Source: Acidobacteriota bacterium (lineage in GTDB: Bacteria > Actinomycetota > Acidimicrobiia > Spongiisociales > UBA5794). Taken from it: a stretch of DNA of 64,000 bases. The stretch covers positions 1 through 64,000 of the forward strand of contig JADFQA010000004.1 in NCBI GenBank assembly GCA_022562055.1. Reading direction: 5' to 3'. The notes under the pieces were generated by a model. The model did not search any database. It saw only the letters and a program-made list of their open reading frames with translations, and had not been told where the DNA came from. Both the position numbers and the translations under genes were made by a program. The stretch's first letter is position 1. Every line of letters starts with the position of its first letter. This document shows positions 1 to 64,000 of the stretch, one piece after another.

Positions 1-1
1 T

Positions 2-106
2 GTGTACGACAGTGCCATGTTCTCCAACAAAGCCGGCGCCATCTTTGAACACGTCTTCAACGCCTACCAAGGCAACGGCAGAAGCATCTACGAGGAGGCG
101 GCATAG
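2..106 (+). CDS. C-terminal fragment of an unidentified protein, cut by the window edge
   Basis: An open frame runs from the window edge to a TAG at 104-106 and encodes the last 34 residues of a protein (ending GRSIYEEAA). The next gene starts with the ATG immediately after this stop, and the GAGGAGG ribosome-binding site for that gene lies inside this reading frame, which supports real co-transcribed coding sequence. The tail (an aromatic-rich HVFNAYQGNGRSIY segment) vaguely recalls the C-termini of type I restriction HsdR subunits, and the neighbours look defence-related. The fragment is too short to name and that identity is only a guess. Confidence 0.5.
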   Translation: MYDSAMFSNKAGAIFEHVFNAYQGNGRSIYEEAA

Positions 107-676
107 ATGGACAAGTATGTCGAAGCGATGGAACGGAAGTTCGATATCGCCGAGTATCACCTTGCGGTTCTCAGGGAGCTGCTTCCTTTCTCAGAACCTG
201 ATGGGAGCGATCTTCCACCGATGGCCCTGCAGGCTCATTTCGAGGCGTGTGGGCGGGCGATCGTCGCGATGCTTGATCAGCTTGTTTCGGGGATCGCATC
301 TGTGGCACCGGAGATGCCGAAGGTCCATGGTGCATCGCCGAAAAGCGTGATTAACAAGTTGAGTCGGTCGGGGCATCCCAAGGCTTCGGAGCTCAAGAAA
401 CTCATCAAGGACCTCGACGACGATTGTCGTATCAACGACCTGCGGGACATTCGCAACCGGTCCACCCATCGATTCGATGAGAAGGAGTACCTACATCGCA
501 TCGGTTGGGTCGTCAAGGCGGCCGAGTATGTGCCCAGAGGGGTTCCTCCGTATGAGGGATCCCGGCAGTTGAGCGAGTATCTTCAAGCGATGATCGAGTA
601 TGCGCGGGGAGTGTTGGACGCAGCTCAAAAGGTGGAGAAGCTGGCAAAAACTCTCGCCAAAGATTCCAAACAGTAG
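107..676 (+). CDS. Hypothetical protein with a HEPN-like R-x4-H motif
   Basis: This 189-residue, mostly helical and charged protein has no signal peptide or membrane segment. It starts at the ATG directly after the upstream stop codon, with GAGGAGG about nine bases upstream, so it is probably translationally coupled. Around residues 117-123 it carries DIRNRSTHRF, which fits the R-x4-6-H signature of HEPN ribonuclease domains; such domains are frequent in toxin-antitoxin and phage-defence loci. The C-terminus (from about residue 150) is a Lys/Ala-rich helix that could form a coiled coil. The HEPN assignment rests on one short motif and on the neighbouring three-Cys-motif and Fic genes, so it is tentative. 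I do not recognise a named family. Confidence 0.6.
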   Translation: MDKYVEAMERKFDIAEYHLAVLRELLPFSEPDGSDLPPMALQAHFEACGRAIVAMLDQLVSGIASVAPEMPKVHGASPKSVINKLSRSGHPKASELKKLIKDLDDDCRINDLRDIRNRSTHRFDEKEYLHRIGWVVKAAEYVPRGVPPYEGSRQLSEYLQAMIEYARGVLDAAQKVEKLAKTLAKDSKQ

Positions 677-730
677 ATCCTGTCATACCTTGCCAGTACG
701 GTCGGGCTTGTAGAACGTTAGGTGGACGAG

Positions 731-1480
731 ATGGCTGACCACAGCGGTATCGAATGGACTGAATCAACCTGGAATCCGACGACCGGCTGTGATCGCGTTT
801 CTCCAGGCTGTGACAATTGTTACGCCTTGACTCTTGCGAAGCGCCTAAAGGCGATGGGTTCCGAGAAGTATCAACTTGATGGAGACCCGAGAACGTCCGG
901 GCCAGGCTTCAAGCTGACGATCCACCCACAAGTGCTTGATCTGCCCAGGTCATGGCGGCGGCCGCGTGTTGTGTTTGTCGATTCAATGAGCGATTTGTTC
1001 CACCCGGATGTTCCCTTGGGATTCATCCAAGATGTGTTCGAAGTGATGGCCGACACGCCGCAGCACACCTATCAAATCTTGACGAAGCGCTCGAAGCGAC
1101 TCCGAGAGATGTCGGCCGACATCGATTGGCCAGCCAACGTGTGGATGGGCGTCAGCGTTGAAAATGCCCGGTACACGTTCAGAATTGACCATCTCCGCGA
1201 TGTTCCCGCAGCCGTTCGGTTTCTTAGCCTGGAACCACTGCTCGGCCCACTTCCCGGCCTTGATCTTGCCGGCATCCATTGGGTGATTCTCGGCGGCGAG
1301 AGCGGTCCTGGGGCCCGGCCGATGGACCTCGATTGGGTGAACGACATACGCGACCAGTGTGCGGATGCCAGAGTTCCATTCTTCTTCAAGCAATGGGGAG
1401 GCAGGACTCCAAAGGCCGGAGGGAGAGATCTCGACGGTCGGACCTACAACGACATGCCCATCTTGGTTCGGATGGGGTAG
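731..1480 (+). CDS. Phage Gp37/Gp68 family three-Cys-motif protein (DUF5131)
   Basis: This 249-residue protein belongs to the Gp37/Gp68 (DUF5131) family, known from phages and accessory islands, biochemical function unresolved. The N-terminus has the typical IEWTESTWNPTTGC segment followed by the three-cysteine motif C-x6-C-x2-C (residues 20, 27 and 30), which resembles a metal or iron-sulfur site. Further family hallmarks are VFVDSMSDLFH and the central YQILTKRS segment. The ATG at 731 is preferred over an in-frame GTG at 722 because AGGTGG lies five bases before it. The gene is followed after three bases by tcmP, its standard genetic partner, so the two probably form one functional unit. 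Confidence 0.85.
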   Translation: MADHSGIEWTESTWNPTTGCDRVSPGCDNCYALTLAKRLKAMGSEKYQLDGDPRTSGPGFKLTIHPQVLDLPRSWRRPRVVFVDSMSDLFHPDVPLGFIQDVFEVMADTPQHTYQILTKRSKRLREMSADIDWPANVWMGVSVENARYTFRIDHLRDVPAAVRFLSLEPLLGPLPGLDLAGIHWVILGGESGPGARPMDLDWVNDIRDQCADARVPFFFKQWGGRTPKAGGRDLDGRTYNDMPILVRMG

Positions 1481-1483
1481 GAC

Positions 1484-2419
1484 ATGGCTCGCCAGTGGGG
1501 ATTCTGGACCAAGGGAAAACTTGATATTCTTCGGGACTATCTCGATGCGTTCACAACCGCATCAAAGAGTTCTCGTGAGATTCTCTACTTCGACCTCTTC
1601 GCGGGTGAACCGGGAAACGTGGATCGGATCACACAAGAGCCCATCGAGAGCTCACCGTGGGTCGCTCTCGGTACCAAGTCGGCACCGTTCACGCGGTTGA
1701 GATTCTTCGAACTTAGCCACGCCAAGGCGCTCGAGGACGCGCTCCACGACGACTTCCCACGGCGAGACCTGAAGGTGTATGCGGGAGACTGCAACGAGAC
1801 CATCCACGCAGCGCTCGATGAGCTGGCTCCGTGGAACTGGGCTCCGGCGTTCGCTTTCATCGACCCGAACGGTCCCGACGTCGCTTGGGCCACTCTCGAA
1901 GCCCTTGCGTCGTTCAAAGCAGGCCGCAAGTACAAGGTCGAACTTTGGATGCTGCTTCCGGTACCGATGTTCGTTCGTCTCCTCCGTGTCGATGGAGCGG
2001 AAGTCCGCCCGCAGGACGAAGGGCGAATTACTGAGATGTACGGGACTGACCGATGGAGAACAATCTATGAAGCCCGCGTCGATGGTGAACTGGAGCCGGC
2101 AGCGGCTACGGACGAGTATGTGAACCTCATGCGCTGGAGGTTGGAGAATGTCCTTGGATACAAACGTGTGCACACGTTTGAGGTGCGAAACGAACAAGGT
2201 CATCCGATCTATTTCTTGCTCTTTGCGACCGACCATGAAGTTGGAGACCGGATCATGTCCCACCTGTACCAACGGGCCATCGTCGACTTTCCCAAGATGC
2301 GCGAGGATGCGATCAATGAGCGGAGAGGGGCGCAGCGGCTCTTTGACGTCGCCGACTACACCGAACGGGACACGAAGTACGAATACGAGGCACCTTGGTC
2401 GCCATACGGCTCATCGTGA
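1484..2419 (+). CDS. tcmP: Three-Cys-motif partner protein TcmP
   Basis: This 311-residue protein matches the three-Cys-motif partner family, which nearly always sits next to a Gp37/Gp68-type gene, as here. Recognisable features are the N-terminal WGFWTKGKLDILRDYLDAF region, the ILYFDLFAG glycine motif at about residues 36-44, and AFIDPNGPDVAWATLEALA at about residues 124-142. The FAG and DP(N)G motifs recall the SAM-binding and catalytic motifs of Rossmann-fold methyltransferases, but activity is unproven. It starts three bases after the upstream stop, so it is an operon partner. It converges with the Fic gene, their stops being adjacent (2419/2420). A role in phage defence or mobile-element biology is inferred from distribution. 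Confidence 0.8.
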   Translation: MARQWGFWTKGKLDILRDYLDAFTTASKSSREILYFDLFAGEPGNVDRITQEPIESSPWVALGTKSAPFTRLRFFELSHAKALEDALHDDFPRRDLKVYAGDCNETIHAALDELAPWNWAPAFAFIDPNGPDVAWATLEALASFKAGRKYKVELWMLLPVPMFVRLLRVDGAEVRPQDEGRITEMYGTDRWRTIYEARVDGELEPAAATDEYVNLMRWRLENVLGYKRVHTFEVRNEQGHPIYFLLFATDHEVGDRIMSHLYQRAIVDFPKMREDAINERRGAQRLFDVADYTERDTKYEYEAPWSPYGSS

Positions 2420-3700
2420 TCACGCATCGCCGGGCGGTTGTGGCACTGGGCGGACGGGGGCTGTGGTCGCGGTGTTGCCTGTTGGGCTGGCGAGGGCGCG
2501 CTCGAATGATGTGAACAGATCGAGGACGGCCGGTGCTTCGAAGATGCGATACCGTTGCTTGCCGACGTTGCGCTGCGTCAGTATCTTCGCTTCGACGAGG
2601 CGGTTGATGGCTGCCCCGGCGGCGACAGGGGTCCGGTGGATGAGCCCGCTGGCGGAATCTACGGTCAGGAGGGGGACCCCCGGAAGAACCTCAATGAGCA
2701 AGTCCAATGCGGAACCGTTGCGAACCGTGCCGAGGTTCGACCGCCATTGATGGACGAGCTCGTCGATTCTCGTGGCGTAGATCTGGGCGTCGCTGCATGC
2801 CCGGAGGGTGGCGCCAGCGAAGGTCCGTAACCATGTGTGGGCAGCCACGGACCGCTCGGGGCTGTCTGCGGGACCCAGGTGCCGGAACGCGGTTAATCCA
2901 GATATGTAGTCGCCGGTCCAAGTGGCGAGTACGAGGCTGATGGGGGGCACGAACACCGGTGACAGCCCGCGCCGGCGGAAGATGACGTGGATCAGGGCCC
3001 GCCCGGCGCGGCCATTCCCGTCGGCGAAGGGATGGATCGTCTCAAACTGGGCGTGAGCGATCGCCGCTTGCACAAGCGGTGAGTGCTCGTCGCCGTTGGT
3101 GTAGTCGATCAGGTCTTCGAGGCACTCCTCAACGTGGTCCGGTGGGGGCGGGACGAACACTGCGCTGCATGGGTTGTAGGAACTGCCGCCTATCCAGTTC
3201 TGCTGCTCGCGAATAACTCCTCCGAGGTCTGGTGTCCGCGAGCGTTCCATCAGGACCTGGTGGATGTCTTGCAGATCGGCCAAAGAGATGCGCTCTACTT
3301 GGACGCCCAGCTTGATAGCGGATTCCATAGCTGCGATGTTGCCGAGGACTTCGACGGCGATGCGATCGGCGCTTTCGCCACCTTGGGCGAGGGCAGCCTC
3401 CGCCTCGACAAGCCGACGAGGTCCGGCGTCGAGTCCTTCGATCTTTGAGGATGCAACCGATTCAGCTCGGAGGAGGAATCGAGCGAGACCCTCGAGGCTG
3501 ACGTGGCTCGTCCCGGCCGCGTTGAGGTCCCTGACAGCAGTTTCGGCGTCGGCGATATCGGCCGCGAGGTCGCTAGGAAGGGTAAGGTTCCATCCCTTGA
3601 GGGGATCGGGCAAGTACGCGTCGTAGCTGCAACCTCGTCGGTCGCGGCGAGTCATTCCCTCAAATCGAGGCTCCCACCGCCTCCGCTGGTACTCCGCCAC
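2420..3700 (-). CDS. Fic family protein, probable AMP-transferase with N-terminal inhibitory helix
   Basis: The 426-residue protein has a complete Fic active-site motif, HPFADGNGRAGR, at residues 223-234; the histidine is the catalytic base and the following residues bind the nucleotide phosphates. An inhibitory S-x3-E-G motif (SSKIEG, S84 to E88-G89) lies upstream in the N-terminal domain, as in class II Fic proteins where it blocks productive ATP binding. The C-terminal 120 residues look like a winged helix-turn-helix (HRTPVAAGAAINRLVEAKIL). Fic enzymes transfer AMP or related groups to target proteins; the target here cannot be predicted. It is transcribed alone and against the tcmP unit. 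Its upstream region (3701-3780) is clearly more AT-rich than the surroundings. Confidence 0.88.
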   Translation of the reverse strand: MAEYQRRRWEPRFEGMTRRDRRGCSYDAYLPDPLKGWNLTLPSDLAADIADAETAVRDLNAAGTSHVSLEGLARFLLRAESVASSKIEGLDAGPRRLVEAEAALAQGGESADRIAVEVLGNIAAMESAIKLGVQVERISLADLQDIHQVLMERSRTPDLGGVIREQQNWIGGSSYNPCSAVFVPPPPDHVEECLEDLIDYTNGDEHSPLVQAAIAHAQFETIHPFADGNGRAGRALIHVIFRRRGLSPVFVPPISLVLATWTGDYISGLTAFRHLGPADSPERSVAAHTWLRTFAGATLRACSDAQIYATRIDELVHQWRSNLGTVRNGSALDLLIEVLPGVPLLTVDSASGLIHRTPVAAGAAINRLVEAKILTQRNVGKQRYRIFEAPAVLDLFTSFERALASPTGNTATTAPVRPVPQPPGDA

Positions 3701-3837
3701 TCCTTATCTCCGATCGCTTTAAGCAAAGGTTGTCCACTAACCTTAGCTTAGAGTGCAGCTAACAAAGGATTTGGAACAGTGACGCCGTAGCACCCCTGTC
3801 TCCCTCTCTGTGGACTCCCGATTTGGGTGTGGGCGCG

Positions 3838-3868
3838 CTGAGAGCCGCTGGGGTGCAGCGGCTCTCAG
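3838..3868. terminator. Perfect 13-bp hairpin downstream of trx
   Basis: CTGAGAGCCGCTG is followed by a 5-base loop and its exact reverse complement. It lies about 39 bases past the thioredoxin stop on the minus strand and between that gene and the Fic promoter. There is no clear T-run on either side, so it is a terminator-like structure rather than a canonical intrinsic terminator. Confidence 0.55.
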
Positions 3869-3906
3869 GGTTTGTTGGATCGATTGTTGTAGGAGGAACG
3901 GTCCTT

Positions 3907-4311
3907 TTACTCAGCGGAGGTTGTGGCTGGTTCGCTGTGATCGTGGGTGTGGTCGTGCTCTTGCTCGACTTCGGCCTTGACGGCGTCCATGTCTAGGGCC
4001 AGCGTCTGATCGACTAGGTCGGTCAGCGACGACTCGGGGAGGGCACCTGGCTGGCTGAAGATGCCGATCTGGTCACGGAACACCATCAGTGTTGGGATCG
4101 AACGGATATTGAACTGTCCGGCCAGCTCCTGCTCGGCCTCGGTATCAACCTTGGCGAACACCGCGTTGGGATAATGCTCGGAGACCTTCTCATACGTTGG
4201 CCCGAACGTCCGACACGGACCGCACCATTCGGCCCAGAAGTCGACCAGGACGATGTCGTTGTCCGCAATCGTCTGTTCAAAGTTTTCTTTTGTGAGATTG
4301 ATGGTTGCCAT
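3907..4311 (-). CDS. trxA: Thioredoxin with His-rich C-terminal tail
   Basis: This 134-residue thioredoxin-fold protein carries the active-site WCGPC (Cys30 and Cys33) inside VDFWAEWCGPCRTF and the cis-proline loop RSIPTLMVF. Thioredoxins reduce protein disulfides in the cytoplasm; there is no signal peptide. The ATG at 4309-4311 is chosen because AAGAGGTG lies just upstream and because homologues begin at this point; a longer frame reaches 4425 but adds a non-conserved segment. The last 30 residues are unusual, an acidic, His-rich extension (EHDHTHDHSEP) that could bind metal. It is divergent from the ccm operon, which includes two further thiol-handling proteins (CcmG and CcmH). Confidence 0.93.
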   Translation of the reverse strand: MATINLTKENFEQTIADNDIVLVDFWAEWCGPCRTFGPTYEKVSEHYPNAVFAKVDTEAEQELAGQFNIRSIPTLMVFRDQIGIFSQPGALPESSLTDLVDQTLALDMDAVKAEVEQEHDHTHDHSEPATTSAE

Positions 4312-4395
4312 GGGCAACACCTCTTTCGTAGTCCGTCGCTTCAACGCCAAGAAATGGTCGCGCATTCCCAGAGAGGGGCTCTCGCTGCGGGGCGA

Positions 4396-4426
4396 TTGTC
4401 GTTCACGCAAGGGCACCTCGTACAAT
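4396..4426 (+). promoter_or_regulatory. Possible ccm promoter giving a leaderless mRNA
   Basis: A -10-like TACAAT (4421-4426) ends ten bases before the ccmA ATG at 4437 and no Shine-Dalgarno sequence is present between them. Transcription would therefore begin at or very near the start codon. A weak -35-like TTGTCG lies at 4396 with a long 19-base spacer. Confidence 0.4.
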
Positions 4427-4436
4427 TCACCCTCTT

Positions 4437-5102
4437 ATGTCGGCTCCGCTGGTTTCCCTTCAAGACGTTGCGTTTAGTGCAGGAAGATCGTTGATTCTAC
4501 GGTCCGTGAATCTAACGATTGACGCGGGCGAAGCCGTCGGACTGTTCGGTGCCAACGGTGCCGGAAAAACCACCCTCCTGCGGCTCGTCGCACTCGTCGC
4601 AAAACCGACCGGAGGGACCGCAACGGTGCTGGGATCAGCGAAAGGCACCGACCTCGCCCCGGTACGGCGGCGCATCGGCATGATTGGCCACGTCCCGGCG
4701 CTGTACCCAACACTGACGCTTGAAGAGAACCTGTCATTCCTTGTTTCCATGCGCGGCGACCCGGTCGACAAGGTCGCAGACGTCCTCGCCGAAGTCGGCT
4801 TGGGCGACGTGGCGGGTCGCCAGGCTCGCCACTGTTCACACGGTATGCAACGGCGAGCCGAAATCGCGTTCCAGCTTGTTGCCCGCCCCGACCTTCTACT
4901 CCTCGACGAACCCCACGCCGCGCTCGACGCCCACGCCGCAGAACTCGTTGAGTACCTCGCCTCCTCCGTGCTCGAACGCGGCGGCGCAACCGTCGTCGTG
5001 TCGCACGACCGCACCCGGGTCTCCAAAATGACCCATCGCAACGTTGAACTCGTCGCCGGGGAACTCGTTGACGGAAAACTTGTCGATGGGGACAGCTCGT
5101 GA
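4437..5102 (+). CDS. ccmA: Cytochrome c maturation ABC transporter ATPase CcmA
   Basis: This 221-residue ABC ATPase has a Walker A motif GANGAGKTT (residues 38-46), a signature-like region HCSHGMQRRAEIAF and Walker B LLLLDEPHAALD. With CcmB it forms the CcmAB ATPase that drives release of the heme chaperone CcmE from CcmCD in System I cytochrome c biogenesis. It is the first gene of a ccm operon in which every following gene overlaps its predecessor. The canonical LSxGQ signature is replaced by CSHGMQ, as is common in CcmA proteins. No ribosome-binding site precedes it, so it may be read from a leaderless transcript. Confidence 0.9.
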   Translation: MSAPLVSLQDVAFSAGRSLILRSVNLTIDAGEAVGLFGANGAGKTTLLRLVALVAKPTGGTATVLGSAKGTDLAPVRRRIGMIGHVPALYPTLTLEENLSFLVSMRGDPVDKVADVLAEVGLGDVAGRQARHCSHGMQRRAEIAFQLVARPDLLLLDEPHAALDAHAAELVEYLASSVLERGGATVVVSHDRTRVSKMTHRNVELVAGELVDGKLVDGDSS

Positions 5103-5767
5103 CTGACTTCTACCGACAGGCACGGACCGTGGTCATACGTGACCTGCGCCGGGAACGGCGCACCGCCGAGGTGCTCGGAGTGACAATTCCCTTTGGCGCC
5201 ATCTCGATCATCCTGATCGGCTTTCTGCTCAGCGCCGACTCACAAGTCCTCGACAAGGCCGCACCTGCTGTGCTGTGGGGCATCGTGTTTCTCTTCGGGA
5301 CGCTCGTCGCGGTGCGCCGTACGGCAGCCGAGACCCCTGCCCAGCGCGACATGCTCGCCCTCACCGGCGCCGACCCGGCCGCAATGTGGGTCGGCCAAGC
5401 CGTGGCGTCCGCCCTGTTCATGATCTTGTTCGAAGTCGTCGTCGGGCTTGTCGGCTTCTTCTTCCTTGGCATATCGGTGCCGATCTGGTGGCCGATCCCC
5501 ATCGTGATTGTCTTGGTCGGCATCGGTCTAGCCGCCCTCGGAACGCTCGCCGGTTGGATTGCACACGACCTCGAAACAGGCACGGCGCTCGTCCCGCTCA
5601 TCGTGGCACCGCTCTCAATTCCGCTGCTACTTGGTGCTTCGAAGACGCTGGATGAGTTGATCACACAACGCGGTATCCTTCGCTGGATCGTCCTCATGTT
5701 GGTGGTCGATCTCGTCGTGATCATCATCGGCGTCCTCGCCGCACGGCCGCTCCAGGAGAACCCGTGA
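5099..5767 (+). CDS. ccmB: Cytochrome c maturation membrane protein CcmB
   Basis: This 222-residue membrane protein has about six hydrophobic segments, starting near residue 25 (VTIPFGAISIILIGFLL). It matches CcmB, the membrane part of the CcmAB transporter, in size, in the early RTAAETPAQRDMLALTG loop that follows the second helix, and in gene order. The GTG start at 5099 overlaps the ccmA stop (GTGA), which indicates translational coupling. CcmB does not itself transport heme in the best-studied systems; it couples ATP hydrolysis to CcmE release. Confidence 0.85.
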   Translation: MTDFYRQARTVVIRDLRRERRTAEVLGVTIPFGAISIILIGFLLSADSQVLDKAAPAVLWGIVFLFGTLVAVRRTAAETPAQRDMLALTGADPAAMWVGQAVASALFMILFEVVVGLVGFFFLGISVPIWWPIPIVIVLVGIGLAALGTLAGWIAHDLETGTALVPLIVAPLSIPLLLGASKTLDELITQRGILRWIVLMLVVDLVVIIIGVLAARPLQENP

Positions 5768-6504
5768 CCGAGTCCAGAACCAGAGTGAGAGTGTTCCGCA
5801 CCGTCGACATTGTTGCGGTCGTGCTACTCACCATCGGGATAGTCCTGTCGTTCACTTCGCCGGCGGACCGCATCCAGGGTGACCTGACACGCATGCTCTA
5901 TGTGCACGTCCCTTCAGTTGTTGCGGCATATGTGGCGTTCGCCCTCACAGCGATCGGTTCGCTGCTCTTCATCGTGACACGCCGTCTCGTCTTCGACCGG
6001 CTCGCAGCAGCGTCTGCGGAGGTTGGTGTGATGCTCTTCGGTGTCGTCATCATCGTCGGGATGATCTGGGGGCAGACCACCTGGGGCTACTTCTGGGTGT
6101 GGGACGCACGGCTCACCATGTCGGCCGTCATGTTCTTTGTGTACCTGGGGTATCTGGCGCTACGCAGAGCTATCCCCGACGTCGAGACACGGGCGAACCG
6201 TTCCGCAGTGCTCGGTGTCGTTGCGCTAGCCATGATCCCCATCAACCATTTTTCGGTCGTGTGGTGGAACTCGCTCCACCAGGGCACCACCATCCTCAGC
6301 CCGGCCGCACCCAAGATCGAGGGACAGATGGCCGTTGCATTGCTAACAGTCATGCTCGCGATGCAGTTCGTCCTGTTTGCGCTGGTTCGCAGACGGATGG
6401 AAATCGTGCTTCTTGAGGACGGTGCGTTCGAGCTCGCAAGAGGCGCCGACGCCTCCGTTGCAGGCGACGCCGTGCAGATGCCCCAGATGGGAGCTGCCAC
6501 GTGA
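5764..6504 (+). CDS. ccmC: Heme-handling protein CcmC
   Basis: This 246-residue integral membrane protein carries the tryptophan-rich WWD-type motif TTWGYFWVWDARLTMS (about residues 102-117), which binds heme at the outer face of the membrane. Histidine ligands are expected in the flanking loops; HVPS at about residue 49 and NHFSVVWWNSLHQG at about residues 160-173 fit. CcmC loads heme onto CcmE. The GTG start overlaps the ccmB stop. The six predicted helices and the length agree with the family. Confidence 0.92.
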   Translation: MTESRTRVRVFRTVDIVAVVLLTIGIVLSFTSPADRIQGDLTRMLYVHVPSVVAAYVAFALTAIGSLLFIVTRRLVFDRLAAASAEVGVMLFGVVIIVGMIWGQTTWGYFWVWDARLTMSAVMFFVYLGYLALRRAIPDVETRANRSAVLGVVALAMIPINHFSVVWWNSLHQGTTILSPAAPKIEGQMAVALLTVMLAMQFVLFALVRRRMEIVLLEDGAFELARGADASVAGDAVQMPQMGAAT

Positions 6505-6614
6505 GCCAGCTCGGTTACGCCATCGTTGCGTCGGTCATCGGGTACGGGATAATCGGCGGCTACTTCGTGTGGATACAACGACGAGTCAGAACTCTGCGAT
6601 CTGACAAGAAATGA
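6501..6614 (+). CDS. ccmD: Small membrane protein CcmD
   Basis: A 37-residue frame begins with GTG overlapping the ccmC stop (GTGA) and ends with a TGA that overlaps the ccmE start (ATGA). It encodes a single hydrophobic helix (YAIVASVIGYGIIGGYFVW) followed by the basic tail QRRVRTLRSDKK. This is the usual size, topology and location of CcmD, which stabilises the CcmC-heme-CcmE complex. It is easily missed because of its length. Confidence 0.85.
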   Translation: MSQLGYAIVASVIGYGIIGGYFVWIQRRVRTLRSDKK

Positions 6615-7021
6615 AACGCTACGTTCGCTTCCTGATCCCCGCCGTGGCCATCCTCGGTGTTCTCGTGGCAGTTCTGTTCACCCTTTCAGACAGCCTCGTG
6701 TATTTCTACACACCGACCGACATCGTCTCGGGCGACATCACGCAGCAGCGGTTCCGCATCGGTGGCGAGGTGCTCGAAGGCAGCGTGACCACGACCGAGC
6801 TTGGTGTGGAGTTCACCGTCACCGACGGGCGAGAATCGATCGGTGTTGTGCACAGCGGTGCGCCGCAGCAACTTTTTCAGGAGGGGATCGGTGTCGTGCT
6901 CGAAGGCTCATGGGATGGTGCGGTGTTCCGCTCAGACACCATGTTGGTGAAGCACGACGAGACGTACGTTGCGGACGACGGCGAGGTATTCGACTACTCA
7001 ACCGATGAGGGCGAGCGGTGA
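6611..7021 (+). CDS. ccmE: Heme chaperone CcmE
   Basis: The 136-residue protein has one N-terminal membrane anchor (residues 7-25) followed by an OB-fold periplasmic domain (RFRIGGEVLEGSV onward). The heme-attachment motif is present as KHDETY, with His115 predicted to bind heme covalently and Tyr119 as axial ligand. This is the classical histidine form rather than the cysteine variant seen in some other prokaryotes. The start overlaps ccmD by four bases. CcmE carries heme from CcmC to the CcmF/CcmH ligation complex. Confidence 0.93.
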   Translation: MKRYVRFLIPAVAILGVLVAVLFTLSDSLVYFYTPTDIVSGDITQQRFRIGGEVLEGSVTTTELGVEFTVTDGRESIGVVHSGAPQQLFQEGIGVVLEGSWDGAVFRSDTMLVKHDETYVADDGEVFDYSTDEGER

Positions 7022-9030
7022 TAGCGCTCGCCGGTTATATCTCGCTGCTCACCGCGTTGGTCGGTGCAGGCTGGCTCACGGTTGCCGGGTTACGGCGGGT
7101 GACGACAGGCGAGGGCGCAAAAGAGGCTCTCCGGTTGCCGGTTCGGTTGCTTGTCGGCGGTGGACTTGCCGCGATGGGTTTCCTCGAACTTGGCATCGTG
7201 ACCCACGACTATTCAATTGAATACATCGCGTCGAACAGCGCAACCGAGACACCGTTCATCTTCCTCCTCGCCAGCGGCTGGGCTGCGCTTGAGGGCAGCG
7301 TCTTGCTCTGGGGACTGCTCGTTGCCGTGTTTGCGTGGCTGGTATATCGCTCGCTTGGCGCCAACGACGGCCTCGGAGCAGGAGCCTTGGGGATCATCGG
7401 GGCGGTTGCGGTGTTCTGGTTCGCAACGATGATCACTGTTGCGAACCCGTTCAGGGTGTGTACCGCAGCAGCCGAGATAGGTTGCCAGGCGAGTTCGTGG
7501 TTCCCCCTCGCGGCGTCGGTGAGCCCGGTGAACGGCGTCGGGCCAAACGCACTACTCCAAAATCACATCCTCATGGCGATCCACCCGCCAATGCTCTATG
7601 TCGGGTTTGTTGGTATGACCGCCCCCTTTGCGTTCGCGATCTCAGCGCTGATCCGCGGTGAGAGCGGCAACGGATGGCTCGAACGCACTCGGCGCTGGAC
7701 GATCCTTGCGTGGGTGTTTCTCACCATCGGGCTGATGCTCGGCGGTTGGTGGTCGTACGAAGTGCTCGGTTGGGGCGGCTACTGGGCATGGGACCCAGTG
7801 GAAAACAGCACGCTGATTCCGTGGCTTGCCGCAACCGCGTTCATCCACTCGTCCGTCATCCAACGAAAGCGCGGCATGCTGCAAGCGTGGAACATTGTGC
7901 TGGTCATCTCAACGTTCTCACTGACAATCCTGGCAACTTTTCTCACTCGCTCTGGTGTTGTGTTCTCGGTGCATGCGTTCAGTCAATCTGGGATCGGCCC
8001 CGCAATCCTGATCTTCCTCGCGTTCGTGGTGATTGGGTCGTTTGCCCTTTTCGCGTTCAGGGCACACCTCGTCGCGCAGGCGCCGCGTGTCGAATCGCTT
8101 GTCAGCAGAGAAGGAGTGTTCCTGCTCAACAACCTGCTGCTCGCCGTGTGGGGCCTCGCGGTCTTACTCGGCACACTTGCGCCCACAATATTCGAAGTGC
8201 TCAACGGCAACCGTGTCACCGTCGGCCGACCGTTCTACGACAGGATCACCCTCCCGATCGCGCTCGTTCTACTTCTCGCCGTCGGCATCGGACCAATCAT
8301 GCCGTACCGGATTGCCGACCCACGGGTCGTATGGCGACGGCTGCGGACGCCGGTGACCGCTGCTCTAGTAATCGGCGCGGTAGTGGTCATGATCGGGGTG
8401 AGGTCGGTGCCGACGATCATGGTGATCGTCCTCGGTGCCTTCATCCCGGCGGTGATCGTCCGGCTGATGTGGACCAGGATGAACCAGGTAGCCAAAACCG
8501 GGATCAGCGTTGGTGCCGCGTTCGTGCGCATCGTGAAGAACGAACCAGGGTTCTGGGGCGGTCAACTGTCACACCTAGGTGTTGCGGTCCTGGCCATCGG
8601 GATAGCTACAACTACCGGTCTCGCTTCGCAGACGACTATCCAGTTGAGTGTCGGCGAGTCGGTCCCGGTTGCCGGTTACTGCATTTCGTATGACGGACCG
8701 TTCGAGCGACAGGAACCCAACCGTGTGGTGCGGGGACTCGACCTCACCGTGCTAGACGCATCGTGCTCAAGGACCCTGACCACGCTTTCACCGAGTACCA
8801 ACGCGTACAAAAACTCATCAACACCGATCGGCACCCCAGCCGTATACACCACCCTATTTGAGGATGTCTATATCCGAATAGCGGCCGGCAGCGCGGCCAA
8901 CCCGGTCATCGACGTGTTCATCTTTCCCATGATGTGGATGGTGTGGTTGGGTGGCGCAGTGACGGGTCTTGGCGGCGCGGTGTCTGTGATCGGACGCCGG
9001 GCGCAGCGGAAAGCCATGGTCGATGCGTGA
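7018..9030 (+). CDS. ccmF: Cytochrome c heme lyase subunit CcmF
   Basis: This 670-residue, strongly hydrophobic protein has the WWD domain motif WGGYWAWDPVENSTLIPW (about residues 253-270) and many transmembrane helices, with a C-terminal extracytoplasmic region and a last helix. Together with CcmH it ligates heme to apocytochrome c at CxxCH motifs on the outer side of the membrane. The length is in the usual 630-670 range. The GTG start overlaps the ccmE stop and the 3' end overlaps ccmH by eight bases. Confidence 0.94.
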   Translation: MIALAGYISLLTALVGAGWLTVAGLRRVTTGEGAKEALRLPVRLLVGGGLAAMGFLELGIVTHDYSIEYIASNSATETPFIFLLASGWAALEGSVLLWGLLVAVFAWLVYRSLGANDGLGAGALGIIGAVAVFWFATMITVANPFRVCTAAAEIGCQASSWFPLAASVSPVNGVGPNALLQNHILMAIHPPMLYVGFVGMTAPFAFAISALIRGESGNGWLERTRRWTILAWVFLTIGLMLGGWWSYEVLGWGGYWAWDPVENSTLIPWLAATAFIHSSVIQRKRGMLQAWNIVLVISTFSLTILATFLTRSGVVFSVHAFSQSGIGPAILIFLAFVVIGSFALFAFRAHLVAQAPRVESLVSREGVFLLNNLLLAVWGLAVLLGTLAPTIFEVLNGNRVTVGRPFYDRITLPIALVLLLAVGIGPIMPYRIADPRVVWRRLRTPVTAALVIGAVVVMIGVRSVPTIMVIVLGAFIPAVIVRLMWTRMNQVAKTGISVGAAFVRIVKNEPGFWGGQLSHLGVAVLAIGIATTTGLASQTTIQLSVGESVPVAGYCISYDGPFERQEPNRVVRGLDLTVLDASCSRTLTTLSPSTNAYKNSSTPIGTPAVYTTLFEDVYIRIAAGSAANPVIDVFIFPMMWMVWLGGAVTGLGGAVSVIGRRAQRKAMVDA

Positions 9031-10183
9031 ACTCGGACGGGTACTGCGGATTGCGGTACCGATCGCTGCAGTGCTCATCATGGTGCTCGCCTTGCGGCCG
9101 GCGGCTTCGGTTGTGTCCGCGCAAGATCGGGTTGACGCTCTCAGCAAGACACTTGTTTGCCCCGTCTGCAACGGGTTAAGTCTCGATCAGTCACCGAGCA
9201 AAGTGGCGCTCGACGGTGTCGCATTTGTGACTGAAAAGATTGACGAAGGCTGGTCAGATGACGACATTTACGAGTACTGGGCCGGCGTGTATGGGAACTC
9301 CGCAATCCTCGACCCCGGACGCAGCGGCCTCGGACCGGTGCTGTGGGGCGTGCCGTTCGCACTTGTGCTGCTCGGTGGGTATGTGATCCTCACGCGGCGC
9401 CGCACTGACGCACCCCTCGTCACTGACGTATCAGTCGTGGGACAGCGAATGGACCAGGTAGCTAGCGATATTGAGGATCTCGATCGCCAGGTCGCCGACG
9501 GTGAACTTGATCCGGAGACTGCACAAGAACTGCACGACGTCTACACGGCAGAACTCGCAGAACTATCTGGAAACGTCTCCGACGTGCCGGTGAAGACGGG
9601 CGTTGAGACAAAAATCAAGGTCGGTGCCGCGGTGATCGGCGCGGTGTCGGCCGTGATCGGCATCGTTGCGATCGTCGGGCTCAACAACCCACAGTCCAAC
9701 GCGACCGAGGGTGTCATCAACGACGTGCTGAATGGTCGGCAGGTAGATCTTGCGGACGTGACCAACGAGGAGATGGAGGTCGTTGTCGCCAACAACCCCG
9801 ACATCTTGCCAATGCGTCGCGCACTGGCGCGTCGCTACTTTGAGGACGGCGAATTCTCGAAGGCGCTGCAACATTTCATCTACATCCTGGACCGAGAAAA
9901 GGACCCAGAGTCGCTCGCCACTGTCGGCTGGATGACATACCTCTCCGACAATGCCGAGACCGCCGCCAGCCTCCTCGACGAGGCGCTTGTTGTCGACCCC
10001 AACTATGTCACCGCCCAGGTGTGGCTTGCGCTGGTACGGCTCGAAGGCCTCAACGACCCGGCGGGCGCCGTGCCACTGCTTGAACGGGCCCTCTTGTCTA
10101 CCGAACTCCCGCCAGACACGGTTTCGGTCATTGAAGAGGCGCTCGCCGTGGCCCGTGAGCGAGCGGAGAGTGGCGCGGGATGA
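9023..10183 (+). CDS. ccmH: Cytochrome c biogenesis protein CcmH fused to a CcmI-type TPR domain
   Basis: This 386-residue protein combines two ccm functions. The N-terminal part has a signal-like helix and the CcmH thiol motif LVCPVCNG (about residues 44-51; LRCxxCQ in the family), which reduces or holds apocytochrome c. A membrane helix follows at about residues 110-125 (VPFALVLLGGYVIL), then a linker, a second helix (about residues 196-213) and a TPR-like region (ALARRYFEDGEFSKALQHF and AASLLDEALVVDPNYVTAQ). CcmI-type TPR domains bind the C-terminus of apocytochrome c. The start overlaps ccmF and the end overlaps ccmG. Confidence 0.85.
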   Translation: MRELGRVLRIAVPIAAVLIMVLALRPAASVVSAQDRVDALSKTLVCPVCNGLSLDQSPSKVALDGVAFVTEKIDEGWSDDDIYEYWAGVYGNSAILDPGRSGLGPVLWGVPFALVLLGGYVILTRRRTDAPLVTDVSVVGQRMDQVASDIEDLDRQVADGELDPETAQELHDVYTAELAELSGNVSDVPVKTGVETKIKVGAAVIGAVSAVIGIVAIVGLNNPQSNATEGVINDVLNGRQVDLADVTNEEMEVVVANNPDILPMRRALARRYFEDGEFSKALQHFIYILDREKDPESLATVGWMTYLSDNAETAASLLDEALVVDPNYVTAQVWLALVRLEGLNDPAGAVPLLERALLSTELPPDTVSVIEEALAVARERAESGAG

Positions 10184-10776
10184 CCGAGTCAAAACCCATC
10201 AGGCTGGGCCGAATCCTTGCATTCCTGATCTTCGGAGCGGTAGTGGTGTTCGCGATGTTTGCTAGCCGATTCGGCGAAGACATGAGCATCACAGCATCGC
10301 CGCTCATCGGGAAGAACGTCTCAGACACGTCGCTGCCGTATCTCGAGCGCAGCGGTGAACTCTCCCTCGCCGATCTCAGGGGCGACATCATTGTGCTCAA
10401 CTTCTGGGCGTCATGGTGCCCGCCGTGCCGCCTCGAACAACCCGAGTTGGTGAGGGCAGCGGATGACCTTGCCGAGCTTGGTGTCACGTTCGTCGGTGCG
10501 CTCTTCAACGACGACGCCGACTCTGGCTCAAGGTTTCTCGACAAATACGGGCGGAGCGAGCGAGCTCACTATCTGTTGGACGGCCAGTCTCGTCTGGGGT
10601 TCGACTTCGGTGTGACCGGGTTGCCGGAGACGTTTTTTATTGATCGAAAAGGTGTGATCCGGGCGAAGATCAGTGGTGGTGTTAGCTACGACCTTATTGT
10701 CGCCACCGTCGATCAGATGATTCTCGGGAAAACTCCGGAGTCGGTGAAGACCGGTGAACTTCAGAACAGGCCATAG
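10180..10776 (+). CDS. ccmG: Thiol:disulfide interchange protein CcmG/DsbE
   Basis: This 198-residue membrane-anchored thioredoxin-like protein has an N-terminal helix (about residues 11-28), the active site NFWASWCPPCRLEQPE and the family motif GVTGLPETFFIDRKG. It reduces the CxxC of apocytochromes or of CcmH before heme attachment. The start overlaps the ccmH stop by four bases, so it is the last gene of the ccm unit. The gap to the following hemerythrin gene is short and shows no clear terminator. Confidence 0.9.
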   Translation: MTESKPIRLGRILAFLIFGAVVVFAMFASRFGEDMSITASPLIGKNVSDTSLPYLERSGELSLADLRGDIIVLNFWASWCPPCRLEQPELVRAADDLAELGVTFVGALFNDDADSGSRFLDKYGRSERAHYLLDGQSRLGFDFGVTGLPETFFIDRKGVIRAKISGGVSYDLIVATVDQMILGKTPESVKTGELQNRP

Positions 10777-10821
10777 CTACGTCGACCGAGTTGCGCGCAG
10801 GTGCGAAGGTTGTGTACTTTG

Positions 10822-11385
10822 ATGCGTATGGCAGACAACCCCATCCCGACCGCAACATCGGTCCTGCGCGAAGAACACCGACTCATTCTCAAGGTAGCGG
10901 GGGCCCTCGATCTGATGCTTAGCGCCCACCATCACGGTCAATCGCTCGACTACGACCGCGTCGCCAAGTGCATAATGTTTTTTCGATTGTTTGCTGACGC
11001 TTGCCATCATGGCAAAGAGGAGGACTTGTTGTTTCCCGAGTTGGTTGCAAAGGGAATGTCGAAGGACGCGGGTCCGATTGCAGTCATGCTCGATGAGCAC
11101 GAGCAAGGAAGGGCGTTCGTTGGAATCATGAGGGCCACTTTCGACAAGGCCCGGGAGGGCAACGAACAGGCCGGCGCCGAACTTGTTTTCGCCGCCGAGG
11201 GTTTCATCGAGCTGATCGTTGCCCACATCGGCAAGGAGGACAACGTCCTGTTCGGCATGTCTGACGGAATGATCGTCGGCAATGACTGCCGGGACCTCTG
11301 CGCAGGCTACGACGAGGTGTGCGGGCGAAGTTTCGAGGGTCAGTCAAAGGAAGATCTTGAACGCCTTGCAGGAGAGATTGTCTAG
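10822..11385 (+). CDS. Hemerythrin-like cation-binding protein
   Basis: This protein of about 187 residues shows the spaced histidine/glutamate pattern of the hemerythrin fold: REEHRLI, CHHGKEEDLLFPEL, LDEHEQGR and VAHIGKEDNVLF. These residues normally coordinate a di-iron centre that binds oxygen or senses redox state. The exact start is uncertain: an ATG at 10822 and another at 10828 are possible, and a GTG exists at 10801. It follows the ccm operon on the same strand. A role in oxygen binding or sensing would suit an organism that carries both aerobic and anaerobic aromatic pathways, but that is inference. Confidence 0.85.
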   Translation: MRMADNPIPTATSVLREEHRLILKVAGALDLMLSAHHHGQSLDYDRVAKCIMFFRLFADACHHGKEEDLLFPELVAKGMSKDAGPIAVMLDEHEQGRAFVGIMRATFDKAREGNEQAGAELVFAAEGFIELIVAHIGKEDNVLFGMSDGMIVGNDCRDLCAGYDEVCGRSFEGQSKEDLERLAGEIV

Positions 11386-11544
11386 AGAGCTCCCTGCGAG
11401 TTCGTCTCTGCGTCGGGGACCAAAACTCAACCTTCGGGTGCGTCGTAGCGAGCGAAAAACGCCGGCGAATTAGCAAGTGATCGCCGGAGCCGTACTATCG
11501 GGCCATGGAAGCTCTCACTCCACCTTCGTACGGCAGTTGATGTC

Positions 11545-13236
11545 ATGAGGTTTCGGTTGCTTACGGACGACTCGGACGGCCAGCCCTACCTGTCTGTCGA
11601 CGTTACCGGCAAGGCGATCCTGCAGGATGCGTTCTTGAACAAGGGTGACGCTTTCGCTCGCGACGAACGCGAGGCCCTCGGACTTATCGGGTTCTTACCA
11701 GATCACGTGTCGACCATCGATGAACAGCTCGACAGAGTCCGATACCAGTACGGTCTGAAGACGACCGAGATTGGCAAGAACGTCTTTCTCAACGAGCTCA
11801 TGGACCGCAACGAAACGCTGTTCTACCGGTTTGTACTCGACGACCTCACCGGTGTTGTGCCGGTGATCTACACCCCGACGATCGCCGCAGTCTGCTCGCA
11901 TTGGAGCCGCAACTTCAGGGGCGCCCACGGGCTGTACATCACACCGCGGGACCGAGGGCGGATCGCTGAAGTCCTCCGTGGCCATCCCGCGATGTGCCCC
12001 CCGGTGATTGTCGTGACCGACAACGAACGCATCCTCGGCATAGGAGATCAGGGTGCAGGCGGCATGGGGATTCCAATCGGGAAGCTCGCTCTCTACACGG
12101 TGGCTGCCGGTATCCACCCCGAGCGCTGTATCCCGATCTCGATTGATGTCGGCACAAACAACTCAGAACTGCTCGCCGACCCGCTCTACCTCGGCTACAA
12201 AGAGCCACGGCTGCGTGGCGCCGAGTATGAGAACCTCATCGACGAGTTTGTTGATGCGGTCATTGAGGTGTACCCCGGGGCATTGCTCCAGTGGGAGGAC
12301 TTCGCCAACCTCACAAGCTTCAGGAACCTGGAGACGCACAGAGAGCGGATCGCATCCTTCAACGACGACATCCAGGGAACCGCTGCAATGGTGGTTGCGG
12401 GCATCATCTCGGCGAGTTCGACACCGCTTCATGACCACCGCATCGTTATCTCAGGGGCGGGATCGGCCGGGTACGGGATTGCCCACCAGATCGCATTCGC
12501 AATGGTTGATGACGGGATCGACGCAGCCGATGCTTGGCGACGGATCTTTGTCCTCGACTCGCGGGGTCTGCTGATTTCGGGCGACCGGTCTCTCAAAGGC
12601 ATCAAAGCAAACCTCGCGGCCGACCCCGCCAACGTCGCCGACTGGGTCACAACCGACGATCCGCCTTCGCTTCTCGACGTCGTCACCAACGTGCGGCCCA
12701 CCGTTCTCATCGGTGTCAGCGGCCAGCCCGGTCTGTTCACCAAGGACGTGATACAGGAGATGGTATCCAGATGTGAACAGCCGATCATCATGCCCCTATC
12801 GAACCCGACGAGCTACGCGGAGGTCACACCGTCGAACGCAATCATGTGGACCGACGGCCGGGCCGTCGTCGCCACAGGTAGCCCGTTTGCCGCGGTAGAG
12901 CACAATGGTGTGCTGCACACCATTGGGCAGGCCAACAACGTGTTCATCTTCCCCGGAATGGGGCTGGGGACTATGTCAGTCGGAGCGAGAGAGGTCACCG
13001 ATGGCATGTTCCTCGCGGCCGCAAAGGCCCTTGCGAGGGTAACCCCGGCGGAGTTGGTCGCCGCCGGGCAGCTCTATCCCAACATCGAACACGTGCGGTC
13101 GGTGTCGCGTGCCGTCGCAATCGCGGTGGCGACGCAGGCGATCATCGAGGGTGTTGCCGACCCCGTCGATGACATCGAAACACGAGTCGACGCCGACATG
13201 TGGTACCCCGAGTACCTCCCGACGCGGCCCGCCTAG
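11545..13236 (+). CDS. NAD-dependent malic enzyme
   Basis: This 563-residue protein matches the long-form malic enzyme family (about 540-570 residues), which converts malate to pyruvate and CO2 with NAD(P) reduction. Family signatures include VVPVIYTPT, ITPRDRGRI, VVTDNERILGIGDQGAGGMG, ASFNDDIQGTA and the Rossmann motif GAGSAGYGIA at about residues 310-319. The length and the GIGDQG motif favour the NAD-linked type. It stands alone with about 160 bases upstream. It could supply pyruvate and reducing power, but nothing in the sequence ties it to the aromatic genes. Confidence 0.92.
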   Translation: MRFRLLTDDSDGQPYLSVDVTGKAILQDAFLNKGDAFARDEREALGLIGFLPDHVSTIDEQLDRVRYQYGLKTTEIGKNVFLNELMDRNETLFYRFVLDDLTGVVPVIYTPTIAAVCSHWSRNFRGAHGLYITPRDRGRIAEVLRGHPAMCPPVIVVTDNERILGIGDQGAGGMGIPIGKLALYTVAAGIHPERCIPISIDVGTNNSELLADPLYLGYKEPRLRGAEYENLIDEFVDAVIEVYPGALLQWEDFANLTSFRNLETHRERIASFNDDIQGTAAMVVAGIISASSTPLHDHRIVISGAGSAGYGIAHQIAFAMVDDGIDAADAWRRIFVLDSRGLLISGDRSLKGIKANLAADPANVADWVTTDDPPSLLDVVTNVRPTVLIGVSGQPGLFTKDVIQEMVSRCEQPIIMPLSNPTSYAEVTPSNAIMWTDGRAVVATGSPFAAVEHNGVLHTIGQANNVFIFPGMGLGTMSVGAREVTDGMFLAAAKALARVTPAELVAAGQLYPNIEHVRSVSRAVAIAVATQAIIEGVADPVDDIETRVDADMWYPEYLPTRPA

Positions 13237-13331
13237 CGGCGCCCAGAGGACGCCGGGAACAGTGATCCGGTAGCGTCGGGCTTGACGAATCTGTCGGCGG
13301 GTCGAACTGCGGGGTGCGGTGGTTCGATCAG

Positions 13332-14000
13332 TCAACTGCGGCGCAGGGCGAGAGCCACAGCTTCGACGCGGCTGTGGACCTCAAGCTTGGCGAGGATGTG
13401 CTGGATGTGGTTACGGACGGTTGCGTGCGATAGAAACAGGCGTTCTGCTATCGCCGATCCGTCGAGGCCTTCGCTAAGAAGTCCCAGAACCTCTCGCTCC
13501 CGGGGTGTGAGTACATCGAGTCGGCTGTTACCCCACGTTTCGGCGGGACTCCAGCCGTTCAGTCGCTCTACCACGAGACGCTCCAACTCGGGGGGGAGCT
13601 CGACCTCTCTGATCAGATGAACGAGGCGGCACTGATCGCGCAACTCGATGGGTGGGACGATCGTCGTTGCATTTAGCCACAATGTCTTGCCCGCTGCGGA
13701 AAGGCCGAGAACTTGCATGCTTTCGACTACTTCGTCTGGGTCGCCGCGAGTGCTAGCAGGGCAGTTTTGGTCGCATATCGTCCCCCCGCAACGGTCCCGC
13801 CAGCATAGAATCTCGTGGCAGCGTCGGCCCAGCGCATCGGCTGACGTGTACCCCAGAAGATCGGTGGCCGCGTCGTTCCACGCGATGATGCGCATGTCTC
13901 CATTTATGGCAATCATGGCGTCGCCGGTCCTGCCGAGAACGTCGAGCATCTTGGCGAGACGTTCGTCGACGGCGGAGTCGATTGCTGTAGGACTGGTCAT
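13332..14000 (-). CDS. PAS-LuxR transcriptional regulator with a Cys-rich PAS loop
   Basis: The 222-residue protein has an N-terminal PAS domain (about residues 20-130; DAMIAINGDMRIIAWNDAA) and a C-terminal LuxR/GerE helix-turn-helix (LTPREREVLGLLSEG, then HATVRNHIQHILAKL). The PAS domain contains a cluster of histidine and cysteines (C-H-x3-C-x4-C-x4-C-x3-C, residues about 60-77), which could bind metal or a cofactor or sense redox; similar clusters occur in other PAS-LuxR proteins. There is no receiver domain. It lies just beyond the 3' end of the 12-gene operon on the same strand, separated by only 60 bases. Its target is unknown. Confidence 0.85.
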   Translation of the reverse strand: MTSPTAIDSAVDERLAKMLDVLGRTGDAMIAINGDMRIIAWNDAATDLLGYTSADALGRRCHEILCWRDRCGGTICDQNCPASTRGDPDEVVESMQVLGLSAAGKTLWLNATTIVPPIELRDQCRLVHLIREVELPPELERLVVERLNGWSPAETWGNSRLDVLTPREREVLGLLSEGLDGSAIAERLFLSHATVRNHIQHILAKLEVHSRVEAVALALRRS

Positions 14001-14060
14001 AAGCTTGCTCGACGATACGGAGAACTGCTGGTGCTCGTCAAGTGAAAATGCCCTGACGTA

Positions 14061-14561
14061 TCAGTCAACGACTTGACCCCTCAACACTTCAAGTATCCCT
14101 CCAGCGGTAAGAATCTCACGCATTTCATCCGGCAGTGAGTCGCCGAGCAGCTCAGATCCGCGAACCGTGTTGAGCACCGTACCCGATTCGAGATCGATCG
14201 AGATGTGGTCCCCACCGGCGAAACCGGCGTGGACCCCGGGACAGACAACGACGGGGAGGCCCACGGCGATGGCGTTGCGCATGAAGATACGAGCGAATGA
14301 CTCGGCAACGACACATGCAACCCCGAGTTCTTTCAAGTTCTCAGCCGCGGTCTCTCGGCTTGAGCCGCACCCGAAGTTTTGGCCTGCAACGATGACATCA
14401 CCCGGAGCGACTTTTGACGCAAAGGTCGGATCGACCGACTCAAGGACATGCAGCTTGCGTATTTCCACGGGGTCGATCGCGTATGCGCCGGGAGACAGCA
14501 CGTCGGTGCTGATATCGTGGTCGAATTTCCACACTCTGCCGGCGAGGATGTGGTCAGGCAT
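14061..14561 (-). CDS. LeuD/HacB-like small subunit of an aconitase-family hydro-lyase
   Basis: This 166-residue protein is the swivel-domain subunit of a two-subunit aconitase-type dehydratase. The motif GQNFGCGSSRE (about residues 60-70) is the substrate-binding signature. In archaeal-type enzymes the loop after DTD..(I/L).PG sets specificity, YLRT-like in homoaconitase and YLV-like in isopropylmalate isomerase. Here the segment is STDVLSPGAYAIDPVE, with YAI and apparently a shorter loop, so the substrate cannot be assumed to be isopropylmalate. The ATG at 14561 is chosen because homologues begin with a similar GRVWKF segment. It overlaps the large subunit by eight bases and is the last gene of the operon. 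Confidence 0.87.
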   Translation of the reverse strand: MPDHILAGRVWKFDHDISTDVLSPGAYAIDPVEIRKLHVLESVDPTFASKVAPGDVIVAGQNFGCGSSRETAAENLKELGVACVVAESFARIFMRNAIAVGLPVVVCPGVHAGFAGGDHISIDLESGTVLNTVRGSELLGDSLPDEMREILTAGGILEVLRGQVVD

Positions 14562-15819
14562 TCGTGACCTCCATGTTTCTCGGATCGGCGAGGTGGCCGG
14601 CGAGGGCCGAGGCCGCGACGGTTGCCGGTGACCCGAGATAGATCTCGGCGTCTGCGCTTCCCATCCTTCCAATAAAGTTGCGGTTGTGCGTACCGATGCA
14701 CCGTTCGCCCGGGCCGAGGAGTCCTCCGTGACCTCCGAAACATGGACCGCAGCCGGGAGGGAGAACAGATGCCCCGGCGTCGACGAGTGTCGCGAGGACC
14801 CCGGACTCCATGGCCTCCTGAAGAATCTGCCGCGAAGCCGGGACCACAAGCAGCCGAACCCCGGCGGCGATGTGCTGCCCGGCGAGAACGTCGGCAGCCG
14901 CTTGCAGGTCTTCGATGCGGCCGTTCGTGCATGATCCGATGAACGCCTGGTTGATGACAATTCCCTCGACATCTTCAATCGACCTCACTCGATCCACTTC
15001 GTGTGGCATCGCAACTTGCGGCGGAAGGTCGGAGAGCAAGATTTCGTGAACTGCCTCGTAGTGTGCATCCGGCTCCGGTCCGTAGGGTTCGGTACCGGCT
15101 CCGCCGCGGTCCCTGAGATACGAGTCGGTGATCTCATCCGCAGCGAAAAGGCCGAACTTGGCACCCATCTCGACCGCCATGTTTGCTACGGTGAGACGGC
15201 TTGACATGTCAGCGTTGGTCGCGGCTGGGCCACCGAACTCGATGGCCCGATACCGTGCGGCGTCGGCGCCGAAGCGTCCAGCGAGGTGCAGAATTACGTC
15301 CTTCCATGACACACTTCGCTGGAGATTGCCAGTCAACTCGAAACGAATCGTCTCAGGAACTCGGAACCAGAGCCGACCTGTAGCAAGTGCATAGACCATG
15401 TCTGACGTGCCTATCCCTGTGCCTCCGGCGCCAAGGGCGCCATAGGTTGTGGTGTGAGAGTCAGTCCCGACGATCAGCATGCCAGGCCGGACGTGGCCCT
15501 GTTCGGGAAGCAGTTGATGGCAGATCCCCTCGCCAGCGTCGTAGAAAGCGTTGATGCCGAGGTGGGAGACATGGCTCCTGATCGACTGGTGGACTGCCGC
15601 GGCCGCAGCGGAAGGAGCAGGGACGAGGTGATCGATTACGACCACGGTCTTGTCTGGGTCGAACACCCGATCGAACCCCACGTCTGCCAACGTGTCGAAG
15701 ACCTGCGCGGCAAATATGTCGTGGAGCAAGGCGAGGTCGATATCGGCGACAACGAACTCCCCGGCCGTTACTTCCTTCCTCCCGGCCGCGGCGGCCAGGA
15801 TTCGCTCGGCATGTGTCAT
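14554..15819 (-). CDS. LeuC/HacA-like large subunit of an aconitase-family hydro-lyase
   Basis: The 421-residue protein has the three cysteine positions for a [4Fe-4S] cluster: IGSCTNGR (about residues 299-306) and PPGCGPC (about residues 358-364). Other aconitase motifs are VGTDSHTTTYGALGAGGTGIG and the N-terminal DHLVP. The length, close to 420, is that of the archaeal/homoaconitase type rather than the 470-residue bacterial LeuC. With the small subunit it should interconvert 2- and 3-hydroxy polycarboxylic acids. No LeuB-type dehydrogenase is present in the window. A longer in-frame extension to 15918 is not conserved, so the ATG at 15819 is used. Confidence 0.88.
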   Translation of the reverse strand: MTHAERILAAAAGRKEVTAGEFVVADIDLALLHDIFAAQVFDTLADVGFDRVFDPDKTVVVIDHLVPAPSAAAAAVHQSIRSHVSHLGINAFYDAGEGICHQLLPEQGHVRPGMLIVGTDSHTTTYGALGAGGTGIGTSDMVYALATGRLWFRVPETIRFELTGNLQRSVSWKDVILHLAGRFGADAARYRAIEFGGPAATNADMSSRLTVANMAVEMGAKFGLFAADEITDSYLRDRGGAGTEPYGPEPDAHYEAVHEILLSDLPPQVAMPHEVDRVRSIEDVEGIVINQAFIGSCTNGRIEDLQAAADVLAGQHIAAGVRLLVVPASRQILQEAMESGVLATLVDAGASVLPPGCGPCFGGHGGLLGPGERCIGTHNRNFIGRMGSADAEIYLGSPATVAASALAGHLADPRNMEVTNA

Positions 15820-15841
15820 ACCCACGGCGTGTGTGCCTTCA

Positions 15842-16588
15842 TCAAACTGCTCCCAAACTACGGCCGCCGCAGACGTACAGCGTCTGGCCGGTGACGTACG
15901 ACGACTCGTCGGCGGCAAGGAACAGCGCCGCGTTGCCGATATCCCGGGGAGTGCCGATACGTTGGATCGGGATTGTCTTGATGAGCCGCTCCTGGACCTC
16001 GTCCTTCAGCCTTCTAAAGAGCGGGGTATCGACGAGTGCCGGAGCGATGCAGTTCGCAGTAATTCCGTAACGTGCCATTTCGAGAGCCAACGTTCGTGTC
16101 AGGCTGATCACTGCGCCCTTCGAGGCTGCATAGTTAGCCTGGCCCACCCCGCCGAGCCACGCGCGCGACGAGATGTTGATAATCCGACCGTAGTTCTGGT
16201 CCATCATGTGGGGCACGACGGCTCGACACATAAGGAACTGTGACTTCAGGTTCACCGTGAGGACACTGTCCCAGTCTTCTTCGCTCATCTTGGCAAGCCA
16301 GCCATCTCTAGAGATGCCGACGTTGTTCACGAGAATATCGATTCTGCCGTACGTAGCCAGGGCCGCAGCGACGAGACTCTCGGCTCCTTCGGCGATTGAC
16401 ACGTTCGCCGCGTGACCCATCGCCTCGTAACCGAGGGCCTCGAAATCTGTGACCACCTCAGCAACCCTATCCGGGACGAGATCGTTCAATACGACCCGCG
16501 CCCCGGCGGCGGCCAACACCCTGGCGATGCCCTCTCCGATGCCTTGGCCTGAGCCGGTGACAATGGCGACTCTGTCTTTAACGTTCAC
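15842..16588 (-). CDS. Short-chain dehydrogenase/reductase, FabG-like; candidate 3-hydroxyacyl-CoA dehydrogenase
   Basis: This 248-residue classical SDR has the nucleotide motif TGSGQGIGEGIA (residues 11-22), the NNVG structural motif, an ISS segment carrying the catalytic serine and YAASK with the catalytic tyrosine and lysine. The GTG start at 16588 is supported by TGAGGT seven bases upstream. Family knowledge allows acyl-ACP or hydroxyacyl-CoA substrates. Between a CoA-transferase/hydratase pair and a thiolase locus, oxidation of a 3-hydroxyacyl-CoA such as 3-hydroxypimeloyl-CoA is a reasonable but unproven role. There are 22 bases between its stop and the leuC-like start. Confidence 0.88.
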   Translation of the reverse strand: MNVKDRVAIVTGSGQGIGEGIARVLAAAGARVVLNDLVPDRVAEVVTDFEALGYEAMGHAANVSIAEGAESLVAAALATYGRIDILVNNVGISRDGWLAKMSEEDWDSVLTVNLKSQFLMCRAVVPHMMDQNYGRIINISSRAWLGGVGQANYAASKGAVISLTRTLALEMARYGITANCIAPALVDTPLFRRLKDEVQERLIKTIPIQRIGTPRDIGNAALFLAADESSYVTGQTLYVCGGRSLGAV

Positions 16589-16610
16589 GTTGGGTACCTC
16601 AGCGGTCGTT

Positions 16611-17543
16611 CTAGCGGCCCTTGAATTCGGGTGGACGTTTCTCGATGAAAGCTTGGATGCCCTCGGTACGGTCGTCACTGGCGCGCAACACGGCGTGACT
16701 TGTTGATTCGAGTTCCAAGCCGGTCTCGAGGTCGGTCTCAGTGGCTCGGTTGACCAATGCCTTAACCCGATCGTGCGACAGTGGGGCACGGCTGGCGATA
16801 CGTCTAGCCAACTTCATCGTTTCTTCCATGAGGTCGTCGTCTGGTACGACGCGGTTGACAAGACCCATTCTCAAGGCATGTTCCGCGCTGACGTGATCAG
16901 CCGTAAACATAAGTTCCTTGGTGAAGCCGGGTCCGATCAGTCGGGTAGCTCGCTGCGTTCCCCCGGCTCCAGGCAGACTCCCGACCCTCGCTTCAGGGAA
17001 TCCCAGTCTGGCCCCCTGTGTCACGATTCGGAGGTCTCCGGCGAGAGCCAGTTCGAGTCCACCTCCAAGGGCGTAACCGCGGATCGCAATGATGACCGGT
17101 ATGTGCAGATTCTCGAGGCGTCCAAATATGCTGCGCACAAGGAGACCGAGTGGGTCGTGGATCAGCCCGGGTTCGAAGCTCTTGCCACGACTCTTCAGGT
17201 CGGCGCCCACACAGAATGCTTTTTCGCCGGCGCCGGTCACGACGAGGACCCGGGTGTCATCGTCGGCTTCGATCTTGTCGAGTATGTCACCGATCTTTTG
17301 CAGCATTGCGACGGTCATTGCGTTGAGAGCCTCTGGCCGGTTGAGGGTCAGGACTCCGATTGCGCCGTCTCTTTCGTACAGCACAGGCTGTTCTTCGGGA
17401 CCCAGCACAGGCTGTTCTTCGGGACCCAGCACAGGCTGTTCTTCGGGACCCAGCACAGGCTGTTCTTCGGGACCCAGCACAGGCTGTTCTTCGGGACCCA
17501 GCACAGGCTGTTCTTCGGGTCCGTCCGCGGATTCATCTGTCAC
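16611..17543 (-). CDS. Enoyl-CoA hydratase/isomerase (crotonase) with N-terminal octapeptide repeat
   Basis: This 310-residue crotonase has the oxyanion-hole regions [10 protein letters not shown] and [19 protein letters not shown], and the catalytic region [17 protein letters not shown]. The carboxyl terminus [11 protein letters not shown] is typical. The core is about 255 residues, the usual size. Ahead of it sit six exact copies of an eight-residue unit (GPEEQPVL) encoded by six 24-bp DNA repeats. The GTG start at 17543 is preferred because CAGGAGA lies five bases upstream, which places the repeat inside the protein. The start overlaps the CoA-transferase gene by 11 bases. Substrate unknown; beta-oxidation of a dicarboxyl- or aryl-CoA intermediate is plausible. 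Confidence 0.88.
17379..17522. repeat. Six tandem 24-bp repeats within the crotonase gene
   Basis: The unit (plus strand, beginning CAGCACAGGCTGTTCTTCGG) occurs six times without gaps; only the last copy differs, by one base (GGGTCC in place of GGGACC). Because 24 is a multiple of three, the array stays in frame and encodes six copies of GPEEQPVL. There are no spacers, so it is not CRISPR. The near-perfect identity points to recent expansion by slippage or unequal recombination. Confidence 0.97.
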
Positions 17544-18768
17544 TACTGTCTCCTGTCTGCAGTTGCCGTCCGTCCGGGCCGGCAACGACGCCGCTTTGCA
17601 TCAGCGCCCCTATCTCGTCTTCGTCAAACCCGTTCTCGCCAAGGACTTCCGCCGAGTGCTCACCGGCAATTGGCGGTGGTGGTCCAGTGACATCGCCGGC
17701 CGTGTCGGACATACGGCTCGGGAGTACAGGTCCCGTGAACTCACCGAAACTAGGGTGGTGGACAGTCACCAGCGCATCTCCCTTAGCGACATGCTCCTCG
17801 GCAATGAGATCCTCGTAGCTGAGGATTGGGCCGCAGAGGACATCGACTTTGTCGAATGCGTCGATCCATTCCGCTGTCGTCTTGGTCCGAAAAATGGGTT
17901 CCAGGGTTGCGCGTAACGCAGTCCTCTCACGGACGCGCTTTTCGTTGGTGTTGAACCGAGGGTCGATTGCAAGCTCGGGGTGCCCCATAGCCGCGCAGAG
18001 CGCTGACCATCGTTTGATCGAATATGCAGCCACCATCACATAGCCGTCCTGGGTAGGAAACGCTTCGTTGGGCGCTGCGTAGGGTGCGGCGCTGCCCAGG
18101 CGTTGCGGCGATTCTCCGCTCGCCAGGAACATAGACAGCGGCACAACCTGAAACGCCAGAAGGGAATCAAGGAGTGACACGTCAAGGCGCTGTCCGCGGC
18201 CGGTCCGCTCCCTCACGTAGAGAGCCGCAAGAATGGCCTGCGAGGTGTACACACCGCCGGCCATGTCGGCAGCGGGCACTCCGACCTTGACGGGTGGTCC
18301 GTCAGCGGTGCCGGTGACACTCATGATTCCGCTCATGGCCTGGGCGATGCCATCGACCCCGGGACGGTCCCGCCATGGCCCGCTTTGTCCGAATGCGGAA
18401 ATCGCTGCGTAGATCAGCCGCGGGTTACGAGCCCTCATCGCCCCATACCCAATCCCGAGCCGGTCGGCGACACCGGGCCGGAAGCTCTCAAGCGCGACAT
18501 CACAACGGTCAGCGAGCCGCAGAACCACTTCGGATCCGCCGGGCTTCTTGAGATCGATGACCACGCTGCGTTTATTTCGGTTCATACCGAGGAACGCCGC
18601 AGCAACACCGGCGACAAACGGTGGACCCAGCCTGCGGCCCCACTCTCCGCCGGGTGGCTCTACCTTGATAACATTGGCGTCCATGTCTCCGAGGTGCATG
18701 GCGCAGGTCGGCCCGGCCGCGCCTTGGGAAAGGTCGAGGACGGTGATGCCCTCAAGGGCGCCGCTCAT
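17533..18768 (-). CDS. Family III CoA-transferase (CaiB/BaiF/Frc type)
   Basis: This 411-residue protein has the hallmarks of family III CoA-transferases: [16 protein letters not shown] at the N-terminus, [43 protein letters not shown] and the catalytic aspartate in [13 protein letters not shown] (about residue 166). These enzymes move CoA between carboxylic acids without an acyl-phosphate. The donor and acceptor cannot be read from sequence; in benzylsuccinate and related anaerobic pathways such enzymes activate dicarboxylic or aryl acids using succinyl-CoA. It starts with ATGA overlapping the tetR stop, placing it in the same transcript. Confidence 0.9.
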
Positions 18769-19379
18769 CGCACGTATCCTCTGGTCGATGCGGCCACGTC
18801 ACGCGATGACGTGGCGCCATGCACTGCAAGGTGGGCGAATTGAGATGCGATCTGTTGCGGACTCTCGTGACCGTCGGGTCGGTACCAGCGCACCACCGAG
18901 TTGCACATACCCAAGATGGCCTTGACCGCAATGCCCGCATCCTGGTCGGCGAACTCACCCGACTCGATGCCGGCAGTGAATATACGCCGAAATATCTGTT
19001 CGTATCTATCCCGGTTTGTAATGTGTAGCGCCAAGAAATCGGGCGACAGGTAACGGCCTTCCTCGATGAAACACGCAATGGCATCCCGGTCGCGTATCGC
19101 CTCAATCGTGTGGAGGACCACCGCCCTTGCTAGGCGCTCTGTCACCGGGATGTCCATGTCGGCGACCTTTTGGACCAGCGGGGTAACGCGACTGACCGTG
19201 CGTTCGATGATCTCTGAGAGCAACGCCTGTTTGGATGCGAAGTGGTGGTAGAGGCTCGACTTCGTAATTCCGACCGCGATGGATAGCTCGGCCATGCTGG
19301 TTCCGTTGAAGCCTTGCTGACTGAAGAGGGACGCGGCCTCTGAACAGATGCGATCCCGTGTCGTGACTGTTTTCGTCAT
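18765..19379 (-). CDS. TetR/AcrR family regulator embedded in the operon
   Basis: The 204-residue protein has an N-terminal TetR helix-turn-helix (RDRICSEAASLFSQQGFNGTSMAELSIAVGITKSSLYHHFASK, about residues 8-50) and a helical ligand-binding domain. The ATG at 19379 overlaps the stop of the preceding gene (ATGA), and its own stop overlaps the CoA-transferase start, so it is translated as part of the operon. A natural target is the pair of inverted TetR-like sites at 25837-25853 and 26068-26084 in front of this operon and the divergent one. The inducer is probably an acyl- or aryl-CoA, by analogy with other catabolic TetR proteins; this is inference. Confidence 0.88.
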   Translation of the reverse strand: MTKTVTTRDRICSEAASLFSQQGFNGTSMAELSIAVGITKSSLYHHFASKQALLSEIIERTVSRVTPLVQKVADMDIPVTERLARAVVLHTIEAIRDRDAIACFIEEGRYLSPDFLALHITNRDRYEQIFRRIFTAGIESGEFADQDAGIAVKAILGMCNSVVRWYRPDGHESPQQIASQFAHLAVHGATSSRDVAASTRGYVR

Positions 19380-19912
19380 GGTGCGTCGCTTTTGACCAAG
19401 CGCATTCCTGCGCTCAGAGCGTCCAGGTTCATCCGCGTGTGTTGGGTAGGGACCCTGGCCGCAACTGCGCGCCTGAGCGCGTCGGCATCTACGCATCCCG
19501 TTTGCGCTTGGATCACCCCGAGCGCTACCACCCCGGTCACGAGTTGACCGCCGCAAACGGCGCGTGCGGTGTCTACGACGGGAAATCGGGTGACTACACG
19601 GTCGAGAGACTCGGAGGCGCAGCGGCTATCGATCATGAGGCGGCTATTCGGCCCCAACTCGGGTTCATAGCTCGCCAACGCGTCCAAGCTCAGAACGAAC
19701 AACAGATCGATATTGTCGGCAAGAGGAAAGCCGATCTTCTCGGTCGAGATCACAATGTCGGACCTGCTTGCACCGCCGCGCGACTGCGGGCCGTACACCT
19801 GGCTGTGTGTTGCCTCGTTCCCCGACAGAATCGCCGCCTCTGCAAGGATGCGCCCTGCCGTGACGACTCCCTGACCACCTGTCCCTGCAATTCGAATCTC
19901 GTTGCGACTCAT
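19376..19912 (-). CDS. 2-oxoacid:ferredoxin oxidoreductase gamma subunit
   Basis: This 178-residue protein matches the gamma domain of the pyruvate/2-oxoacid:ferredoxin oxidoreductase family, with IRIAGTGGQGVVTAGRIL at the N-terminus, the SQVYGPQSRGGASRSDIVIS motif and a C-terminal region with MNLDALSAGMRLV. The gamma chain helps form the CoA-binding and core structure. It is located directly after the alpha and beta genes. The ATG at 19912 lies two bases before the beta stop codon. Its own stop overlaps the tetR start by four bases. Confidence 0.88.
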   Translation of the reverse strand: MSRNEIRIAGTGGQGVVTAGRILAEAAILSGNEATHSQVYGPQSRGGASRSDIVISTEKIGFPLADNIDLLFVLSLDALASYEPELGPNSRLMIDSRCASESLDRVVTRFPVVDTARAVCGGQLVTGVVALGVIQAQTGCVDADALRRAVAARVPTQHTRMNLDALSAGMRLVKSDAP

Positions 19913-19913
19913 G

Positions 19914-20726
19914 TCACTGGTCTCCTCTGACGCCCGCATACACTGGACGTACTTCGCGGTAGAGGACGCCCGTTGTTAGTCCCGCAGGCGGGCTGGAAGA
20001 TGGAGTATGTTTCACGAATTGCTTGGTGGCGAGTGGAATCGTGACACCTTCGTCGCGGCCGGCCATCCATGACAGCATCGCGGCGCCACCACCGATCTTG
20101 TTGTACCGGCCAAAATATTCCGGGCAGTCGCTGATGATTTCAATGAACGAAAAACCCGGATGGGTGATCGCATCCACCATCACTTTTGTCATCTCAAGAG
20201 GTGTCGCGGCGAGGACCCGAGCCACATAAGATGCTCCCGCCCCGATTAGAAGCTTGCATGCGTCGAAGTCGGGTTCGGTGTTTCCCTGCGGAGCGGTAGA
20301 CGCCACGGCGCCCTCGGGTGTTGTCGGGGCCACCTGGCCGCCTGTCATGCCGTAAATCGAGTTGTTGAGCATGAGGACGGTCATGTCGATGTTTCTTCGA
20401 GCCGCATGAATGAGGTGGTTGCCACCTATCGCGAGCCCGTCGCCGTCGCCGGTCACAACAATGACGTTCAGCTCGGGGCGAGCGAGCTTGAGACCCGTGG
20501 CAAATGCCGGGGCCCTGCCGTGGGTTCCGTGCAACGTGCAGAAGTCCACATAGCCAATGAGGCGGCTGCTGCACCCGATCCCGGCGACCATTGCCACCTT
20601 GTTTCGGTCTAGTTGCAACTGGTCAACTGCTTCCAGGAAGGATCTGAGCACGATGCCGTGGGCGCACCCGGGGCACAGCACGTGAGGCATCGCCCATTCG
20701 CGAAGATAGGTCTTAACGTCGGTCAT
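19914..20726 (-). CDS. korB: 2-oxoacid:ferredoxin oxidoreductase beta subunit (KorB-like)
   Basis: This 270-residue protein is the thiamine diphosphate-binding beta subunit. The TPP motif is GDGDGLAIGGNHLIHA (about residues 94-109) with a conserved asparagine in LNNSIYGMTGG. N-terminal CPGCAHG supplies cysteines found in iron-sulfur-containing beta subunits. The short beta and separate alpha and gamma chains resemble 2-oxoglutarate:ferredoxin oxidoreductases. In Thauera such an enzyme provides reduced ferredoxin to benzoyl-CoA reductase, so a similar role is likely here. Substrate is not proven; 2-oxoisovalerate or pyruvate are alternatives. Confidence 0.88.
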   Translation of the reverse strand: MTDVKTYLREWAMPHVLCPGCAHGIVLRSFLEAVDQLQLDRNKVAMVAGIGCSSRLIGYVDFCTLHGTHGRAPAFATGLKLARPELNVIVVTGDGDGLAIGGNHLIHAARRNIDMTVLMLNNSIYGMTGGQVAPTTPEGAVASTAPQGNTEPDFDACKLLIGAGASYVARVLAATPLEMTKVMVDAITHPGFSFIEIISDCPEYFGRYNKIGGGAAMLSWMAGRDEGVTIPLATKQFVKHTPSSSPPAGLTTGVLYREVRPVYAGVRGDQ

Positions 20727-21858
20727 GAGGCCCTTCCTTGCGTGATGTCAGGATGTCGAGGAGGACGGTCGGTGTGATCGGTTTGCCATCGACGCGGAGG
20801 TAGCGCACGATCTCGGTCTGCCCCGCGGCCACCCGTTCGACCTCGCCAACGAGTTGGCCGAGGTTCATCTCGGCGACAATCAATGTGTCAACCTGTTGTG
20901 CCGCCGAAGCGACCTGTGCATCGGGAAACGGCCAGATGGTGATCGGTCGGACGAGACCGGCCTTGATACCGGCCGATCGTGCCTGTTCAACCGCTTCGTA
21001 GGCCGAACGGCCGACGATCCCGTAAGCGAAGATCGCAATCTCGGCGTCATCCATCATGAAGGTTTCAACATCAGTGATCTCGTCAAGGTGCGTTTCGATC
21101 TTGCTGTGAAGGCGCGTGATAAGTGCCTCCGCGACTTTGGAATCCGTCGTCGGAAATCCTCGATCGTCGTGGGTTAGCCCCGTGACGTGGAATCGGTATC
21201 CGTCGCCAAACCCGGACATCGGCGGAACCCCGTTCGGTGCGGTGCTCTTGGGCCAGAAATCGGAGAGGCCCTCGGGTGGGGCGCTCCGGTTGACAATGTC
21301 AACGGTGTTGGGCAGGACAATGCTCTCTCTGGTGTGTCCGATGATCTCGTCGTAGAGGACTATCACCGGCGTGCGGAACCTCTCCGAGAGGTTGAACGCC
21401 CGTACCGTGGCGTCGAAAACCTCTCCCACGGATGCCGGGGCGAGAACGATCGCGGGATGGTCGCCGTGCGTGCCCCAGCGAGTCTGCATGACATCACCCT
21501 GGGACGGCGACGTTGGTGACCCGGTACTTGGACCGCCGCGCATGACGTTCACGATCACACAGGGGACCTCGGTCATCGTGGCGAAACCGATGTGTTCCTG
21601 CATGAGCGAAAACCCGGGTCCGCTCGTGGCGGTCATCGCCTTGGACCCCGCAAGAGACGCGCCGATGACCGAAGCGAGCGATGCGATTTCGTCTTCCATC
21701 TGTATGAACACGCCGCCGGTCTTCGGGAGAAGCCGGACCATGTGCTCAGCGATTTCCGACGATGGTGTGATCGGGTACCCGCCGTAGAAACTGCAACCCG
21801 CAGCCAGTGCCCCCTTCACACAGGCCTCGTTGCCCTGAATGAGTTGCGCGGTGCTCAT
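20713..21858 (-). CDS. korA: 2-oxoacid:ferredoxin oxidoreductase alpha subunit (KorA-like)
   Basis: The 381-residue protein has the pyrimidine-binding alpha domain (GNEACVKGALAAGCSFYGGYPITPSSEIAEH), the RGGPSTGSPTSPSQGD motif typical of KorA, and a C-terminal transketolase-like domain (GIKAGLVRPITIWPFP). It lacks a fused gamma domain; a gamma chain is encoded separately three genes along. The ATG at 21858 overlaps the upstream iorB-like stop, and a longer in-frame extension to 22047 is not conserved. Together with KorB it converts a 2-oxoacid, CoA and oxidised ferredoxin to acyl-CoA, CO2 and reduced ferredoxin. Confidence 0.88.
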   Translation of the reverse strand: MSTAQLIQGNEACVKGALAAGCSFYGGYPITPSSEIAEHMVRLLPKTGGVFIQMEDEIASLASVIGASLAGSKAMTATSGPGFSLMQEHIGFATMTEVPCVIVNVMRGGPSTGSPTSPSQGDVMQTRWGTHGDHPAIVLAPASVGEVFDATVRAFNLSERFRTPVIVLYDEIIGHTRESIVLPNTVDIVNRSAPPEGLSDFWPKSTAPNGVPPMSGFGDGYRFHVTGLTHDDRGFPTTDSKVAEALITRLHSKIETHLDEITDVETFMMDDAEIAIFAYGIVGRSAYEAVEQARSAGIKAGLVRPITIWPFPDAQVASAAQQVDTLIVAEMNLGQLVGEVERVAAGQTEIVRYLRVDGKPITPTVLLDILTSRKEGPHDRR

Positions 21859-22733
21859 TGATTGCCCTCCACTGCATGAGAAGACGCAGGGGCGATTGCG
21901 GGTTCTAACGGGGGGCGAATAGTGATGGCAAAGTCTGGGCAGAGGATCTCGCACAACCGACAACCCGTGCACGCATCGGTATTCACAACCATAAGCTTCC
22001 CGTCGATGTCGACAGCCAAACAGTATTCTGGGCAGAACCGGGAGCAAATATCACAGCCCTTGCACCAGTCGTGCCGGATATCGATCTGATGCGGTCCGGC
22101 GAACCCCACGGGATCGGCTACCTGGTGGGGGATCGGTGCATCCGACACCGTGCGTCCCTCCCGGAAGGCCGCAAGGTTCACTTCCACCGTGCCTCGCGGA
22201 ACCAGACGTTCGATGGCTGCTTCCCAGTGGGCGTCGTCGACGTCGAGGAAGGCAGCTACTGCCCCGAGGATCACACTGTTTGCCGCTCGGGCGTTCCCAA
22301 GTTCGAATGCTGTTGCAGATGCGTCGATTAGGCGGGCTTTCAGACGACGAGTGGTGAAAAGTCCGGCGTCGATGCTTGGGTAACGTGTCGACCACGAACG
22401 CCGATCGCTGCAGGCGCCGGGAGGGACGATGGTGCGGATGTCGGCAATGACTACTCCACCGTCTCGAACGTACTGGACCCAGCGGATCGCCTCTGCCCAC
22501 TCGAACGCGGCCAGAACCTCGGCAGTCCCCTCAGGAACGAGAGGGCTGTCGACATTCGACCCCCACCGAATGTGGCTGAACACCGATCCACCCCGCTGGG
22601 CCATCCCGTGTACTTCGCTCTGCTTGACGTCGTAACCCGACCGGACCAGGGCGTCCGCGACGATCATGCTGGCCAGGATCACACCCTGCCCGCCGACCCC
22701 CGCAAGCAGTAGGCCCCGCGATCCTTCAGACAT
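21855..22733 (-). CDS. iorB: Indolepyruvate:ferredoxin oxidoreductase beta-type subunit fused to a two-cluster ferredoxin domain
   Basis: This 292-residue protein joins an IorB/gamma-type domain (LLLAGVGGQGVILASMIVADAL, about residues 7-28; VHGMAQRGGSVFSHIRWG) to a C-terminal ferredoxin domain with two [4Fe-4S] motifs, CKGCDICSRFCPEYC and CTGCRLCEILCP. The fusion provides its own electron carrier or a relay to soluble ferredoxin. Typical IorB proteins are about 200 residues and lack the ferredoxin, so the extension is noteworthy. The start overlaps iorA by eight bases and the end overlaps korA by four, consistent with tight co-translation. Confidence 0.85.
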   Translation of the reverse strand: MSEGSRGLLLAGVGGQGVILASMIVADALVRSGYDVKQSEVHGMAQRGGSVFSHIRWGSNVDSPLVPEGTAEVLAAFEWAEAIRWVQYVRDGGVVIADIRTIVPPGACSDRRSWSTRYPSIDAGLFTTRRLKARLIDASATAFELGNARAANSVILGAVAAFLDVDDAHWEAAIERLVPRGTVEVNLAAFREGRTVSDAPIPHQVADPVGFAGPHQIDIRHDWCKGCDICSRFCPEYCLAVDIDGKLMVVNTDACTGCRLCEILCPDFAITIRPPLEPAIAPASSHAVEGNQ

Positions 22734-24540
22734 TGGCGGCCACCTTTCGGTTGGGCATCGGCACAATCGCAAACGGTGGGCACATTTGTGCGCAGAGAGT
22801 GCAGCCGGTGCAGGTGTCGGTGTCGATGTACACCTTGCGTCTCCCCTCAAACGTCTCGTGCGACCACAGGATCGACGGACATCCGATGGTCATGCAGGCT
22901 TGGCATGCCGTGCATGCGTCAGCGAGCACTTCATACGGCAGGTCCCTGATCTTCGTCGGCGCTTCCACACAGGGTCGGTTAGTGATGACGACCGACGGGC
23001 CGACGTGGGCTACTGCTCCTTCAATGGCGGCGTATGTCGCGGCGAGGTCATAGGGATCGATAACTCTGACATCGCGAACACCCAGGGCCTTGCACAAGGC
23101 GACAAGGTCCACCGGGGTTGTGTCGGAGCCTTGGAGTGTTACCCCTGTGCCCGGATGCTCCTGACCGCCCGTCATGGCGGTGGTTCCGTTGTCGAGGATG
23201 AGGACGGTGATATTGGCCTGGCAGTACACGGCATCAGTAAGACCGGCGATGCCGCTATGCAGGAACGTTGAGTCACCGATGGTGGCAACCACCGGTCCCT
23301 CGGCGCCACCTGACGCTGCGAGGCCGATTGCCATCCCGATGCTGCTCCCCATCGATACGCAGGTGTCCATTGCCGACAGCGGTTGCAGGGCGGCCAGCGT
23401 GTAACAGCCGATGTCCCCGGCAACGATGGCTCCAATCCGCTTGAGGACGAGAAAGGGCGGTGTGTGGGGGCACCCGGGGCACAGGAGTGGCGGCCTCACG
23501 ACGGTCGTCGGTGCGGCTTCGATGGAGATGTGTGCGGGCAGGATCCCTGCGGCTGCGAATCCACGGCGGACGTTATCTGGATTCAGCTCGCCGATCTGTG
23601 GAAAGAAGGCTTTACCTTCAACCTTGACCCCGGCGGCGAGAAGATCATTCTCCACAAGGGGGTCGAGCTCTTCGACTACGAAAAGCCGGTCGACCGTCCT
23701 GGCGAATTCCCTGATCCGCTCGATGGGAAGGGGGTAGCTGATGCCAAGCTTGAGGACGCGCGCTGTGGGGAGCACCTCGCGAACATAGTGGTGGGAGATT
23801 CCAGATGTGATGACACCGAAACTGCTGTCACCCTCGAACTCAACCGTAAGTGGACTTGAGTCGGCGTATGCACCGAGGCGACGAAGGCGATCGAGAAAAA
23901 TGGGACGACGCGCGCGAGCGTATCCGGGGATCATCACATACTTTTCCGGGTTACGTCTAAAACCCGTCACCGGTCTCTCAATTCGTGGACCCAGCCTGAC
24001 GATGCCGCGGTTATGCGATACCCGGGTCGTGGTGCGAATAAGAACCGGCGTGTCAAACTCCTCGGAGATGTCGAAGGCGAGCACCGAGAATTCCTTGGCC
24101 TCGGCGCTGTCGCTGGGTTCGAGGAGCGGTACCCCGGCCATCCGCGCATACGCACGGCTGTCCTGTTCGTTCTGCGAGCTATGCATACCCGGGTCGTCCG
24201 CGCTCACAATGACCAGGCCCGCCTCGACACCGGTGTATGCCATCGTCATAAATGTATCTGCGGCGACGTTAAGACCCACATGCTTCATCGTGACGAGTAC
24301 CCTGACACCGCCGAGGGATGCACCGAGGGCGACGTCAAGCGCCACTTTTTCGTTCGGTGACCAGCGGACATCAATGTCTGTGCGGTCCGAAATGGACTCC
24401 AAGATTTCGGTGCTCGGTGTTCCCGGGTAACCGACAGCTACCAATGCGCCTGCTTCAACTGCGCCACGGGCCACCGCTTCGTTACCCGACAGCAGCACAT
24501 CAGTCCCGACGTCTGGATGTGGTGCTGTGTCGACGGTCAT
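22726..24540 (-). CDS. iorA: Indolepyruvate:ferredoxin oxidoreductase alpha subunit (IorA-like)
   Basis: This 604-residue protein has the IorA domain order: alpha domain (LLSGNEAVARGAVEAGALVAVGYPGTPS), a central transketolase-like domain, a TPP-binding domain (GDSTFLHSGIAGL with LDNGTTAMTGGQ) and a C-terminal ferredoxin with CTACQACMTIGCP and CTGCTLCAQMCPP. IorAB enzymes oxidise aryl pyruvates (phenyl-, hydroxyphenyl-, indolepyruvate) to aryl-acetyl-CoA with ferredoxin reduction. Here it may feed aromatic amino acid carbon, or simply electrons, to the reductive pathway. The gene overlaps the preceding LeuA-like gene by ATGA. Function by family; substrate by analogy. Confidence 0.9.
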   Translation of the reverse strand: MTVDTAPHPDVGTDVLLSGNEAVARGAVEAGALVAVGYPGTPSTEILESISDRTDIDVRWSPNEKVALDVALGASLGGVRVLVTMKHVGLNVAADTFMTMAYTGVEAGLVIVSADDPGMHSSQNEQDSRAYARMAGVPLLEPSDSAEAKEFSVLAFDISEEFDTPVLIRTTTRVSHNRGIVRLGPRIERPVTGFRRNPEKYVMIPGYARARRPIFLDRLRRLGAYADSSPLTVEFEGDSSFGVITSGISHHYVREVLPTARVLKLGISYPLPIERIREFARTVDRLFVVEELDPLVENDLLAAGVKVEGKAFFPQIGELNPDNVRRGFAAAGILPAHISIEAAPTTVVRPPLLCPGCPHTPPFLVLKRIGAIVAGDIGCYTLAALQPLSAMDTCVSMGSSIGMAIGLAASGGAEGPVVATIGDSTFLHSGIAGLTDAVYCQANITVLILDNGTTAMTGGQEHPGTGVTLQGSDTTPVDLVALCKALGVRDVRVIDPYDLAATYAAIEGAVAHVGPSVVITNRPCVEAPTKIRDLPYEVLADACTACQACMTIGCPSILWSHETFEGRRKVYIDTDTCTGCTLCAQMCPPFAIVPMPNRKVAANV

Positions 24541-25811
24541 AGGGCGTCAGCTGTAGCGAGGGCCGCGAGGATCTCATCCTCGCAAAGGACGTGGTCAGAC
24601 TTCTTGGCCGCGGCCAAAATGAGGTCTATCGCCTCGTCGCTATTCTCCCTGCCATGTCGGGTCAGCCAGGCTGTTGCGTTCGCCTTTCCACTCATCGGCC
24701 CGACGGTTATCTTCTGCTCGCGTCCGAGTTCGTCCGCTGGAACGCTGCTGTAGATGCGGTTCGCCAGCCAAGTATCACCGGTGCGTAGGGCTTTGAGAAC
24801 TGCGGCAGCGTGGACGCCGGTACTTGTCTCGAACGCATCCTTGCCAACGGCAGGACAGTTATTGGGCACAGGCGTATCGGTTGCCTTTGAGACTGCTTCA
24901 CAGTATGCGGGCAGTCCATGCAGATCCACGTCGAGCCAACCCAGAAGCTTGAAGTTGACGAGGAGCATTTCCATCGGTGTGTTCCCGACACGCTCACCTA
25001 TGCCGAGTCCGCAGCCGTGGACGCGGTCCGCCCCGGCAGAGGCAGCTGCGATTGAATTAATCACGCTTAGGTTGCGGTCCCGGTGGCCGTGCCAGTCGAT
25101 CTTCACGTCTTCACCGGTCTGGGCGACGATCTCCCGTGCAAATCCCACAAGCGCGCGTGCTCCCCAGGGAGTGGCATGTCCAACCGTGTCCGAGAGGCAG
25201 ATGCGACGCGCCCCAGCTTCGATGGCAGCTGTGTAGACAGACCTGAGGACCTCCGGTCGGGCCCTCGTTGAGTCTTCGGTAACAAACATGACCTCGAGTC
25301 CCTCCTTGCGGGCCAGGGTCACGGCATTGACCGCAGTGCGAACGAGGAAGTCCTCGTCCCAACCCTCGACGAACTGCCGAATTGGACTCGAGCCGAGAAA
25401 CAACGATGCCTCGATCGCGACACCGGAGCGTTGCTGCGCCTCGGCGATAGGGAGGATGTCTGCTGGGTGGGTACGTCCGGCGCAGTTCGGCTCGATGCTG
25501 AACCCCTCGCGCTGAATTTCTTCGGCGAGGGCCACTACGTGGTCGAGCACGATGGGATCGGCCCCCGGAAAACCGATGTCGGCGGCGTGGATTCCCAGTG
25601 CGGCCATTCGGTGCAGGATGTCGAGTTTCTCGTCGATGGTGGGTTGACGGACGGAAGGACTTTGTAGACCGTCGCGCAATGTCTCGTCATCGATCTCTAC
25701 TTTGTCGGGGCGAGGGACGTGCGCTCCGCCGACGGCATTCCAGTCGTAGAGCAGTTCTCGTCCTGCTGTGACTTCGTGCTCCGTGTCGTCGCTGCGGTCT
25801 GCTTGTGCCAC
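24537..25811 (-). CDS. HMGL-like acyltransferase: isopropylmalate/homocitrate/Re-citrate synthase family
   Basis: The 424-residue protein has the LeuA-type TIM-barrel signature: VEIDDETLRDGLQSPSVRQ near the N-terminus, IDWHGHRDRNLS (metal ligands HGH) and HGCGLGIGERVGNTPMEML. The family condenses acetyl-CoA with a 2-oxoacid (2-oxoisovalerate, 2-oxoglutarate, pyruvate, or oxaloacetate in Re-citrate synthases). No C-terminal LeuA regulatory domain is visible, so feedback control by leucine is unlikely. It heads the 12-gene operon, which ends with LeuCD-like genes; a condensation-isomerisation pair is therefore implied, but the substrate is unknown. A TetR-like site lies 26 bases upstream of the start. 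Confidence 0.85.
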   Translation of the reverse strand: MAQADRSDDTEHEVTAGRELLYDWNAVGGAHVPRPDKVEIDDETLRDGLQSPSVRQPTIDEKLDILHRMAALGIHAADIGFPGADPIVLDHVVALAEEIQREGFSIEPNCAGRTHPADILPIAEAQQRSGVAIEASLFLGSSPIRQFVEGWDEDFLVRTAVNAVTLARKEGLEVMFVTEDSTRARPEVLRSVYTAAIEAGARRICLSDTVGHATPWGARALVGFAREIVAQTGEDVKIDWHGHRDRNLSVINSIAAASAGADRVHGCGLGIGERVGNTPMEMLLVNFKLLGWLDVDLHGLPAYCEAVSKATDTPVPNNCPAVGKDAFETSTGVHAAAVLKALRTGDTWLANRIYSSVPADELGREQKITVGPMSGKANATAWLTRHGRENSDEAIDLILAAAKKSDHVLCEDEILAALATADAL

Positions 25812-25836
25812 GCCGAAACTCCTTGCTCAGACTCAG

Positions 25837-25853
25837 CCGTCCGGCCGGTCGGT
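25837..25853 (-). promoter_or_regulatory. TetR-type operator, copy 1 (upstream of the 12-gene operon)
   Basis: CCGTCCGGCCGGTCGGT is the exact reverse complement of the sequence at 26068-26084. Each copy is itself a partial palindrome of the kind bound by TetR-family repressors. The copy lies 26 bases upstream of the LeuA-like start. The surrounding match extends to 23 bases with one mismatch. No convincing -35/-10 pair was found next to it. Confidence 0.7.
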
Positions 25854-26067
25854 TGGCTCGCCACCAGAGTCCCAGTGAAGGACCGGTCTGACAATCGGGC
25901 GCCTGTGTCATTTGTATGATGCGAATACATCACTGTGGTGCTTGGCGTGTTGGCGCGAGCCCGGCCCTGTTGGGCCGTTGATCGCCCGTGGGGTTAACGC
26001 ATCACATAAATGGAGCGGGTAGCTCATTGACGAGGGTGGGGGTATCGGTGGACACTCGAGCTACTCG

Positions 26068-26084
26068 ACCGACCGGCCGGACGG
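26068..26084 (+). promoter_or_regulatory. TetR-type operator, copy 2 (upstream of the DUF35-thiolase operon)
   Basis: ACCGACCGGCCGGACGG is the exact inverted copy of 25837-25853 and lies 42 bases upstream of the DUF35 start. The 314-base divergent region 25812-26125 therefore carries one site per operon in mirror orientation. The TetR regulator encoded at 18765-19379 is the obvious candidate to bind both. A weak TTGACG with an 18-base spacer to GACACT lies just upstream of this copy. Confidence 0.7.
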
Positions 26085-26125
26085 TTGAGTTTGCCCACAT
26101 TCCGCGGATTCTCAGAGGAGGAACA

Positions 26126-26548
26126 TTGACTGCACCTGCGACCGGTGTCTCGTTTCGACCCGGCGAGCTTGAGACGCGTCCCGACGGGACCGGCAACCTC
26201 ATCGGCAGTCGCTGCGACGCATGCGGTGCTCACTATTTTCCCATCCGGGAGGCCTGCGCCCGCTGTCTCGGTCGGGACCTTGAGACGGTGAAGTTCTCGA
26301 CCAGAGGAATCCTGTACACGTTTTCCATCGTGCGCCAATCGGTCCCCGCCTTCGAGGTCCCCTACGCCCTGGGATATGTGGACTTCCCGGAGAACGTCCG
26401 CATCATGGGACAAATCACCGGTTGCGACTTTGACGACATCACCATCGGGATGGCACTCGATCTCACGCTCGAACCTTTCGGCGAGGACGAGGATGGGAAC
26501 GTTTTGACGGGCTATCGATTCAAACCTGCGGAGGTGAATGGTGACTGA
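26126..26548 (+). CDS. DUF35 zinc-ribbon/OB-fold partner of a thiolase
   Basis: This 140-residue protein has the rubredoxin-like zinc ribbon C-x2-C-x10-C-x2-C (SRCDACGAHYFP and CARCLG, about residues 31-47) and a following OB-fold, the layout of DUF35 proteins that bind or assist acyl-CoA thiolases. The TTG start at 26126 is supported by AGAGGAGG seven bases upstream; a longer frame from 25988 would run through the operator. It overlaps the downstream thiolase gene by 11 bases. In benzylsuccinate degradation an equivalent pair (BbsA/BbsB) cleaves an aryl beta-ketoacyl-CoA, so a similar complex is likely. Confidence 0.87.
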   Translation: MTAPATGVSFRPGELETRPDGTGNLIGSRCDACGAHYFPIREACARCLGRDLETVKFSTRGILYTFSIVRQSVPAFEVPYALGYVDFPENVRIMGQITGCDFDDITIGMALDLTLEPFGEDEDGNVLTGYRFKPAEVNGD

Positions 26549-27683
26549 TGTCCACGTTGTTGGTGTGGGGATGACGCGGTTTGGCAAGCACCCCGACCGC
26601 ACTGCAACGGACCTCGGTGCCGAGGCCCTGCACGGTGCAGTGGCTGACGCAGGGATCGATCCTCGCGTTGTCGAGGCTGCCTACTGCGGTCACGTTTTTC
26701 AAGGCATGGTCACTGGACAGCGGATCCTGGCACAAGTCGGGTTGGCAGGCCTGCCGCTCACCAATGTCGAAAACGCTTGTAGCAGCGGGGCAACGGCGAT
26801 CCGAGAAGCGGCCCTTTCCATCCGAGCAGGCGAACATGACGTCGTCGTCGCGATCGGTACAGAACACCTCACCAGTAAATTCGCCGGAGCACTCACCCCG
26901 GACCCCGATGACCCGGAGGCCGCTATCGGGGCCACCATGCCGGGGGTCTACGCAATGCGGGCACGGCGCTACATGGAGGAGTTTGGGATGACCCGAGAAC
27001 AGCTCGCCCTGATCCCCGTCAAGAACAAGAGAAACGCCGCGCAGAACCCCTTGGCTCATTTTCGCAGGGAGATCACGGTCGAAGAAGTGCTCGCATCGCG
27101 CCCGATTGCGGACCCACTCCGCCTGCATGACTGTTCACCGGTCACCGACGGCGCGGCTGCGGTGATTGTGATGAGTGACAAGGCGGCCAAGAGGTACGCC
27201 AACGGGAGGGGCGTCCGCCTGGCAGCGTCCACACTGCGATCCGGATCGGTCGACGTCGAGCCGACGTCGATGACGTACGAACCGCTCACCTGGGCGACTG
27301 CAAAGGAAGCGTACGAGAAGGCAGGCATCGGTCCGCAAGACATCGATTTCGCCGAGGTCCACGACTGCTTCAGCATTGCTGAAGTGCTCAGAGTCGAGGG
27401 TCTCGGACTTTTCGAGCAGGGTCAGTACCCGTGGGCTGTGGAACGCGGCGAAGCGGACATCAACGGTCGGCTGCCGATTAATCCCAGCGGCGGCCTGCTA
27501 GGAAAAGGCCACCCGCTGGGCGGTACAGGAGTTGCCCAGGTTGTCGAGCTCGTCCGGCAACTACGCGGCGAGGCAGGCAGTCGCCAAATCGAAAATGCCA
27601 GGGTGGGTCTTGCCCATTGCCGCGGAGGCAAAGCCGTCGGAATCGAGGGAGCCGCGTGCACGATACAAATCCTAGTTCGCTGA
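26538..27683 (+). CDS. Thiolase of the SCP-x/lipid-transfer type
   Basis: The 381-residue protein has the nucleophilic cysteine in VENACSSGATA (Cys81), HDCFSIAE (about residue 276) and the GHPLGGTG loop (about residues 323-330). These are the features of thiolases of the sterol-carrier-protein-x subclass, which work with DUF35 partners. It would cleave a 3-oxoacyl-CoA with CoA to give acetyl-CoA and a shortened acyl-CoA. 3-oxopimeloyl-CoA, from the benzoyl-CoA pathway, is a plausible substrate. The start (ATG 26538 or GTG 26541) follows GGAGGTG. It shares the divergent promoter region with the 12-gene operon. Confidence 0.88.
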   Translation: MVTDVHVVGVGMTRFGKHPDRTATDLGAEALHGAVADAGIDPRVVEAAYCGHVFQGMVTGQRILAQVGLAGLPLTNVENACSSGATAIREAALSIRAGEHDVVVAIGTEHLTSKFAGALTPDPDDPEAAIGATMPGVYAMRARRYMEEFGMTREQLALIPVKNKRNAAQNPLAHFRREITVEEVLASRPIADPLRLHDCSPVTDGAAAVIVMSDKAAKRYANGRGVRLAASTLRSGSVDVEPTSMTYEPLTWATAKEAYEKAGIGPQDIDFAEVHDCFSIAEVLRVEGLGLFEQGQYPWAVERGEADINGRLPINPSGGLLGKGHPLGGTGVAQVVELVRQLRGEAGSRQIENARVGLAHCRGGKAVGIEGAACTIQILVR

Positions 27684-28834
27684 AAGCGTTCTCGTCGGAG
27701 CAAGTATCTCTCCCATTCGTGTTGATGCGAGGAGGGACGAGCAAGGCGGTATTTCTGCGCGCTGACATGCTCCCGAGCGACCACGAGAAGAGGGATGCGC
27801 TCATCCTCTCCCTTTTCGGCAGCCCTGATCCGCGCCAGATCGACGGTCTCGGCGGGGCTGATCTGCTGACGAGCAAGCTCGCGATCATCGGCGCGCCGAG
27901 CCGGCCTGGCGCGGACCTCGACTACACGTTCGCCCAGGTGAGCATCACGGAGCCCGTGGTTGACTACGACATCAACTGCGGCAATATTTCTGCGGCCGTG
28001 GGCGCATATGCGATCGACGAGGGTCTGGTAGCGGTCACCGAACCCACAACCACGGTTCGGATCCACAACACCAACACAGGTCGCATACTGCTGGTGACGG
28101 TGCCGATCGTCGAGGGCGCTGCCGCGGTCGAAGGCGCCTACGAGATGCACGGAGTGCCGGGCACCGGAGCCGCGATAGCGCTCGATTTCGCCAGGACCGC
28201 AGGAGGTATCACCGGGTCGCTACTCCCAACAGGCAATGAGATTGATGTGCTCAAGACGGAGATAGGAGAAATCGAAGCGACGATCATCGACCTTGCCAAC
28301 CTCACGGTCTTCTTCCGGGCGGAGGCAGTCGGCATGGCTGGGACAGAGAACCCTGACGAATTCACCGACGAACACCTGCGTTCCGTTCAGGCAGTCAAAG
28401 TTGCGGCCGCACAGTTGCTCGGCGTGCCAACCGACGGACTCACACCTGTGCCGGCGACCGTGTCCCAACCGGTTTCGTACGTCAGTTTCGCCACAGGACG
28501 TGAGGTGGTGTCTGACGAGGTCGACCTTGTTGCACGAGTAATCGGCGGCCGACCGGCGGGACTCCACAAGGCATACCCGGGAACACTTGGTGCATGCACC
28601 GGTGTTGCTGCGCTGATGGAAGGCACGACAGTGAACTCCGTCACGAGGCGGGACCGGGAAGATTTCAACCAGATCACTATCGGGCACACATCCGGTGTGA
28701 TGCCCATCTCTGTGCGCGTGGACCGCAGGGGCGATGGATGGATCGTCGCGGAAGCCACATACCACCGAACTGCACGCAGGCTCGCGGAGGGGACGGCATA
28801 CATTCGCGCGAGCGGGGGACAGATGGACAAGTAG
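27656..28834 (+). CDS. PrpF/4-oxalomesaconate tautomerase-like isomerase
   Basis: This 392-residue protein belongs to the PrpF family (diaminopimelate-epimerase fold), with the FVLMRGGTSKAVF start, the catalytic-cysteine segments DINCGNISAAVGAYAI and GACTGVAA, and the ITIGHTSGVMPISV region. Members isomerise double bonds in unsaturated tricarboxylates, for example 2-methylaconitate or oxalomesaconate. Its presence with a LeuA-like synthase and a LeuCD-like hydratase across the divergent promoter suggests work on one citrate-like intermediate. The GTG start at 27656 overlaps the thiolase end and has GAGGGAG upstream. Substrate unknown. Confidence 0.85.
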   Translation: MHDTNPSSLKAFSSEQVSLPFVLMRGGTSKAVFLRADMLPSDHEKRDALILSLFGSPDPRQIDGLGGADLLTSKLAIIGAPSRPGADLDYTFAQVSITEPVVDYDINCGNISAAVGAYAIDEGLVAVTEPTTTVRIHNTNTGRILLVTVPIVEGAAAVEGAYEMHGVPGTGAAIALDFARTAGGITGSLLPTGNEIDVLKTEIGEIEATIIDLANLTVFFRAEAVGMAGTENPDEFTDEHLRSVQAVKVAAAQLLGVPTDGLTPVPATVSQPVSYVSFATGREVVSDEVDLVARVIGGRPAGLHKAYPGTLGACTGVAALMEGTTVNSVTRRDREDFNQITIGHTSGVMPISVRVDRRGDGWIVAEATYHRTARRLAEGTAYIRASGGQMDK

Positions 28835-28923
28835 ACAGGTGGACGGGGGACGGGAGGTGTTTCTGGCTGACGAAGTGGCCGGTCGGATGGGAAGCCGACG
28901 GATCGTGGAAATGAGCGCGACGG

Positions 28924-29961
28924 CTACGGTTTCGATTTCCGCAGTTTGCTGCGCAGTCGGCTGATGCCGGAGCGCAGAGCGCGGACGACCCCTCCTGGGA
29001 ACAGGAGAAACAGCACGATGAGCAGCACTCCTTCCGCGATGAGCCGGAGCTGACTGAACGATGCCAGCACCTCACCAACGTACGCGAAGAATCCCGCCCC
29101 GACCACGGGACCCATCAGCGTCCCGATCCCTCCAAACATCACCATCACGAGCACGCGAACGTCGACGTGTATGAAAGTGAACGTCGCCGGGCTGATGAAT
29201 CCTTCGACATGGGCCCACAAGGCTCCGGCGAAACCGAGCATCCCACCTCCGATCGAACCTGCGTATATCCGGTATTTTGCGACGTCGACACCCGCTAACT
29301 TTGCTGCGACCTCGTCGTCCCGGAGTGCTCGGAATGCCCAGCCGATATGCGAACGGTGGATTAGAAAGTAACCAATGAGATACACGAGCACGAGACCGAG
29401 GAACACGTAGTAGGGAGGTATCTGCCGACGAAGAAACGTGTCAGAGCCGGCCTCGACCACAAACCCTGTTTCTCCACCTGTGATTCCCCGCTGGCCGAGA
29501 AGGAGATTGTCGAACGCTAGTGAAAATGTCAGCGTGACGATTCCGGTGAAGATGATGCCGAGCGACCGACGGACCGCGATCCAGCTGAATACACCGCCGA
29601 TGAGCATCGCCAATCCGGTGGCGAGCAGCATTGCCAGGGGGAACGGTACGCCCAGACGATCACTGGTGATAGCTGAGGCATAGGCCCCGACCCCGGCAAG
29701 CGCCCCGACTGCCAGAAAGAGCTGCCCCGTACTGCCGAAGATCAGGTTGAACGCTACGGCGTAACAAGCAAAGAGCAACCCGGCAACCGCGACGCCCATG
29801 AGTGTGCGTGAGTCGCCGATCCAGATAGGCACCAGGGCCAACACCATTCCAGTGGCGGCGATGGTCGTGAAGCCGGCCAGATCTGATATCCGCCGATCTC
29901 CATGGCCTCCGCCCAGGAGGCCAGAGGTTCCGGACCCGGACTCGAAGTCTTCGGCGGTCAT
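28924..29961 (-). CDS. livM: Branched-chain/aromatic ABC importer permease LivM-type
   Basis: This 345-residue membrane protein of the LivM permease family has about eight to ten hydrophobic helices, the characteristic FNLIFGSTGQLFLAVGALAGVGAY segment and the cytoplasmic coupling region RSHIGWAFRALRDDEVAAKLAGVDVAKYRI (about residues 232-261). It starts by ATGA overlap with livH. With the other Liv components it forms a high-affinity importer. Such systems next to aromatic catabolic genes often carry aromatic acids rather than amino acids. It converges with the prpF-like gene; only about 90 bases separate them. Confidence 0.88.
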   Translation of the reverse strand: MTAEDFESGSGTSGLLGGGHGDRRISDLAGFTTIAATGMVLALVPIWIGDSRTLMGVAVAGLLFACYAVAFNLIFGSTGQLFLAVGALAGVGAYASAITSDRLGVPFPLAMLLATGLAMLIGGVFSWIAVRRSLGIIFTGIVTLTFSLAFDNLLLGQRGITGGETGFVVEAGSDTFLRRQIPPYYVFLGLVLVYLIGYFLIHRSHIGWAFRALRDDEVAAKLAGVDVAKYRIYAGSIGGGMLGFAGALWAHVEGFISPATFTFIHVDVRVLVMVMFGGIGTLMGPVVGAGFFAYVGEVLASFSQLRLIAEGVLLIVLFLLFPGGVVRALRSGISRLRSKLRKSKP

Positions 29962-30815
29962 GCTCGCTCCCCGAAGAGCCCGGAGGGACGAAGCAGGATC
30001 GTGAGAGCTGCAGCGGCCAACAGAATGATCGTCGTGATGTACGAACCGATGTAGAACGAACTTATCGCGTTGACCATTCCCAGAATGAGTCCCGCCAGGA
30101 AGGCGCCGCGCACACTTCCGAGGCCTCCGACGACAGTGACGAGCAGCGCCAGGATCGTGATTTCGAATCCTGCGCTCACGGTCACGGGACTGGTCATCGA
30201 CTGTGTGACGGCAGCGAGGCCTGCAATGGCCCCACTCAACGTGAAGATCAGTGCGCGCACGGCCGAGGGGTTCACCCCGCACAGCTGGGCACCCACCTCG
30301 TCCTGGATCACCGATCGCACCGCCTTACCGGTGGTGGTGGCTCGAAAGAAGAGGACTAGAGCTCCACCCGCCAGGATGGTGATCGCAGAAGCCAGGAGGC
30401 TACCCGTGCGCATCGGCACTCCAAGGATTAAAACCGGCTTCCCTCCGATGCTCAATCCCAGGGCTTCGATCGGAAAACGCCAGACCAACAGTCCGTCGAT
30501 AATGAAAGCGACTCCGATCGTCAGAAGAAGGCTGAGAAGTACTCGGGTCTCGCCTCGTTGTCGATAGACCGGTTGGAGGATGGTGAGGTTGAGCGCCAGC
30601 CCTATCCCTGCCGCGGCAAGGATTCCGAGCAGAGCGGCCGGGCCGGCGGCAAGCCCCGACCTCATCGCGATCGAAACGACCACGGCAGCGACAACCGCCA
30701 TCTGTCCGTAGGCCATATTGAGGATGCCTCCTATGCCGTAGACCACGGTGAGTCCAACGCCGAGAAGGCCGAACTGGAAACCCAGCACGATTCCGTCGAG
30801 GAGTACCGCAGTCAC
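29958..30815 (-). CDS. livH: Branched-chain/aromatic ABC importer permease LivH-type
   Basis: This 285-residue LivH-family permease has the N-terminal GIVLGFQFGLLGVGLTVVYG helix and several further membrane segments, with the loop ATTTGKAVRSVIQDEVGAQLCGVNP as the probable coupling helix. The GTG start overlaps the livF stop by four bases. All five genes of the importer (livK-G-F-H-M) are in one orientation. Substrate is not encoded in the permease sequence; an aromatic acid is inferred from the neighbouring ligases. Confidence 0.88.
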   Translation of the reverse strand: MTAVLLDGIVLGFQFGLLGVGLTVVYGIGGILNMAYGQMAVVAAVVVSIAMRSGLAAGPAALLGILAAAGIGLALNLTILQPVYRQRGETRVLLSLLLTIGVAFIIDGLLVWRFPIEALGLSIGGKPVLILGVPMRTGSLLASAITILAGGALVLFFRATTTGKAVRSVIQDEVGAQLCGVNPSAVRALIFTLSGAIAGLAAVTQSMTSPVTVSAGFEITILALLVTVVGGLGSVRGAFLAGLILGMVNAISSFYIGSYITTIILLAAAALTILLRPSGLFGERA

Positions 30816-31510
30816 ACGACCCCCAGGTAGGCGCGTCGCACGGTCGGGTTATCCTTCAGCTCGGCAGCCCGCCCCTCAAGCTGTATCGCACCACTCTCGA
30901 TCACGTATCCTCGATCGGCGAGGCTGAGCACGAGTGGAACCTGCTGTTCGGCCACCAGAATCGTCAGACCCTGCGAGCGAAGGGCTGCGAGCGATTCGTA
31001 TGCCTGAGCAGCGAGTTTGGGGGCAAGGCCTGTTGTGGGCTCATCGAGGATGAGCAGTCGAGGGCGAGACATCAAGGCTCGGCCGACCGCGAGCATCTGC
31101 TGCTCGCCACCACTCATCGTCCCCGCAGCCTGGCGACGACGTTCGGCGAGTCTGGGGAAGAGATCGAACACTAGCGCTTTCTGGGCGGGATCCGGTCTTT
31201 CCGGGTACGCGCCGAGAGCGAGGTTCTCGGCGACGCTCATCTCCGGGAAGAGGTGCCGCGCCGCGGGCACAAACGAGATGCCTGCGCGTGCGATCTCGTG
31301 GATGGGCAGGTTGGCGATCGACCGGCCGTTATATCGCACTTCCCCCGCAGATACGGGGAGCAGACCGCACACAGCCTTCAGAAAAGTGGTCTTTCCCGCG
31401 CCGTTGGAGCCGATGATGGCGACGACCTCTCCTTCGCGGACGTTGAGCGACACGTCAACAACCACGACTTTGGAGTCGTACCCTGCCGAAAGGTGCGTCA
31501 CCTCAAGCAT
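30812..31510 (-). CDS. livF: ABC importer ATPase LivF-type
   Basis: This 232-residue ATPase contains Walker A GSNGAGKTT (about residues 31-39), the signature MSGGEQQMLAVGRALMSRP and Walker B LLILDEPTTGLAP. It is the LivF half of the Liv-type ATPase pair. The ATG at 31510 is preferred over an upstream in-frame ATG because homologues begin MLEV(T)HL and GGAGGGG lies upstream. Overlaps with livG (8 bases) and livH (4 bases) show co-translation. Confidence 0.9.
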   Translation of the reverse strand: MLEVTHLSAGYDSKVVVVDVSLNVREGEVVAIIGSNGAGKTTFLKAVCGLLPVSAGEVRYNGRSIANLPIHEIARAGISFVPAARHLFPEMSVAENLALGAYPERPDPAQKALVFDLFPRLAERRRQAAGTMSGGEQQMLAVGRALMSRPRLLILDEPTTGLAPKLAAQAYESLAALRSQGLTILVAEQQVPLVLSLADRGYVIESGAIQLEGRAAELKDNPTVRRAYLGVV

Positions 31511-32246
31511 CCGGGAGCCCCTCCTTCCCAAGGTACGCCTCGATCACCGCACTGTCGCGCATCACCGTCGCCGGATCCCCATCTGCCAGGAGTTTCCCGA
31601 AATCGAGCACGACTATACGCTCGGCGAGTTCCATCACCGCTTTCATCACATGTTCGACCCAGATGACGGTCATACCAAGGCGGTCTCGCACATTTCGCAC
31701 CATGTCAATCGACAAGCGGGTCTCGGTGTCGTTCAGACCAGCCATCACCTCATCAAGAAGGAGCAGTCGCGGTCGGCCTGCCAGCGCCCTCGCGAGGTCG
31801 ACGTAGCGTTGCTCGTGCAGATTCAACTCGTCGATCGCAGAGTCGCCTTTGTCCATCAGCCCAACGAAATCGAGCATCGCGGTAGCCTCGTCGTCAGCCT
31901 CTGATTCGGACAATCGATCCGCCCTCTTGCCGAACATGGCTCCGATCATCACATTCTCACGGACGGTGAGAGACGGAAACACCCGCGGAGTCTGCAGCAC
32001 CATTGCGATGCCGGATTGACGAATCCGATACGTCGGCATCGCGGTGATATCCACATTCTCGAACCTGACCGCACCACTCGTCAGTTTCAGGAGTCCGATG
32101 ATCGACTTGAGCAGCGTGCTCTTCCCCGCGCCGTTCGGACCGACAATGGCGAGAATCTCTCCATCGTCGACTCCCATAGTTACCCCGTCGACGGCCGGGA
32201 GGCCGCCGAAGCGTTTATGTATGTCGTCGAGTTCGAGAATCGCCAT
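31503..32246 (-). CDS. livG: ABC importer ATPase LivG-type
   Basis: The 247-residue protein has Walker A GPNGAGKST (about residues 34-42), Walker B LLLLDEVMAGLN and the LivG-type spacing. The signature motif, usually LSxG(E/Q)QR, reads ELNLHEQRYVDLARALAGRP here, so the usual serine-glycine is absent; this variant is also seen in aromatic-acid-associated paralogues but deserves a check. The start at ATG 32246 fits family length. It follows the binding-protein gene after seven bases. Confidence 0.87.
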   Translation of the reverse strand: MAILELDDIHKRFGGLPAVDGVTMGVDDGEILAIVGPNGAGKSTLLKSIIGLLKLTSGAVRFENVDITAMPTYRIRQSGIAMVLQTPRVFPSLTVRENVMIGAMFGKRADRLSESEADDEATAMLDFVGLMDKGDSAIDELNLHEQRYVDLARALAGRPRLLLLDEVMAGLNDTETRLSIDMVRNVRDRLGMTVIWVEHVMKAVMELAERIVVLDFGKLLADGDPATVMRDSAVIEAYLGKEGLPDA

Positions 32247-32253
32247 CCACTGA

Positions 32254-33498
32254 TTATGGAACGAATGGCTCGAGAGGATCCGACAATATGAGGAGTTCCG
32301 GATACCAGTTGGCTCCGGGGTTGACACCTTCGGGCGGTTCCTGCTCACGGATCACCACGAAGGTTGGCTGGGCGGCGGCAATCTCACCCCATTCGGTCCA
32401 ACTCAGCGGGAACGAGTAACCGGGAATATCGAACGTGTTGGCATGCAGGTACGCGGCCACGGCTGCGGGGTCGTCGCCAACAGCTCCGACAGCCTCGGCG
32501 ATAGCGTGCACTATGCCGAAGCCGGCTACGGCGTCATCCTCCATGAACGCGTTGTCGGAGAATGCGAGGTATCTGCGAGCGAGATCCTGATACGCGTCGC
32601 TGTCATAGTCGACACAGGCGAAGTCGGCGTATCGATCGAATGCTTGCTCCCCGACCGCGCCCACGATCAGTCCCAAGGGGTTCCAGGAACCGGTGACCTC
32701 GAGGTTCATCCCGAAGTCGTCTGACTGCTTCGTGATCGACACCCCTCCCGGTGGATGGCCTGTGGCAACGAGGATACCGGCTCCGAAATCGTCGAGCTTT
32801 CGGAGGTAGGTCGCGAAGTCCTTCTCAGGAACCGGGGCTACCTCGATCTGCAGTTCCACTCCCGCGAGATTGGCGAATTCGGTCTCAAGGGCCGACTTCA
32901 CCGCCTGTCCCCATGCGTAGTCAGCCACGATGGCGCCGACTTTCGTGACCCCGGTACTGAGGACATACTGAGCAATCGGACCGGCAATCATGGGTGCGGC
33001 AGGAAGGCAGGTCCGGAACGTGTACCGGCTGTCCGTCGTGAGAATGGCGTCGGAGCCGGCCTTGACCAGGAACAGTGGTACAGACAGCTCTTCGGCGATT
33101 CGAGCCGCCGACAGACCGACGTCGCTTGAGATCACACCGCCGACTGCGACGACACCATCTTCGATGAGCCGTTCGAGGCCGCTCGCCCCCTCCTCAGGAT
33201 TCGACTGGTCATCGCGTTCGAGCAGCTCAAGCTGCCGCCCATCTACACCTCCGGCTTCGTTGATCTCTTTCACGGCAAGCCGCATACCGTCGCGAACCGA
33301 CACGCCCCATGGGGCGAACGTTGCCGTCAGCGAGGTGAGGAGACCGATTTTGATGGGCTCGGTGCTCGCCGCGGTCGTGGTTGTCGTCTCCGCCGCACCG
33401 GCTGTTGTGTCGGTCGATTCGTCCGTGGTGCTGCATGCACTGAATACGAGCGCTAGTGCCAGAAGCATGGTTAAGCGGATAAGCCAGGATCTCTTCAT
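32254..33498 (-). CDS. livK: Liv-type ABC importer substrate-binding lipoprotein
   Basis: This 414-residue protein has a lipoprotein signal peptide (MKRSWLIRLTMLLALALVFSAC, lipobox cysteine at about residue 22), a Ser/Thr/Ala-rich linker rich in Thr, and a periplasmic binding fold of the leucine-binding type (PIKIGLLTSLTATFAPWG, then AVKEINEAGGVDGRQLEL). It captures the ligand outside the membrane and delivers it to LivHM. The ATG at 33498 is chosen because AGAGGG lies ten bases upstream. A promoter-like element at 33610-33639 gives a 5' leader of about 105 bases. Likely ligand: an aromatic acid such as benzoate or hydroxybenzoate (inference). Confidence 0.9.
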   Translation of the reverse strand: MKRSWLIRLTMLLALALVFSACSTTDESTDTTAGAAETTTTTAASTEPIKIGLLTSLTATFAPWGVSVRDGMRLAVKEINEAGGVDGRQLELLERDDQSNPEEGASGLERLIEDGVVAVGGVISSDVGLSAARIAEELSVPLFLVKAGSDAILTTDSRYTFRTCLPAAPMIAGPIAQYVLSTGVTKVGAIVADYAWGQAVKSALETEFANLAGVELQIEVAPVPEKDFATYLRKLDDFGAGILVATGHPPGGVSITKQSDDFGMNLEVTGSWNPLGLIVGAVGEQAFDRYADFACVDYDSDAYQDLARRYLAFSDNAFMEDDAVAGFGIVHAIAEAVGAVGDDPAAVAAYLHANTFDIPGYSFPLSWTEWGEIAAAQPTFVVIREQEPPEGVNPGANWYPELLILSDPLEPFVP

Positions 33499-33609
33499 TG
33501 GGCGATGCCCTCTCATGTCGTGATGATCATTTCGTCGACGTGACCGTGGGGTCTCGTAGCAGTCGCTGTATCTCCGGAATTGCCAGGTGAACAACTATCA
33601 GGGTATTTG

Positions 33610-33639
33610 ACCATAGCAAGCGCCCTTGCAAGTTGTCAG
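33610..33639 (-). promoter_or_regulatory. Predicted promoter of the liv operon with an inverted repeat in the spacer
   Basis: On the minus strand CTGACA (-35) and TATGGT (-10) are separated by 18 bases. The spacer contains the inverted repeat GCAAG-n4-CTTGC (33616-33629), which could be a regulator site. The same -10 hexamer and spacer length occur in the promoter predicted before the pps genes. Confidence 0.5.
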
Positions 33640-33773
33640 ATCGATGGCGGAACGGGTTACACTCCCGCTTCGAACGTGCGTGCTGTGTGTGAACGTTGAA
33701 GTCCTGCCTACCGTGAGCAGTCAACTACTCGCCGGCTTCGTGAAACACAGCACGACGTTGCCGGCCTGAGTGA

Positions 33774-35084
33774 TCACGCAATGAAGAACCGGCGTGCTTT
33801 CAACTCGAAGCGCGGAAGAGTGCCCAGCTGCACCATCACGATCTCAGGCCGCAGCCCCAGCGAGGTTTCGAATGCTGTTCGCACGGCAGACACGGTGTCC
33901 TCACCGCTCTCATCTCCCCGGCACTCGACCTCGATGAGGATCTCCGCCATCGAGTCACCCCGCGTAACGGTGACACGGTACTCGCTAACCGCGTTGCAGC
34001 TTCGCACCAGGTTCTCAACCGCGGCAGGGTAGACGTTGACCCCACGGACCACGACCATGTCGTCGGCTCTCCCAAGGACTCCTCCCTCGAAACGAGTGAA
34101 GGTCCGTCCGCAGTCGCACGGGGTGTCATTGATACGAACAATGTCGCCGGTGCGGTATCTGATGACAGGGAAACCGATTCGACCCAGGTTTGTGATGACA
34201 AGTTCGCCTTGATCGCCGGCCGAGACCGGCCGCCCGGAAACGGGGTCGACCACTTCGACGATGAACTCGCTGTCGATGGCGTGGGTTCCCTCTGGTTGGG
34301 CCTGGCACTCGAAGCTGTGGGCGCCAACCTCAGAGGCTCCCGCATGGTCATAACACTTCGCCCCCCATGCGCTTTCGATGCGGGCTTTCGTGGCGGGTAC
34401 GTTGGCACCGGGTTCCCCGGCGTGCACCGTCACCCGCATCGGGATTGACCGTAGGTCGAAGCCTTCGTCGCTCGCCACTTCAACTAGTCGTAGTGCGTAC
34501 GTCGGGGTGCAACACATCGCAGTGATCCCATGGTCTGCCATGAGCTGGAGCCGCTGCACCGAGGTGCGACCCCCTCCGGGAATCATCAAGGCACCGATCT
34601 CCTTTGCGCCTCCCAGAGCAGCCCAGAACCCGATGAACGGACCGAACGAGAAGGGCACAAACAGGCGGTCCTCGGCCGTCAGCCCTGCCCCGGCAAGCAC
34701 GAATCCCCAGCATCGACCCCACCAGTCCCAGCTCTCGGGCGTATCGAAGACCCGCAACGGCGAACCTGTGGTGCCGGACGTCTGGTGAATTCGCGTGTAG
34801 GCAGCCTCGGGGAATGTGCAGTTGGTGCTCATCGATCCTTCGTCCTGCGCCGCCAGCAGCTCGGTCTTCGTTGTGAACGGCAGACCGGCGAGATCCTCGA
34901 GCGTGCGAACATCTTGTGGCGATACGCCCGCCGCAGCGAGCTTGTCCGTAACGAAGCGGTTGCTACCGTAGGTCTCTGTCACCACCGCGGCAAGCTTCGC
35001 CTCTTGAAGCTTGGTCAGTCGCTCCCGTGGAAGCGTCTCTACCTCACGGTCGAAAAAGGTGACATCCATCGCAGCAGTCTGCAT
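33774..35084 (-). CDS. Phenylacetate-CoA ligase family (PaaK-like) aryl-CoA ligase
   Basis: This 436-residue protein is a member of the phenylacetate-CoA ligase family, shorter than the 500-550 residues of other acyl-CoA synthetases. Motifs are the ATP loop HQTSGTTGSPLRVF (about residues 102-115), the segment YDHAGASEVGAHSFECQA, YRTGDIVRI and GRADDMVVVRGVNVYPAAVE. It should form an aryl-CoA via an adenylate. Possible substrates include phenylacetate or hydroxybenzoates. The ATG at 35084 has AAGG six bases upstream; an alternative is 35069. It follows the benzoate-CoA ligase gene after 43 bases, in the same orientation. Confidence 0.88.
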   Translation of the reverse strand: MQTAAMDVTFFDREVETLPRERLTKLQEAKLAAVVTETYGSNRFVTDKLAAAGVSPQDVRTLEDLAGLPFTTKTELLAAQDEGSMSTNCTFPEAAYTRIHQTSGTTGSPLRVFDTPESWDWWGRCWGFVLAGAGLTAEDRLFVPFSFGPFIGFWAALGGAKEIGALMIPGGGRTSVQRLQLMADHGITAMCCTPTYALRLVEVASDEGFDLRSIPMRVTVHAGEPGANVPATKARIESAWGAKCYDHAGASEVGAHSFECQAQPEGTHAIDSEFIVEVVDPVSGRPVSAGDQGELVITNLGRIGFPVIRYRTGDIVRINDTPCDCGRTFTRFEGGVLGRADDMVVVRGVNVYPAAVENLVRSCNAVSEYRVTVTRGDSMAEILIEVECRGDESGEDTVSAVRTAFETSLGLRPEIVMVQLGTLPRFELKARRFFIA

Positions 35085-35127
35085 CGCCGACCTTGAATCG
35101 TGCAAACCGAGACAGGTTCACAGTTCG

Positions 35128-36696
35128 CTATGCGCGGAGTTTGAACCGTTGGATCTTGCCGGTCGCGGTCTTCGGCAGGTCGTCGACAAACTCGATCCAG
35201 CGAGGGTACTTGTATGGCGCAAGCCCTTCCTTGCACAAAGTCCGTAGCTCCGTCTCGAGGTCCGCGCCGACCGCCGAGGAATCGGCGAGGACAACGAACG
35301 CGGCCGGTTTTACAAGACCGGCATTGTCCTCGCGGCCGACGATTGCCGCTTCAAGAACGAGGGGGTGCTCCATGAGTTTCGCCTCTATTTCGAACGGGGA
35401 AGTCCAGATCCCTCCCACCTTCATCATGTCGTCACTTCGACCCTGGTAGTAGAAGTAGCCGTCCTCATCACGTATGTACGTGTCACCGGTGTCCAGCCAA
35501 CCATCGGCGAGCATCGTGACCGAGGTTTTCTCAGGGTTGTTCCAGTACGCCCTCGCCGTCGATTCGCCGCGATTGAGCAGCCGCCCCGCTTCCCCGACGG
35601 GAACGTCGTTGCCATTGTCATCGACGATCCGAGCGTCGTAACCAGGGACGGGCTTACCTGTGGCGCCTGGCCGAATGTCTCCAGGCAGGTTTGAGATGAA
35701 GATGTGAAGCAGCTCGGTCGATCCGATGCCGTCGATGATGTCGAGCCCCGCGTACTCCTTCCAGCGCCGGAGAATATCAGGTGGTAGCGCCTCGCCCGCC
35801 GAGACGCACAGCCGTACGGACGACATGTCCGGCGCGAGCTCGTCGTACGCGGCCAACTGAGCCGCGTAGAGTGTTGGGACTCCGAAATACAGAGTGGGTT
35901 GCGATCGTCTGATCACGTCAAAAGTCGTTTCAGGCGTGGGACGGCCATCGAATAGGATCGCCGTGCCACCCACCCACAGGGGGAACGTCATGCCATTACC
36001 AAGGCCGTATGCGAAGAACAGCTTTGCGGCAGAGAAGAATATGTCGTCCTCCACGGCGCCAAGGGTCTCAACGCCGTATCGCTGGGATGTGACGACCATG
36101 TCACGGTGCCGGTGGATCGCACCCTTCGGGTTGCCTGTGGATCCGGACGAATAGAGCCAGAAGCAGTCGTCAAGGGCCGATGTGGCGACAGCCTCGAGCG
36201 TCGGTGAGGCCGCCTCCATGAGGGAGCGGACCGTGGTTCCTTCCCCCTCGGTGTGGATACGGTGTGCGGGGCCCGGGGTGATGCCCTCCAGGGCGGGCAC
36301 CACGGCCTCGTCGTACTCCGGAGACCATACGAACGCGGCAGCCTGCGAGTCCGCGATGACGAACTGGTAGTCCTTTGCCCGCAGAAGCGTATTGAGGGGA
36401 ACGGGGATGAACCCCGCCTTGATGGCACCCCAAAACAAGTAGTAGAAGACGGGGTCGTCCTTGACCACCATGAGCACTCGGTCACCGCTTCTGAGACCCA
36501 GACCCTGGAGGGCGTTCCCAGCCCGGTTCACACGGTCCGCGAGCTCCCCGTAGGTGACCTCGTCGCCGTTGCTCGTCCGAATGGCGACGTTTCCTGCCCG
36601 ACCCTCCGCGAGGTGCCGGTCGATGAAGGGAACGGCGACGTTGAACACGGGAGCGAAGGTCAGTTCCTCCGCAGCCACGGTCACGTTGTGGTCCAT
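35128..36696 (-). CDS. Benzoate/4-hydroxybenzoate-CoA ligase family protein
   Basis: The 522-residue protein matches the benzoate-CoA ligase family (BadA, HbaA, BclA, BzdA types). It has the adenylate motif YSSGSTGNPKGAIHRHRD (about residues 165-182), IDGIGSTELLHIFISN, the DGWLDTGDTYIRDEDGYFYYQGRSDDM region and the catalytic lysine near the end in PKTATGKIQR. It should activate benzoate or 4-hydroxybenzoate at the expense of ATP, supplying both the box and the reductive benzoyl-CoA routes. The ATG at 36696 fits homologues. It diverges from boxC with about 134 bases between them. Confidence 0.88.
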   Translation of the reverse strand: MDHNVTVAAEELTFAPVFNVAVPFIDRHLAEGRAGNVAIRTSNGDEVTYGELADRVNRAGNALQGLGLRSGDRVLMVVKDDPVFYYLFWGAIKAGFIPVPLNTLLRAKDYQFVIADSQAAAFVWSPEYDEAVVPALEGITPGPAHRIHTEGEGTTVRSLMEAASPTLEAVATSALDDCFWLYSSGSTGNPKGAIHRHRDMVVTSQRYGVETLGAVEDDIFFSAAKLFFAYGLGNGMTFPLWVGGTAILFDGRPTPETTFDVIRRSQPTLYFGVPTLYAAQLAAYDELAPDMSSVRLCVSAGEALPPDILRRWKEYAGLDIIDGIGSTELLHIFISNLPGDIRPGATGKPVPGYDARIVDDNGNDVPVGEAGRLLNRGESTARAYWNNPEKTSVTMLADGWLDTGDTYIRDEDGYFYYQGRSDDMMKVGGIWTSPFEIEAKLMEHPLVLEAAIVGREDNAGLVKPAAFVVLADSSAVGADLETELRTLCKEGLAPYKYPRWIEFVDDLPKTATGKIQRFKLRA

Positions 36697-36830
36697 CACA
36701 TCCCCGTTTCCCGTATGCCCATCATTGTGGGATTCTGTTCGCCACCATAGCAACCCTCCCCGGGCGCGGTCCGACGAGCTTGCTTCGCCGGCCTGATCGA
36801 GCCGAAATTCTCCGGTGGTAGCATCACGAG

Positions 36831-38480
36831 ATGAACGTGGACTTCCGTACCCATCCGGATCGCTACAGGCACTGGAAGCTGACCGTGCAGGGGGAGGTCG
36901 CCCGTCTCGGCATGGATGTCGACGAAGCAGGGGGACTCGGCCCTTGGGAACTGAAGATGAATTCCTACGACCTCGGCGTGGATATCGAGCTCTACGACGC
37001 CGTACAGCGGCTCCGATTCGAGCACCCCGAGGTGAAGGCCGTCGTGATCGAATCGCTCAAGGAGCGCATCTTTTGTGCAGGGGCGAACATTCGGATGCTC
37101 GGCAGCTCCACACATCCTGAGAAGGTGAACTTCTGCAAGTTCACGAACGAGACTCGCAACGGCATCGAGGATGCCAGCGACCACTCGGGCCAACGCTATG
37201 TTGCCGCTCTAAGAGGGAACGCCGCCGGAGGGGGGTACGAGTTGGCCCTCGCAACGGACTACATCATTCTTGTAGATGACGCCACGGCCTCTGTCGCTCT
37301 TCCAGAGGTTCCGCTACTCGCGGTACTTCCCGGTACCGGTGGACTCACCCGGATGGTCGACAAGCGGCATGTCCGCCGTGATCTTGCCGATGTGTTCTGC
37401 ACCGTTGAGGAAGGGGTCAAGGGCCAGCGTGCCGTGGAGTGGCGCCTTGTCGACGAGGTTGTTCCAACCTCACGATTCGCCGAACTCGTCGATGAACGTC
37501 TGGCAGAGATGGCCGCCACGAGCGACCGCCCGTCGCACGGTCCCGGAATCGAGCTGACGCCCCTGGCGCGGGAAGTGTCCGAAACCACTATCACCTACCC
37601 CCACCTCCGAATCGAACTGGATCGTGCGGCGGGCGTCGCGACGCTGGTTATCGCCGGCCCCGGCGAGGTGCCGCCTACCGATCCAGACGGAGCCGTTACC
37701 CTCGGAGCGGCGTTCTGGCCTCTGGCGATGGTCCGTGCTCTTGACGACGCGATCCTGCACCTACGAACCAACGAGAGGGAGATCGGCACTTGGCTACTCA
37801 AGACCGAAGGAGATACGGAGCTTGTTGCTGCGCACGACGCCTTTCTTGTGAAACACGCCGACCACTGGGCGGTACGAGAGATCATTCTGTACTTGAAACG
37901 GACCCTGCGACGGCTCGATGAAACGTCTCGCTCAACGTTCGCTCTCATTGAGCCGGGAAGCTGTTTCGTCGGCGCCCTCGCCGAGATTGCCTTCGCCGCC
38001 GACCGCTGCTACATGCTTGAGGGTACCTTCGATGGCTCCGACACGACCGCACCGATACTCCGGCTCACGGCAATGAATGTTGGTCCGCTCACTATGAACA
38101 ACCACCTCACCAGGCTCGCCACTCGATTCTGGGGCAGGGACGAAACGCGAGAGCAGGCCGAGGCGCTGGTGGGGAAGGATCTCAACGCTGCGGAAGCTCT
38201 TGACGCCGAACTCGTCACGTTCGCCTACGACAAAATCGACTGGGATGACGAGTTGCGGATCACCCTTGAGGAGCGTGCGTCGTTCTCACCAGACGCCCTT
38301 ACCGGCATGGAGGCGAACCTCCGATTCCCCGGACCCGAGACTTTCGAGACGAAGATCTTCGGTCGGCTCACCGCCTGGCAGAACTGGATATTCACGCGAC
38401 CGAACGCTTCGGGACCAGACGGAGCCCTACAGCGCTATGGGACAGGACTCCGGCCCGATTTCAGCCGCCAACGAACCTGA
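36831..38480 (+). CDS. boxC: 2,3-epoxybenzoyl-CoA dihydrolase (BoxC)
   Basis: This 549-residue protein is a double crotonase-type enzyme of the BoxC size (about 550). N-terminal family features are the YRHWKLTVQGEVARLGMDV start, FCAGANIRMLGSSTHP (about residues 81-96), RGNAAGGGYELALATDY (about residues 128-144) and LPGTGGLTR. BoxC hydrolytically opens the epoxide of 2,3-epoxybenzoyl-CoA, releasing formate. It is the aerobic branch of benzoyl-CoA degradation. A -10-like TAGCAT lies just six bases before the ATG and no ribosome-binding site is obvious, so the transcript may be leaderless. boxB follows after 15 bases. Confidence 0.9.
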   Translation: MNVDFRTHPDRYRHWKLTVQGEVARLGMDVDEAGGLGPWELKMNSYDLGVDIELYDAVQRLRFEHPEVKAVVIESLKERIFCAGANIRMLGSSTHPEKVNFCKFTNETRNGIEDASDHSGQRYVAALRGNAAGGGYELALATDYIILVDDATASVALPEVPLLAVLPGTGGLTRMVDKRHVRRDLADVFCTVEEGVKGQRAVEWRLVDEVVPTSRFAELVDERLAEMAATSDRPSHGPGIELTPLAREVSETTITYPHLRIELDRAAGVATLVIAGPGEVPPTDPDGAVTLGAAFWPLAMVRALDDAILHLRTNEREIGTWLLKTEGDTELVAAHDAFLVKHADHWAVREIILYLKRTLRRLDETSRSTFALIEPGSCFVGALAEIAFAADRCYMLEGTFDGSDTTAPILRLTAMNVGPLTMNNHLTRLATRFWGRDETREQAEALVGKDLNAAEALDAELVTFAYDKIDWDDELRITLEERASFSPDALTGMEANLRFPGPETFETKIFGRLTAWQNWIFTRPNASGPDGALQRYGTGLRPDFSRQRT

Positions 38481-38495
38481 GGGAGAGATCCAACA

Positions 38496-39965
38496 ATGGC
38501 TACCGACAGTGTCGACTACTCGACGCTCATACCGAACAATGTCGGGCTTGCCGACGACCAGAAGCTGCTGCAAGCGCTTGAGAAGTGGTATCCGAAGTAC
38601 CTCGAGTGGTGGTCCGACATGGGACCGACGGGGTTCATTGCCGATACACCGTTCCAGGAAGCCGAGGTGTGGTTACGCACGGCGGTGAGTGTGGAGAAGG
38701 ACGGGTGGGCCAAGTTCGACTATGTGAAGATGCCGGAATACCGCTGGGGAATCCTCCTCGCTCCTCCCGAGGAAGGACGCACAATTCCGTTTGGTGAGCA
38801 CAAGGGCGAACCGGCTTGGCAGGAGGTTCCGGGAGCCTACCGGGCGATGCTTCGACGCCTCATCGTTATCCAGGGAGATACCGAACCAGCGTCCGTCGAG
38901 CAGCAGCGGTTCCTCGGTAGTACGGCCCCATCGTTCTACGACATGCGCAATCTCTTCCAGGTCAACGTCGAGGAGGGTCGCCATCTGTGGGCGATGGTCT
39001 ATCTGCTCCAGCGATACTTCGGGCGGGATGGCCGTGAAGAAGCCGACGAGCTTCTGCGCCGCCGCTCCGGCGACGCAGACCGTCCCAGGATGCTTGGAGC
39101 GTTTAACGAGGAGACACCAGACTGGCTGTCGTTCTTCCTGTTCACCTATTTCACCGACCGCGACGGGAAAATGCAGCTTGAGGCGCTTGCCCAGTCCGGC
39201 TTCGACCCGCTCTCGCGTACCTGTCGCTTCATGCTTGCTGAAGAAGCCCATCATATGTTCGTGGGAGCCACAGGCGTCGGCCGCATCGTGAAGCGAACCG
39301 TGGAGGCGATGCGAGATGCGGGCATCGATGACCCATACGACACGGATCGTATTCGGTCCCTCGGGGTCATCGACCTGCCACTTATTCTGCGTAAGCTCAA
39401 TTTCCACTTCTCCCTTACGCTCGACCTCTTCGGTTCGGAGGAGTCGACGAACGCTGCGGGCGCGTTCCACTCCGGGGTAAAGGGCCGTTACCACGAGACG
39501 GCAATAGACGACGACCACCAACTCGTTGGATCCACCTACCCGGTAACTAAGCACGTCGAAGGCGAATTCCGCACGGTCGAAGTGCCCGCGCTCAACGCGC
39601 TCAACGCCAGGCTTCGGGACGACTACATCGAGGACTGCGCGGGTGGTCTGAGGAGATGGAACCGCTACATCTCGGAAGCCGGCATCGACTTCGAGCTGAG
39701 CCTCCCCCACGTCGCCTTCCACCGTCAGGTCGGAGATTTCGCCGGCCTCAATGTGACCCCCAAGGGCGAGTGCCTTGACGCCGCAACGTGGGATTCGCAA
39801 CGCGCTTCATACCTTCCGGTCGAAGACGACAAGACGTTTATCGAGAAGCTCATGCAGCAGGTGACGACACCGGGCGAGTTCGCCTCGTGGATCGCCCCAC
39901 CCCAGAAGGGCGTCGGCGGAAAGCCGGTCGAGTTCGAGTACGTACAGATTCCCGGCACTACCTGA
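38496..39965 (+). CDS. boxB: Benzoyl-CoA 2,3-epoxidase oxygenase subunit (BoxB)
   Basis: The 489-residue protein is a di-iron oxygenase of the BoxB family (about 475 residues). Carboxylate-histidine pairs for the iron centre are visible in VNVEEGRHLWAMVY (about residues 153-166) and FMLAEEAHHMFVGATG (about residues 245-260). BoxB forms the 2,3-epoxide of benzoyl-CoA using O2 and electrons from the reductase BoxA. No boxA gene is present in the window, so the reductase must be elsewhere or replaced. It is preceded by GAGGGAGA and follows boxC as an operon partner. Confidence 0.92.
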   Translation: MATDSVDYSTLIPNNVGLADDQKLLQALEKWYPKYLEWWSDMGPTGFIADTPFQEAEVWLRTAVSVEKDGWAKFDYVKMPEYRWGILLAPPEEGRTIPFGEHKGEPAWQEVPGAYRAMLRRLIVIQGDTEPASVEQQRFLGSTAPSFYDMRNLFQVNVEEGRHLWAMVYLLQRYFGRDGREEADELLRRRSGDADRPRMLGAFNEETPDWLSFFLFTYFTDRDGKMQLEALAQSGFDPLSRTCRFMLAEEAHHMFVGATGVGRIVKRTVEAMRDAGIDDPYDTDRIRSLGVIDLPLILRKLNFHFSLTLDLFGSEESTNAAGAFHSGVKGRYHETAIDDDHQLVGSTYPVTKHVEGEFRTVEVPALNALNARLRDDYIEDCAGGLRRWNRYISEAGIDFELSLPHVAFHRQVGDFAGLNVTPKGECLDAATWDSQRASYLPVEDDKTFIEKLMQQVTTPGEFASWIAPPQKGVGGKPVEFEYVQIPGTT

Positions 39966-39968
39966 AAT

Positions 39969-39992
39969 ATTCGCGCCGCACCGAACGCGAAT
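39969..39992. terminator. Inverted repeat after boxB
   Basis: ATTCGCG and CGCGAAT form a perfect 7-bp stem around a 10-base loop, four bases past the boxB stop. It could end the boxCB transcript, though no T-run follows. The remaining 200 bases up to the next gene show nothing else recognisable apart from a possible -10 (TACGAT, 40166-40171). Confidence 0.35.
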
Positions 39993-40192
39993 AGATGACG
40001 TAGTCGGCGTGCCGAGTCCCTTGACACTTCTGTCACGCACCGCAAACACCGACCGCTACCGCCTTCCTCGCTTCCGCGTCGGCGCCCTGGGGAAGGGGTT
40101 CCGTCGGCGTATGGTGATAGCCGGGAGGTCGGAGATTCAGCGGAGGAGCAGTCGAACCACTGCGCTACGATAAGTAGCCCACATGCGGAGAG

Positions 40193-40660
40193 ATGATGGA
40201 ACCGGTGATACTGACGGTGAACGGCACGGACCGCCACCTCTTCGTGGCTCCCCATCGCACGCTGCTCGAGACCATCCGCGAAGACCTTCGCCTCACCGGA
40301 ACCAAACACGGCTGCGAGCTGGGGGAGTGTGGCGCCTGCACGGTTCTCATCAACGGCGTACCGATCCTCTCCTGCCTCACGCTGACCGTCGACGCAACCG
40401 ATGCCGAGATCGTCACTATCGAAGGAATCGGATCAATCTCCCGGCCGCACCCTCTCCAAACCTCTTTCGGCGAACACGGTGCGACACAGTGCGGTTACTG
40501 CACGCCCGCGATGATTCTCACCGCCAAGGCGCTGCTCGACCGCGACCCCAGCCCCTCCGAGCAGACGATCGCAGAGGCAATCGCCGGCAACATGTGTCGA
40601 TGTACCGGGTACGTGTCCATCGTCAGAGCGATTGCCGCCGTCGTTGAGGAGAATCAGTGA
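40193..40660 (+). CDS. hcrC: 4-hydroxybenzoyl-CoA reductase gamma subunit, [2Fe-2S] protein (HcrC)
   Basis: This 155-residue protein carries two [2Fe-2S] clusters of the xanthine oxidase family: Cys41, 46, 49 and 61 (CELGECGACTVLINGVPILSC region) and Cys100, 103, 135 and 137 (CGYC and CRC). It transfers electrons to the molybdenum subunit of the reductase. The first ATG (40193) is close to GGAGAG; the second ATG three bases later gives better spacing. Its stop overlaps the GTG start of the next gene. The order small-large-medium differs from the hcrCAB/hcrABC layouts of some proteobacteria. Confidence 0.9.
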   Translation: MMEPVILTVNGTDRHLFVAPHRTLLETIREDLRLTGTKHGCELGECGACTVLINGVPILSCLTLTVDATDAEIVTIEGIGSISRPHPLQTSFGEHGATQCGYCTPAMILTAKALLDRDPSPSEQTIAEAIAGNMCRCTGYVSIVRAIAAVVEENQ

Positions 40661-43032
40661 GAGTCGATCCGCATCTTGGAATCGTCGGACGGGCCGCTCC
40701 CCGTGTCGACGCGCTGGCGCAGGCAACCGGCGCGTTGAAATACATTGACGACCTCTCGTATCCAGAGATGCTCCACGGCAAGATCCTTCACTCCATTCAG
40801 GCGCACGCCAGGATTCTCACTGTCGACACATCCGCAGCCGAGGCGCTTCCCGGTGTCCACGGGGTTCTCACCGGTGCGGATCTTCCCGTGGCCTTCGGAC
40901 TTCTCCCCGTGAGCCAGGATGAGCACGCTCTTGCAATCGATAAGGTCAGATACGTGGGCGACCCTGTGGCCGCAGTCGCGGCCGAAGATCCAGACACCGC
41001 GCAACAGGCCATAGAGCTCATCAAGGTCATGTACGAGCCGCTTGAGGTCGTCAGCACGATCGCGCAAGCTGTCGAGATCACAGACGAACCCATCCACGGT
41101 GACGGACCCCGCAACAATCGCGACCGCGAGGTGACGCTTGAATTCGGTGATGTCGACGCTGGCTTCGAAGCCGCTGACCACCTGCGCGAGGATGTGTTCT
41201 TCTACCAGGGAAACAACCACGCCGCCCTCGAAACGCACGGAGCGCTCGGTGTCGTGGGGGACGATGGGCGCCTCCACGTTTTTTCCGCGACCCAGGTGCC
41301 CCACTACCTTCACCGCATACTTGCCCGGGTTCTTGAGATGCCGGAGAACCGTATCCGGGTAACCGCTACCCCCACGGGTGGCGGTTTTGGGGGGAAGACC
41401 GACGTCTTCTCCCATGAGCTTGTCGCCGCAAAGATGGCCCTGGTCACCGGCCGTCCTGTGAAGTTCCTGCTCACTAGGGAGGAAGTCTTCTACGCGCACC
41501 GCGGCCGTCATCCGGTACTCATGTGGGTCAAGACCGGCTTCACCGCCGATGGCCGGATCACCGCGATGTCGTTCAAAACGTTCCTCGACGGTGGCGCCTA
41601 TGGCAGTTACGGGGCGGCTTCGCTGCTCTACACCGGACAACTACAGACGGTCACCTACTCCATACCGGCCTACCGATTCGAGGGAGTGCGAGTGTTCACC
41701 AACAAGCCGGCCTGCGGGCCAAAACGAGGCCATGGCACACCCCAGCCCCGCTTCGGCCTCGAAGTGCACCTCGACAAGGCCGCCGACGAGCTCGGCATTG
41801 ACCCCGTGACACTACGAAAACGAAACCTCGTTAAGCCGCACAGCACCACGGTGAACCATCTCCGGATCACGAGCTGTGGACTCGATGAGTGCATCGACCG
41901 AGTGGTGAATTCGTCCGGGTACCTGGACCGGCGCCGCAAGCTCTCCGCGGGACGCGGGGTCGGATTCGCGATCGGGGCGTACATGTCCGGCGCGGGTCTG
42001 CCCATCTACTTCAACGACATGCCTCAGTCCGAGGTGATGCTCAAGGTCGACCGTGGCGGAGGTGTGACCGTCTACTCGATGGCAGCCGACTGCGGACAGG
42101 GGTCAACGACCATGCTCGCGACCGTCGTCGGCGAGGCACTCGGACTCGACCCCGCAGAGCTGGCCCTCGTTACCGCGGACACAGATCTCACCCCCGTCGA
42201 CCTCGGTTCGTACTCCAGTCGGGTGACGTTCATGGCGGGCAACGCAGCCCTCGACGCTGCCCTGAAGCTCACCGACCTCGTACTCACCGCTGTTGCGGAC
42301 GAACTCGATCTCGACCCGGATGTGGTTTCGATCGGCAAGGGGGTTGTGCGCGCAGGCGATCGCGAGATCCCGTGGCCGGAGGCCGTCCGCATCGCCGAGG
42401 CAAAGCGGGGTCTTCTCGTGACGACAGGCACATACAAACCGCCGAAGGACATCATGGGGGACTATCGAGGCGCCGGCGTCGGCCCCTCGCCCGCGTACTC
42501 GTACTCGGCATGTGTTGTCGAAGTCGAGTGTGATCCGGAGACCGGGCACCTAGCGGTCGAGAACGTGTGGCTCGCCCACGACGTCGGTCGAGCCATCAAC
42601 CCGCTGCTCGTGCGGGGCCAGATCGAAGGCAGCGTGCACATGGCGCTCGGGGAGGTCCTGATGGAGGAGCAGGCCTTCCGGGGAGCGTTGCATTACGGCC
42701 CTTCACTTCTGGACTACAAGATCCCCACCGTTCTCGAAATGCCCCGCGTCGAGTCCATCATTGTTGAATCGATTGATTCCGAGGGTCCGTTCGGTGCAAA
42801 GGAGGTCGGCCAGGGTCCGCTCCTGCCGGTCATCCCTGCGGTGGTGAACGCCGTCCACGACGCCCTCGGCATCCGCGTGGACGAGATTCCGCTTCGGCCC
42901 GACAAGATTCTCGCCGCGCTCGACGACCTCAAGCGCGGAGGGGAAGGCCGTCACGGCCCGACAGGCCTTCCCGACTACACGTTCCGCTCGCCGCTGCACG
43001 TCGACCCACCACCGGAGATGGTGACCGTCTGA
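40657..43032 (+). CDS. hcrA: 4-hydroxybenzoyl-CoA reductase alpha subunit, molybdopterin protein (HcrA)
   Basis: The 791-residue protein has the molybdopterin-binding motifs of xanthine oxidase-family large subunits: TGGGFGGKTDVFSHE (about residues 245-259), the CGPKRGHGTPQPRFG loop (about residues 351-365), CGQGSTTMLA and, near the end, PFGAKEVGQGPLLP carrying the conserved glutamate. The CO-dehydrogenase-specific active-site loop (AYxCSFR) is absent, and the GPKRGHGTPQPRF loop is the one found in 4-hydroxybenzoyl-CoA reductases. It reductively removes the phenolic hydroxyl of 4-hydroxybenzoyl-CoA to give benzoyl-CoA. GTG start, overlapping hcrC. Confidence 0.9.
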   Translation: MRVDPHLGIVGRAAPRVDALAQATGALKYIDDLSYPEMLHGKILHSIQAHARILTVDTSAAEALPGVHGVLTGADLPVAFGLLPVSQDEHALAIDKVRYVGDPVAAVAAEDPDTAQQAIELIKVMYEPLEVVSTIAQAVEITDEPIHGDGPRNNRDREVTLEFGDVDAGFEAADHLREDVFFYQGNNHAALETHGALGVVGDDGRLHVFSATQVPHYLHRILARVLEMPENRIRVTATPTGGGFGGKTDVFSHELVAAKMALVTGRPVKFLLTREEVFYAHRGRHPVLMWVKTGFTADGRITAMSFKTFLDGGAYGSYGAASLLYTGQLQTVTYSIPAYRFEGVRVFTNKPACGPKRGHGTPQPRFGLEVHLDKAADELGIDPVTLRKRNLVKPHSTTVNHLRITSCGLDECIDRVVNSSGYLDRRRKLSAGRGVGFAIGAYMSGAGLPIYFNDMPQSEVMLKVDRGGGVTVYSMAADCGQGSTTMLATVVGEALGLDPAELALVTADTDLTPVDLGSYSSRVTFMAGNAALDAALKLTDLVLTAVADELDLDPDVVSIGKGVVRAGDREIPWPEAVRIAEAKRGLLVTTGTYKPPKDIMGDYRGAGVGPSPAYSYSACVVEVECDPETGHLAVENVWLAHDVGRAINPLLVRGQIEGSVHMALGEVLMEEQAFRGALHYGPSLLDYKIPTVLEMPRVESIIVESIDSEGPFGAKEVGQGPLLPVIPAVVNAVHDALGIRVDEIPLRPDKILAALDDLKRGGEGRHGPTGLPDYTFRSPLHVDPPPEMVTV

Positions 43033-44000
43033 TGCTACGACTCCCACCCCTTCGCCACGAGGCGCCATTAACAATCGAGGAGGCGGTTGCGCTGCTTGCC
43101 GAGGACGGCGCGCTGCTCGCCGCCGGCGGCAGCGACCTTGTTCCGAATCTCAAGCGACGCCAATACCCAGACGCTCGATCCATTGTCTCTCTTCGTCGTA
43201 TCCCCGACCTGGCGGGAGTAAGGGTCGATGTTGATGGGACCATCCGGATCGGCGCGCTGGTGACGCTCGCCGAAATTGTGCTGGACACGCGAATTCCGGC
43301 AGCGCTTCGGGAAGCGGCCGGGGCGGTGGCTTCGCCGCAGATCCGTAATCAGGGCACCGTTGGCGGAAACCTCTGCGTCGACACGCGTTGCGACTGGCTC
43401 AACGTCCCCGAAACGTGGCGCCAAGCGGCCGAACCATGTCTCAAGGCCGGTGGGGAGATGTGCTGGGTTGCTCCGGCGAAGAAGGACTGCTGGGCTGTGA
43501 GCAGCTCCGACCTCGCTCCGGTCATGATCGTATTAGGTGCCGAGGTGCAGCTCATCAATAGCGAGGGGCAGCGCTCAATTCCCGTGGAGGAGCTGTATCG
43601 GAACGACGGCATAGCGTACCTCGCGAAGGCCCCGAACGAGATCCTCACCGAGATCACTATCGGAGTCCACACCGATCTCCGAGCCACCTATCAGAAGCTG
43701 CGACGTCGGGCAAGCATCGACTTCCCCATCCTGGGAGTCGCAGCTGCGGTCCGGCTCGACGCTACCGGCACATGTACTGAGGCGCGCATCGTCCTCGGCG
43801 CGGTCGCCTCTGCTCCCCTGCGGGTCCCGACCGCCGAGCAGGCCCTGATCGGACGGACATACGACTCCGACTCGATCGCTGAGGCGGCCGAAGCCGCGAG
43901 AAAACTCGCCAGACCCCTCAACAACACCGACCTCACCTCACGCTATCGGAAGCGCATGATCCCTGTATTCGTGAAACGTGCCCTTGAGAAGCTTGCCTGA
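43032..44000 (+). CDS. hcrB: 4-hydroxybenzoyl-CoA reductase beta subunit, FAD protein with extra [4Fe-4S] insert (HcrB)
   Basis: This 322-residue FAD-binding subunit has AAGGSDLVPNLKRRQY and the QGTVGGNLCVDTRC motif. Inserted after this is a roughly 40-residue loop with Cys120, Cys136, Cys144 and Cys153. Their spacing (16, 8, 9) equals that of the [4Fe-4S] ligands in the Thauera aromatica enzyme (Cys122, 138, 146, 155 as I recall), an addition diagnostic for 4-hydroxybenzoyl-CoA reductase within this family. The cluster lets the enzyme take low-potential electrons from ferredoxin. The start overlaps the hcrA stop by one base (TGATG). Confidence 0.93.
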   Translation: MLRLPPLRHEAPLTIEEAVALLAEDGALLAAGGSDLVPNLKRRQYPDARSIVSLRRIPDLAGVRVDVDGTIRIGALVTLAEIVLDTRIPAALREAAGAVASPQIRNQGTVGGNLCVDTRCDWLNVPETWRQAAEPCLKAGGEMCWVAPAKKDCWAVSSSDLAPVMIVLGAEVQLINSEGQRSIPVEELYRNDGIAYLAKAPNEILTEITIGVHTDLRATYQKLRRRASIDFPILGVAAAVRLDATGTCTEARIVLGAVASAPLRVPTAEQALIGRTYDSDSIAEAAEAARKLARPLNNTDLTSRYRKRMIPVFVKRALEKLA

Positions 44001-44040
44001 CCTCGAGCTGAGGGTGCGCCGTTTCGGCGATGGTCCGTCC

Positions 44041-44496
44041 TCAGGGGAGAGGGATCTCGTCCCGGTGTCCGAAACCGAGTTCGTTGTCGACGAAGTGACA
44101 GTGTTCGGGCACAAGCTCGTACCAGGTCACTCGTTTCAGTGCGACCCTGATCAGCGCCGGAGCCTGATCTGGTCCAGTCACGGGAAATTTCTCCGCATAC
44201 CGCCTTGCTGCCCCGATCCGTTCTGAGCCTGAAAGAACCCTGACCCGACCCTCGATCTGGATGCCCTTGATCTCCGTCCAGTTGTTGTAGTCCTCATGGA
44301 TGGCCGCTGCGCACCGGGGATCAGTGGACAGATCCTCGGCGTGGCGACTCCGGGGGGAGGACAGAAATGTGAGGGTGAACCCGGCGTTCACATAGAACAC
44401 GGCTGCGGCCCAGGGTCCGCTGGGTCCGTTGGTGGCCAACGTCATCACGTTGTGGTTCGCCAAGTAGTCCAGAACCTTGAGGCGGAGTTCGGACAT
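44041..44496 (-). CDS. Pyridoxamine 5'-phosphate oxidase-like flavin-binding protein
   Basis: The 151-residue protein has the split beta-barrel fold features of PPOX-class proteins (NHNVMTLATNGPSGPWAAAVFYVN, then FLSSPRSRHAEDLSTDPRCAAAI). Such small members bind FMN, F420 or heme, or act as general stress proteins. The ATG at 44496 has AAAGGGA upstream. It converges with hcrB and is divergent from ubiX by 73 bases. A role in flavin or prenyl-flavin handling near UbiX is conceivable but unsupported. Confidence 0.8.
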   Translation of the reverse strand: MSELRLKVLDYLANHNVMTLATNGPSGPWAAAVFYVNAGFTLTFLSSPRSRHAEDLSTDPRCAAAIHEDYNNWTEIKGIQIEGRVRVLSGSERIGAARRYAEKFPVTGPDQAPALIRVALKRVTWYELVPEHCHFVDNELGFGHRDEIPLP

Positions 44497-44569
44497 GTGA
44501 CGTTCCCTTTCAATTCTGAGTATGTTGGGTCTTGAGCGTACCTCTATCTCGTTGTGCGAGGAGTTCGTT

Positions 44570-45142
44570 GTGGTAACAGTGGATCGTCTTGTTGTCGGGA
44601 TATCCGGTGCCAGTGGTGTCGTGTACGGCGTCAGACTCCTTGAGGCGCTTGCCGACCGCAAGGACATCGAGACCCATCTTGTCGTGAGCGGCGGCGCATT
44701 GCGCACGCTCGAACTCGAGACCGATCTCACGCTTCGCGAGGTTGAGGCGCTCGCCGATCAGGTTCACGACGTGGACGATCTGGCTGCCCCGCTCTCGTCG
44801 GGATCCTTCCGGACGATGGGAATGGTTGTCGCCCCCTGCTCCATGAAGACCCTTTCGGGCATCGTGAATTCCTTCAGCGACAATCTCCTCATCCGGGCGG
44901 CGGATGTGACACTGAAGGAGCGCCGTCGGTTGGTACTGCTTCCCCGCGAGACGCCACTGCATCTCGGGCATGCACAGCTCTTCGTACGCGCCCTTGAAAT
45001 GGGTGCTGTTGTTATGCCGCCCGTTCCGGCGCTGTATCACCGTCCAACGACGGTCGCGGAGATCATCGATCACACGGTCGGACGAGTTCTTGACGTCTTC
45101 GACATCGACAACGATCTCGTTGCGCGTTGGACCGGTGGATGA
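44570..45142 (+). CDS. ubiX: Flavin prenyltransferase UbiX-like
   Basis: This 190-residue protein has the UbiX/Pad1 features LVVGISGASGVVYGVRLLEAL (about residues 7-27), FRTMGMVVAPCSMKTLSGIVNS and the C-terminal segment KERRRLVLLPRETPLHLGHAQL. UbiX makes prenylated FMN, the cofactor of UbiD-type decarboxylases. A UbiD-type gene lies 4.4 kb downstream (49542), so the pair probably serves the same reaction, carboxylation of phenylphosphate or decarboxylation of an aromatic acid. The GTG at 44570, six bases after GAGGAG, is preferred over the ATG at 44522. Confidence 0.9.
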   Translation: MVTVDRLVVGISGASGVVYGVRLLEALADRKDIETHLVVSGGALRTLELETDLTLREVEALADQVHDVDDLAAPLSSGSFRTMGMVVAPCSMKTLSGIVNSFSDNLLIRAADVTLKERRRLVLLPRETPLHLGHAQLFVRALEMGAVVMPPVPALYHRPTTVAEIIDHTVGRVLDVFDIDNDLVARWTGG

Positions 45143-45209
45143 ACTCGCCGCGACGGCGCAGTCATCTGAACGCATAGTCCCGGTCTAGCGAGGCTGCCCC
45201 GACAGCCGT

Positions 45210-45239
45210 TTGACACGGAAAACATGGTCGCGTTATGGT
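45210..45239 (+). promoter_or_regulatory. Predicted promoter before the pps genes
   Basis: TTGACA (45210-45215) and TATGGT (45234-45239) are separated by 18 bases. The IclR-type site at 45244-45271 begins four bases past the -10 and would cover the transcription start. The 5' leader to the ppsB-like start would be about 170 bases; nothing structured was recognised in it. Confidence 0.6.
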
Positions 45240-45243
45240 TCTA

Positions 45244-45271
45244 TATCAAGAACAAGGTTCTATGACACGAA
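45244..45271 (+). promoter_or_regulatory. IclR-type operator, copy 1 (pps promoter)
   Basis: A 28-base sequence starting TATCAAGAACAAGGTTCTAT is repeated at 48599-48626 with one mismatch (27 of 28 identical). It contains the inverted half-sites AGAAC and GTTCT. The copy overlaps the presumed transcription start of the pps genes, a position suited to repression. The IclR protein encoded at 48688 is the likely binder. Confidence 0.75.
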
Positions 45272-45418
45272 CATATCATGTACATGGGTATTTCGCATCA
45301 TGACACGGCCATGGTTGTGGAGAGACCCGCCGCGAACCCATGAATCGGTCCGAAATCGTTCCCGCGGCAGCTCGACTGAGGTCGAGCTCATCCAGCCCTA
45401 CGCGGGGCTAAAAGCACC

Positions 45419-46567
45419 GTGAAGATGGACACCGAGTACCTGGTTGTGTTCGAGAACTGCCTCGACGACAGCGTCGCCTTGGTCGGAGGCAAGAGCACGG
45501 GACTCGGAAGCATGATCCGGGCGGGGATCCCGGTTCCTCCCGGTTTCGCGGTGACCACCCGTGCCTATAGGGCGATGCTCGAAGAAGGAGCATTGGATCA
45601 TGAGATCGCCGAACTCCTTGATCGGGCGGATCCCGACGACGTCGCCGGCCTTGAAGAGATCAGCCGTTCGATCGCTGCCTTGATCGAGGGTTCCGCCATT
45701 CCCGCAGATGTCGAGGCGGAGATTCGCCAGGGATACGACATGCTTGCCTCGGTGTCCTGTGGTGGAACAGATGCGAATGGACGCGATCTGGATTTGCCAG
45801 TCGCCGTGCGTTCGAGCGCCACCGTAGAGGATCTGCCCGACGCGAGTTTCGCGGGCCAGCAGGATACGTTCTTGTGGATCGTTGGCGCGGACAGCGTTCT
45901 TGAGCATGTGAGACGCTGCTGGTCGAGCCTGTACACCGCACGGGCAATCGCCTACCGAATCGAGAAGGGCTACCACCGCGAGAAGATCCACATGAGCGTG
46001 GTCATTCAGAAAATGGTGAATGCCCGCGCCGCCGGTGTGATGTTCACGCTCAATCCGATCAACGGCGACCGCTCGAAAGTCGCAATCGATGCAAGCTGGG
46101 GACTGGGCGAAGCTGTGGCCTCAGGTGAGGTGACGCCGGATAACTACCTCGTCGATACGATCGCGATGAGGATCGCCAAACGCACAGTTTCATCCAAGGC
46201 GATTGAATATCGTGCGAATCCTGCCACGGAACGGATCGAGCGGACCGTCGTGCCACCGGAACGCCGGGATGCCCCGTGCCTCGCTGACGAAGAGATTCTC
46301 ACTCTCAGTCGCCTGGCGCGCCGCGTCGAAGCCCACCACGGGCGTCCCCAGGATCTCGAGTGGGCGATCGACGCCGATCTCGAACCACCTGACAACATCG
46401 TGCTCCTTCAGAGTCGGCCCGAAACGGTCTGGAGCGATCGCGATCGCAAACAGGTTTCTAGGGGCGACCGGTCGACCATGGACCACATCGTGGCGAATCT
46501 CCTCGCCGGAGTTCGGCTGCGACACGGCGATTCGGATACCGACAATATCGGAGGTGTGCTGGGTTAG
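45419..46567 (+). CDS. ppsB: Phenylphosphate synthase, ATP-binding subunit (PpsB-like; PEP synthase N-terminal domain)
   Basis: This 382-residue protein corresponds only to the N-terminal, ATP-grasp domain of PEP synthase: GGKSTGLGSMIRAGIPVPPGFAVTTRAY, VRSSATVEDLPDASFAGQQDTFLW, MSVVIQKMVNARAAGVMFTLNP and DLEWAIDADLEPPDNIVLLQSRPE. It lacks the phosphohistidine and PEP-binding domains. In Thauera aromatica phenylphosphate synthase is split the same way, with a subunit of about 40 kDa resembling the PEP synthase N-terminus and one of about 70 kDa with the catalytic histidine, which is the next gene here. Start is GTG 45419 or ATG 45425. A third CBS-domain subunit (PpsC) was not found. Confidence 0.85.
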   Translation: MKMDTEYLVVFENCLDDSVALVGGKSTGLGSMIRAGIPVPPGFAVTTRAYRAMLEEGALDHEIAELLDRADPDDVAGLEEISRSIAALIEGSAIPADVEAEIRQGYDMLASVSCGGTDANGRDLDLPVAVRSSATVEDLPDASFAGQQDTFLWIVGADSVLEHVRRCWSSLYTARAIAYRIEKGYHREKIHMSVVIQKMVNARAAGVMFTLNPINGDRSKVAIDASWGLGEAVASGEVTPDNYLVDTIAMRIAKRTVSSKAIEYRANPATERIERTVVPPERRDAPCLADEEILTLSRLARRVEAHHGRPQDLEWAIDADLEPPDNIVLLQSRPETVWSDRDRKQVSRGDRSTMDHIVANLLAGVRLRHGDSDTDNIGGVLG

Positions 46568-46652
46568 ACCAACGATGCAACGGCGCCGGTGGCCTGGGAC
46601 GGCGGTGAGGAACTCGGACAACAGACAGATACGCAAACGCGAGGAGAGACCG

Positions 46653-48473
46653 ATGAGCGAAACACGTTTCCCCAATCCCTTCGAGGTGCCAACCCCGGAA
46701 GGTTGTGAGGGATGGGAAGATCTATACCCGTACTACTACCTGTTCAGTGAGGAACGCAGGGAGTTCGAGGAGTCGAAGTTCTGGTTCTTCGACGGCATGC
46801 ACCACCCGGAGGTGTTGTACCCGTTTGACACCATCACCTGTGAGAGTTGGTGGGTTGCGTTGGGGGAGATGAATACGCGGGTCTTCATCGTGCCCCCGGC
46901 CCTGGGGATCGACCAGAGAGTTCTCAACGGACGCCTCTACATCAGCGCAAATGCGATCATGGACGAAGAGGTTGTCGAGGAACGGGTAGCGCACTTCATG
47001 GAGCGCGCCGGTTACTACTACGAGCACTGGGATGAGCTCTACGACAAGTGGAAGGACAAGGCTCGCCAGACGATCGAAGAGCTCAAGGCAGTGGACGTCA
47101 AACCTCTTCCTGAGATGGAGGACATCGAGGTCGTCCATGCCGGCAGGGGCCTCACCTCGGCGTACGACCTGCTCGTGGCGTACAACCGTGTCATCGAGAA
47201 CATGCACAAGATCTGGCATCTCCACTTCGAGTTTCTGAATCTGGGTTACGCCGCCTACCTGACCTACTTCGGGTTCTGCAAAGAACTCTTTCCTGACATC
47301 CCTGATCAGGTTGTGGCTCAGATGGTGGCCGGCATCGATGTCCTCCTCTTCCGACCAGACGCGGAATTGAAGAAGCTCGCGGCGAAAGCTGTGGATCTCG
47401 GGGTGGGTGACGCCCTCAAGGACAACACTGAGCCGGCCGTGGTGATCGAAGCGCTTGAGCAGTCAGAAGCAGGTCGACGGTGGATAGCGGAGCTTGAGAA
47501 GGCGAAGGACCCCTGGTTCTACTTCTCGACAGGCTCAGGTTTCTACCACCATCACAAGACCTGGATCAATGACCAAACCTTCCCTTTCAGCGGAATTGCC
47601 GACTACATCCGCAAGATCGAGGCAGGCAAGAGCATTGAACGTCCCCTGAAAGAAATCATCGCGGAGCGCGATCGCCTGTCTGCCGAGTATGCGGCGCTTC
47701 TCGACGGCGATGACCTCAAGAACTTCAACGACCAGTTGGGCCTCGCAAGAACGGTCTTCCCGTTCATAGAGGACCACAACTTCTACGTTGAACACTGGCA
47801 CCATGCCGTGTTCTGGAACAAGATGCGCGAGTTCGGCCAGATCTTTGTCGACGCCGGGTTCTTCGAGGAGGTGGACGATATGTTCTACCTCCATCGCTTC
47901 GAGGTCGAGGCTGCGCTATACGACCTCATTTCCTCTTGGGCCGTCGGAACGCCGGCGAGAGGCCCGGGATACTGGCCGAAGAAGATCGTGAAACGCAAGG
48001 AGCTCTTCGAGAAGCTCTCCGAGTGGACGCCGATCCCCGCTCTGGGCGAACCGCCTGAAGTCGTCACCGAACCGTTCACCATCATGTTGTGGGGAATCAC
48101 GACGGACTCGATCCAGAACTGGCTCGGTGTCGGTCAGGATGAGAGCGCCGACTATGACTTGAAGGGTTTCGCCGCGTCTCCCGGCACGGTCGAGGGTCTC
48201 GCGAGAGTGATCATGAGCGCGGATGAGCTCGCCGATGTGCAGGAAGGCGAAGTTCTCGTCTGCCCGATCACAAATCCGAGCTGGGGTCCGGTGTTCTCGA
48301 AAATCGCCGCGGCGGTGACCGACATCGGTGGAATGATGTCTCACGCCTCGATTGTGTGTAGAGAGTACGGCGTCCCAGCGGTCGTCGGAACCGGCTTTGC
48401 CACACAGAAGATTAAGACCGGTCAACGGCTGCGCGTCGACGGCGCTGCCGGGACCGTGACGTTCCTCGACTGA
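46653..48473 (+). CDS. ppsA: Phenylphosphate synthase, phosphohistidine subunit (PpsA-like)
   Basis: The 606-residue protein ends with the mobile phosphohistidine domain of PEP-utilising enzymes: GGMMSHASIVCREYGVPAVVG, with His564 as the phospho-acceptor. The Thauera subunit is about 70 kDa with its catalytic histidine near 569, so both size and position match. The N-terminal 480 residues (NPFEVPTPEGCEGWEDLYPYYYLF; FEFLNLGYAAYLTYFGFCKELFPDIP) have no ATP-grasp fold and probably form the phenol-binding part. The ATG at 46653 follows GAGGAGAG; an upstream in-frame extension merely overlaps ppsB. ATP plus phenol would give phenylphosphate, AMP and Pi. Confidence 0.87.
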   Translation: MSETRFPNPFEVPTPEGCEGWEDLYPYYYLFSEERREFEESKFWFFDGMHHPEVLYPFDTITCESWWVALGEMNTRVFIVPPALGIDQRVLNGRLYISANAIMDEEVVEERVAHFMERAGYYYEHWDELYDKWKDKARQTIEELKAVDVKPLPEMEDIEVVHAGRGLTSAYDLLVAYNRVIENMHKIWHLHFEFLNLGYAAYLTYFGFCKELFPDIPDQVVAQMVAGIDVLLFRPDAELKKLAAKAVDLGVGDALKDNTEPAVVIEALEQSEAGRRWIAELEKAKDPWFYFSTGSGFYHHHKTWINDQTFPFSGIADYIRKIEAGKSIERPLKEIIAERDRLSAEYAALLDGDDLKNFNDQLGLARTVFPFIEDHNFYVEHWHHAVFWNKMREFGQIFVDAGFFEEVDDMFYLHRFEVEAALYDLISSWAVGTPARGPGYWPKKIVKRKELFEKLSEWTPIPALGEPPEVVTEPFTIMLWGITTDSIQNWLGVGQDESADYDLKGFAASPGTVEGLARVIMSADELADVQEGEVLVCPITNPSWGPVFSKIAAAVTDIGGMMSHASIVCREYGVPAVVGTGFATQKIKTGQRLRVDGAAGTVTFLD

Positions 48474-48480
48474 GAGCCGC

Positions 48481-48515
48481 GACTCGCCCGGGGATTCCCC
48501 TGCCCCGGGCGAGTC
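48481..48515 (+). terminator. Strong hairpin after ppsA
   Basis: GACTCGCCCGGGG pairs perfectly with CCCCGGGCGAGTC (13 bp, 9-base loop) and starts seven bases after the ppsA stop. The following sequence (CCTGCTTATCT) is only weakly T-rich. It most likely ends the pps transcript before the separate iclR unit. Confidence 0.75.
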
Positions 48516-48598
48516 CCTGCTTATCTCTGGGAAACGACCGATCCGAGAAAGCAAGAACAGCCATTTGAGACTCAAACCTATTGTATGATATTGTTCCG

Positions 48599-48626
48599 TA
48601 TCAAGAACAAGGTTCTATGACCCGAA
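48599..48626 (+). promoter_or_regulatory. IclR-type operator, copy 2 (iclR promoter)
   Basis: This copy is 27/28 identical to 45244-45271. It lies nine bases past a -10-like TATGAT (48584-48589). It is extended upstream by TTGTTC (48591-48596), which pairs with GAACAA (48605-48610). Position upstream of iclR implies autoregulation together with control of the pps genes. Confidence 0.75.
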
Positions 48627-48687
48627 TAATGCTCTCCACCTGGCCGCCAGCCACACTGGCCCGCCCACGTCTTCGATTGAGGCGGAT

Positions 48688-49518
48688 GTGGTAGTGCGGG
48701 TTTCGGCAGTCGAACGGGCAATCCAGATTCTGCGTGCGTTCGAGCGTCACGATGACTACAGCCTCACCGAGCTGGTGTCGCTGCTGTCGCTCAACAAGAG
48801 CACGGCGTACGGGATCCTCCAAACACTCACCGACTTCCGGTTCCTCACGAGGGATCCGAGGACCCGCCGCTACCGCTTGGGGCCTGCCTTGATCCGCCTG
48901 GGTCATCTTGCCGATGTGCAGACCGAGATACGTGCTATTGCGCGGCCACACATGGAGTTGCTCGTTCAGAAGATTCGCAAGTCCGTACTCCTGGGAACGC
49001 TCAACGAGGATCAGCTCACGATTGTTGACAAGGTTGATCCTGTTGGCATCCTGCACGTGTCGGCGGCGATCGGCCAGCAGATCCCGTTCTCCGCCGGCTC
49101 CTTCGGTCGTGTTTTCCTCGCGTGGCTCCCCGATGATCGAGTCGACAGTTTGATTGCAACACACGGGCTTGAAGCTTTCACGCCGACCTCGATCACCGAC
49201 CCCGACGCCTACAAGGTAGAGCTCGCGCGAGTGCGCGAATGCGGGTACGCCGTGGATGACAAGGAGGAATACCTGGTCGGGGTGCGTGCAGTTTCGGTGC
49301 CGCTCAAGAATGCCGACGGCGTCGTTGCCGCTCTCACTGTCGTCGGGTTTACCTCACGTTCGGGAAACCAGCCCGGTGAGTACGCCATAAAGGCCGCAGT
49401 GCGGGCCGGACAGGAGATCTCGAGACAACTTGGCGCCGATATCGCGGATCCTGATGAGGTCTCAAGTGCGGAGGGTGTCGATCTGAAAAGTTCCCCCGGG
49501 GTGTCTCGTGACGTGTGA
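48688..49518 (+). CDS. IclR family transcriptional regulator
   Basis: This 276-residue protein has the IclR layout: N-terminal winged helix (SAVERAIQILRAFERHDDYSLTELVSLLSLNKSTAYGILQTL, about residues 6-47) and a C-terminal effector-binding domain (about residues 80-250). IclR proteins often control aromatic catabolic genes, with an aromatic acid or its CoA ester as effector. Two nearly identical 28-bp sites, one before its own gene and one before the pps genes, are its probable targets. It starts at GTG 48688 with no strong ribosome-binding site. The UbiD-type gene follows after only 23 bases, so the carboxylase is probably co-transcribed with it. Confidence 0.88.
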   Translation: MVVRVSAVERAIQILRAFERHDDYSLTELVSLLSLNKSTAYGILQTLTDFRFLTRDPRTRRYRLGPALIRLGHLADVQTEIRAIARPHMELLVQKIRKSVLLGTLNEDQLTIVDKVDPVGILHVSAAIGQQIPFSAGSFGRVFLAWLPDDRVDSLIATHGLEAFTPTSITDPDAYKVELARVRECGYAVDDKEEYLVGVRAVSVPLKNADGVVAALTVVGFTSRSGNQPGEYAIKAAVRAGQEISRQLGADIADPDEVSSAEGVDLKSSPGVSRDV

Positions 49519-49541
49519 CCATCTGAAGAAGGAGAGAAATC

Positions 49542-50969
49542 ATGCCGTTCAGCGACCTACGATCATTCATCGACCGACTCGACGAGGAGGGCCAGCTCCA
49601 TAGGATCGATAGGGAGGTGGACTGGAACCTTGAGCTGAGCCACGTTGCCAAGCTCAACGAGGAACGCCAGGGCGGGGGTTCCGCGCTGCTGTTCGAGAAC
49701 ATCAAGGACTACCCGGGACACCGCGTCTTCATCAGCGCAATGACGGCCAGGGAGCGGCTGGCCCTAGCCCTCGAAATGCCCCAGGACACAAGCCTCATGC
49801 ACCTCTCCGAGGAATGGGTGGATCGCATCCACGGAAAACGGGTTCCCCCGAAGGTGGTCGAATCAGGGCCCGTCAAGGAGAATATCTTGCTCGGTGACGA
49901 TGCCGACATCCTGAAGATTCCCTCTCCGTGGTTTTACCCCGGAGATGGGGGACGCTACTTCGGTACCGCTGGATATCTCATCACCCGCAACCTGAAGACG
50001 GGGCGCCTGAACCTAGGTACCTATCGCGCCATGGTCGGCGACAGCCGGGAACTGTGCATCTACATGATCAAAGCCAAGGACGGCGAGATCGACTTTCGGG
50101 ACTACCAGGAAGCCGGGATCCCGATGCCGGTGGCATACGTGTCCGGCAGCGATCCGACGCTCTTCCTCTGCGGAAGCACTCTCTTCGGTCTCGACGAGAG
50201 CGAGTACGACATCGCCGGAGCGCTCCGCGGTGGACCAGTCGAGGTCGTGAAAGCCGAGACCTCCGACCTGCTGGTGCCGGCAACCGCTGAATGGGTGGTC
50301 GAGGGCGAAATCGTGCCCGGCGAGACCCGTCCGGAGGGACCGTTCGGCGAGTACACCGGTTACTACTCCGGCAAGGGAGACCAGGAGCAGTACTTCATTC
50401 GAGTGAAGGCGATCACCCATCGCAACGAGCCGATTCTCTGGTCGACAACTGTCGGCAGGCCCACCACCGACACCCACATGATCATGAGCGTCAACCGCAC
50501 CGCGTCGCTGTGGAACGACCTGCGGCGTATGCAGATCCCCGGGATCAAGGCCGTGTACGGGCCCCCGGCCGCAGCCGGGCGGATGCTGGTCATCATCTCG
50601 GTGAACCAGATGTACCACGGCCACTCGACCCAGGTCGGTCTGGCGGCGTTCGCGTCGACCACAGGGAACTATGGTCTGAAAACGGTGATCCTTGTCGACG
50701 ACGATATCGACGTTGAGAACATGGATCAGGTGATGTACGCTTTAAGCTTCAAGTATCAGCCGGAGTTCGGCACTCAGATCCTTCACCGGGGGCGTTCAAC
50801 CCCACTCGATCCGTCCCTTCCCCGTTCGAATCGATTCATGACGTCACGTGTCATCCTCGACTGCACGACACCCTATGAGTGGGACGAGGACGAGCTGCCG
50901 CCGAAGATCTACCTCGATGACGACATGGCCCAACATGTGAAGGACCACTGGGACGAGTACTTCGGATGA
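49542..50969 (+). CDS. UbiD family (de)carboxylase, phenylphosphate carboxylase-like subunit
   Basis: The 475-residue protein is a UbiD-fold enzyme. The active-site motif RPEGPFGEYTGYYSG is present with Arg263, Glu265 and Glu270 (the two glutamates five apart, as in UbiD), and the prenyl-FMN-binding region LGTYRAMV at about residues 158-165. Members of this family form the alpha and beta subunits of phenylphosphate carboxylase and also decarboxylate aromatic acids. With pps genes, UbiX and a HAD phosphatase nearby, carboxylation of phenylphosphate to 4-hydroxybenzoate is the best guess. Only one UbiD gene is present where Thauera has two, so either it is a homomer or the reaction differs. Confidence 0.85.
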   Translation: MPFSDLRSFIDRLDEEGQLHRIDREVDWNLELSHVAKLNEERQGGGSALLFENIKDYPGHRVFISAMTARERLALALEMPQDTSLMHLSEEWVDRIHGKRVPPKVVESGPVKENILLGDDADILKIPSPWFYPGDGGRYFGTAGYLITRNLKTGRLNLGTYRAMVGDSRELCIYMIKAKDGEIDFRDYQEAGIPMPVAYVSGSDPTLFLCGSTLFGLDESEYDIAGALRGGPVEVVKAETSDLLVPATAEWVVEGEIVPGETRPEGPFGEYTGYYSGKGDQEQYFIRVKAITHRNEPILWSTTVGRPTTDTHMIMSVNRTASLWNDLRRMQIPGIKAVYGPPAAAGRMLVIISVNQMYHGHSTQVGLAAFASTTGNYGLKTVILVDDDIDVENMDQVMYALSFKYQPEFGTQILHRGRSTPLDPSLPRSNRFMTSRVILDCTTPYEWDEDELPPKIYLDDDMAQHVKDHWDEYFG

Positions 50970-50988
50970 ACATCCGAGGGAGTCACGG

Positions 50989-51816
50989 TTGAACATCCGA
51001 GGCGTGAATCATCCCATCGAGGGCGTCATCTTCGATATTGACGGTACGGTCGCCCGGGGGCGCCAGGTTCTTCCCGGCTCCCTCGACACCCTCGCCGAAC
51101 TGCGCCGCCGGGCCATTCAGTTCGCCTTCTTCACGAACGACAACTCGAATCCGATTGGATTCTGGGTGGAACGGCTCGCCGACATGGGTATCGATGCGGC
51201 ACCGGGAGAGATCATCACCTCGGCGCTTGTCGCCGCGGAGGTGATGGCCGAACTCCATCCTGCCAGCCCGATTCTGGCCGTCGGTGACGTCGGCCTGTTC
51301 GAAGCGCTCGGTGCGAAGAACCTCGATCTCGTTGACGCCGACGATGTTGATCGGGCAACGGTCGTGGTGATGGGGAAAGACCCGAATTTCGACCAGAATC
51401 GCCTCAATGTCGTCTGCAGGGCCATCTGGAACGGAGCCAAGTTCTTTGCCACCAACTACGATCCGAGACTGCCCGTCGCGGGCGGATTCGTCCCGGCGAC
51501 GGGTCCGATGGTGAAAGCGGTGGCGTACGCCACGGGCCACGAACCCGTCGTCACAGGCAAGCCGTCGCCGTGGTCGGGGCGGATGGCGATGCGCATCCTG
51601 GGAATCGCCCCTGAGCGAGGGCTAGTCGTCGGGGATCAGCTCTCAACCGATATCGCCATGGGCCGCAACGCAGGGATGCGCACCGTCCTCGTGCTCACCG
51701 GTACCGCCGATGCAAGCGATGTCGACGAGGCCCCTCCCGAACAGCGACCCAGTGTGGTCGTCGACGGTGTCGGCGATCTGATCCCATGGCTTGATGCTCA
51801 CTCCACGGCCGAGTAA
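50989..51816 (+). CDS. HAD superfamily (NagD-like) phosphatase, possible phenylphosphate carboxylase delta-type protein
   Basis: This 275-residue class II HAD hydrolase has the nucleophile motif VIFDIDGTVARG (about residues 13-24), the second motif FFTNDNSNP, a conserved lysine in VTGKPSPW and the acidic motif LVVGDQLSTDIAMGRNAGM. Phenylphosphate carboxylase of Thauera includes a HAD-like delta subunit; this gene sits just where that subunit would, 19 bases after the UbiD gene. It may dephosphorylate phenylphosphate within the carboxylase complex, or be an unrelated sugar-type phosphatase. Start: TTG 50989 (GGAG seven bases upstream) or GTG 51004. Confidence 0.78.
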   Translation: MNIRGVNHPIEGVIFDIDGTVARGRQVLPGSLDTLAELRRRAIQFAFFTNDNSNPIGFWVERLADMGIDAAPGEIITSALVAAEVMAELHPASPILAVGDVGLFEALGAKNLDLVDADDVDRATVVVMGKDPNFDQNRLNVVCRAIWNGAKFFATNYDPRLPVAGGFVPATGPMVKAVAYATGHEPVVTGKPSPWSGRMAMRILGIAPERGLVVGDQLSTDIAMGRNAGMRTVLVLTGTADASDVDEAPPEQRPSVVVDGVGDLIPWLDAHSTAE

Positions 51817-52056
51817 CCGGCCGACTGGCGACACTGGCGTGAACACCGGGTATGCCCCGCATCGGGCATGCTTGACGGTATCGCCTCGAGGGAGGAAACA
51901 AGTATCATCCATACCGATCCAGAACAGGGAATTTTAGCGAGCAAAGGGCCGGGAAAAGCGCATTGGGTGTGGTGATGATCCGTTCGAGGCGCGACCAGAA
52001 CGATCTCGAAAGAGGCGTCCTGCGCTGCCGGACAGATATTGATTGTGGGAGCACTG

Positions 52057-53121
52057 ATGGAACAACGCACCGACAGATACTCATGGCGCCTCGTTGCACC
52101 GGGCCGGCCGCTCGAGCGGACCGAGCAAGCTGGCAGACCACCTGAGGCGGATGAGGTTCTCATCGAGGTCGCCGGGTGTGGGCTGTGCCATACCGACCTC
52201 GGATTCATCGACGGCACGGTAAAGACGCGTGCGCAACTCCCGCTCGTACTCGGCCACGAGATCAGTGGTCGGGTTGTGGAAGCAGGCAGGGGCGCCGAGG
52301 AGTGGCAGGGGAGAGATGTGCTTGTCCCTGCGGTCATCCCGTGCGGCGACTGCGACCTTTGCAACTCAGCCAGAGGAAACGTGTGCACCCGCCAGAAGAT
52401 GCCGGGCAACGACCTCGACGGCGGCTTTGCCACCCACGTCACGGTACCGGCAACGGGGCTGTCGGTGGTCGAGAACCTTCCGGCGGGTTATGACCTTGCG
52501 GATCTTTCAGTCGTCGCCGACGCTGTGACGACACCTCTACAAGCTGTCCGACGAGCCGAGGTTTCCGCGGGAGACTTCGTCGTCGTGGTCGGCGCCGGCG
52601 GTGTCGGTGCGTATGCGGTACAGATAGCAGCGGCGAGCGGAGCGACGGTGATCGCAGTCGACATTGATGACGTCCGCCTCGACCTGCTTCTGCGGCACGG
52701 CGCCGCGGGCACGGTCAACGCACGGGGCCTCTCATCTCGGGAGATCCGTGACCGGGTTCGGGACGAAGCAAGGGCGTGTGGGCAACCGCGAGTGGGGTGG
52801 AAGATCTTCGAGTGTTCGGGAACCCCGACCGGGCAGGAGACCGCATACGGTTTGCTCGGACCTGCAGCGACGTTGGCGGTCGTCGGGTTCACCATGGAGA
52901 AGATCACAATCAGATTGTCGAACCTAATGGCATTCGACGCTACCGCGTTCGGCAGCTGGGGCTGTCCGACCGAGAAATACCCCGAGGCGATCGAACTGGT
53001 CACGTCAGGGAGGGTGCAGCTGCTGCCTTTCACCCGCAAAGTTCCGATGCGTGAGATATCCGCGGTCATCGCCCAATCACATGAGCGCAGCGACCACCGC
53101 AGAACGATCCTTATCCCATGA
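52057..53121 (+). CDS. had: 6-hydroxycyclohex-1-ene-1-carbonyl-CoA dehydrogenase (Had)
   Basis: This 354-residue zinc-dependent medium-chain dehydrogenase has catalytic Cys in CGLCHTD, GHEISG, the structural zinc cysteines in PCGDCDLCNSARGNVC and the Rossmann motif GAGGVGAYAVQ. The signature QKMPGNDLDGGFATHV is characteristic of Had (BamQ/BzdX-like) proteins. It oxidises the 6-hydroxy intermediate to 6-oxocyclohex-1-ene-1-carbonyl-CoA with NAD. It stands directly upstream of its pathway partners oah and dch. The ATG at 52057 is preferred over 52039 because GGGAG lies upstream. Confidence 0.9.
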   Translation: MEQRTDRYSWRLVAPGRPLERTEQAGRPPEADEVLIEVAGCGLCHTDLGFIDGTVKTRAQLPLVLGHEISGRVVEAGRGAEEWQGRDVLVPAVIPCGDCDLCNSARGNVCTRQKMPGNDLDGGFATHVTVPATGLSVVENLPAGYDLADLSVVADAVTTPLQAVRRAEVSAGDFVVVVGAGGVGAYAVQIAAASGATVIAVDIDDVRLDLLLRHGAAGTVNARGLSSREIRDRVRDEARACGQPRVGWKIFECSGTPTGQETAYGLLGPAATLAVVGFTMEKITIRLSNLMAFDATAFGSWGCPTEKYPEAIELVTSGRVQLLPFTRKVPMREISAVIAQSHERSDHRRTILIP

Positions 53122-53185
53122 AAGCACTTGTCTTCCGACCAATCCTGTCCCTCGACCATCCCTAACCGATGAAAGGTGAAGCACC

Positions 53186-54286
53186 ATGAAGTTCGTAGAC
53201 CACGATCTTGCTCCAGATATTGAGTTCAACGAAATTCTCTATGAGAACCGGCCGGTGTTCGACACCGGCGGCGCAGCCGTCGACGGATTGCACGTAGTGT
53301 GGATCACGCTGAACAACCCTCAGCAGCTCAACTCGTACACGACAGAGTCCGTAAAAGAGGTCATCTTGGCGTTTCGGCGGGCGTCGGTGGATCGCGCCGC
53401 TGTAGCAGTCGTCTTCACCGGAGTTGGGGACCGTGCGTTCTGCACCGGGGGTAACACGGAGGAGTACTCCGAGTATTACGCAGGCCGACCGGGCGAGTAT
53501 CGGCAGTACATGCGCCTGTTCAACGACATGGTGTCAGCGATCCTCATGTGCGACAAACCAGTCATTAACCGTGTCAACGGCATGCGTATCGGCGGAGGGC
53601 AAGAGATCGGCATGGCGTGCGACTTCACCCTGGCGTCGGACCTTGCCCGTTTTGGCCAGGCAGGGCCGAAACACGGGTCGGCGCCCGATGGCGGTTCGAC
53701 GGACTTCCTCGACCTATACGTGGGGTGGGGAGAGGCCATGGCTAGCTGCGTCCTCTGCGAACCGTGGAGCGCACACGAGGCGTTGCGGCTCGGTCTCGTC
53801 AACGATATCTTTCCAGTGCTCAAGATCGATGGGGAGTTCATCCCGAACCCCCTCGTTATCACCGACCGATACCTGGACAAGTGGGGCAAGATCGTCCATG
53901 GCAAGTCGAAGGAGAGCGAAGACCTCGCTGCCGCAAAGTTGCTGTTGAAGGCTGGAACCATCGACTTCTCGATGCTCGATGCAGGTGTCGATGCAATTCT
54001 GACCAAGATCCTCTACACAATGCCGGACTGTACCCTCAAAACGACTGAATCGGTGCGCAAGAAGAAGCTCGAGCATTGGGACAAGAACAAGGAATCTAAC
54101 CGGGCATGGCTGTCGCTCAACATGATGACTGAGGCCAAGGCAGGGTTTCAGGCGTTCCACCGGGGTTCACGGGAGGTCGGGAGAGAAGTCGACTTCATCG
54201 ACCTGCGCCGCCGGCTCGCCGCAGGTGAGATGTGGGGCGACGACCTCATCGAATCCGTTTCACCCCAGTACAAATCCGACTCATGA
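53186..54286 (+). CDS. oah: 6-oxocyclohex-1-ene-1-carbonyl-CoA hydrolase (Oah/BamA)
   Basis: The 366-residue protein is an unmistakable ring-opening hydrolase, the enzyme used as the marker gene (bamA) for anaerobic aromatic degradation. Diagnostic motifs are FCTGGNTEEYSEYYAG (residues 85-100), YRQYMRLFNDMVSAIL, NGMRIGGGQEIGMACDF (131-147) and FGQAGPKHGSAPDGGSTDF. It hydrates and cleaves the ring ketone to 3-hydroxypimeloyl-CoA. The gene overlaps dch by four bases. Presence of this gene strongly supports a functional reductive benzoyl-CoA pathway. Confidence 0.95.
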   Translation: MKFVDHDLAPDIEFNEILYENRPVFDTGGAAVDGLHVVWITLNNPQQLNSYTTESVKEVILAFRRASVDRAAVAVVFTGVGDRAFCTGGNTEEYSEYYAGRPGEYRQYMRLFNDMVSAILMCDKPVINRVNGMRIGGGQEIGMACDFTLASDLARFGQAGPKHGSAPDGGSTDFLDLYVGWGEAMASCVLCEPWSAHEALRLGLVNDIFPVLKIDGEFIPNPLVITDRYLDKWGKIVHGKSKESEDLAAAKLLLKAGTIDFSMLDAGVDAILTKILYTMPDCTLKTTESVRKKKLEHWDKNKESNRAWLSLNMMTEAKAGFQAFHRGSREVGREVDFIDLRRRLAAGEMWGDDLIESVSPQYKSDS

Positions 54287-55047
54287 GCGACGTCTGGGTA
54301 CGTCACGATGTGTCTGGCGACGGTGCGATCCACACGATTACGTTCGACAAGCCCCCAGGAAACGTGATCGACATTGCCCTGTGCGGACAGCTCGTCCCAG
54401 CGATCGCGGCTGCCGGCGAGGCGGTGGACGCCAAGGCTCTCGTTCTCCGTGGCGCCGGCAAGAATTTTTCTTTCGGTGCAAGCGTCGAAGAGCATCTCCC
54501 TGACAAAGCTCCCCAGATGCTGGCTGCGCTCGGCGGAGTTGTCCGCGCACTCGTCGGATTCCCCTACCCCACGATCGCTGGAGTCCAGGGCGCTTGCTTG
54601 GGTGGTGGTCTGGAGCTCGCTCTTGCGTGCGGGATCGTGATCGCCGAGAGAAGCGCGACTCTTGCATGCCCCGAGATACAGCTCGGTGTCTTGCCACCCG
54701 CAGCAACCGCGTTGCTTACCGGCAGAGCGGCGGAAGACGTGATCCTCACCGGTCGTAACCTCACCCCTAAAGAGGCAAGACGTCTCGGCATCGTCAACGT
54801 GATTGCAAAGACCGGTGAATTGGACGCCGTAATCGAAACGTTCGTGCAGCAACACTTTGCTCTGCGTTCAGCCTCTTCGTTGCGTCTGGCCACGAAAGCG
54901 TTGCGGGCGAGCCGTGTCGTTGAGTTCGAGCAGCGCCTCGATGCGGCAGAGCAGGTCTATCTCGAAGAACTGCTGTCGACACACGACGGAGTAGAAGGCA
55001 TCGAGGCATTCATCGAGAAGCGCCCGCCCGTGTGGAGGAACGCCTAG
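54283..55047 (+). CDS. dch: Cyclohexa-1,5-diene-1-carbonyl-CoA hydratase (Dch)
   Basis: This 254-residue crotonase-fold hydratase begins with ATG overlapping the oah stop (ATGA). It has the oxyanion-hole motifs FSFGASVEEHLPDKAP and [20 protein letters not shown], with the SVEEHLPD segment typical of Dch (BamR/BzdW-like). It adds water to the dienoyl-CoA formed by benzoyl-CoA reductase. The gene order had-oah-dch gives all three steps between the reductase and ring opening. It converges with the benzoyl-CoA reductase operon. Confidence 0.9.
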   Translation: MSDVWVRHDVSGDGAIHTITFDKPPGNVIDIALCGQLVPAIAAAGEAVDAKALVLRGAGKNFSFGASVEEHLPDKAPQMLAALGGVVRALVGFPYPTIAGVQGACLGGGLELALACGIVIAERSATLACPEIQLGVLPPAATALLTGRAAEDVILTGRNLTPKEARRLGIVNVIAKTGELDAVIETFVQQHFALRSASSLRLATKALRASRVVEFEQRLDAAEQVYLEELLSTHDGVEGIEAFIEKRPPVWRNA

Positions 55048-55078
55048 ATGGCAAGGCCGAGCCCGGCAAGTCTCGGCG

Positions 55079-55351
55079 TCAGCTCGTCTCCCGCTTGCGC
55101 GTGTACAGCGCGACGTAGGTCGCGCATGCCGTGACAGCGCAGCTCGTGCATGCGTCACCAAAGCTCGACGGGTCGAGTGCGGCCGTGGTTGTCTCGAAGT
55201 CAAGACTCGCGTAGAGCTCCTCTAGCTCGCCGACACGCGCCGGGTCTGTGACTGTGCGCCGCTGCCAACCCTGTGCGGCGAGAACGGGATCCCGGAGGAT
55301 TTGCACGCCGGCTGAGCAATACAACACTTCCGAACCCGCGTCCTTGCTCAC
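55079..55351 (-). CDS. Small cysteine-motif protein coupled to the benzoyl-CoA reductase genes
   Basis: A 90-residue frame starts at GTG overlapping the stop of the preceding ATPase-subunit gene (GTGA), so it is translated as the last cistron of the reductase operon. It has no signal peptide. A cysteine group C-x2-C-x4-C (ACTSCAVTACATY, about residues 69-81) near the C-terminus and a single Cys near residue 11 could bind an iron-sulfur cluster or metal. I do not recognise the family. It may be an electron carrier, an assembly factor, or a stabilising subunit of the reductase. Confidence 0.65.
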   Translation of the reverse strand: MSKDAGSEVLYCSAGVQILRDPVLAAQGWQRRTVTDPARVGELEELYASLDFETTTAALDPSSFGDACTSCAVTACATYVALYTRKRETS

Positions 55352-56196
55352 ATCCCTGCTCCCGCGGCCGCTGCTACGTTGCTTCCGGTTCTCGTGCCTG
55401 TGGCTGCGAGTTTTTCTAAACGGCGTCGGGCGAGGATTGCGCAACCGAGGGCCGGCACGAACTGAACCATGTCGCTTGCAGGGACGTTGACGTCCGCCTT
55501 GAGCAAGGCGCTGACTGCATTGCCCATGGTCTCGAAGCGTAGGATCCCCCCGATGAGTGTAAATTCGGACTCGGCCCGCACCCGCTTCATAAGCTGAACC
55601 GAGCGACCTGTCAGCGACTCGATTGCTCCCTGCATGATGTCAGCCGGCGGCGTCCCGAGCGAGAGGTGGTTGATCACCTCAGACTCGGCGAACACCGCGC
55701 ATACACCCGATATCGGGACCGGTTGTTTCGACGTGACCATAAGGGCGTTGATCTCTCGGATATCGTATCCCATGTAGCGGGCGGTCTTTTCGAGAAAGGC
55801 ACCGGTGCCTGCGGCGCACTTGTCGTTGAGCCGGAAGGAGATGACCTTTGCTGTCTGATCAACACGACTCGCCTTCATTGTCTGACCACCGATGTCGAGA
55901 ATCGTGCGGGTTTCAGGGAACAGGAAACATGCTCCGCGGGCGCTTGCGGTGAGGTCCGTGACTTGGAGGTCCTTGAAGTCGACCTGGTGTCTGCCAGGTC
56001 CGGTTGCGATCACATACGAGATGTCGTCTTCGCTCAGCCCGGCTTCCTCAAGAACCCGGTCGTAGATCTTCCGGGCGATTTCCCGAAGCCTGAACCCGGT
56101 CGGAAGCATTATCCGGCTGAGGATCTTTCCGTCTTCGTCCTGAAGAAGAGCCTTGGCGTAGGTGGATCCGATATCCAATCCTGCGGTGATAGTCAT
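55348..56196 (-). CDS. Benzoyl-CoA reductase ATPase subunit (BzdP/Q or BcrA/D type), second copy
   Basis: This 282-residue protein is a BadF/BadG/HgdC-family ATPase: phosphate-binding [17 protein letters not shown] near the N-terminus, [26 protein letters not shown] and [12 protein letters not shown], the last two with the cysteines that ligate a bridging [4Fe-4S] cluster. It pairs with the upstream ATPase gene. Both chains are about 280 residues, as in the Azoarcus bzd-type reductase, whereas Thauera-type BcrA is much longer. Hydrolysis of ATP drives electrons to the catalytic subunits. The ATG at 56196 overlaps the previous stop by four bases. Confidence 0.87.
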
Positions 56197-57023
56197 AGCG
56201 CCAACCCCGCTTCGGTGGTGATCGGTGTTCGGCCGGTGAGGACGTGATCGAGGGCAAAAAGCGCCGCACCGAGAGCTCCCATGTAGTGGCAATCGTCGCT
56301 GACGTTCATCGACTTCTCAAGGCGTTCCTCAAGTGCCTTGATCATGCCCAAGTTGAGCGAAACACCTCCCGTGAATGTGATCTCATCGTTGACGCCGACT
56401 CGACGCATGAGTCCCGCCGATCGGGATGCGATCGACTTGTGGACGCCCCACAGGATGTCTTCGATTTTCTTTCCCTTACCGATCCAGGCGAGTATCTCTG
56501 ACTCCGCGAAGACCGTGCAGGTTGTGCTGATTTTGATCGGCTTCGTACTTTTGAGAGAGACCGGGCCGAGTTCGTCTATCGGGATGTCGAGTGCTGCTGC
56601 TGCGGCACCGAGGAACCGGCCGGTGCCGGCGGCGCACTTGTCGTTCATGCAGAAGTCGATGATCTCGCCCGCGGCATTCACCGAGATCGCCTTGGTGTCC
56701 TGTCCGCCCATGTCGACGACGGTTCTCGTGTTGGGGAACAGGTGCACTGCGCCCCGCCCGTGACAACTGATCTCGGTGACCTGGGTATTGCCGAATGTCA
56801 CTCGATACCGGCCGTAGCCCGTGCCGACGACGTACTCGACTTCTTCCTCGTCGATACCGTGCTCTTCGAGCGCCGTCAGGAACGAGTCCTCGGCGGCTTT
56901 GATGACGTTGGCGCCTGTGTCGATGAGGGAGCGGCCGACGATGGTTCCGTCTTCATCGACGATGACGGCCTTGGTTTGGGTCGATCCAACGTCGACTCCC
57001 GCTGCGTATGCCACTGCAATCAC
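56193..57023 (-). CDS. Benzoyl-CoA reductase ATPase subunit (BzdP/Q or BcrA/D type), first copy
   Basis: The 276-residue protein has the ATPase motifs [47 protein letters not shown] and [13 protein letters not shown]. Conserved cysteines of the last two motifs hold the cluster shared between the two ATPase chains. The GTG start follows AAGGA. It and the following subunit are close in size and presumably form the heterodimeric activase module. Which is the P and which the Q chain cannot be settled by eye. Confidence 0.87.
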
Positions 57024-57032
57024 CTATTCCTT

Positions 57033-58328
57033 TCAGCCGGCCGTCTCGTGTTGCCTACGGGATTCCAGTCCCTCGAAGAAGGCATCGATCCTGTTTTTCA
57101 TCTGAGCCTCGGAGACGACTCGCCGGTCCATCATGTCCGACTCAATGAACAGACTCGGGATGCCAAGCTCCTTCATCATGTGCTTGCGACCATCAGCGAG
57201 GCCGGTTGAAACAGTTCGGCAGCTTTTGATCGGATGGTAAATGATGCCGTCAACATCGAAGGTCTCGGCCATGTCAGCGATGGCCACGTTCTGGTGAAAC
57301 ATCGCGTCCATTGCGTCGCGAACACTGATGAGGACACCTTCAGCGAGGCTCGCCAGCGGATCACCGAGGTCATACTCGAACCCCCGGTTGGTACCACCAG
57401 ACGCGAACCAGAGGTACGTCGAGTTGACGAATGTGCCGCCCCAATCGGTAAAGAGCTCGTTGAATCGACGAAAGATCGGGTAGCAGGGAACACCGACGAA
57501 GAGCAGGCGATACTTCTCATCTATCGCCTGGCCGATCCCGTTCGCCGCCTTGTACTCCATTTCCTCTACTAGCCGCTCGAAGTAGCGGGCGCCCTCCTCG
57601 GTGCCACGGAACCCGTTGGCAACGCCGAGAAAAATCGTTCCGTCGGTGAGGGCGCTAAACAAAGACGGCTTTGAAGTGTTGAGCTCGAGGATCCGTTTCC
57701 AAGAGCGGCTCATCGTGTTGGCGTACCCGAGCACTTCGCGGAACTTGTCGATGTCGAACTTCTTACCAGTCACTTCCTCACACAGCGTGATGAGTTCGCG
57801 CAACTGCACTTCGACATACGTACGGTCGGCCTCGAAATCGGCGTTTCCTCGCCAGGTTTGGCCGCCTGCCTGACGTGTGCCGGGAACGTCGATCGTGAAG
57901 ACCGGTATGCCGTACATGCGCTCCCAGATCTCCGCCCACTTGATATACGTGTTGCAAGCATTCGTAAGCACGGCGAGGCTCGGTTGCGGAATCTGGGCCA
58001 TCGGATGCTCTCCGCCACGGAGCTGGGTGCCGATATCAGCCTTGACGTAGCCGCAGATGTCTGGTGAGTAACCGTAGTTCTCGGCCTCCTCCAGGTACTC
58101 GTGTGCGACGTGACGGACCGCGGTCTGGAGCGAGTTGATCTCGGGAAACACGACGGGCAGGTCGAACGTCTTCAAGATCTCGTTGAGGCTTCCCATTACG
58201 AACACATACGCGGCCTGCCCACCGTTCTTTGCCGTGTTGTCGAGTTCCGTGAACCAGTCGCGGAACATTGCAGCACCCTCACGGTTTCCGCGCCCCACCA
58301 GTTCGTCTGTGGATCCGAGTGTTGTCAT
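57033..58328 (-). CDS. bzdO: Benzoyl-CoA reductase catalytic subunit (BzdO/BcrB/BadE-like)
   Basis: This 431-residue protein belongs to the HgdB/BcrB/BcrC family of 2-hydroxyacyl-CoA dehydratase-type subunits. Conserved cysteines such as those in TNACNTYIKWAEIW, VGVPCYPIF and IKSCRTVSTGL (about residue 374) are candidate [4Fe-4S] ligands. With BzdN it reduces benzoyl-CoA to cyclohexa-1,5-diene-1-carbonyl-CoA. Dehydratases of the same family are the main alternative, but the adjoining tetR, the two ATPase genes and the nearby Dch/Had/Oah genes favour benzoyl-CoA reductase. Confidence 0.88.
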   Translation of the reverse strand: MTTLGSTDELVGRGNREGAAMFRDWFTELDNTAKNGGQAAYVFVMGSLNEILKTFDLPVVFPEINSLQTAVRHVAHEYLEEAENYGYSPDICGYVKADIGTQLRGGEHPMAQIPQPSLAVLTNACNTYIKWAEIWERMYGIPVFTIDVPGTRQAGGQTWRGNADFEADRTYVEVQLRELITLCEEVTGKKFDIDKFREVLGYANTMSRSWKRILELNTSKPSLFSALTDGTIFLGVANGFRGTEEGARYFERLVEEMEYKAANGIGQAIDEKYRLLFVGVPCYPIFRRFNELFTDWGGTFVNSTYLWFASGGTNRGFEYDLGDPLASLAEGVLISVRDAMDAMFHQNVAIADMAETFDVDGIIYHPIKSCRTVSTGLADGRKHMMKELGIPSLFIESDMMDRRVVSEAQMKNRIDAFFEGLESRRQHETAG

Positions 58329-58353
58329 GTCAATCTCCGTGTGATGGTCGGGC

Positions 58354-59529
58354 TCATTCGAAGAGCATGTGTTCGACGAACGTTGCTACTTGCATTTCGA
58401 GTTGCTCGAAGGAACTCATGTTCTCCTCGAATTCGCTGAGAAAGTATGCGATCCGCTCATCATCAAGCGCATGGGTGTACGTAACCTGTTCCTCGAGTCC
58501 TGGTTCACACATCTTGGCGGCAGCGAGGATGACGGCATCTGCGTTGGCTGCCCGGATCCTTTCGGCGAGCATTTTCTCTTTCGGCTTTCGTAGATCGTGT
58601 TGCACAGGGCTGTAAGAGGAGTGTTCGATGTACCCGACGGCGAGATTCCTCAACGGGTCACCATTGAGCGAGACATCCTCAGTGATCCAGCGCATACCGA
58701 TGAAGAAGTCGTCATCCACCACGTAGACGGTGCGCCCGAGCATTCTGATGAGATCGAATGGCGGTTGCTCGCAGAATCCACCTTCGAACACGACACGAAT
58801 ACGGTCCTCGGGTTTGGTGCGCCGCTTGCGGATAATCGGTAGCAGAGTCGTCAGGAGTTCGTTGTGCTCCTCGCGAGGGACCATCCCCGCGAGTGCCACC
58901 AGCGCGTAAGCGTCTTCGGCAGCGATCAGCCATGGCGTATCCCGCTTGATGTCGTACAGCTCGCGCAGAAGTCGGCGATTCTCGTTAAACACCGCTATTG
59001 AATTGCGAAGATCGTCATCGGTGATCTCCTTGCCGGCGACCTCTTCCACGACACGGCGCATCCGGTCATATTCGTGGCGCAGGTAGTCGATGCTGCCGGT
59101 CGAATTCGGATTCTGCGGAAGGTACAGGATCTGGCTCGGGTAATCGACATTGCGACCCCAAATCGCCGCCAGGTTGCGAGCCGCATCACAGATCGGATGC
59201 GAGACGAACAGGTCCATCGATACGACATCGCTCAGCGCGAGTTCGAGAGAGGTCTTGAGAATCGAGCAGAGATAGGATCCGAAATGCGAGTCGGCCCGGT
59301 TCGGCTCGGCCGGGGCACCGCGCACCTTGAACGGGAGCATCCCGGCGGCGTGCACGATCTCCTCCGGAAAGTACACCTGAAAGTGCCCCACTATTTTGCC
59401 ACCGGCGTCGCGCCATCGGCGTGCTGTTTCGAACTCTGGGGATTCGACCATGTCGCGGCATTCGAGCAGTGCATCGTCGAGAGTCTTGTTGCGCCATTCG
59501 TCGAAGATTCGTGTGGCCGTCAGTGTCAT
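58354..59529 (-). CDS. bzdN: Benzoyl-CoA reductase catalytic subunit (BzdN/BcrC/BadD-like)
   Basis: The 391-residue protein has family features including KIVGHFQVYFPEEIVHAAGM (about residues 45-64), SHFGSYLCSILKTSLELAL and VSHPICDAARNLAAIWG with cysteines suited to an active-site cluster. It is the smaller of the two catalytic subunits of an ATP-dependent class I benzoyl-CoA reductase. The ATG overlaps the tetR stop by four bases, so the regulator and reductase are translated together, with bzdO following after 25 bases. Confidence 0.88.
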   Translation of the reverse strand: MTLTATRIFDEWRNKTLDDALLECRDMVESPEFETARRWRDAGGKIVGHFQVYFPEEIVHAAGMLPFKVRGAPAEPNRADSHFGSYLCSILKTSLELALSDVVSMDLFVSHPICDAARNLAAIWGRNVDYPSQILYLPQNPNSTGSIDYLRHEYDRMRRVVEEVAGKEITDDDLRNSIAVFNENRRLLRELYDIKRDTPWLIAAEDAYALVALAGMVPREEHNELLTTLLPIIRKRRTKPEDRIRVVFEGGFCEQPPFDLIRMLGRTVYVVDDDFFIGMRWITEDVSLNGDPLRNLAVGYIEHSSYSPVQHDLRKPKEKMLAERIRAANADAVILAAAKMCEPGLEEQVTYTHALDDERIAYFLSEFEENMSSFEQLEMQVATFVEHMLFE

Positions 59530-60140
59530 GCTCGTCCTCCGACGGGTTTGGCTGATGCTCCTTCGAAGAAGAGATCGACAACGTGATCGAGGCGTGCTTG
59601 GACGCTTCCGTAGACGTGGTCGGCGTAGTCGCCGATCACAACCTCGACCAGGGCAACAAACGACCAGGAGAGGATTCGAGCATCCCCCGGGGCTAGTTCC
59701 CCGGCGTCGATTCCCTTGCGGATAATTGTCTCTACTTGTTCGGGCAAGGCTCGCTGATACGCACGGACGAGAAGGTCTCGTTCATTGCCGGAAAATGTAT
59801 TGATGTCACGGCGCACGAGACGGGTCAATTCGCGCTCTTCGTGGGGGAGTTCGAGAAAATCCTTCGTGAGTCTCGCAAGGCGGTTCCGACAGGTACCGGG
59901 CGCAGTGGTTGCCAGCTCGAAGAGTTGTCGCTTGCGGTCAAGGTCATCGAGCATCATTGAGAGGTACAACTGTTCCTTGCTGGGGAAGTGGTGATAGAGC
60001 CCACCCTTGGTCACCTCCGCCGCTTGGGCGATCATGTCTGTTGTGACGTCGGCGTAGCTGCTTACAACGAACAGGCTCCTCGCGGCGGCGATGATCCTGG
60101 CCGACGTGGCCTCCGACTTGGTTAGCGTTTGTGTCATCAT
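59526..60140 (-). CDS. TetR/AcrR regulator of the benzoyl-CoA reductase operon
   Basis: This 204-residue protein has the TetR helix-turn-helix (SARIIAAARSLFVVSSYADVTTDMIAQAAEVTKGGLYHHFPSK, about residues 13-55) and a helical effector domain. It starts at ATG 60140 (or 60137), with GAGGTG just upstream. It is the first gene of the reductase operon and overlaps bzdN. A palindromic site lies 22 bases upstream between the -10 and the gene, fitting autorepression with derepression by a pathway CoA ester; the effector is inferred. Confidence 0.88.
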   Translation of the reverse strand: MMTQTLTKSEATSARIIAAARSLFVVSSYADVTTDMIAQAAEVTKGGLYHHFPSKEQLYLSMMLDDLDRKRQLFELATTAPGTCRNRLARLTKDFLELPHEERELTRLVRRDINTFSGNERDLLVRAYQRALPEQVETIIRKGIDAGELAPGDARILSWSFVALVEVVIGDYADHVYGSVQARLDHVVDLFFEGASAKPVGGRA

Positions 60141-60161
60141 TGCACCTCGATCAGAAAACAG

Positions 60162-60179
60162 ACCGACTGACCGGTCGGT
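60162..60179 (-). promoter_or_regulatory. TetR-type operator of the reductase operon
   Basis: ACCGACTGACCGGTCGGT has perfect 6-base inverted arms (ACCGAC/GTCGGT) and resembles the sites at 25837 and 26068. It begins three bases downstream of the predicted -10 (60183-60188) and would cover the transcription start. Confidence 0.75.
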
Positions 60180-60182
60180 TTT

Positions 60183-60211
60183 ACAATACCGGTCTGCGCT
60201 CCGCCTGTCAA
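60183..60211 (-). promoter_or_regulatory. Predicted promoter of tetR-benzoyl-CoA reductase operon
   Basis: On the minus strand a perfect TTGACA (60206-60211) is followed after 17 bases by TATTGT (60183-60188). This is the best sigma-70-like promoter in the window and places transcription start inside the TetR-type palindrome. The region 60212-60330 holds nothing else that I recognise. Confidence 0.7.
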
Positions 60212-60330
60212 TGGCTTTTGGTGAGGATTTTCGGGCCGAGGAAGGGGCGCGGTTAGGCTCGAGCAAGCTTTGGTGCATAACATCTCTGATAGCCGGTTGC
60301 GATCAAGGTGGTCGCCCGTCGCCTTATGTA

Positions 60331-60546
60331 TCAGCTCCGTGCCTGGCCGCGCACGATGAGGTCGTCGAGCAATGTTTGGGAGACCCGGGCGATGCCTGAA
60401 ACTGCGAAGTCGAATGCCCTGAGATTCACCTTGGACGGTTGTCGGAAGCCGCTGATTTTGCGAACGAACTGGAGCGCTGCGGCTTCGACATCTTCAGGCG
60501 TTGCTGCGGGCTCGATTGACCTGAGTTTCTTGATACTTCTGCACAT
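60331..60546 (-). CDS. DUF2277 family small protein
   Basis: This 71-residue protein begins MCRSIKKL and contains LQFVRKISGFRQPSKVN, the recognisable DUF2277 pattern (MCRxIK... ALQFVRK(I/L)SG). Function is unknown; members are short and widespread in Actinobacteria and some other groups. The ATG at 60546 is taken as the start because homologues begin with MCR. It is flanked by the divergent aminopeptidase gene and lies on the opposite side of the tetR promoter. Confidence 0.85.
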   Translation of the reverse strand: MCRSIKKLRSIEPAATPEDVEAAALQFVRKISGFRQPSKVNLRAFDFAVSGIARVSQTLLDDLIVRGQARS

Positions 60547-60650
60547 GGGCTGACAGTACTGTTCCTCGGCTACATCGGCGCCAAACGCCGATGCGAAACA
60601 GGGCACCTGCCGGTACCATGCTCGCCGTTGTCGCTTGTTGGGAGATGTAG

Positions 60651-63167
60651 ATGGGGATTGATTCGGACCACCGATTTGGGCACGAGATCGTGCCGCTGCA
60701 CTACCAGATCGTGCTGGAGCCGGACATCGCCGGGGGGACGTTCTCGGGCAGCGAGGTCGTCGCTTTCGAACTTAACGAAACCACCGACGCGATTGTTCTG
60801 AACACAATCGAGCTCGACATCGTCCAAGCAAACGTCACTGGGAATGGTCACGAAGTTGCTGCAGCGATCTCCTATGACGAGGATCTGCAACGAGCAACAC
60901 TCGCACTCGGTGAGACGATCGAGTCCGGCACCTACCAGCTCAGCGTAACGTTCACGGGGATACTCAACGACCAGCTCCACGGCTTTTACCTGTCGCGCTA
61001 CATCGACCCGGAAGGCAACGAGAAGACAATTGCAACCTCACAGTTGCAAGCGACCGACGCCCGGCGTGCCTTTCCATGCTGGGATCAACCTGACCTCAAG
61101 GCCACGTTTGGCGTGACGCTTATCGTCGAGGCGGGGCACATGGCGATTGCCAACGGTCCCGAGATAGGCAGGACCACCCTGGACAACGGCAAAGTTGAGG
61201 TCCGCTTTGCGACGACCATGAAGATGTCGACCTACATTGTGGCCTTCGTCGTCGGCGAACTCGAAGCGTCCGAGACTATCGATGTCGACGGTGTGCCGCT
61301 GCGTGTTATCCACGCTCCAGGGAAGGGTGACCTCACGGCATTCGCGCTCGAGGTCGGGGCGTTCTGTCTGCGGTACTTTGCGGACTATTACGGCGTGCCA
61401 TATCCAGGGCAGAAGATGGACATGCTTGCAATCCCCGACTTTGCCTGGGGTGCAATGGAGAACCTCGGCGCAGTCACCTACCGCGAGACCGCGCTGCTAG
61501 TTGATACCGACACCGCAACGCAGGCTGAGCTCAACCGCGTTGCCCTGGTCATTGCCCACGAGCTTGCGCACATGTGGTTTGGCGACCTCGTCACGATGGG
61601 CTGGTGGGAGGGGATCTGGCTCAACGAGGCGTTTGCGACGTTTATGGAAAACAAAGGTGTTGATGCGTTTCGGCCCGATTGGAATCAGTGGCTCGCGTTT
61701 GGTGCAGATCGGCAAAACGCGCTCGAGATCGACGCCTTGCACGCCACGCGCCCAATAGAGCTCGCAGTCGGCGCACCCGACGAGGCAGCCGCAATGTTTG
61801 ACACGTTGACGTATGAGAAGGGCGGCGCGGTTCTCCGCATGCTTGAGCAATACCTCGGTGAAGGTGTGTTCCGCAAAGGCATCTCTTTGTACCTGAAGAA
61901 ACACTCACACGCCAACACGGTCACGTCCGACTTGTGGCATGCACTTGGTGAAGCCTCGGGCGAGCCGGTTGCTGAGATCATGGAGTCATGGATTTATCAG
62001 GGAGGGTATCCGCGGTTGTCTGCAGCGAGGACAACCGACGGGAAGATTGCGGTCTCTCAGGAGCACTATCGCTTTCTCGACAATGGTGACGACACGTGGA
62101 TGGTGCCGCTCCTCTACAGCTCCGACAACGGGTCAGGGAGAGTCATTGTCCAGGGCGATATCAAGCTCGACCTCGGGGCCAATCCATTGCTCAACGCCGG
62201 CGGTAGCGGGTTCTTCTCCATTGGATACGACGACGAGTTGCTTGGCGAGATCAGTGGGCGTCTACATTCGCTGGATGCTGAAGAACGGTTCTCGATTATC
62301 TCGGACACATGGTCGAGTGTGCTCAGCGGCGACGTCGACGGTGGCGCCTTTCTCGACCTTGTGTCATCGCTCGGCGGTGAGCGTGAGCCGGCGATCTGGT
62401 CAGTCATTGTCAAAGGTATCTCAGAACTCGACAATGTCGTGTCTTCAGATCGTCGTCCCGAGCTGCAGAAATTCGTCAGAGACCTGATGGGGGATGTCGG
62501 GGATGAACTCGGATGGGAGGCTGTTGATGGCGAACCCGACCTTATACGACAGCTCCGTGGCATCGTCTTGAGTTCGCTCGGTGCACTGGGGCAAGATCCA
62601 GGTGTGCGGGCGCATGCGCTCGCGTTCCTCGATGCGGCGATTCTTGACCCCACTTCCGTTGATGGGGACGTTGCAGCTGCGGCGCTGCATGTCGTTGCAT
62701 CCGACGGGTCGGTCGAAGACTTCGAGGGTTTTGTCGACGCGTATCGCGATGCTCCGAACGCCCAGGTCGCCAACAGGTATTTGCGGGCCGCGGCTGCGGT
62801 CCCTGAGGACTCAGCGGCACAGAAACTGTTCGAGATGGTGCTTGACGGATCCGTGCGTCGACAGGACTCCTTCTGGGTGCTCGCACTGATGCTTGGGCAG
62901 CGTCAGACCGGCGCCGCGACCTGGCAGCGGATCACCGAGCGCTGGGATGAGGTTCTCGCCACGATGCCAAAGCAAAACGTGCGGCGCATGTTCGACCTCA
63001 TCCAGAACAGGTCCGAGCCGGAGATCGCCGCCGAAATCAAGAAATGGCTGGACACCCATCCTCTTGGCGGTGCCGCAAAGCTTATTCAGCAACAGTTGGA
63101 GAGGCTTGAGATTCGCGTCGGGCTTCGAGAGCGCGAGGCAACGACGTTGGCAATTCCGCACCGCTGA
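60651..63167 (+). CDS. pepN: M1 family aminopeptidase (aminopeptidase N-like)
   Basis: The 838-residue protein has the GAMENLGAVTYRE substrate-binding motif and the zinc motif HELAH (His303, Glu304, His307) with the third ligand Glu326 in LNEAFATFME. The N-terminal beta-sandwich (residues about 10-190), catalytic domain (to about 440) and a long helical C-terminal domain (ERAP1-like, from about 500) match actinobacterial PepN. It is a cytosolic metallopeptidase without signal peptide that removes N-terminal residues from peptides. It stands as a single-gene unit. Confidence 0.93.
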   Translation: MGIDSDHRFGHEIVPLHYQIVLEPDIAGGTFSGSEVVAFELNETTDAIVLNTIELDIVQANVTGNGHEVAAAISYDEDLQRATLALGETIESGTYQLSVTFTGILNDQLHGFYLSRYIDPEGNEKTIATSQLQATDARRAFPCWDQPDLKATFGVTLIVEAGHMAIANGPEIGRTTLDNGKVEVRFATTMKMSTYIVAFVVGELEASETIDVDGVPLRVIHAPGKGDLTAFALEVGAFCLRYFADYYGVPYPGQKMDMLAIPDFAWGAMENLGAVTYRETALLVDTDTATQAELNRVALVIAHELAHMWFGDLVTMGWWEGIWLNEAFATFMENKGVDAFRPDWNQWLAFGADRQNALEIDALHATRPIELAVGAPDEAAAMFDTLTYEKGGAVLRMLEQYLGEGVFRKGISLYLKKHSHANTVTSDLWHALGEASGEPVAEIMESWIYQGGYPRLSAARTTDGKIAVSQEHYRFLDNGDDTWMVPLLYSSDNGSGRVIVQGDIKLDLGANPLLNAGGSGFFSIGYDDELLGEISGRLHSLDAEERFSIISDTWSSVLSGDVDGGAFLDLVSSLGGEREPAIWSVIVKGISELDNVVSSDRRPELQKFVRDLMGDVGDELGWEAVDGEPDLIRQLRGIVLSSLGALGQDPGVRAHALAFLDAAILDPTSVDGDVAAAALHVVASDGSVEDFEGFVDAYRDAPNAQVANRYLRAAAAVPEDSAAQKLFEMVLDGSVRRQDSFWVLALMLGQRQTGAATWQRITERWDEVLATMPKQNVRRMFDLIQNRSEPEIAAEIKKWLDTHPLGGAAKLIQQQLERLEIRVGLREREATTLAIPHR

Positions 63168-63230
63168 TCGGACCGATCAGACAGGCGGCGGTAGGGCGTG
63201 TACATTGGCTGCACAACAAAGGAGCAGACT

Positions 63231-63563
63231 GTGGGATTTCTCGACAAGATTAAGGATTTCTTCGGTTCAGCGAAGGACAAGGCCGGCGATATGGCCGATA
63301 AGGCAGGGGATGTCGCCGAGGGTGCCTGGGACAAGACCAAAGACGTCGGTGAGAAGGTCGGCGATGTCGCTGAGAGTGCTTGGGACAAGACCAAAGACGT
63401 TGCTGGGGACGTCGGTGAGAAGGTCGGCGGCGTTGTTGAGAGCGTCAAGGACCGTTTCGATGGCGATGACGATGAGGCGTCTGACGATGAGGCGTCTAGC
63501 GATGAGGCGTCTAGCGATGAGGCGTCTGGCGACGATGCTTCTGACGACGAGGCTTCTTCGTAA
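63231..63563 (+). CDS. LEA-like amphipathic repeat protein with acidic Asp-Glu-Ala-Ser tail
   Basis: This 110-residue protein starts at GTG 63231, with AAGGAG seven bases upstream. After a short FLDKIKDFFGS segment it has 11-residue-type repeats of the form AWDKTKDVxEKVGDVAE, typical of group 3 LEA and similar stress proteins that form amphipathic helices. The last 30 residues are a low-complexity acidic repeat (DEASSDEASS) encoded by a tandem 15-base pattern. No enzyme motif is present. A role in membrane or protein protection during desiccation or stress is possible; function is unproven. Confidence 0.75.
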   Translation: MGFLDKIKDFFGSAKDKAGDMADKAGDVAEGAWDKTKDVGEKVGDVAESAWDKTKDVAGDVGEKVGGVVESVKDRFDGDDDEASDDEASSDEASSDEASGDDASDDEASS

Positions 63564-63584
63564 CCACCCGCCAAGAGGTCGACA

Positions 63585-63618
63585 ACGTAAAGGGATACCG
63601 TTCGGTGTCCCTTTACGT
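63585..63618 (+). terminator. Strong hairpin after the LEA-like gene
   Basis: ACGTAAAGGGA pairs exactly with TCCCTTTACGT, and the loop contains a further ACC/GGT pair, giving about 15 paired positions. It starts 21 bases past the stop. No long T-run follows. Confidence 0.7.
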
Positions 63619-63696
63619 ATGTCTACAACGCCTGCGGTCCAGCGTTTGCGCGGCGGTAGGCTTGCATGAGTAACGAGACAAGCAGAGGAGCGCGGT

Positions 63697-64000
63697 ATGC
63701 GCAGCCATGAAGTTGATTACAAGATCTATGGCGACGATCTCCAATTCGTTGAGATCGAGCTGGACCCAGGAGAGACGGTTATCGCCGAGGCAGGCTCGAT
63801 GATGTACCTGACGGAGGGGATCACCTTCGAAACCAAGATGGGCGATGGCTCAGAGCCCGAGAAGGGGTTTTTCGGGAAGCTCAAGGATGCCGGGAAACGA
63901 GCGTTGACCGGTGAATCCATCTTTATCACGCACTTCACGAACAACGGCGGTGGGAAACAACATGCGGCGTTTGCCGCTCCCTACCCTGGGAAGATCGTCC
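63697..64000 (+). CDS. AIM24/TIGR00266 family protein, N-terminal part only
   Basis: A frame starts at ATG 63697 after GAGGAGCG and is open to the window edge (101 residues visible). It has [20 protein letters not shown] and [22 protein letters not shown], the start of the AIM24/TIGR00266 family, which forms a trimeric beta-sandwich of unknown function. Glycine-rich GGGK and [10 protein letters not shown] segments follow as in homologues. The rest lies outside the window. Confidence 0.85.

Follow-up and report, generated by a model that had tools for sequence, protein, structure and literature searches.

Predicted IclR-type operators at the phenylphosphate-synthase-like and iclR promoters of an acidimicrobial gene cluster

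In a cluster that carries genes for a phenylphosphate-synthase-like kinase, an IclR-family regulator and a UbiD-type enzyme, nearly the same short sequence stands before ppsB and again before iclR. We asked what this repetition means for the control of the cluster, analyzing the whole 64,000-nucleotide stretch of DNA (the window) together with the source genome and its relatives.

Two matching elements at the ppsB and iclR promoters

The sequence-only reading had described a 28-bp motif upstream of ppsB (45244-45271, TATCAAGAACAAGGTTCTATGACACGAA) that recurs upstream of iclR (48599-48626, TATCAAGAACAAGGTTCTATGACCCGAA) with 27/28 identity. Read directly, the two sequences differ at a single base, and the coordinates, the identity and both locations proved exact. 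The recurrence therefore stands, but not the extent of the unit: with a left half-site added to the 28-mer, the conserved element is 35 bp long, and its two copies, O1 and O2 (Table 1), are identical at 31/35 positions. Outside the element, identity is 54% upstream, where the promoter is shared, and 26-30% downstream. Both copies are laid out as four half-sites, GTTC-N8-GAAC-N3-GTTC-N8-GAAC, the final box of O2 (GAAT) departing from this pattern at one base, and repeat analysis resolved O1 into an 18-nt direct repeat with a spacing of 19. Both window sites, and every relative in the alignment, have two tandem GTTC-N8-GAAC palindromes with centres 19 bp apart.

Table 1. Promoters, operators and genes of the cluster, with window coordinates
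Feature	Coordinates	Strand	Details
ubiX, flavin prenyltransferase	44561..45142	+	upstream of O1; profile searches
promoter of ppsB-ppsA	45210..45239	+	TTGACA-18-TATGGT; -10 overlaps operator by 2 bp; consensus scan
predicted operator O1	45238..45272	+	35 bp, GTTC-N8-GAAC-N3-GTTC-N8-GAAC; contains 45244-45271; PWM 58.0
ppsB, ATP-binding (PPDK_N) subunit of phenylphosphate-synthase-like kinase	45419..46567	+	Pfam PF01326, E 2.2e-110
ppsA, phosphotransfer (PEP-utilizers) subunit	46653..48473	+	PF00391; NF006153 above cut-off
promoter of iclR-ubiD-HAD	48565..48594	+	TTGAGA-18-TATTGT; -10 overlaps first operator box by 2 bp; consensus scan
predicted operator O2	48593..48627	+	35 bp, GTTC-N8-GAAC-N3-GTTC-N8-GAAT; contains 48599-48626; PWM 42.3
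iclR, IclR-family regulator (HTH_IclR + IclR_C)	48688..49518	+	presumed binder of O1 and O2
ubiD-type decarboxylase/carboxylase	49542..50969	+	nearest phenylphosphate carboxylase subunit beta, TIGR02724
HAD-IIA phosphatase	50989..51816	+	fixed position after ubiD in relatives

When up to 3 mismatches are permitted, the window contains the 16-base core, AAGAACAAGGTTCTAT, two times (expected 0.12); the 2.93-Mb genome has it exactly twice, with an extra match on another contig that has 2 mismatches; the four-box pattern has two sites at 0-1 mismatches and no others genome-wide. The genome-wide core search, which the earlier reading had itself proposed, thus finds two sites only, which excludes a dispersed repeat. 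We also scored the window with a weight matrix from whose training set the source genome had been left out. The next-best 35-column match scored -14.5, as against 58.0 for O1 and 42.3 for O2, and we rejected a wider regulon within the window that would take in the hcr, box, bcr and had/oah/dch promoters. When single dyads were scored, the real ones reached 10.4-23.9, and the next-best, at 51441 within a coding stretch, reached 9.6.

A consensus scan, which covered promoters of the sigma-70 type only, placed one such promoter before each element, its -10 hexamer overlapping the first 2 bp of the 35-bp unit, in agreement with the earlier claim that each motif adjoins a -10-like element. TTGAC is kept at roughly equal distance in most relatives. 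From the end of the -10 hexamer, O1 and O2 extend over the expected transcription start. The iclR product scored 48.9 bits against PF09339 (cut-off 22) and 117.2 bits against PF01614 (cut-off 24), which places it in the IclR family, and the HTH segment LNKSTA(Y/H/F)GIL is conserved among its orthologues.

We favor repression, since the operators lie across the -10 hexamer and the region where transcription should begin, a position from which a bound protein usually obstructs polymerase. It is unlikely that the same IclR protein acts at these sites as an activator in the manner of PcaU and PobR, although its nearest NCBIfam model is PcaR/PcaU/PobR (TIGR02431), a subfamily that contains activators, and the alternating boxes recall the PcaU sites in the IclR-family survey (Suvorova and Gelfand 2021, PMC8222616). 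Against that model the protein scored 134.9 bits, far under the cut-off of 284.75, and it is not assigned to the subfamily.

The kinase has both expected domains (PPDK_N and PEP-utilizers), divided between its two subunits. The UbiD protein scored 417.2 bits against TIGR02724, its best-scoring model, under the cut-off of 468.95, and is described as similar rather than assigned. Phenol is the probable substrate of PpsAB because of the neighboring genes, namely ubiD, nearest to phenylphosphate carboxylase subunit beta, 4-hydroxybenzoyl-CoA-reductase-like genes and benzoyl-CoA genes.

Genes of both benzoyl-CoA routes lie at 36831-39965 and 52039-60278, at most 25 kb apart and flanking the pps cluster on both sides. 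For the aerobic route, boxC and boxB were above their NCBIfam cut-offs; for the anaerobic route, had and oah were above and the dch-like and bcr-like reductase subunits below. Two BcrA/BcrD-like genes for ATPase subunits, at 55348-57023, are called with an overlap of ~100 bp, and one start is probably placed too far upstream.

Conservation of the element and its tie to the regulator

We searched 99 genomes, the source genome included, and found IclR orthologues (68-82% identity) in eight. In 8/8 of these, the four-box pattern at 0-1 mismatches is confined to the pps and iclR promoters, and perfect sites are present in 8/8 genomes with an IclR orthologue as against 0/91 without one (Fisher 6e-12, an overstated value, as the genomes are related and do not amount to 99 independent trials). 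Several of the relatives are incomplete MAGs with common ancestry. One-mismatch matches to the pattern in IclR-negative relatives were taken as chance, their non-box bases being unlike those of the operators. An in-frame TGA in the iclR of G007 and G024 looks like the normal stop, which the search had read through: residue 252 is the last one aligned by tblastn, and these orthologues are shorter there.

A gapless alignment of 16 sites from 11 genomes of Acidimicrobiia, to which further loci from named genomes had been added, gave 1.60 bits per column within the 35 bp, compared with 0.39 in the 50 bp upstream and 0.62 in the 40 bp downstream. The 35-bp element is, by this measure of sequence, a phylogenetic footprint under selection. 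The selection claimed in the earlier reading is upheld because the footprint extends across genomes; two copies in one genome alone would have been insufficient proof.

The part with the deepest conservation is the inner pair, GAAC-N3-GTTC, which the core of the earlier reading had captured. Across 80 loci with IclR relatives (background rate 0.0019), this pair was found at most 220 bp upstream of iclR in 12/12 loci whose IclR is at least 48% identical and in 0/68 at 38% or below. The 12 include the Chloroflexi loci L051 and L052, with IclR homologues ~50% identical, and L052 retains the order iclR-ubiD-HAD-ppsA. As computed here, then, the site has a defined structure, is conserved, occupies at most two places per genome and is strictly tied to this IclR subfamily.

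The two elements are predicted to be IclR sites because in relatives their presence or absence matches that of the regulator. In particular, G021 (L151) keeps ubiD-HAD-ppsB-ppsA, with a PpsA 81% identical, and at that locus iclR, ubiX and the operator are all missing. This strict co-occurrence, together with a motif and spacing that match the IclR family (PMC8222616), makes it very unlikely that the sites are operators of another transcription factor governing both promoters, even though a second conserved element near the operators (GCATCAY near positions +36 and +59, counted from the first base of the operator) suggests that a further factor may act there.

This second element directly follows the operator (window 45273-45303) and is repeated ~23 bp on, with TGG between. 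By alignment it spans ~+36 to +66 on the same numbering and accompanies most operators of both genes; it is eroded after O2 of the window, and scanning the window with a weight matrix revealed no further copy. It may be bound by another factor or function in the leader.

Operator number and gene order

Three layouts were observed. In the first, ubiX-[O]-ppsB-ppsA-[O]-iclR-ubiD-HAD, there are two operators (G000, G001, G002, G009 and G040, the last on a short contig that starts after ubiX). In the second, ubiX-[O]-iclR-ubiD-HAD-ppsB-ppsA, there is one (L043, L044 and L046/G036, whose contig is cut at both ends). The third, [O]-iclR-ubiD-HAD, also has one operator, with pps not seen in the locus (G007, G024 and L050, on a short contig) and with ubiX upstream wherever that gene was found. 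Operator count thus tracks layout: there are two if pps is upstream of iclR and one if pps is downstream or does not adjoin. The number of operators probably equals the number of transcripts needing control. In genomes of one genus, a more distantly related pps pair (PpsA 57%) is located outside the iclR-ubiD locus (L152, G007:C23), and ~4 kb from that pair G007 has a different IclR homologue (35%).

Presence, absence and gene order all agree with the earlier proposal that the sites tie IclR to pps and to autoregulation, in which binding is predicted from sequence. The pps/iclR regulon proposed at the same time is supported for both promoters and is incomplete in its genes, as the iclR transcript adds UbiD and the HAD phosphatase.

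The leader after O1 of G001 and G002 is 71-77% identical to the single-operator leader of iclR in L043 and 31% identical to the leader after their own O2. Because the O1 leader resembles that of L043 over the O2 leader of the same genome, the comparison suggests a history in which pps arrived downstream of an old operator and upstream of iclR, with duplication of the operator. An old promoter duplication therefore probably occurred, and the copies in G000 are 27/28 alike; yet it is most improbable that the repeat is merely a recent duplication of a promoter segment, or gene conversion, with no selection on a binding site. Within all five two-operator genomes, the flanks are 23-55% alike as against 80-89% for the operators, and the same columns recur in several genera, with conservation of the inner pair reaching Chloroflexi. 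That the element acts as RNA, as a leader hairpin or riboswitch, is scarcely credible: AGAACaagGTTCT could fold as a short hairpin in the 5' leader, but its stem has just 5 bp, the element's left part falls at or upstream of the position where transcription should begin, and Rfam, searched with E up to 1, gave nothing on the element and one weak match elsewhere, far under the gathering score.

A candidate repressor circuit and its relation to known systems

Overall, the results indicate that O1 and O2 are very probably operators of the adjacent IclR-family regulator, which most likely represses both transcripts and its own synthesis. An IclR tetramer would suit the four GTTC/GAAC half-sites, which form two 16-bp palindromes facing roughly the same side of the helix. 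Bound at O1 and O2, it would mask the final bases of the -10 hexamer together with the expected start and would repress ppsB-ppsA and iclR-ubiD-HAD; repression of its own gene via O2 would give a small autoregulated circuit of two sites and two transcripts. A signal from the aromatic pathway (phenol, phenylphosphate or 4-hydroxybenzoate) may release IclR from the operators, and this release would free phenol phosphorylation by PpsB-PpsA and carboxylation by UbiD with UbiX together. The signal need not be phenol, because G007 and G024 have the operator, iclR and ubiD in a locus without pps. What we infer in this circuit is that IclR physically binds the sites, that it represses, that a tetramer occupies each operator and which molecules act as inducer, and another factor may act beside the operators, given the second conserved element in most relatives.

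More tentatively, we propose that a dedicated IclR repressor controls phenol phosphorylation in Acidimicrobiia, and in a related form in Chloroflexi, that it reads the four boxes of the 35-bp operator with both published pairings in each tetramer, and that duplication of the operator accompanied the arrival of pps between it and iclR. The analysis supplies a concrete candidate regulator and operator for the phenol-activation cluster of an uncultured actinobacterial lineage.

Among IclR-family proteins, TtgV binds operator DNA as a tetramer and controls efflux. It is likened to the window IclR by protein sequence, as a relative with E 2e-22 (PDB 2xrn, 2xro). Our literature search found a single regulator of phenylphosphate synthase with experimental support: PheR, an unrelated proteobacterial sigma-54-dependent activator with a V4R phenol-sensing domain, which controls pps(-ppc) in Aromatoleum aromaticum EbN1 (PMC10715001). 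The two systems are alike in that phenylphosphate synthase, the first step of anaerobic phenol degradation, is regulated; unlike EbN1, the window has an IclR-family regulator and a sigma-70-type promoter, the type that our scan covered. The actinobacterial kinases HpeHI and CreHI, homologues of phenylphosphate synthase, act on hydroxyphenylethanones and 4-cresol; HpeHI partners a biotin-dependent carboxylase, not UbiD, and the text describes no IclR link for either (PMC9618137). Only one paper in the literature search, on Geobacter metallireducens (PMC1924859), mentions both phenylphosphate synthase and IclR, the IclR gene there lying elsewhere in the aromatics island and untied to pps; none joins IclR with UbiD, an operator and phenol.

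The operator architecture itself is already described. In PMC8222616, GTTC-type palindromes in tandem, with centres 18-22 bp apart, are read as tetramer sites, and three-box sites that join two pairings are also described. O1 and O2 have both the palindromes and the distance: like the tandem sites of IclR-family group 1, they have GTTC...GAAC boxes, and their 19-bp centre distance lies inside that range. The GTTC-N8-GAAC spacing is closest to the NpdR motif GTTCMRYATMRTGAWS of the same source. The main text of that survey mentions no regulon containing phenylphosphate synthase and UbiD carboxylase, and such a regulon appears to be unreported. The three-box PcaU/PobR/PcaR operators of the beta-ketoadipate pathway resemble O1 and O2 in their alternating half-sites, with GAAC-N3-GTTC inside and GTTC...GAAC outside, and in serving aromatic catabolism, whereas O1 and O2 have four boxes and lie over the core promoter. 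With its almost invariant half-site pattern, the four-box operator is a good substrate for the question, raised in that survey, of whether IclR proteins pair in two ways on DNA.
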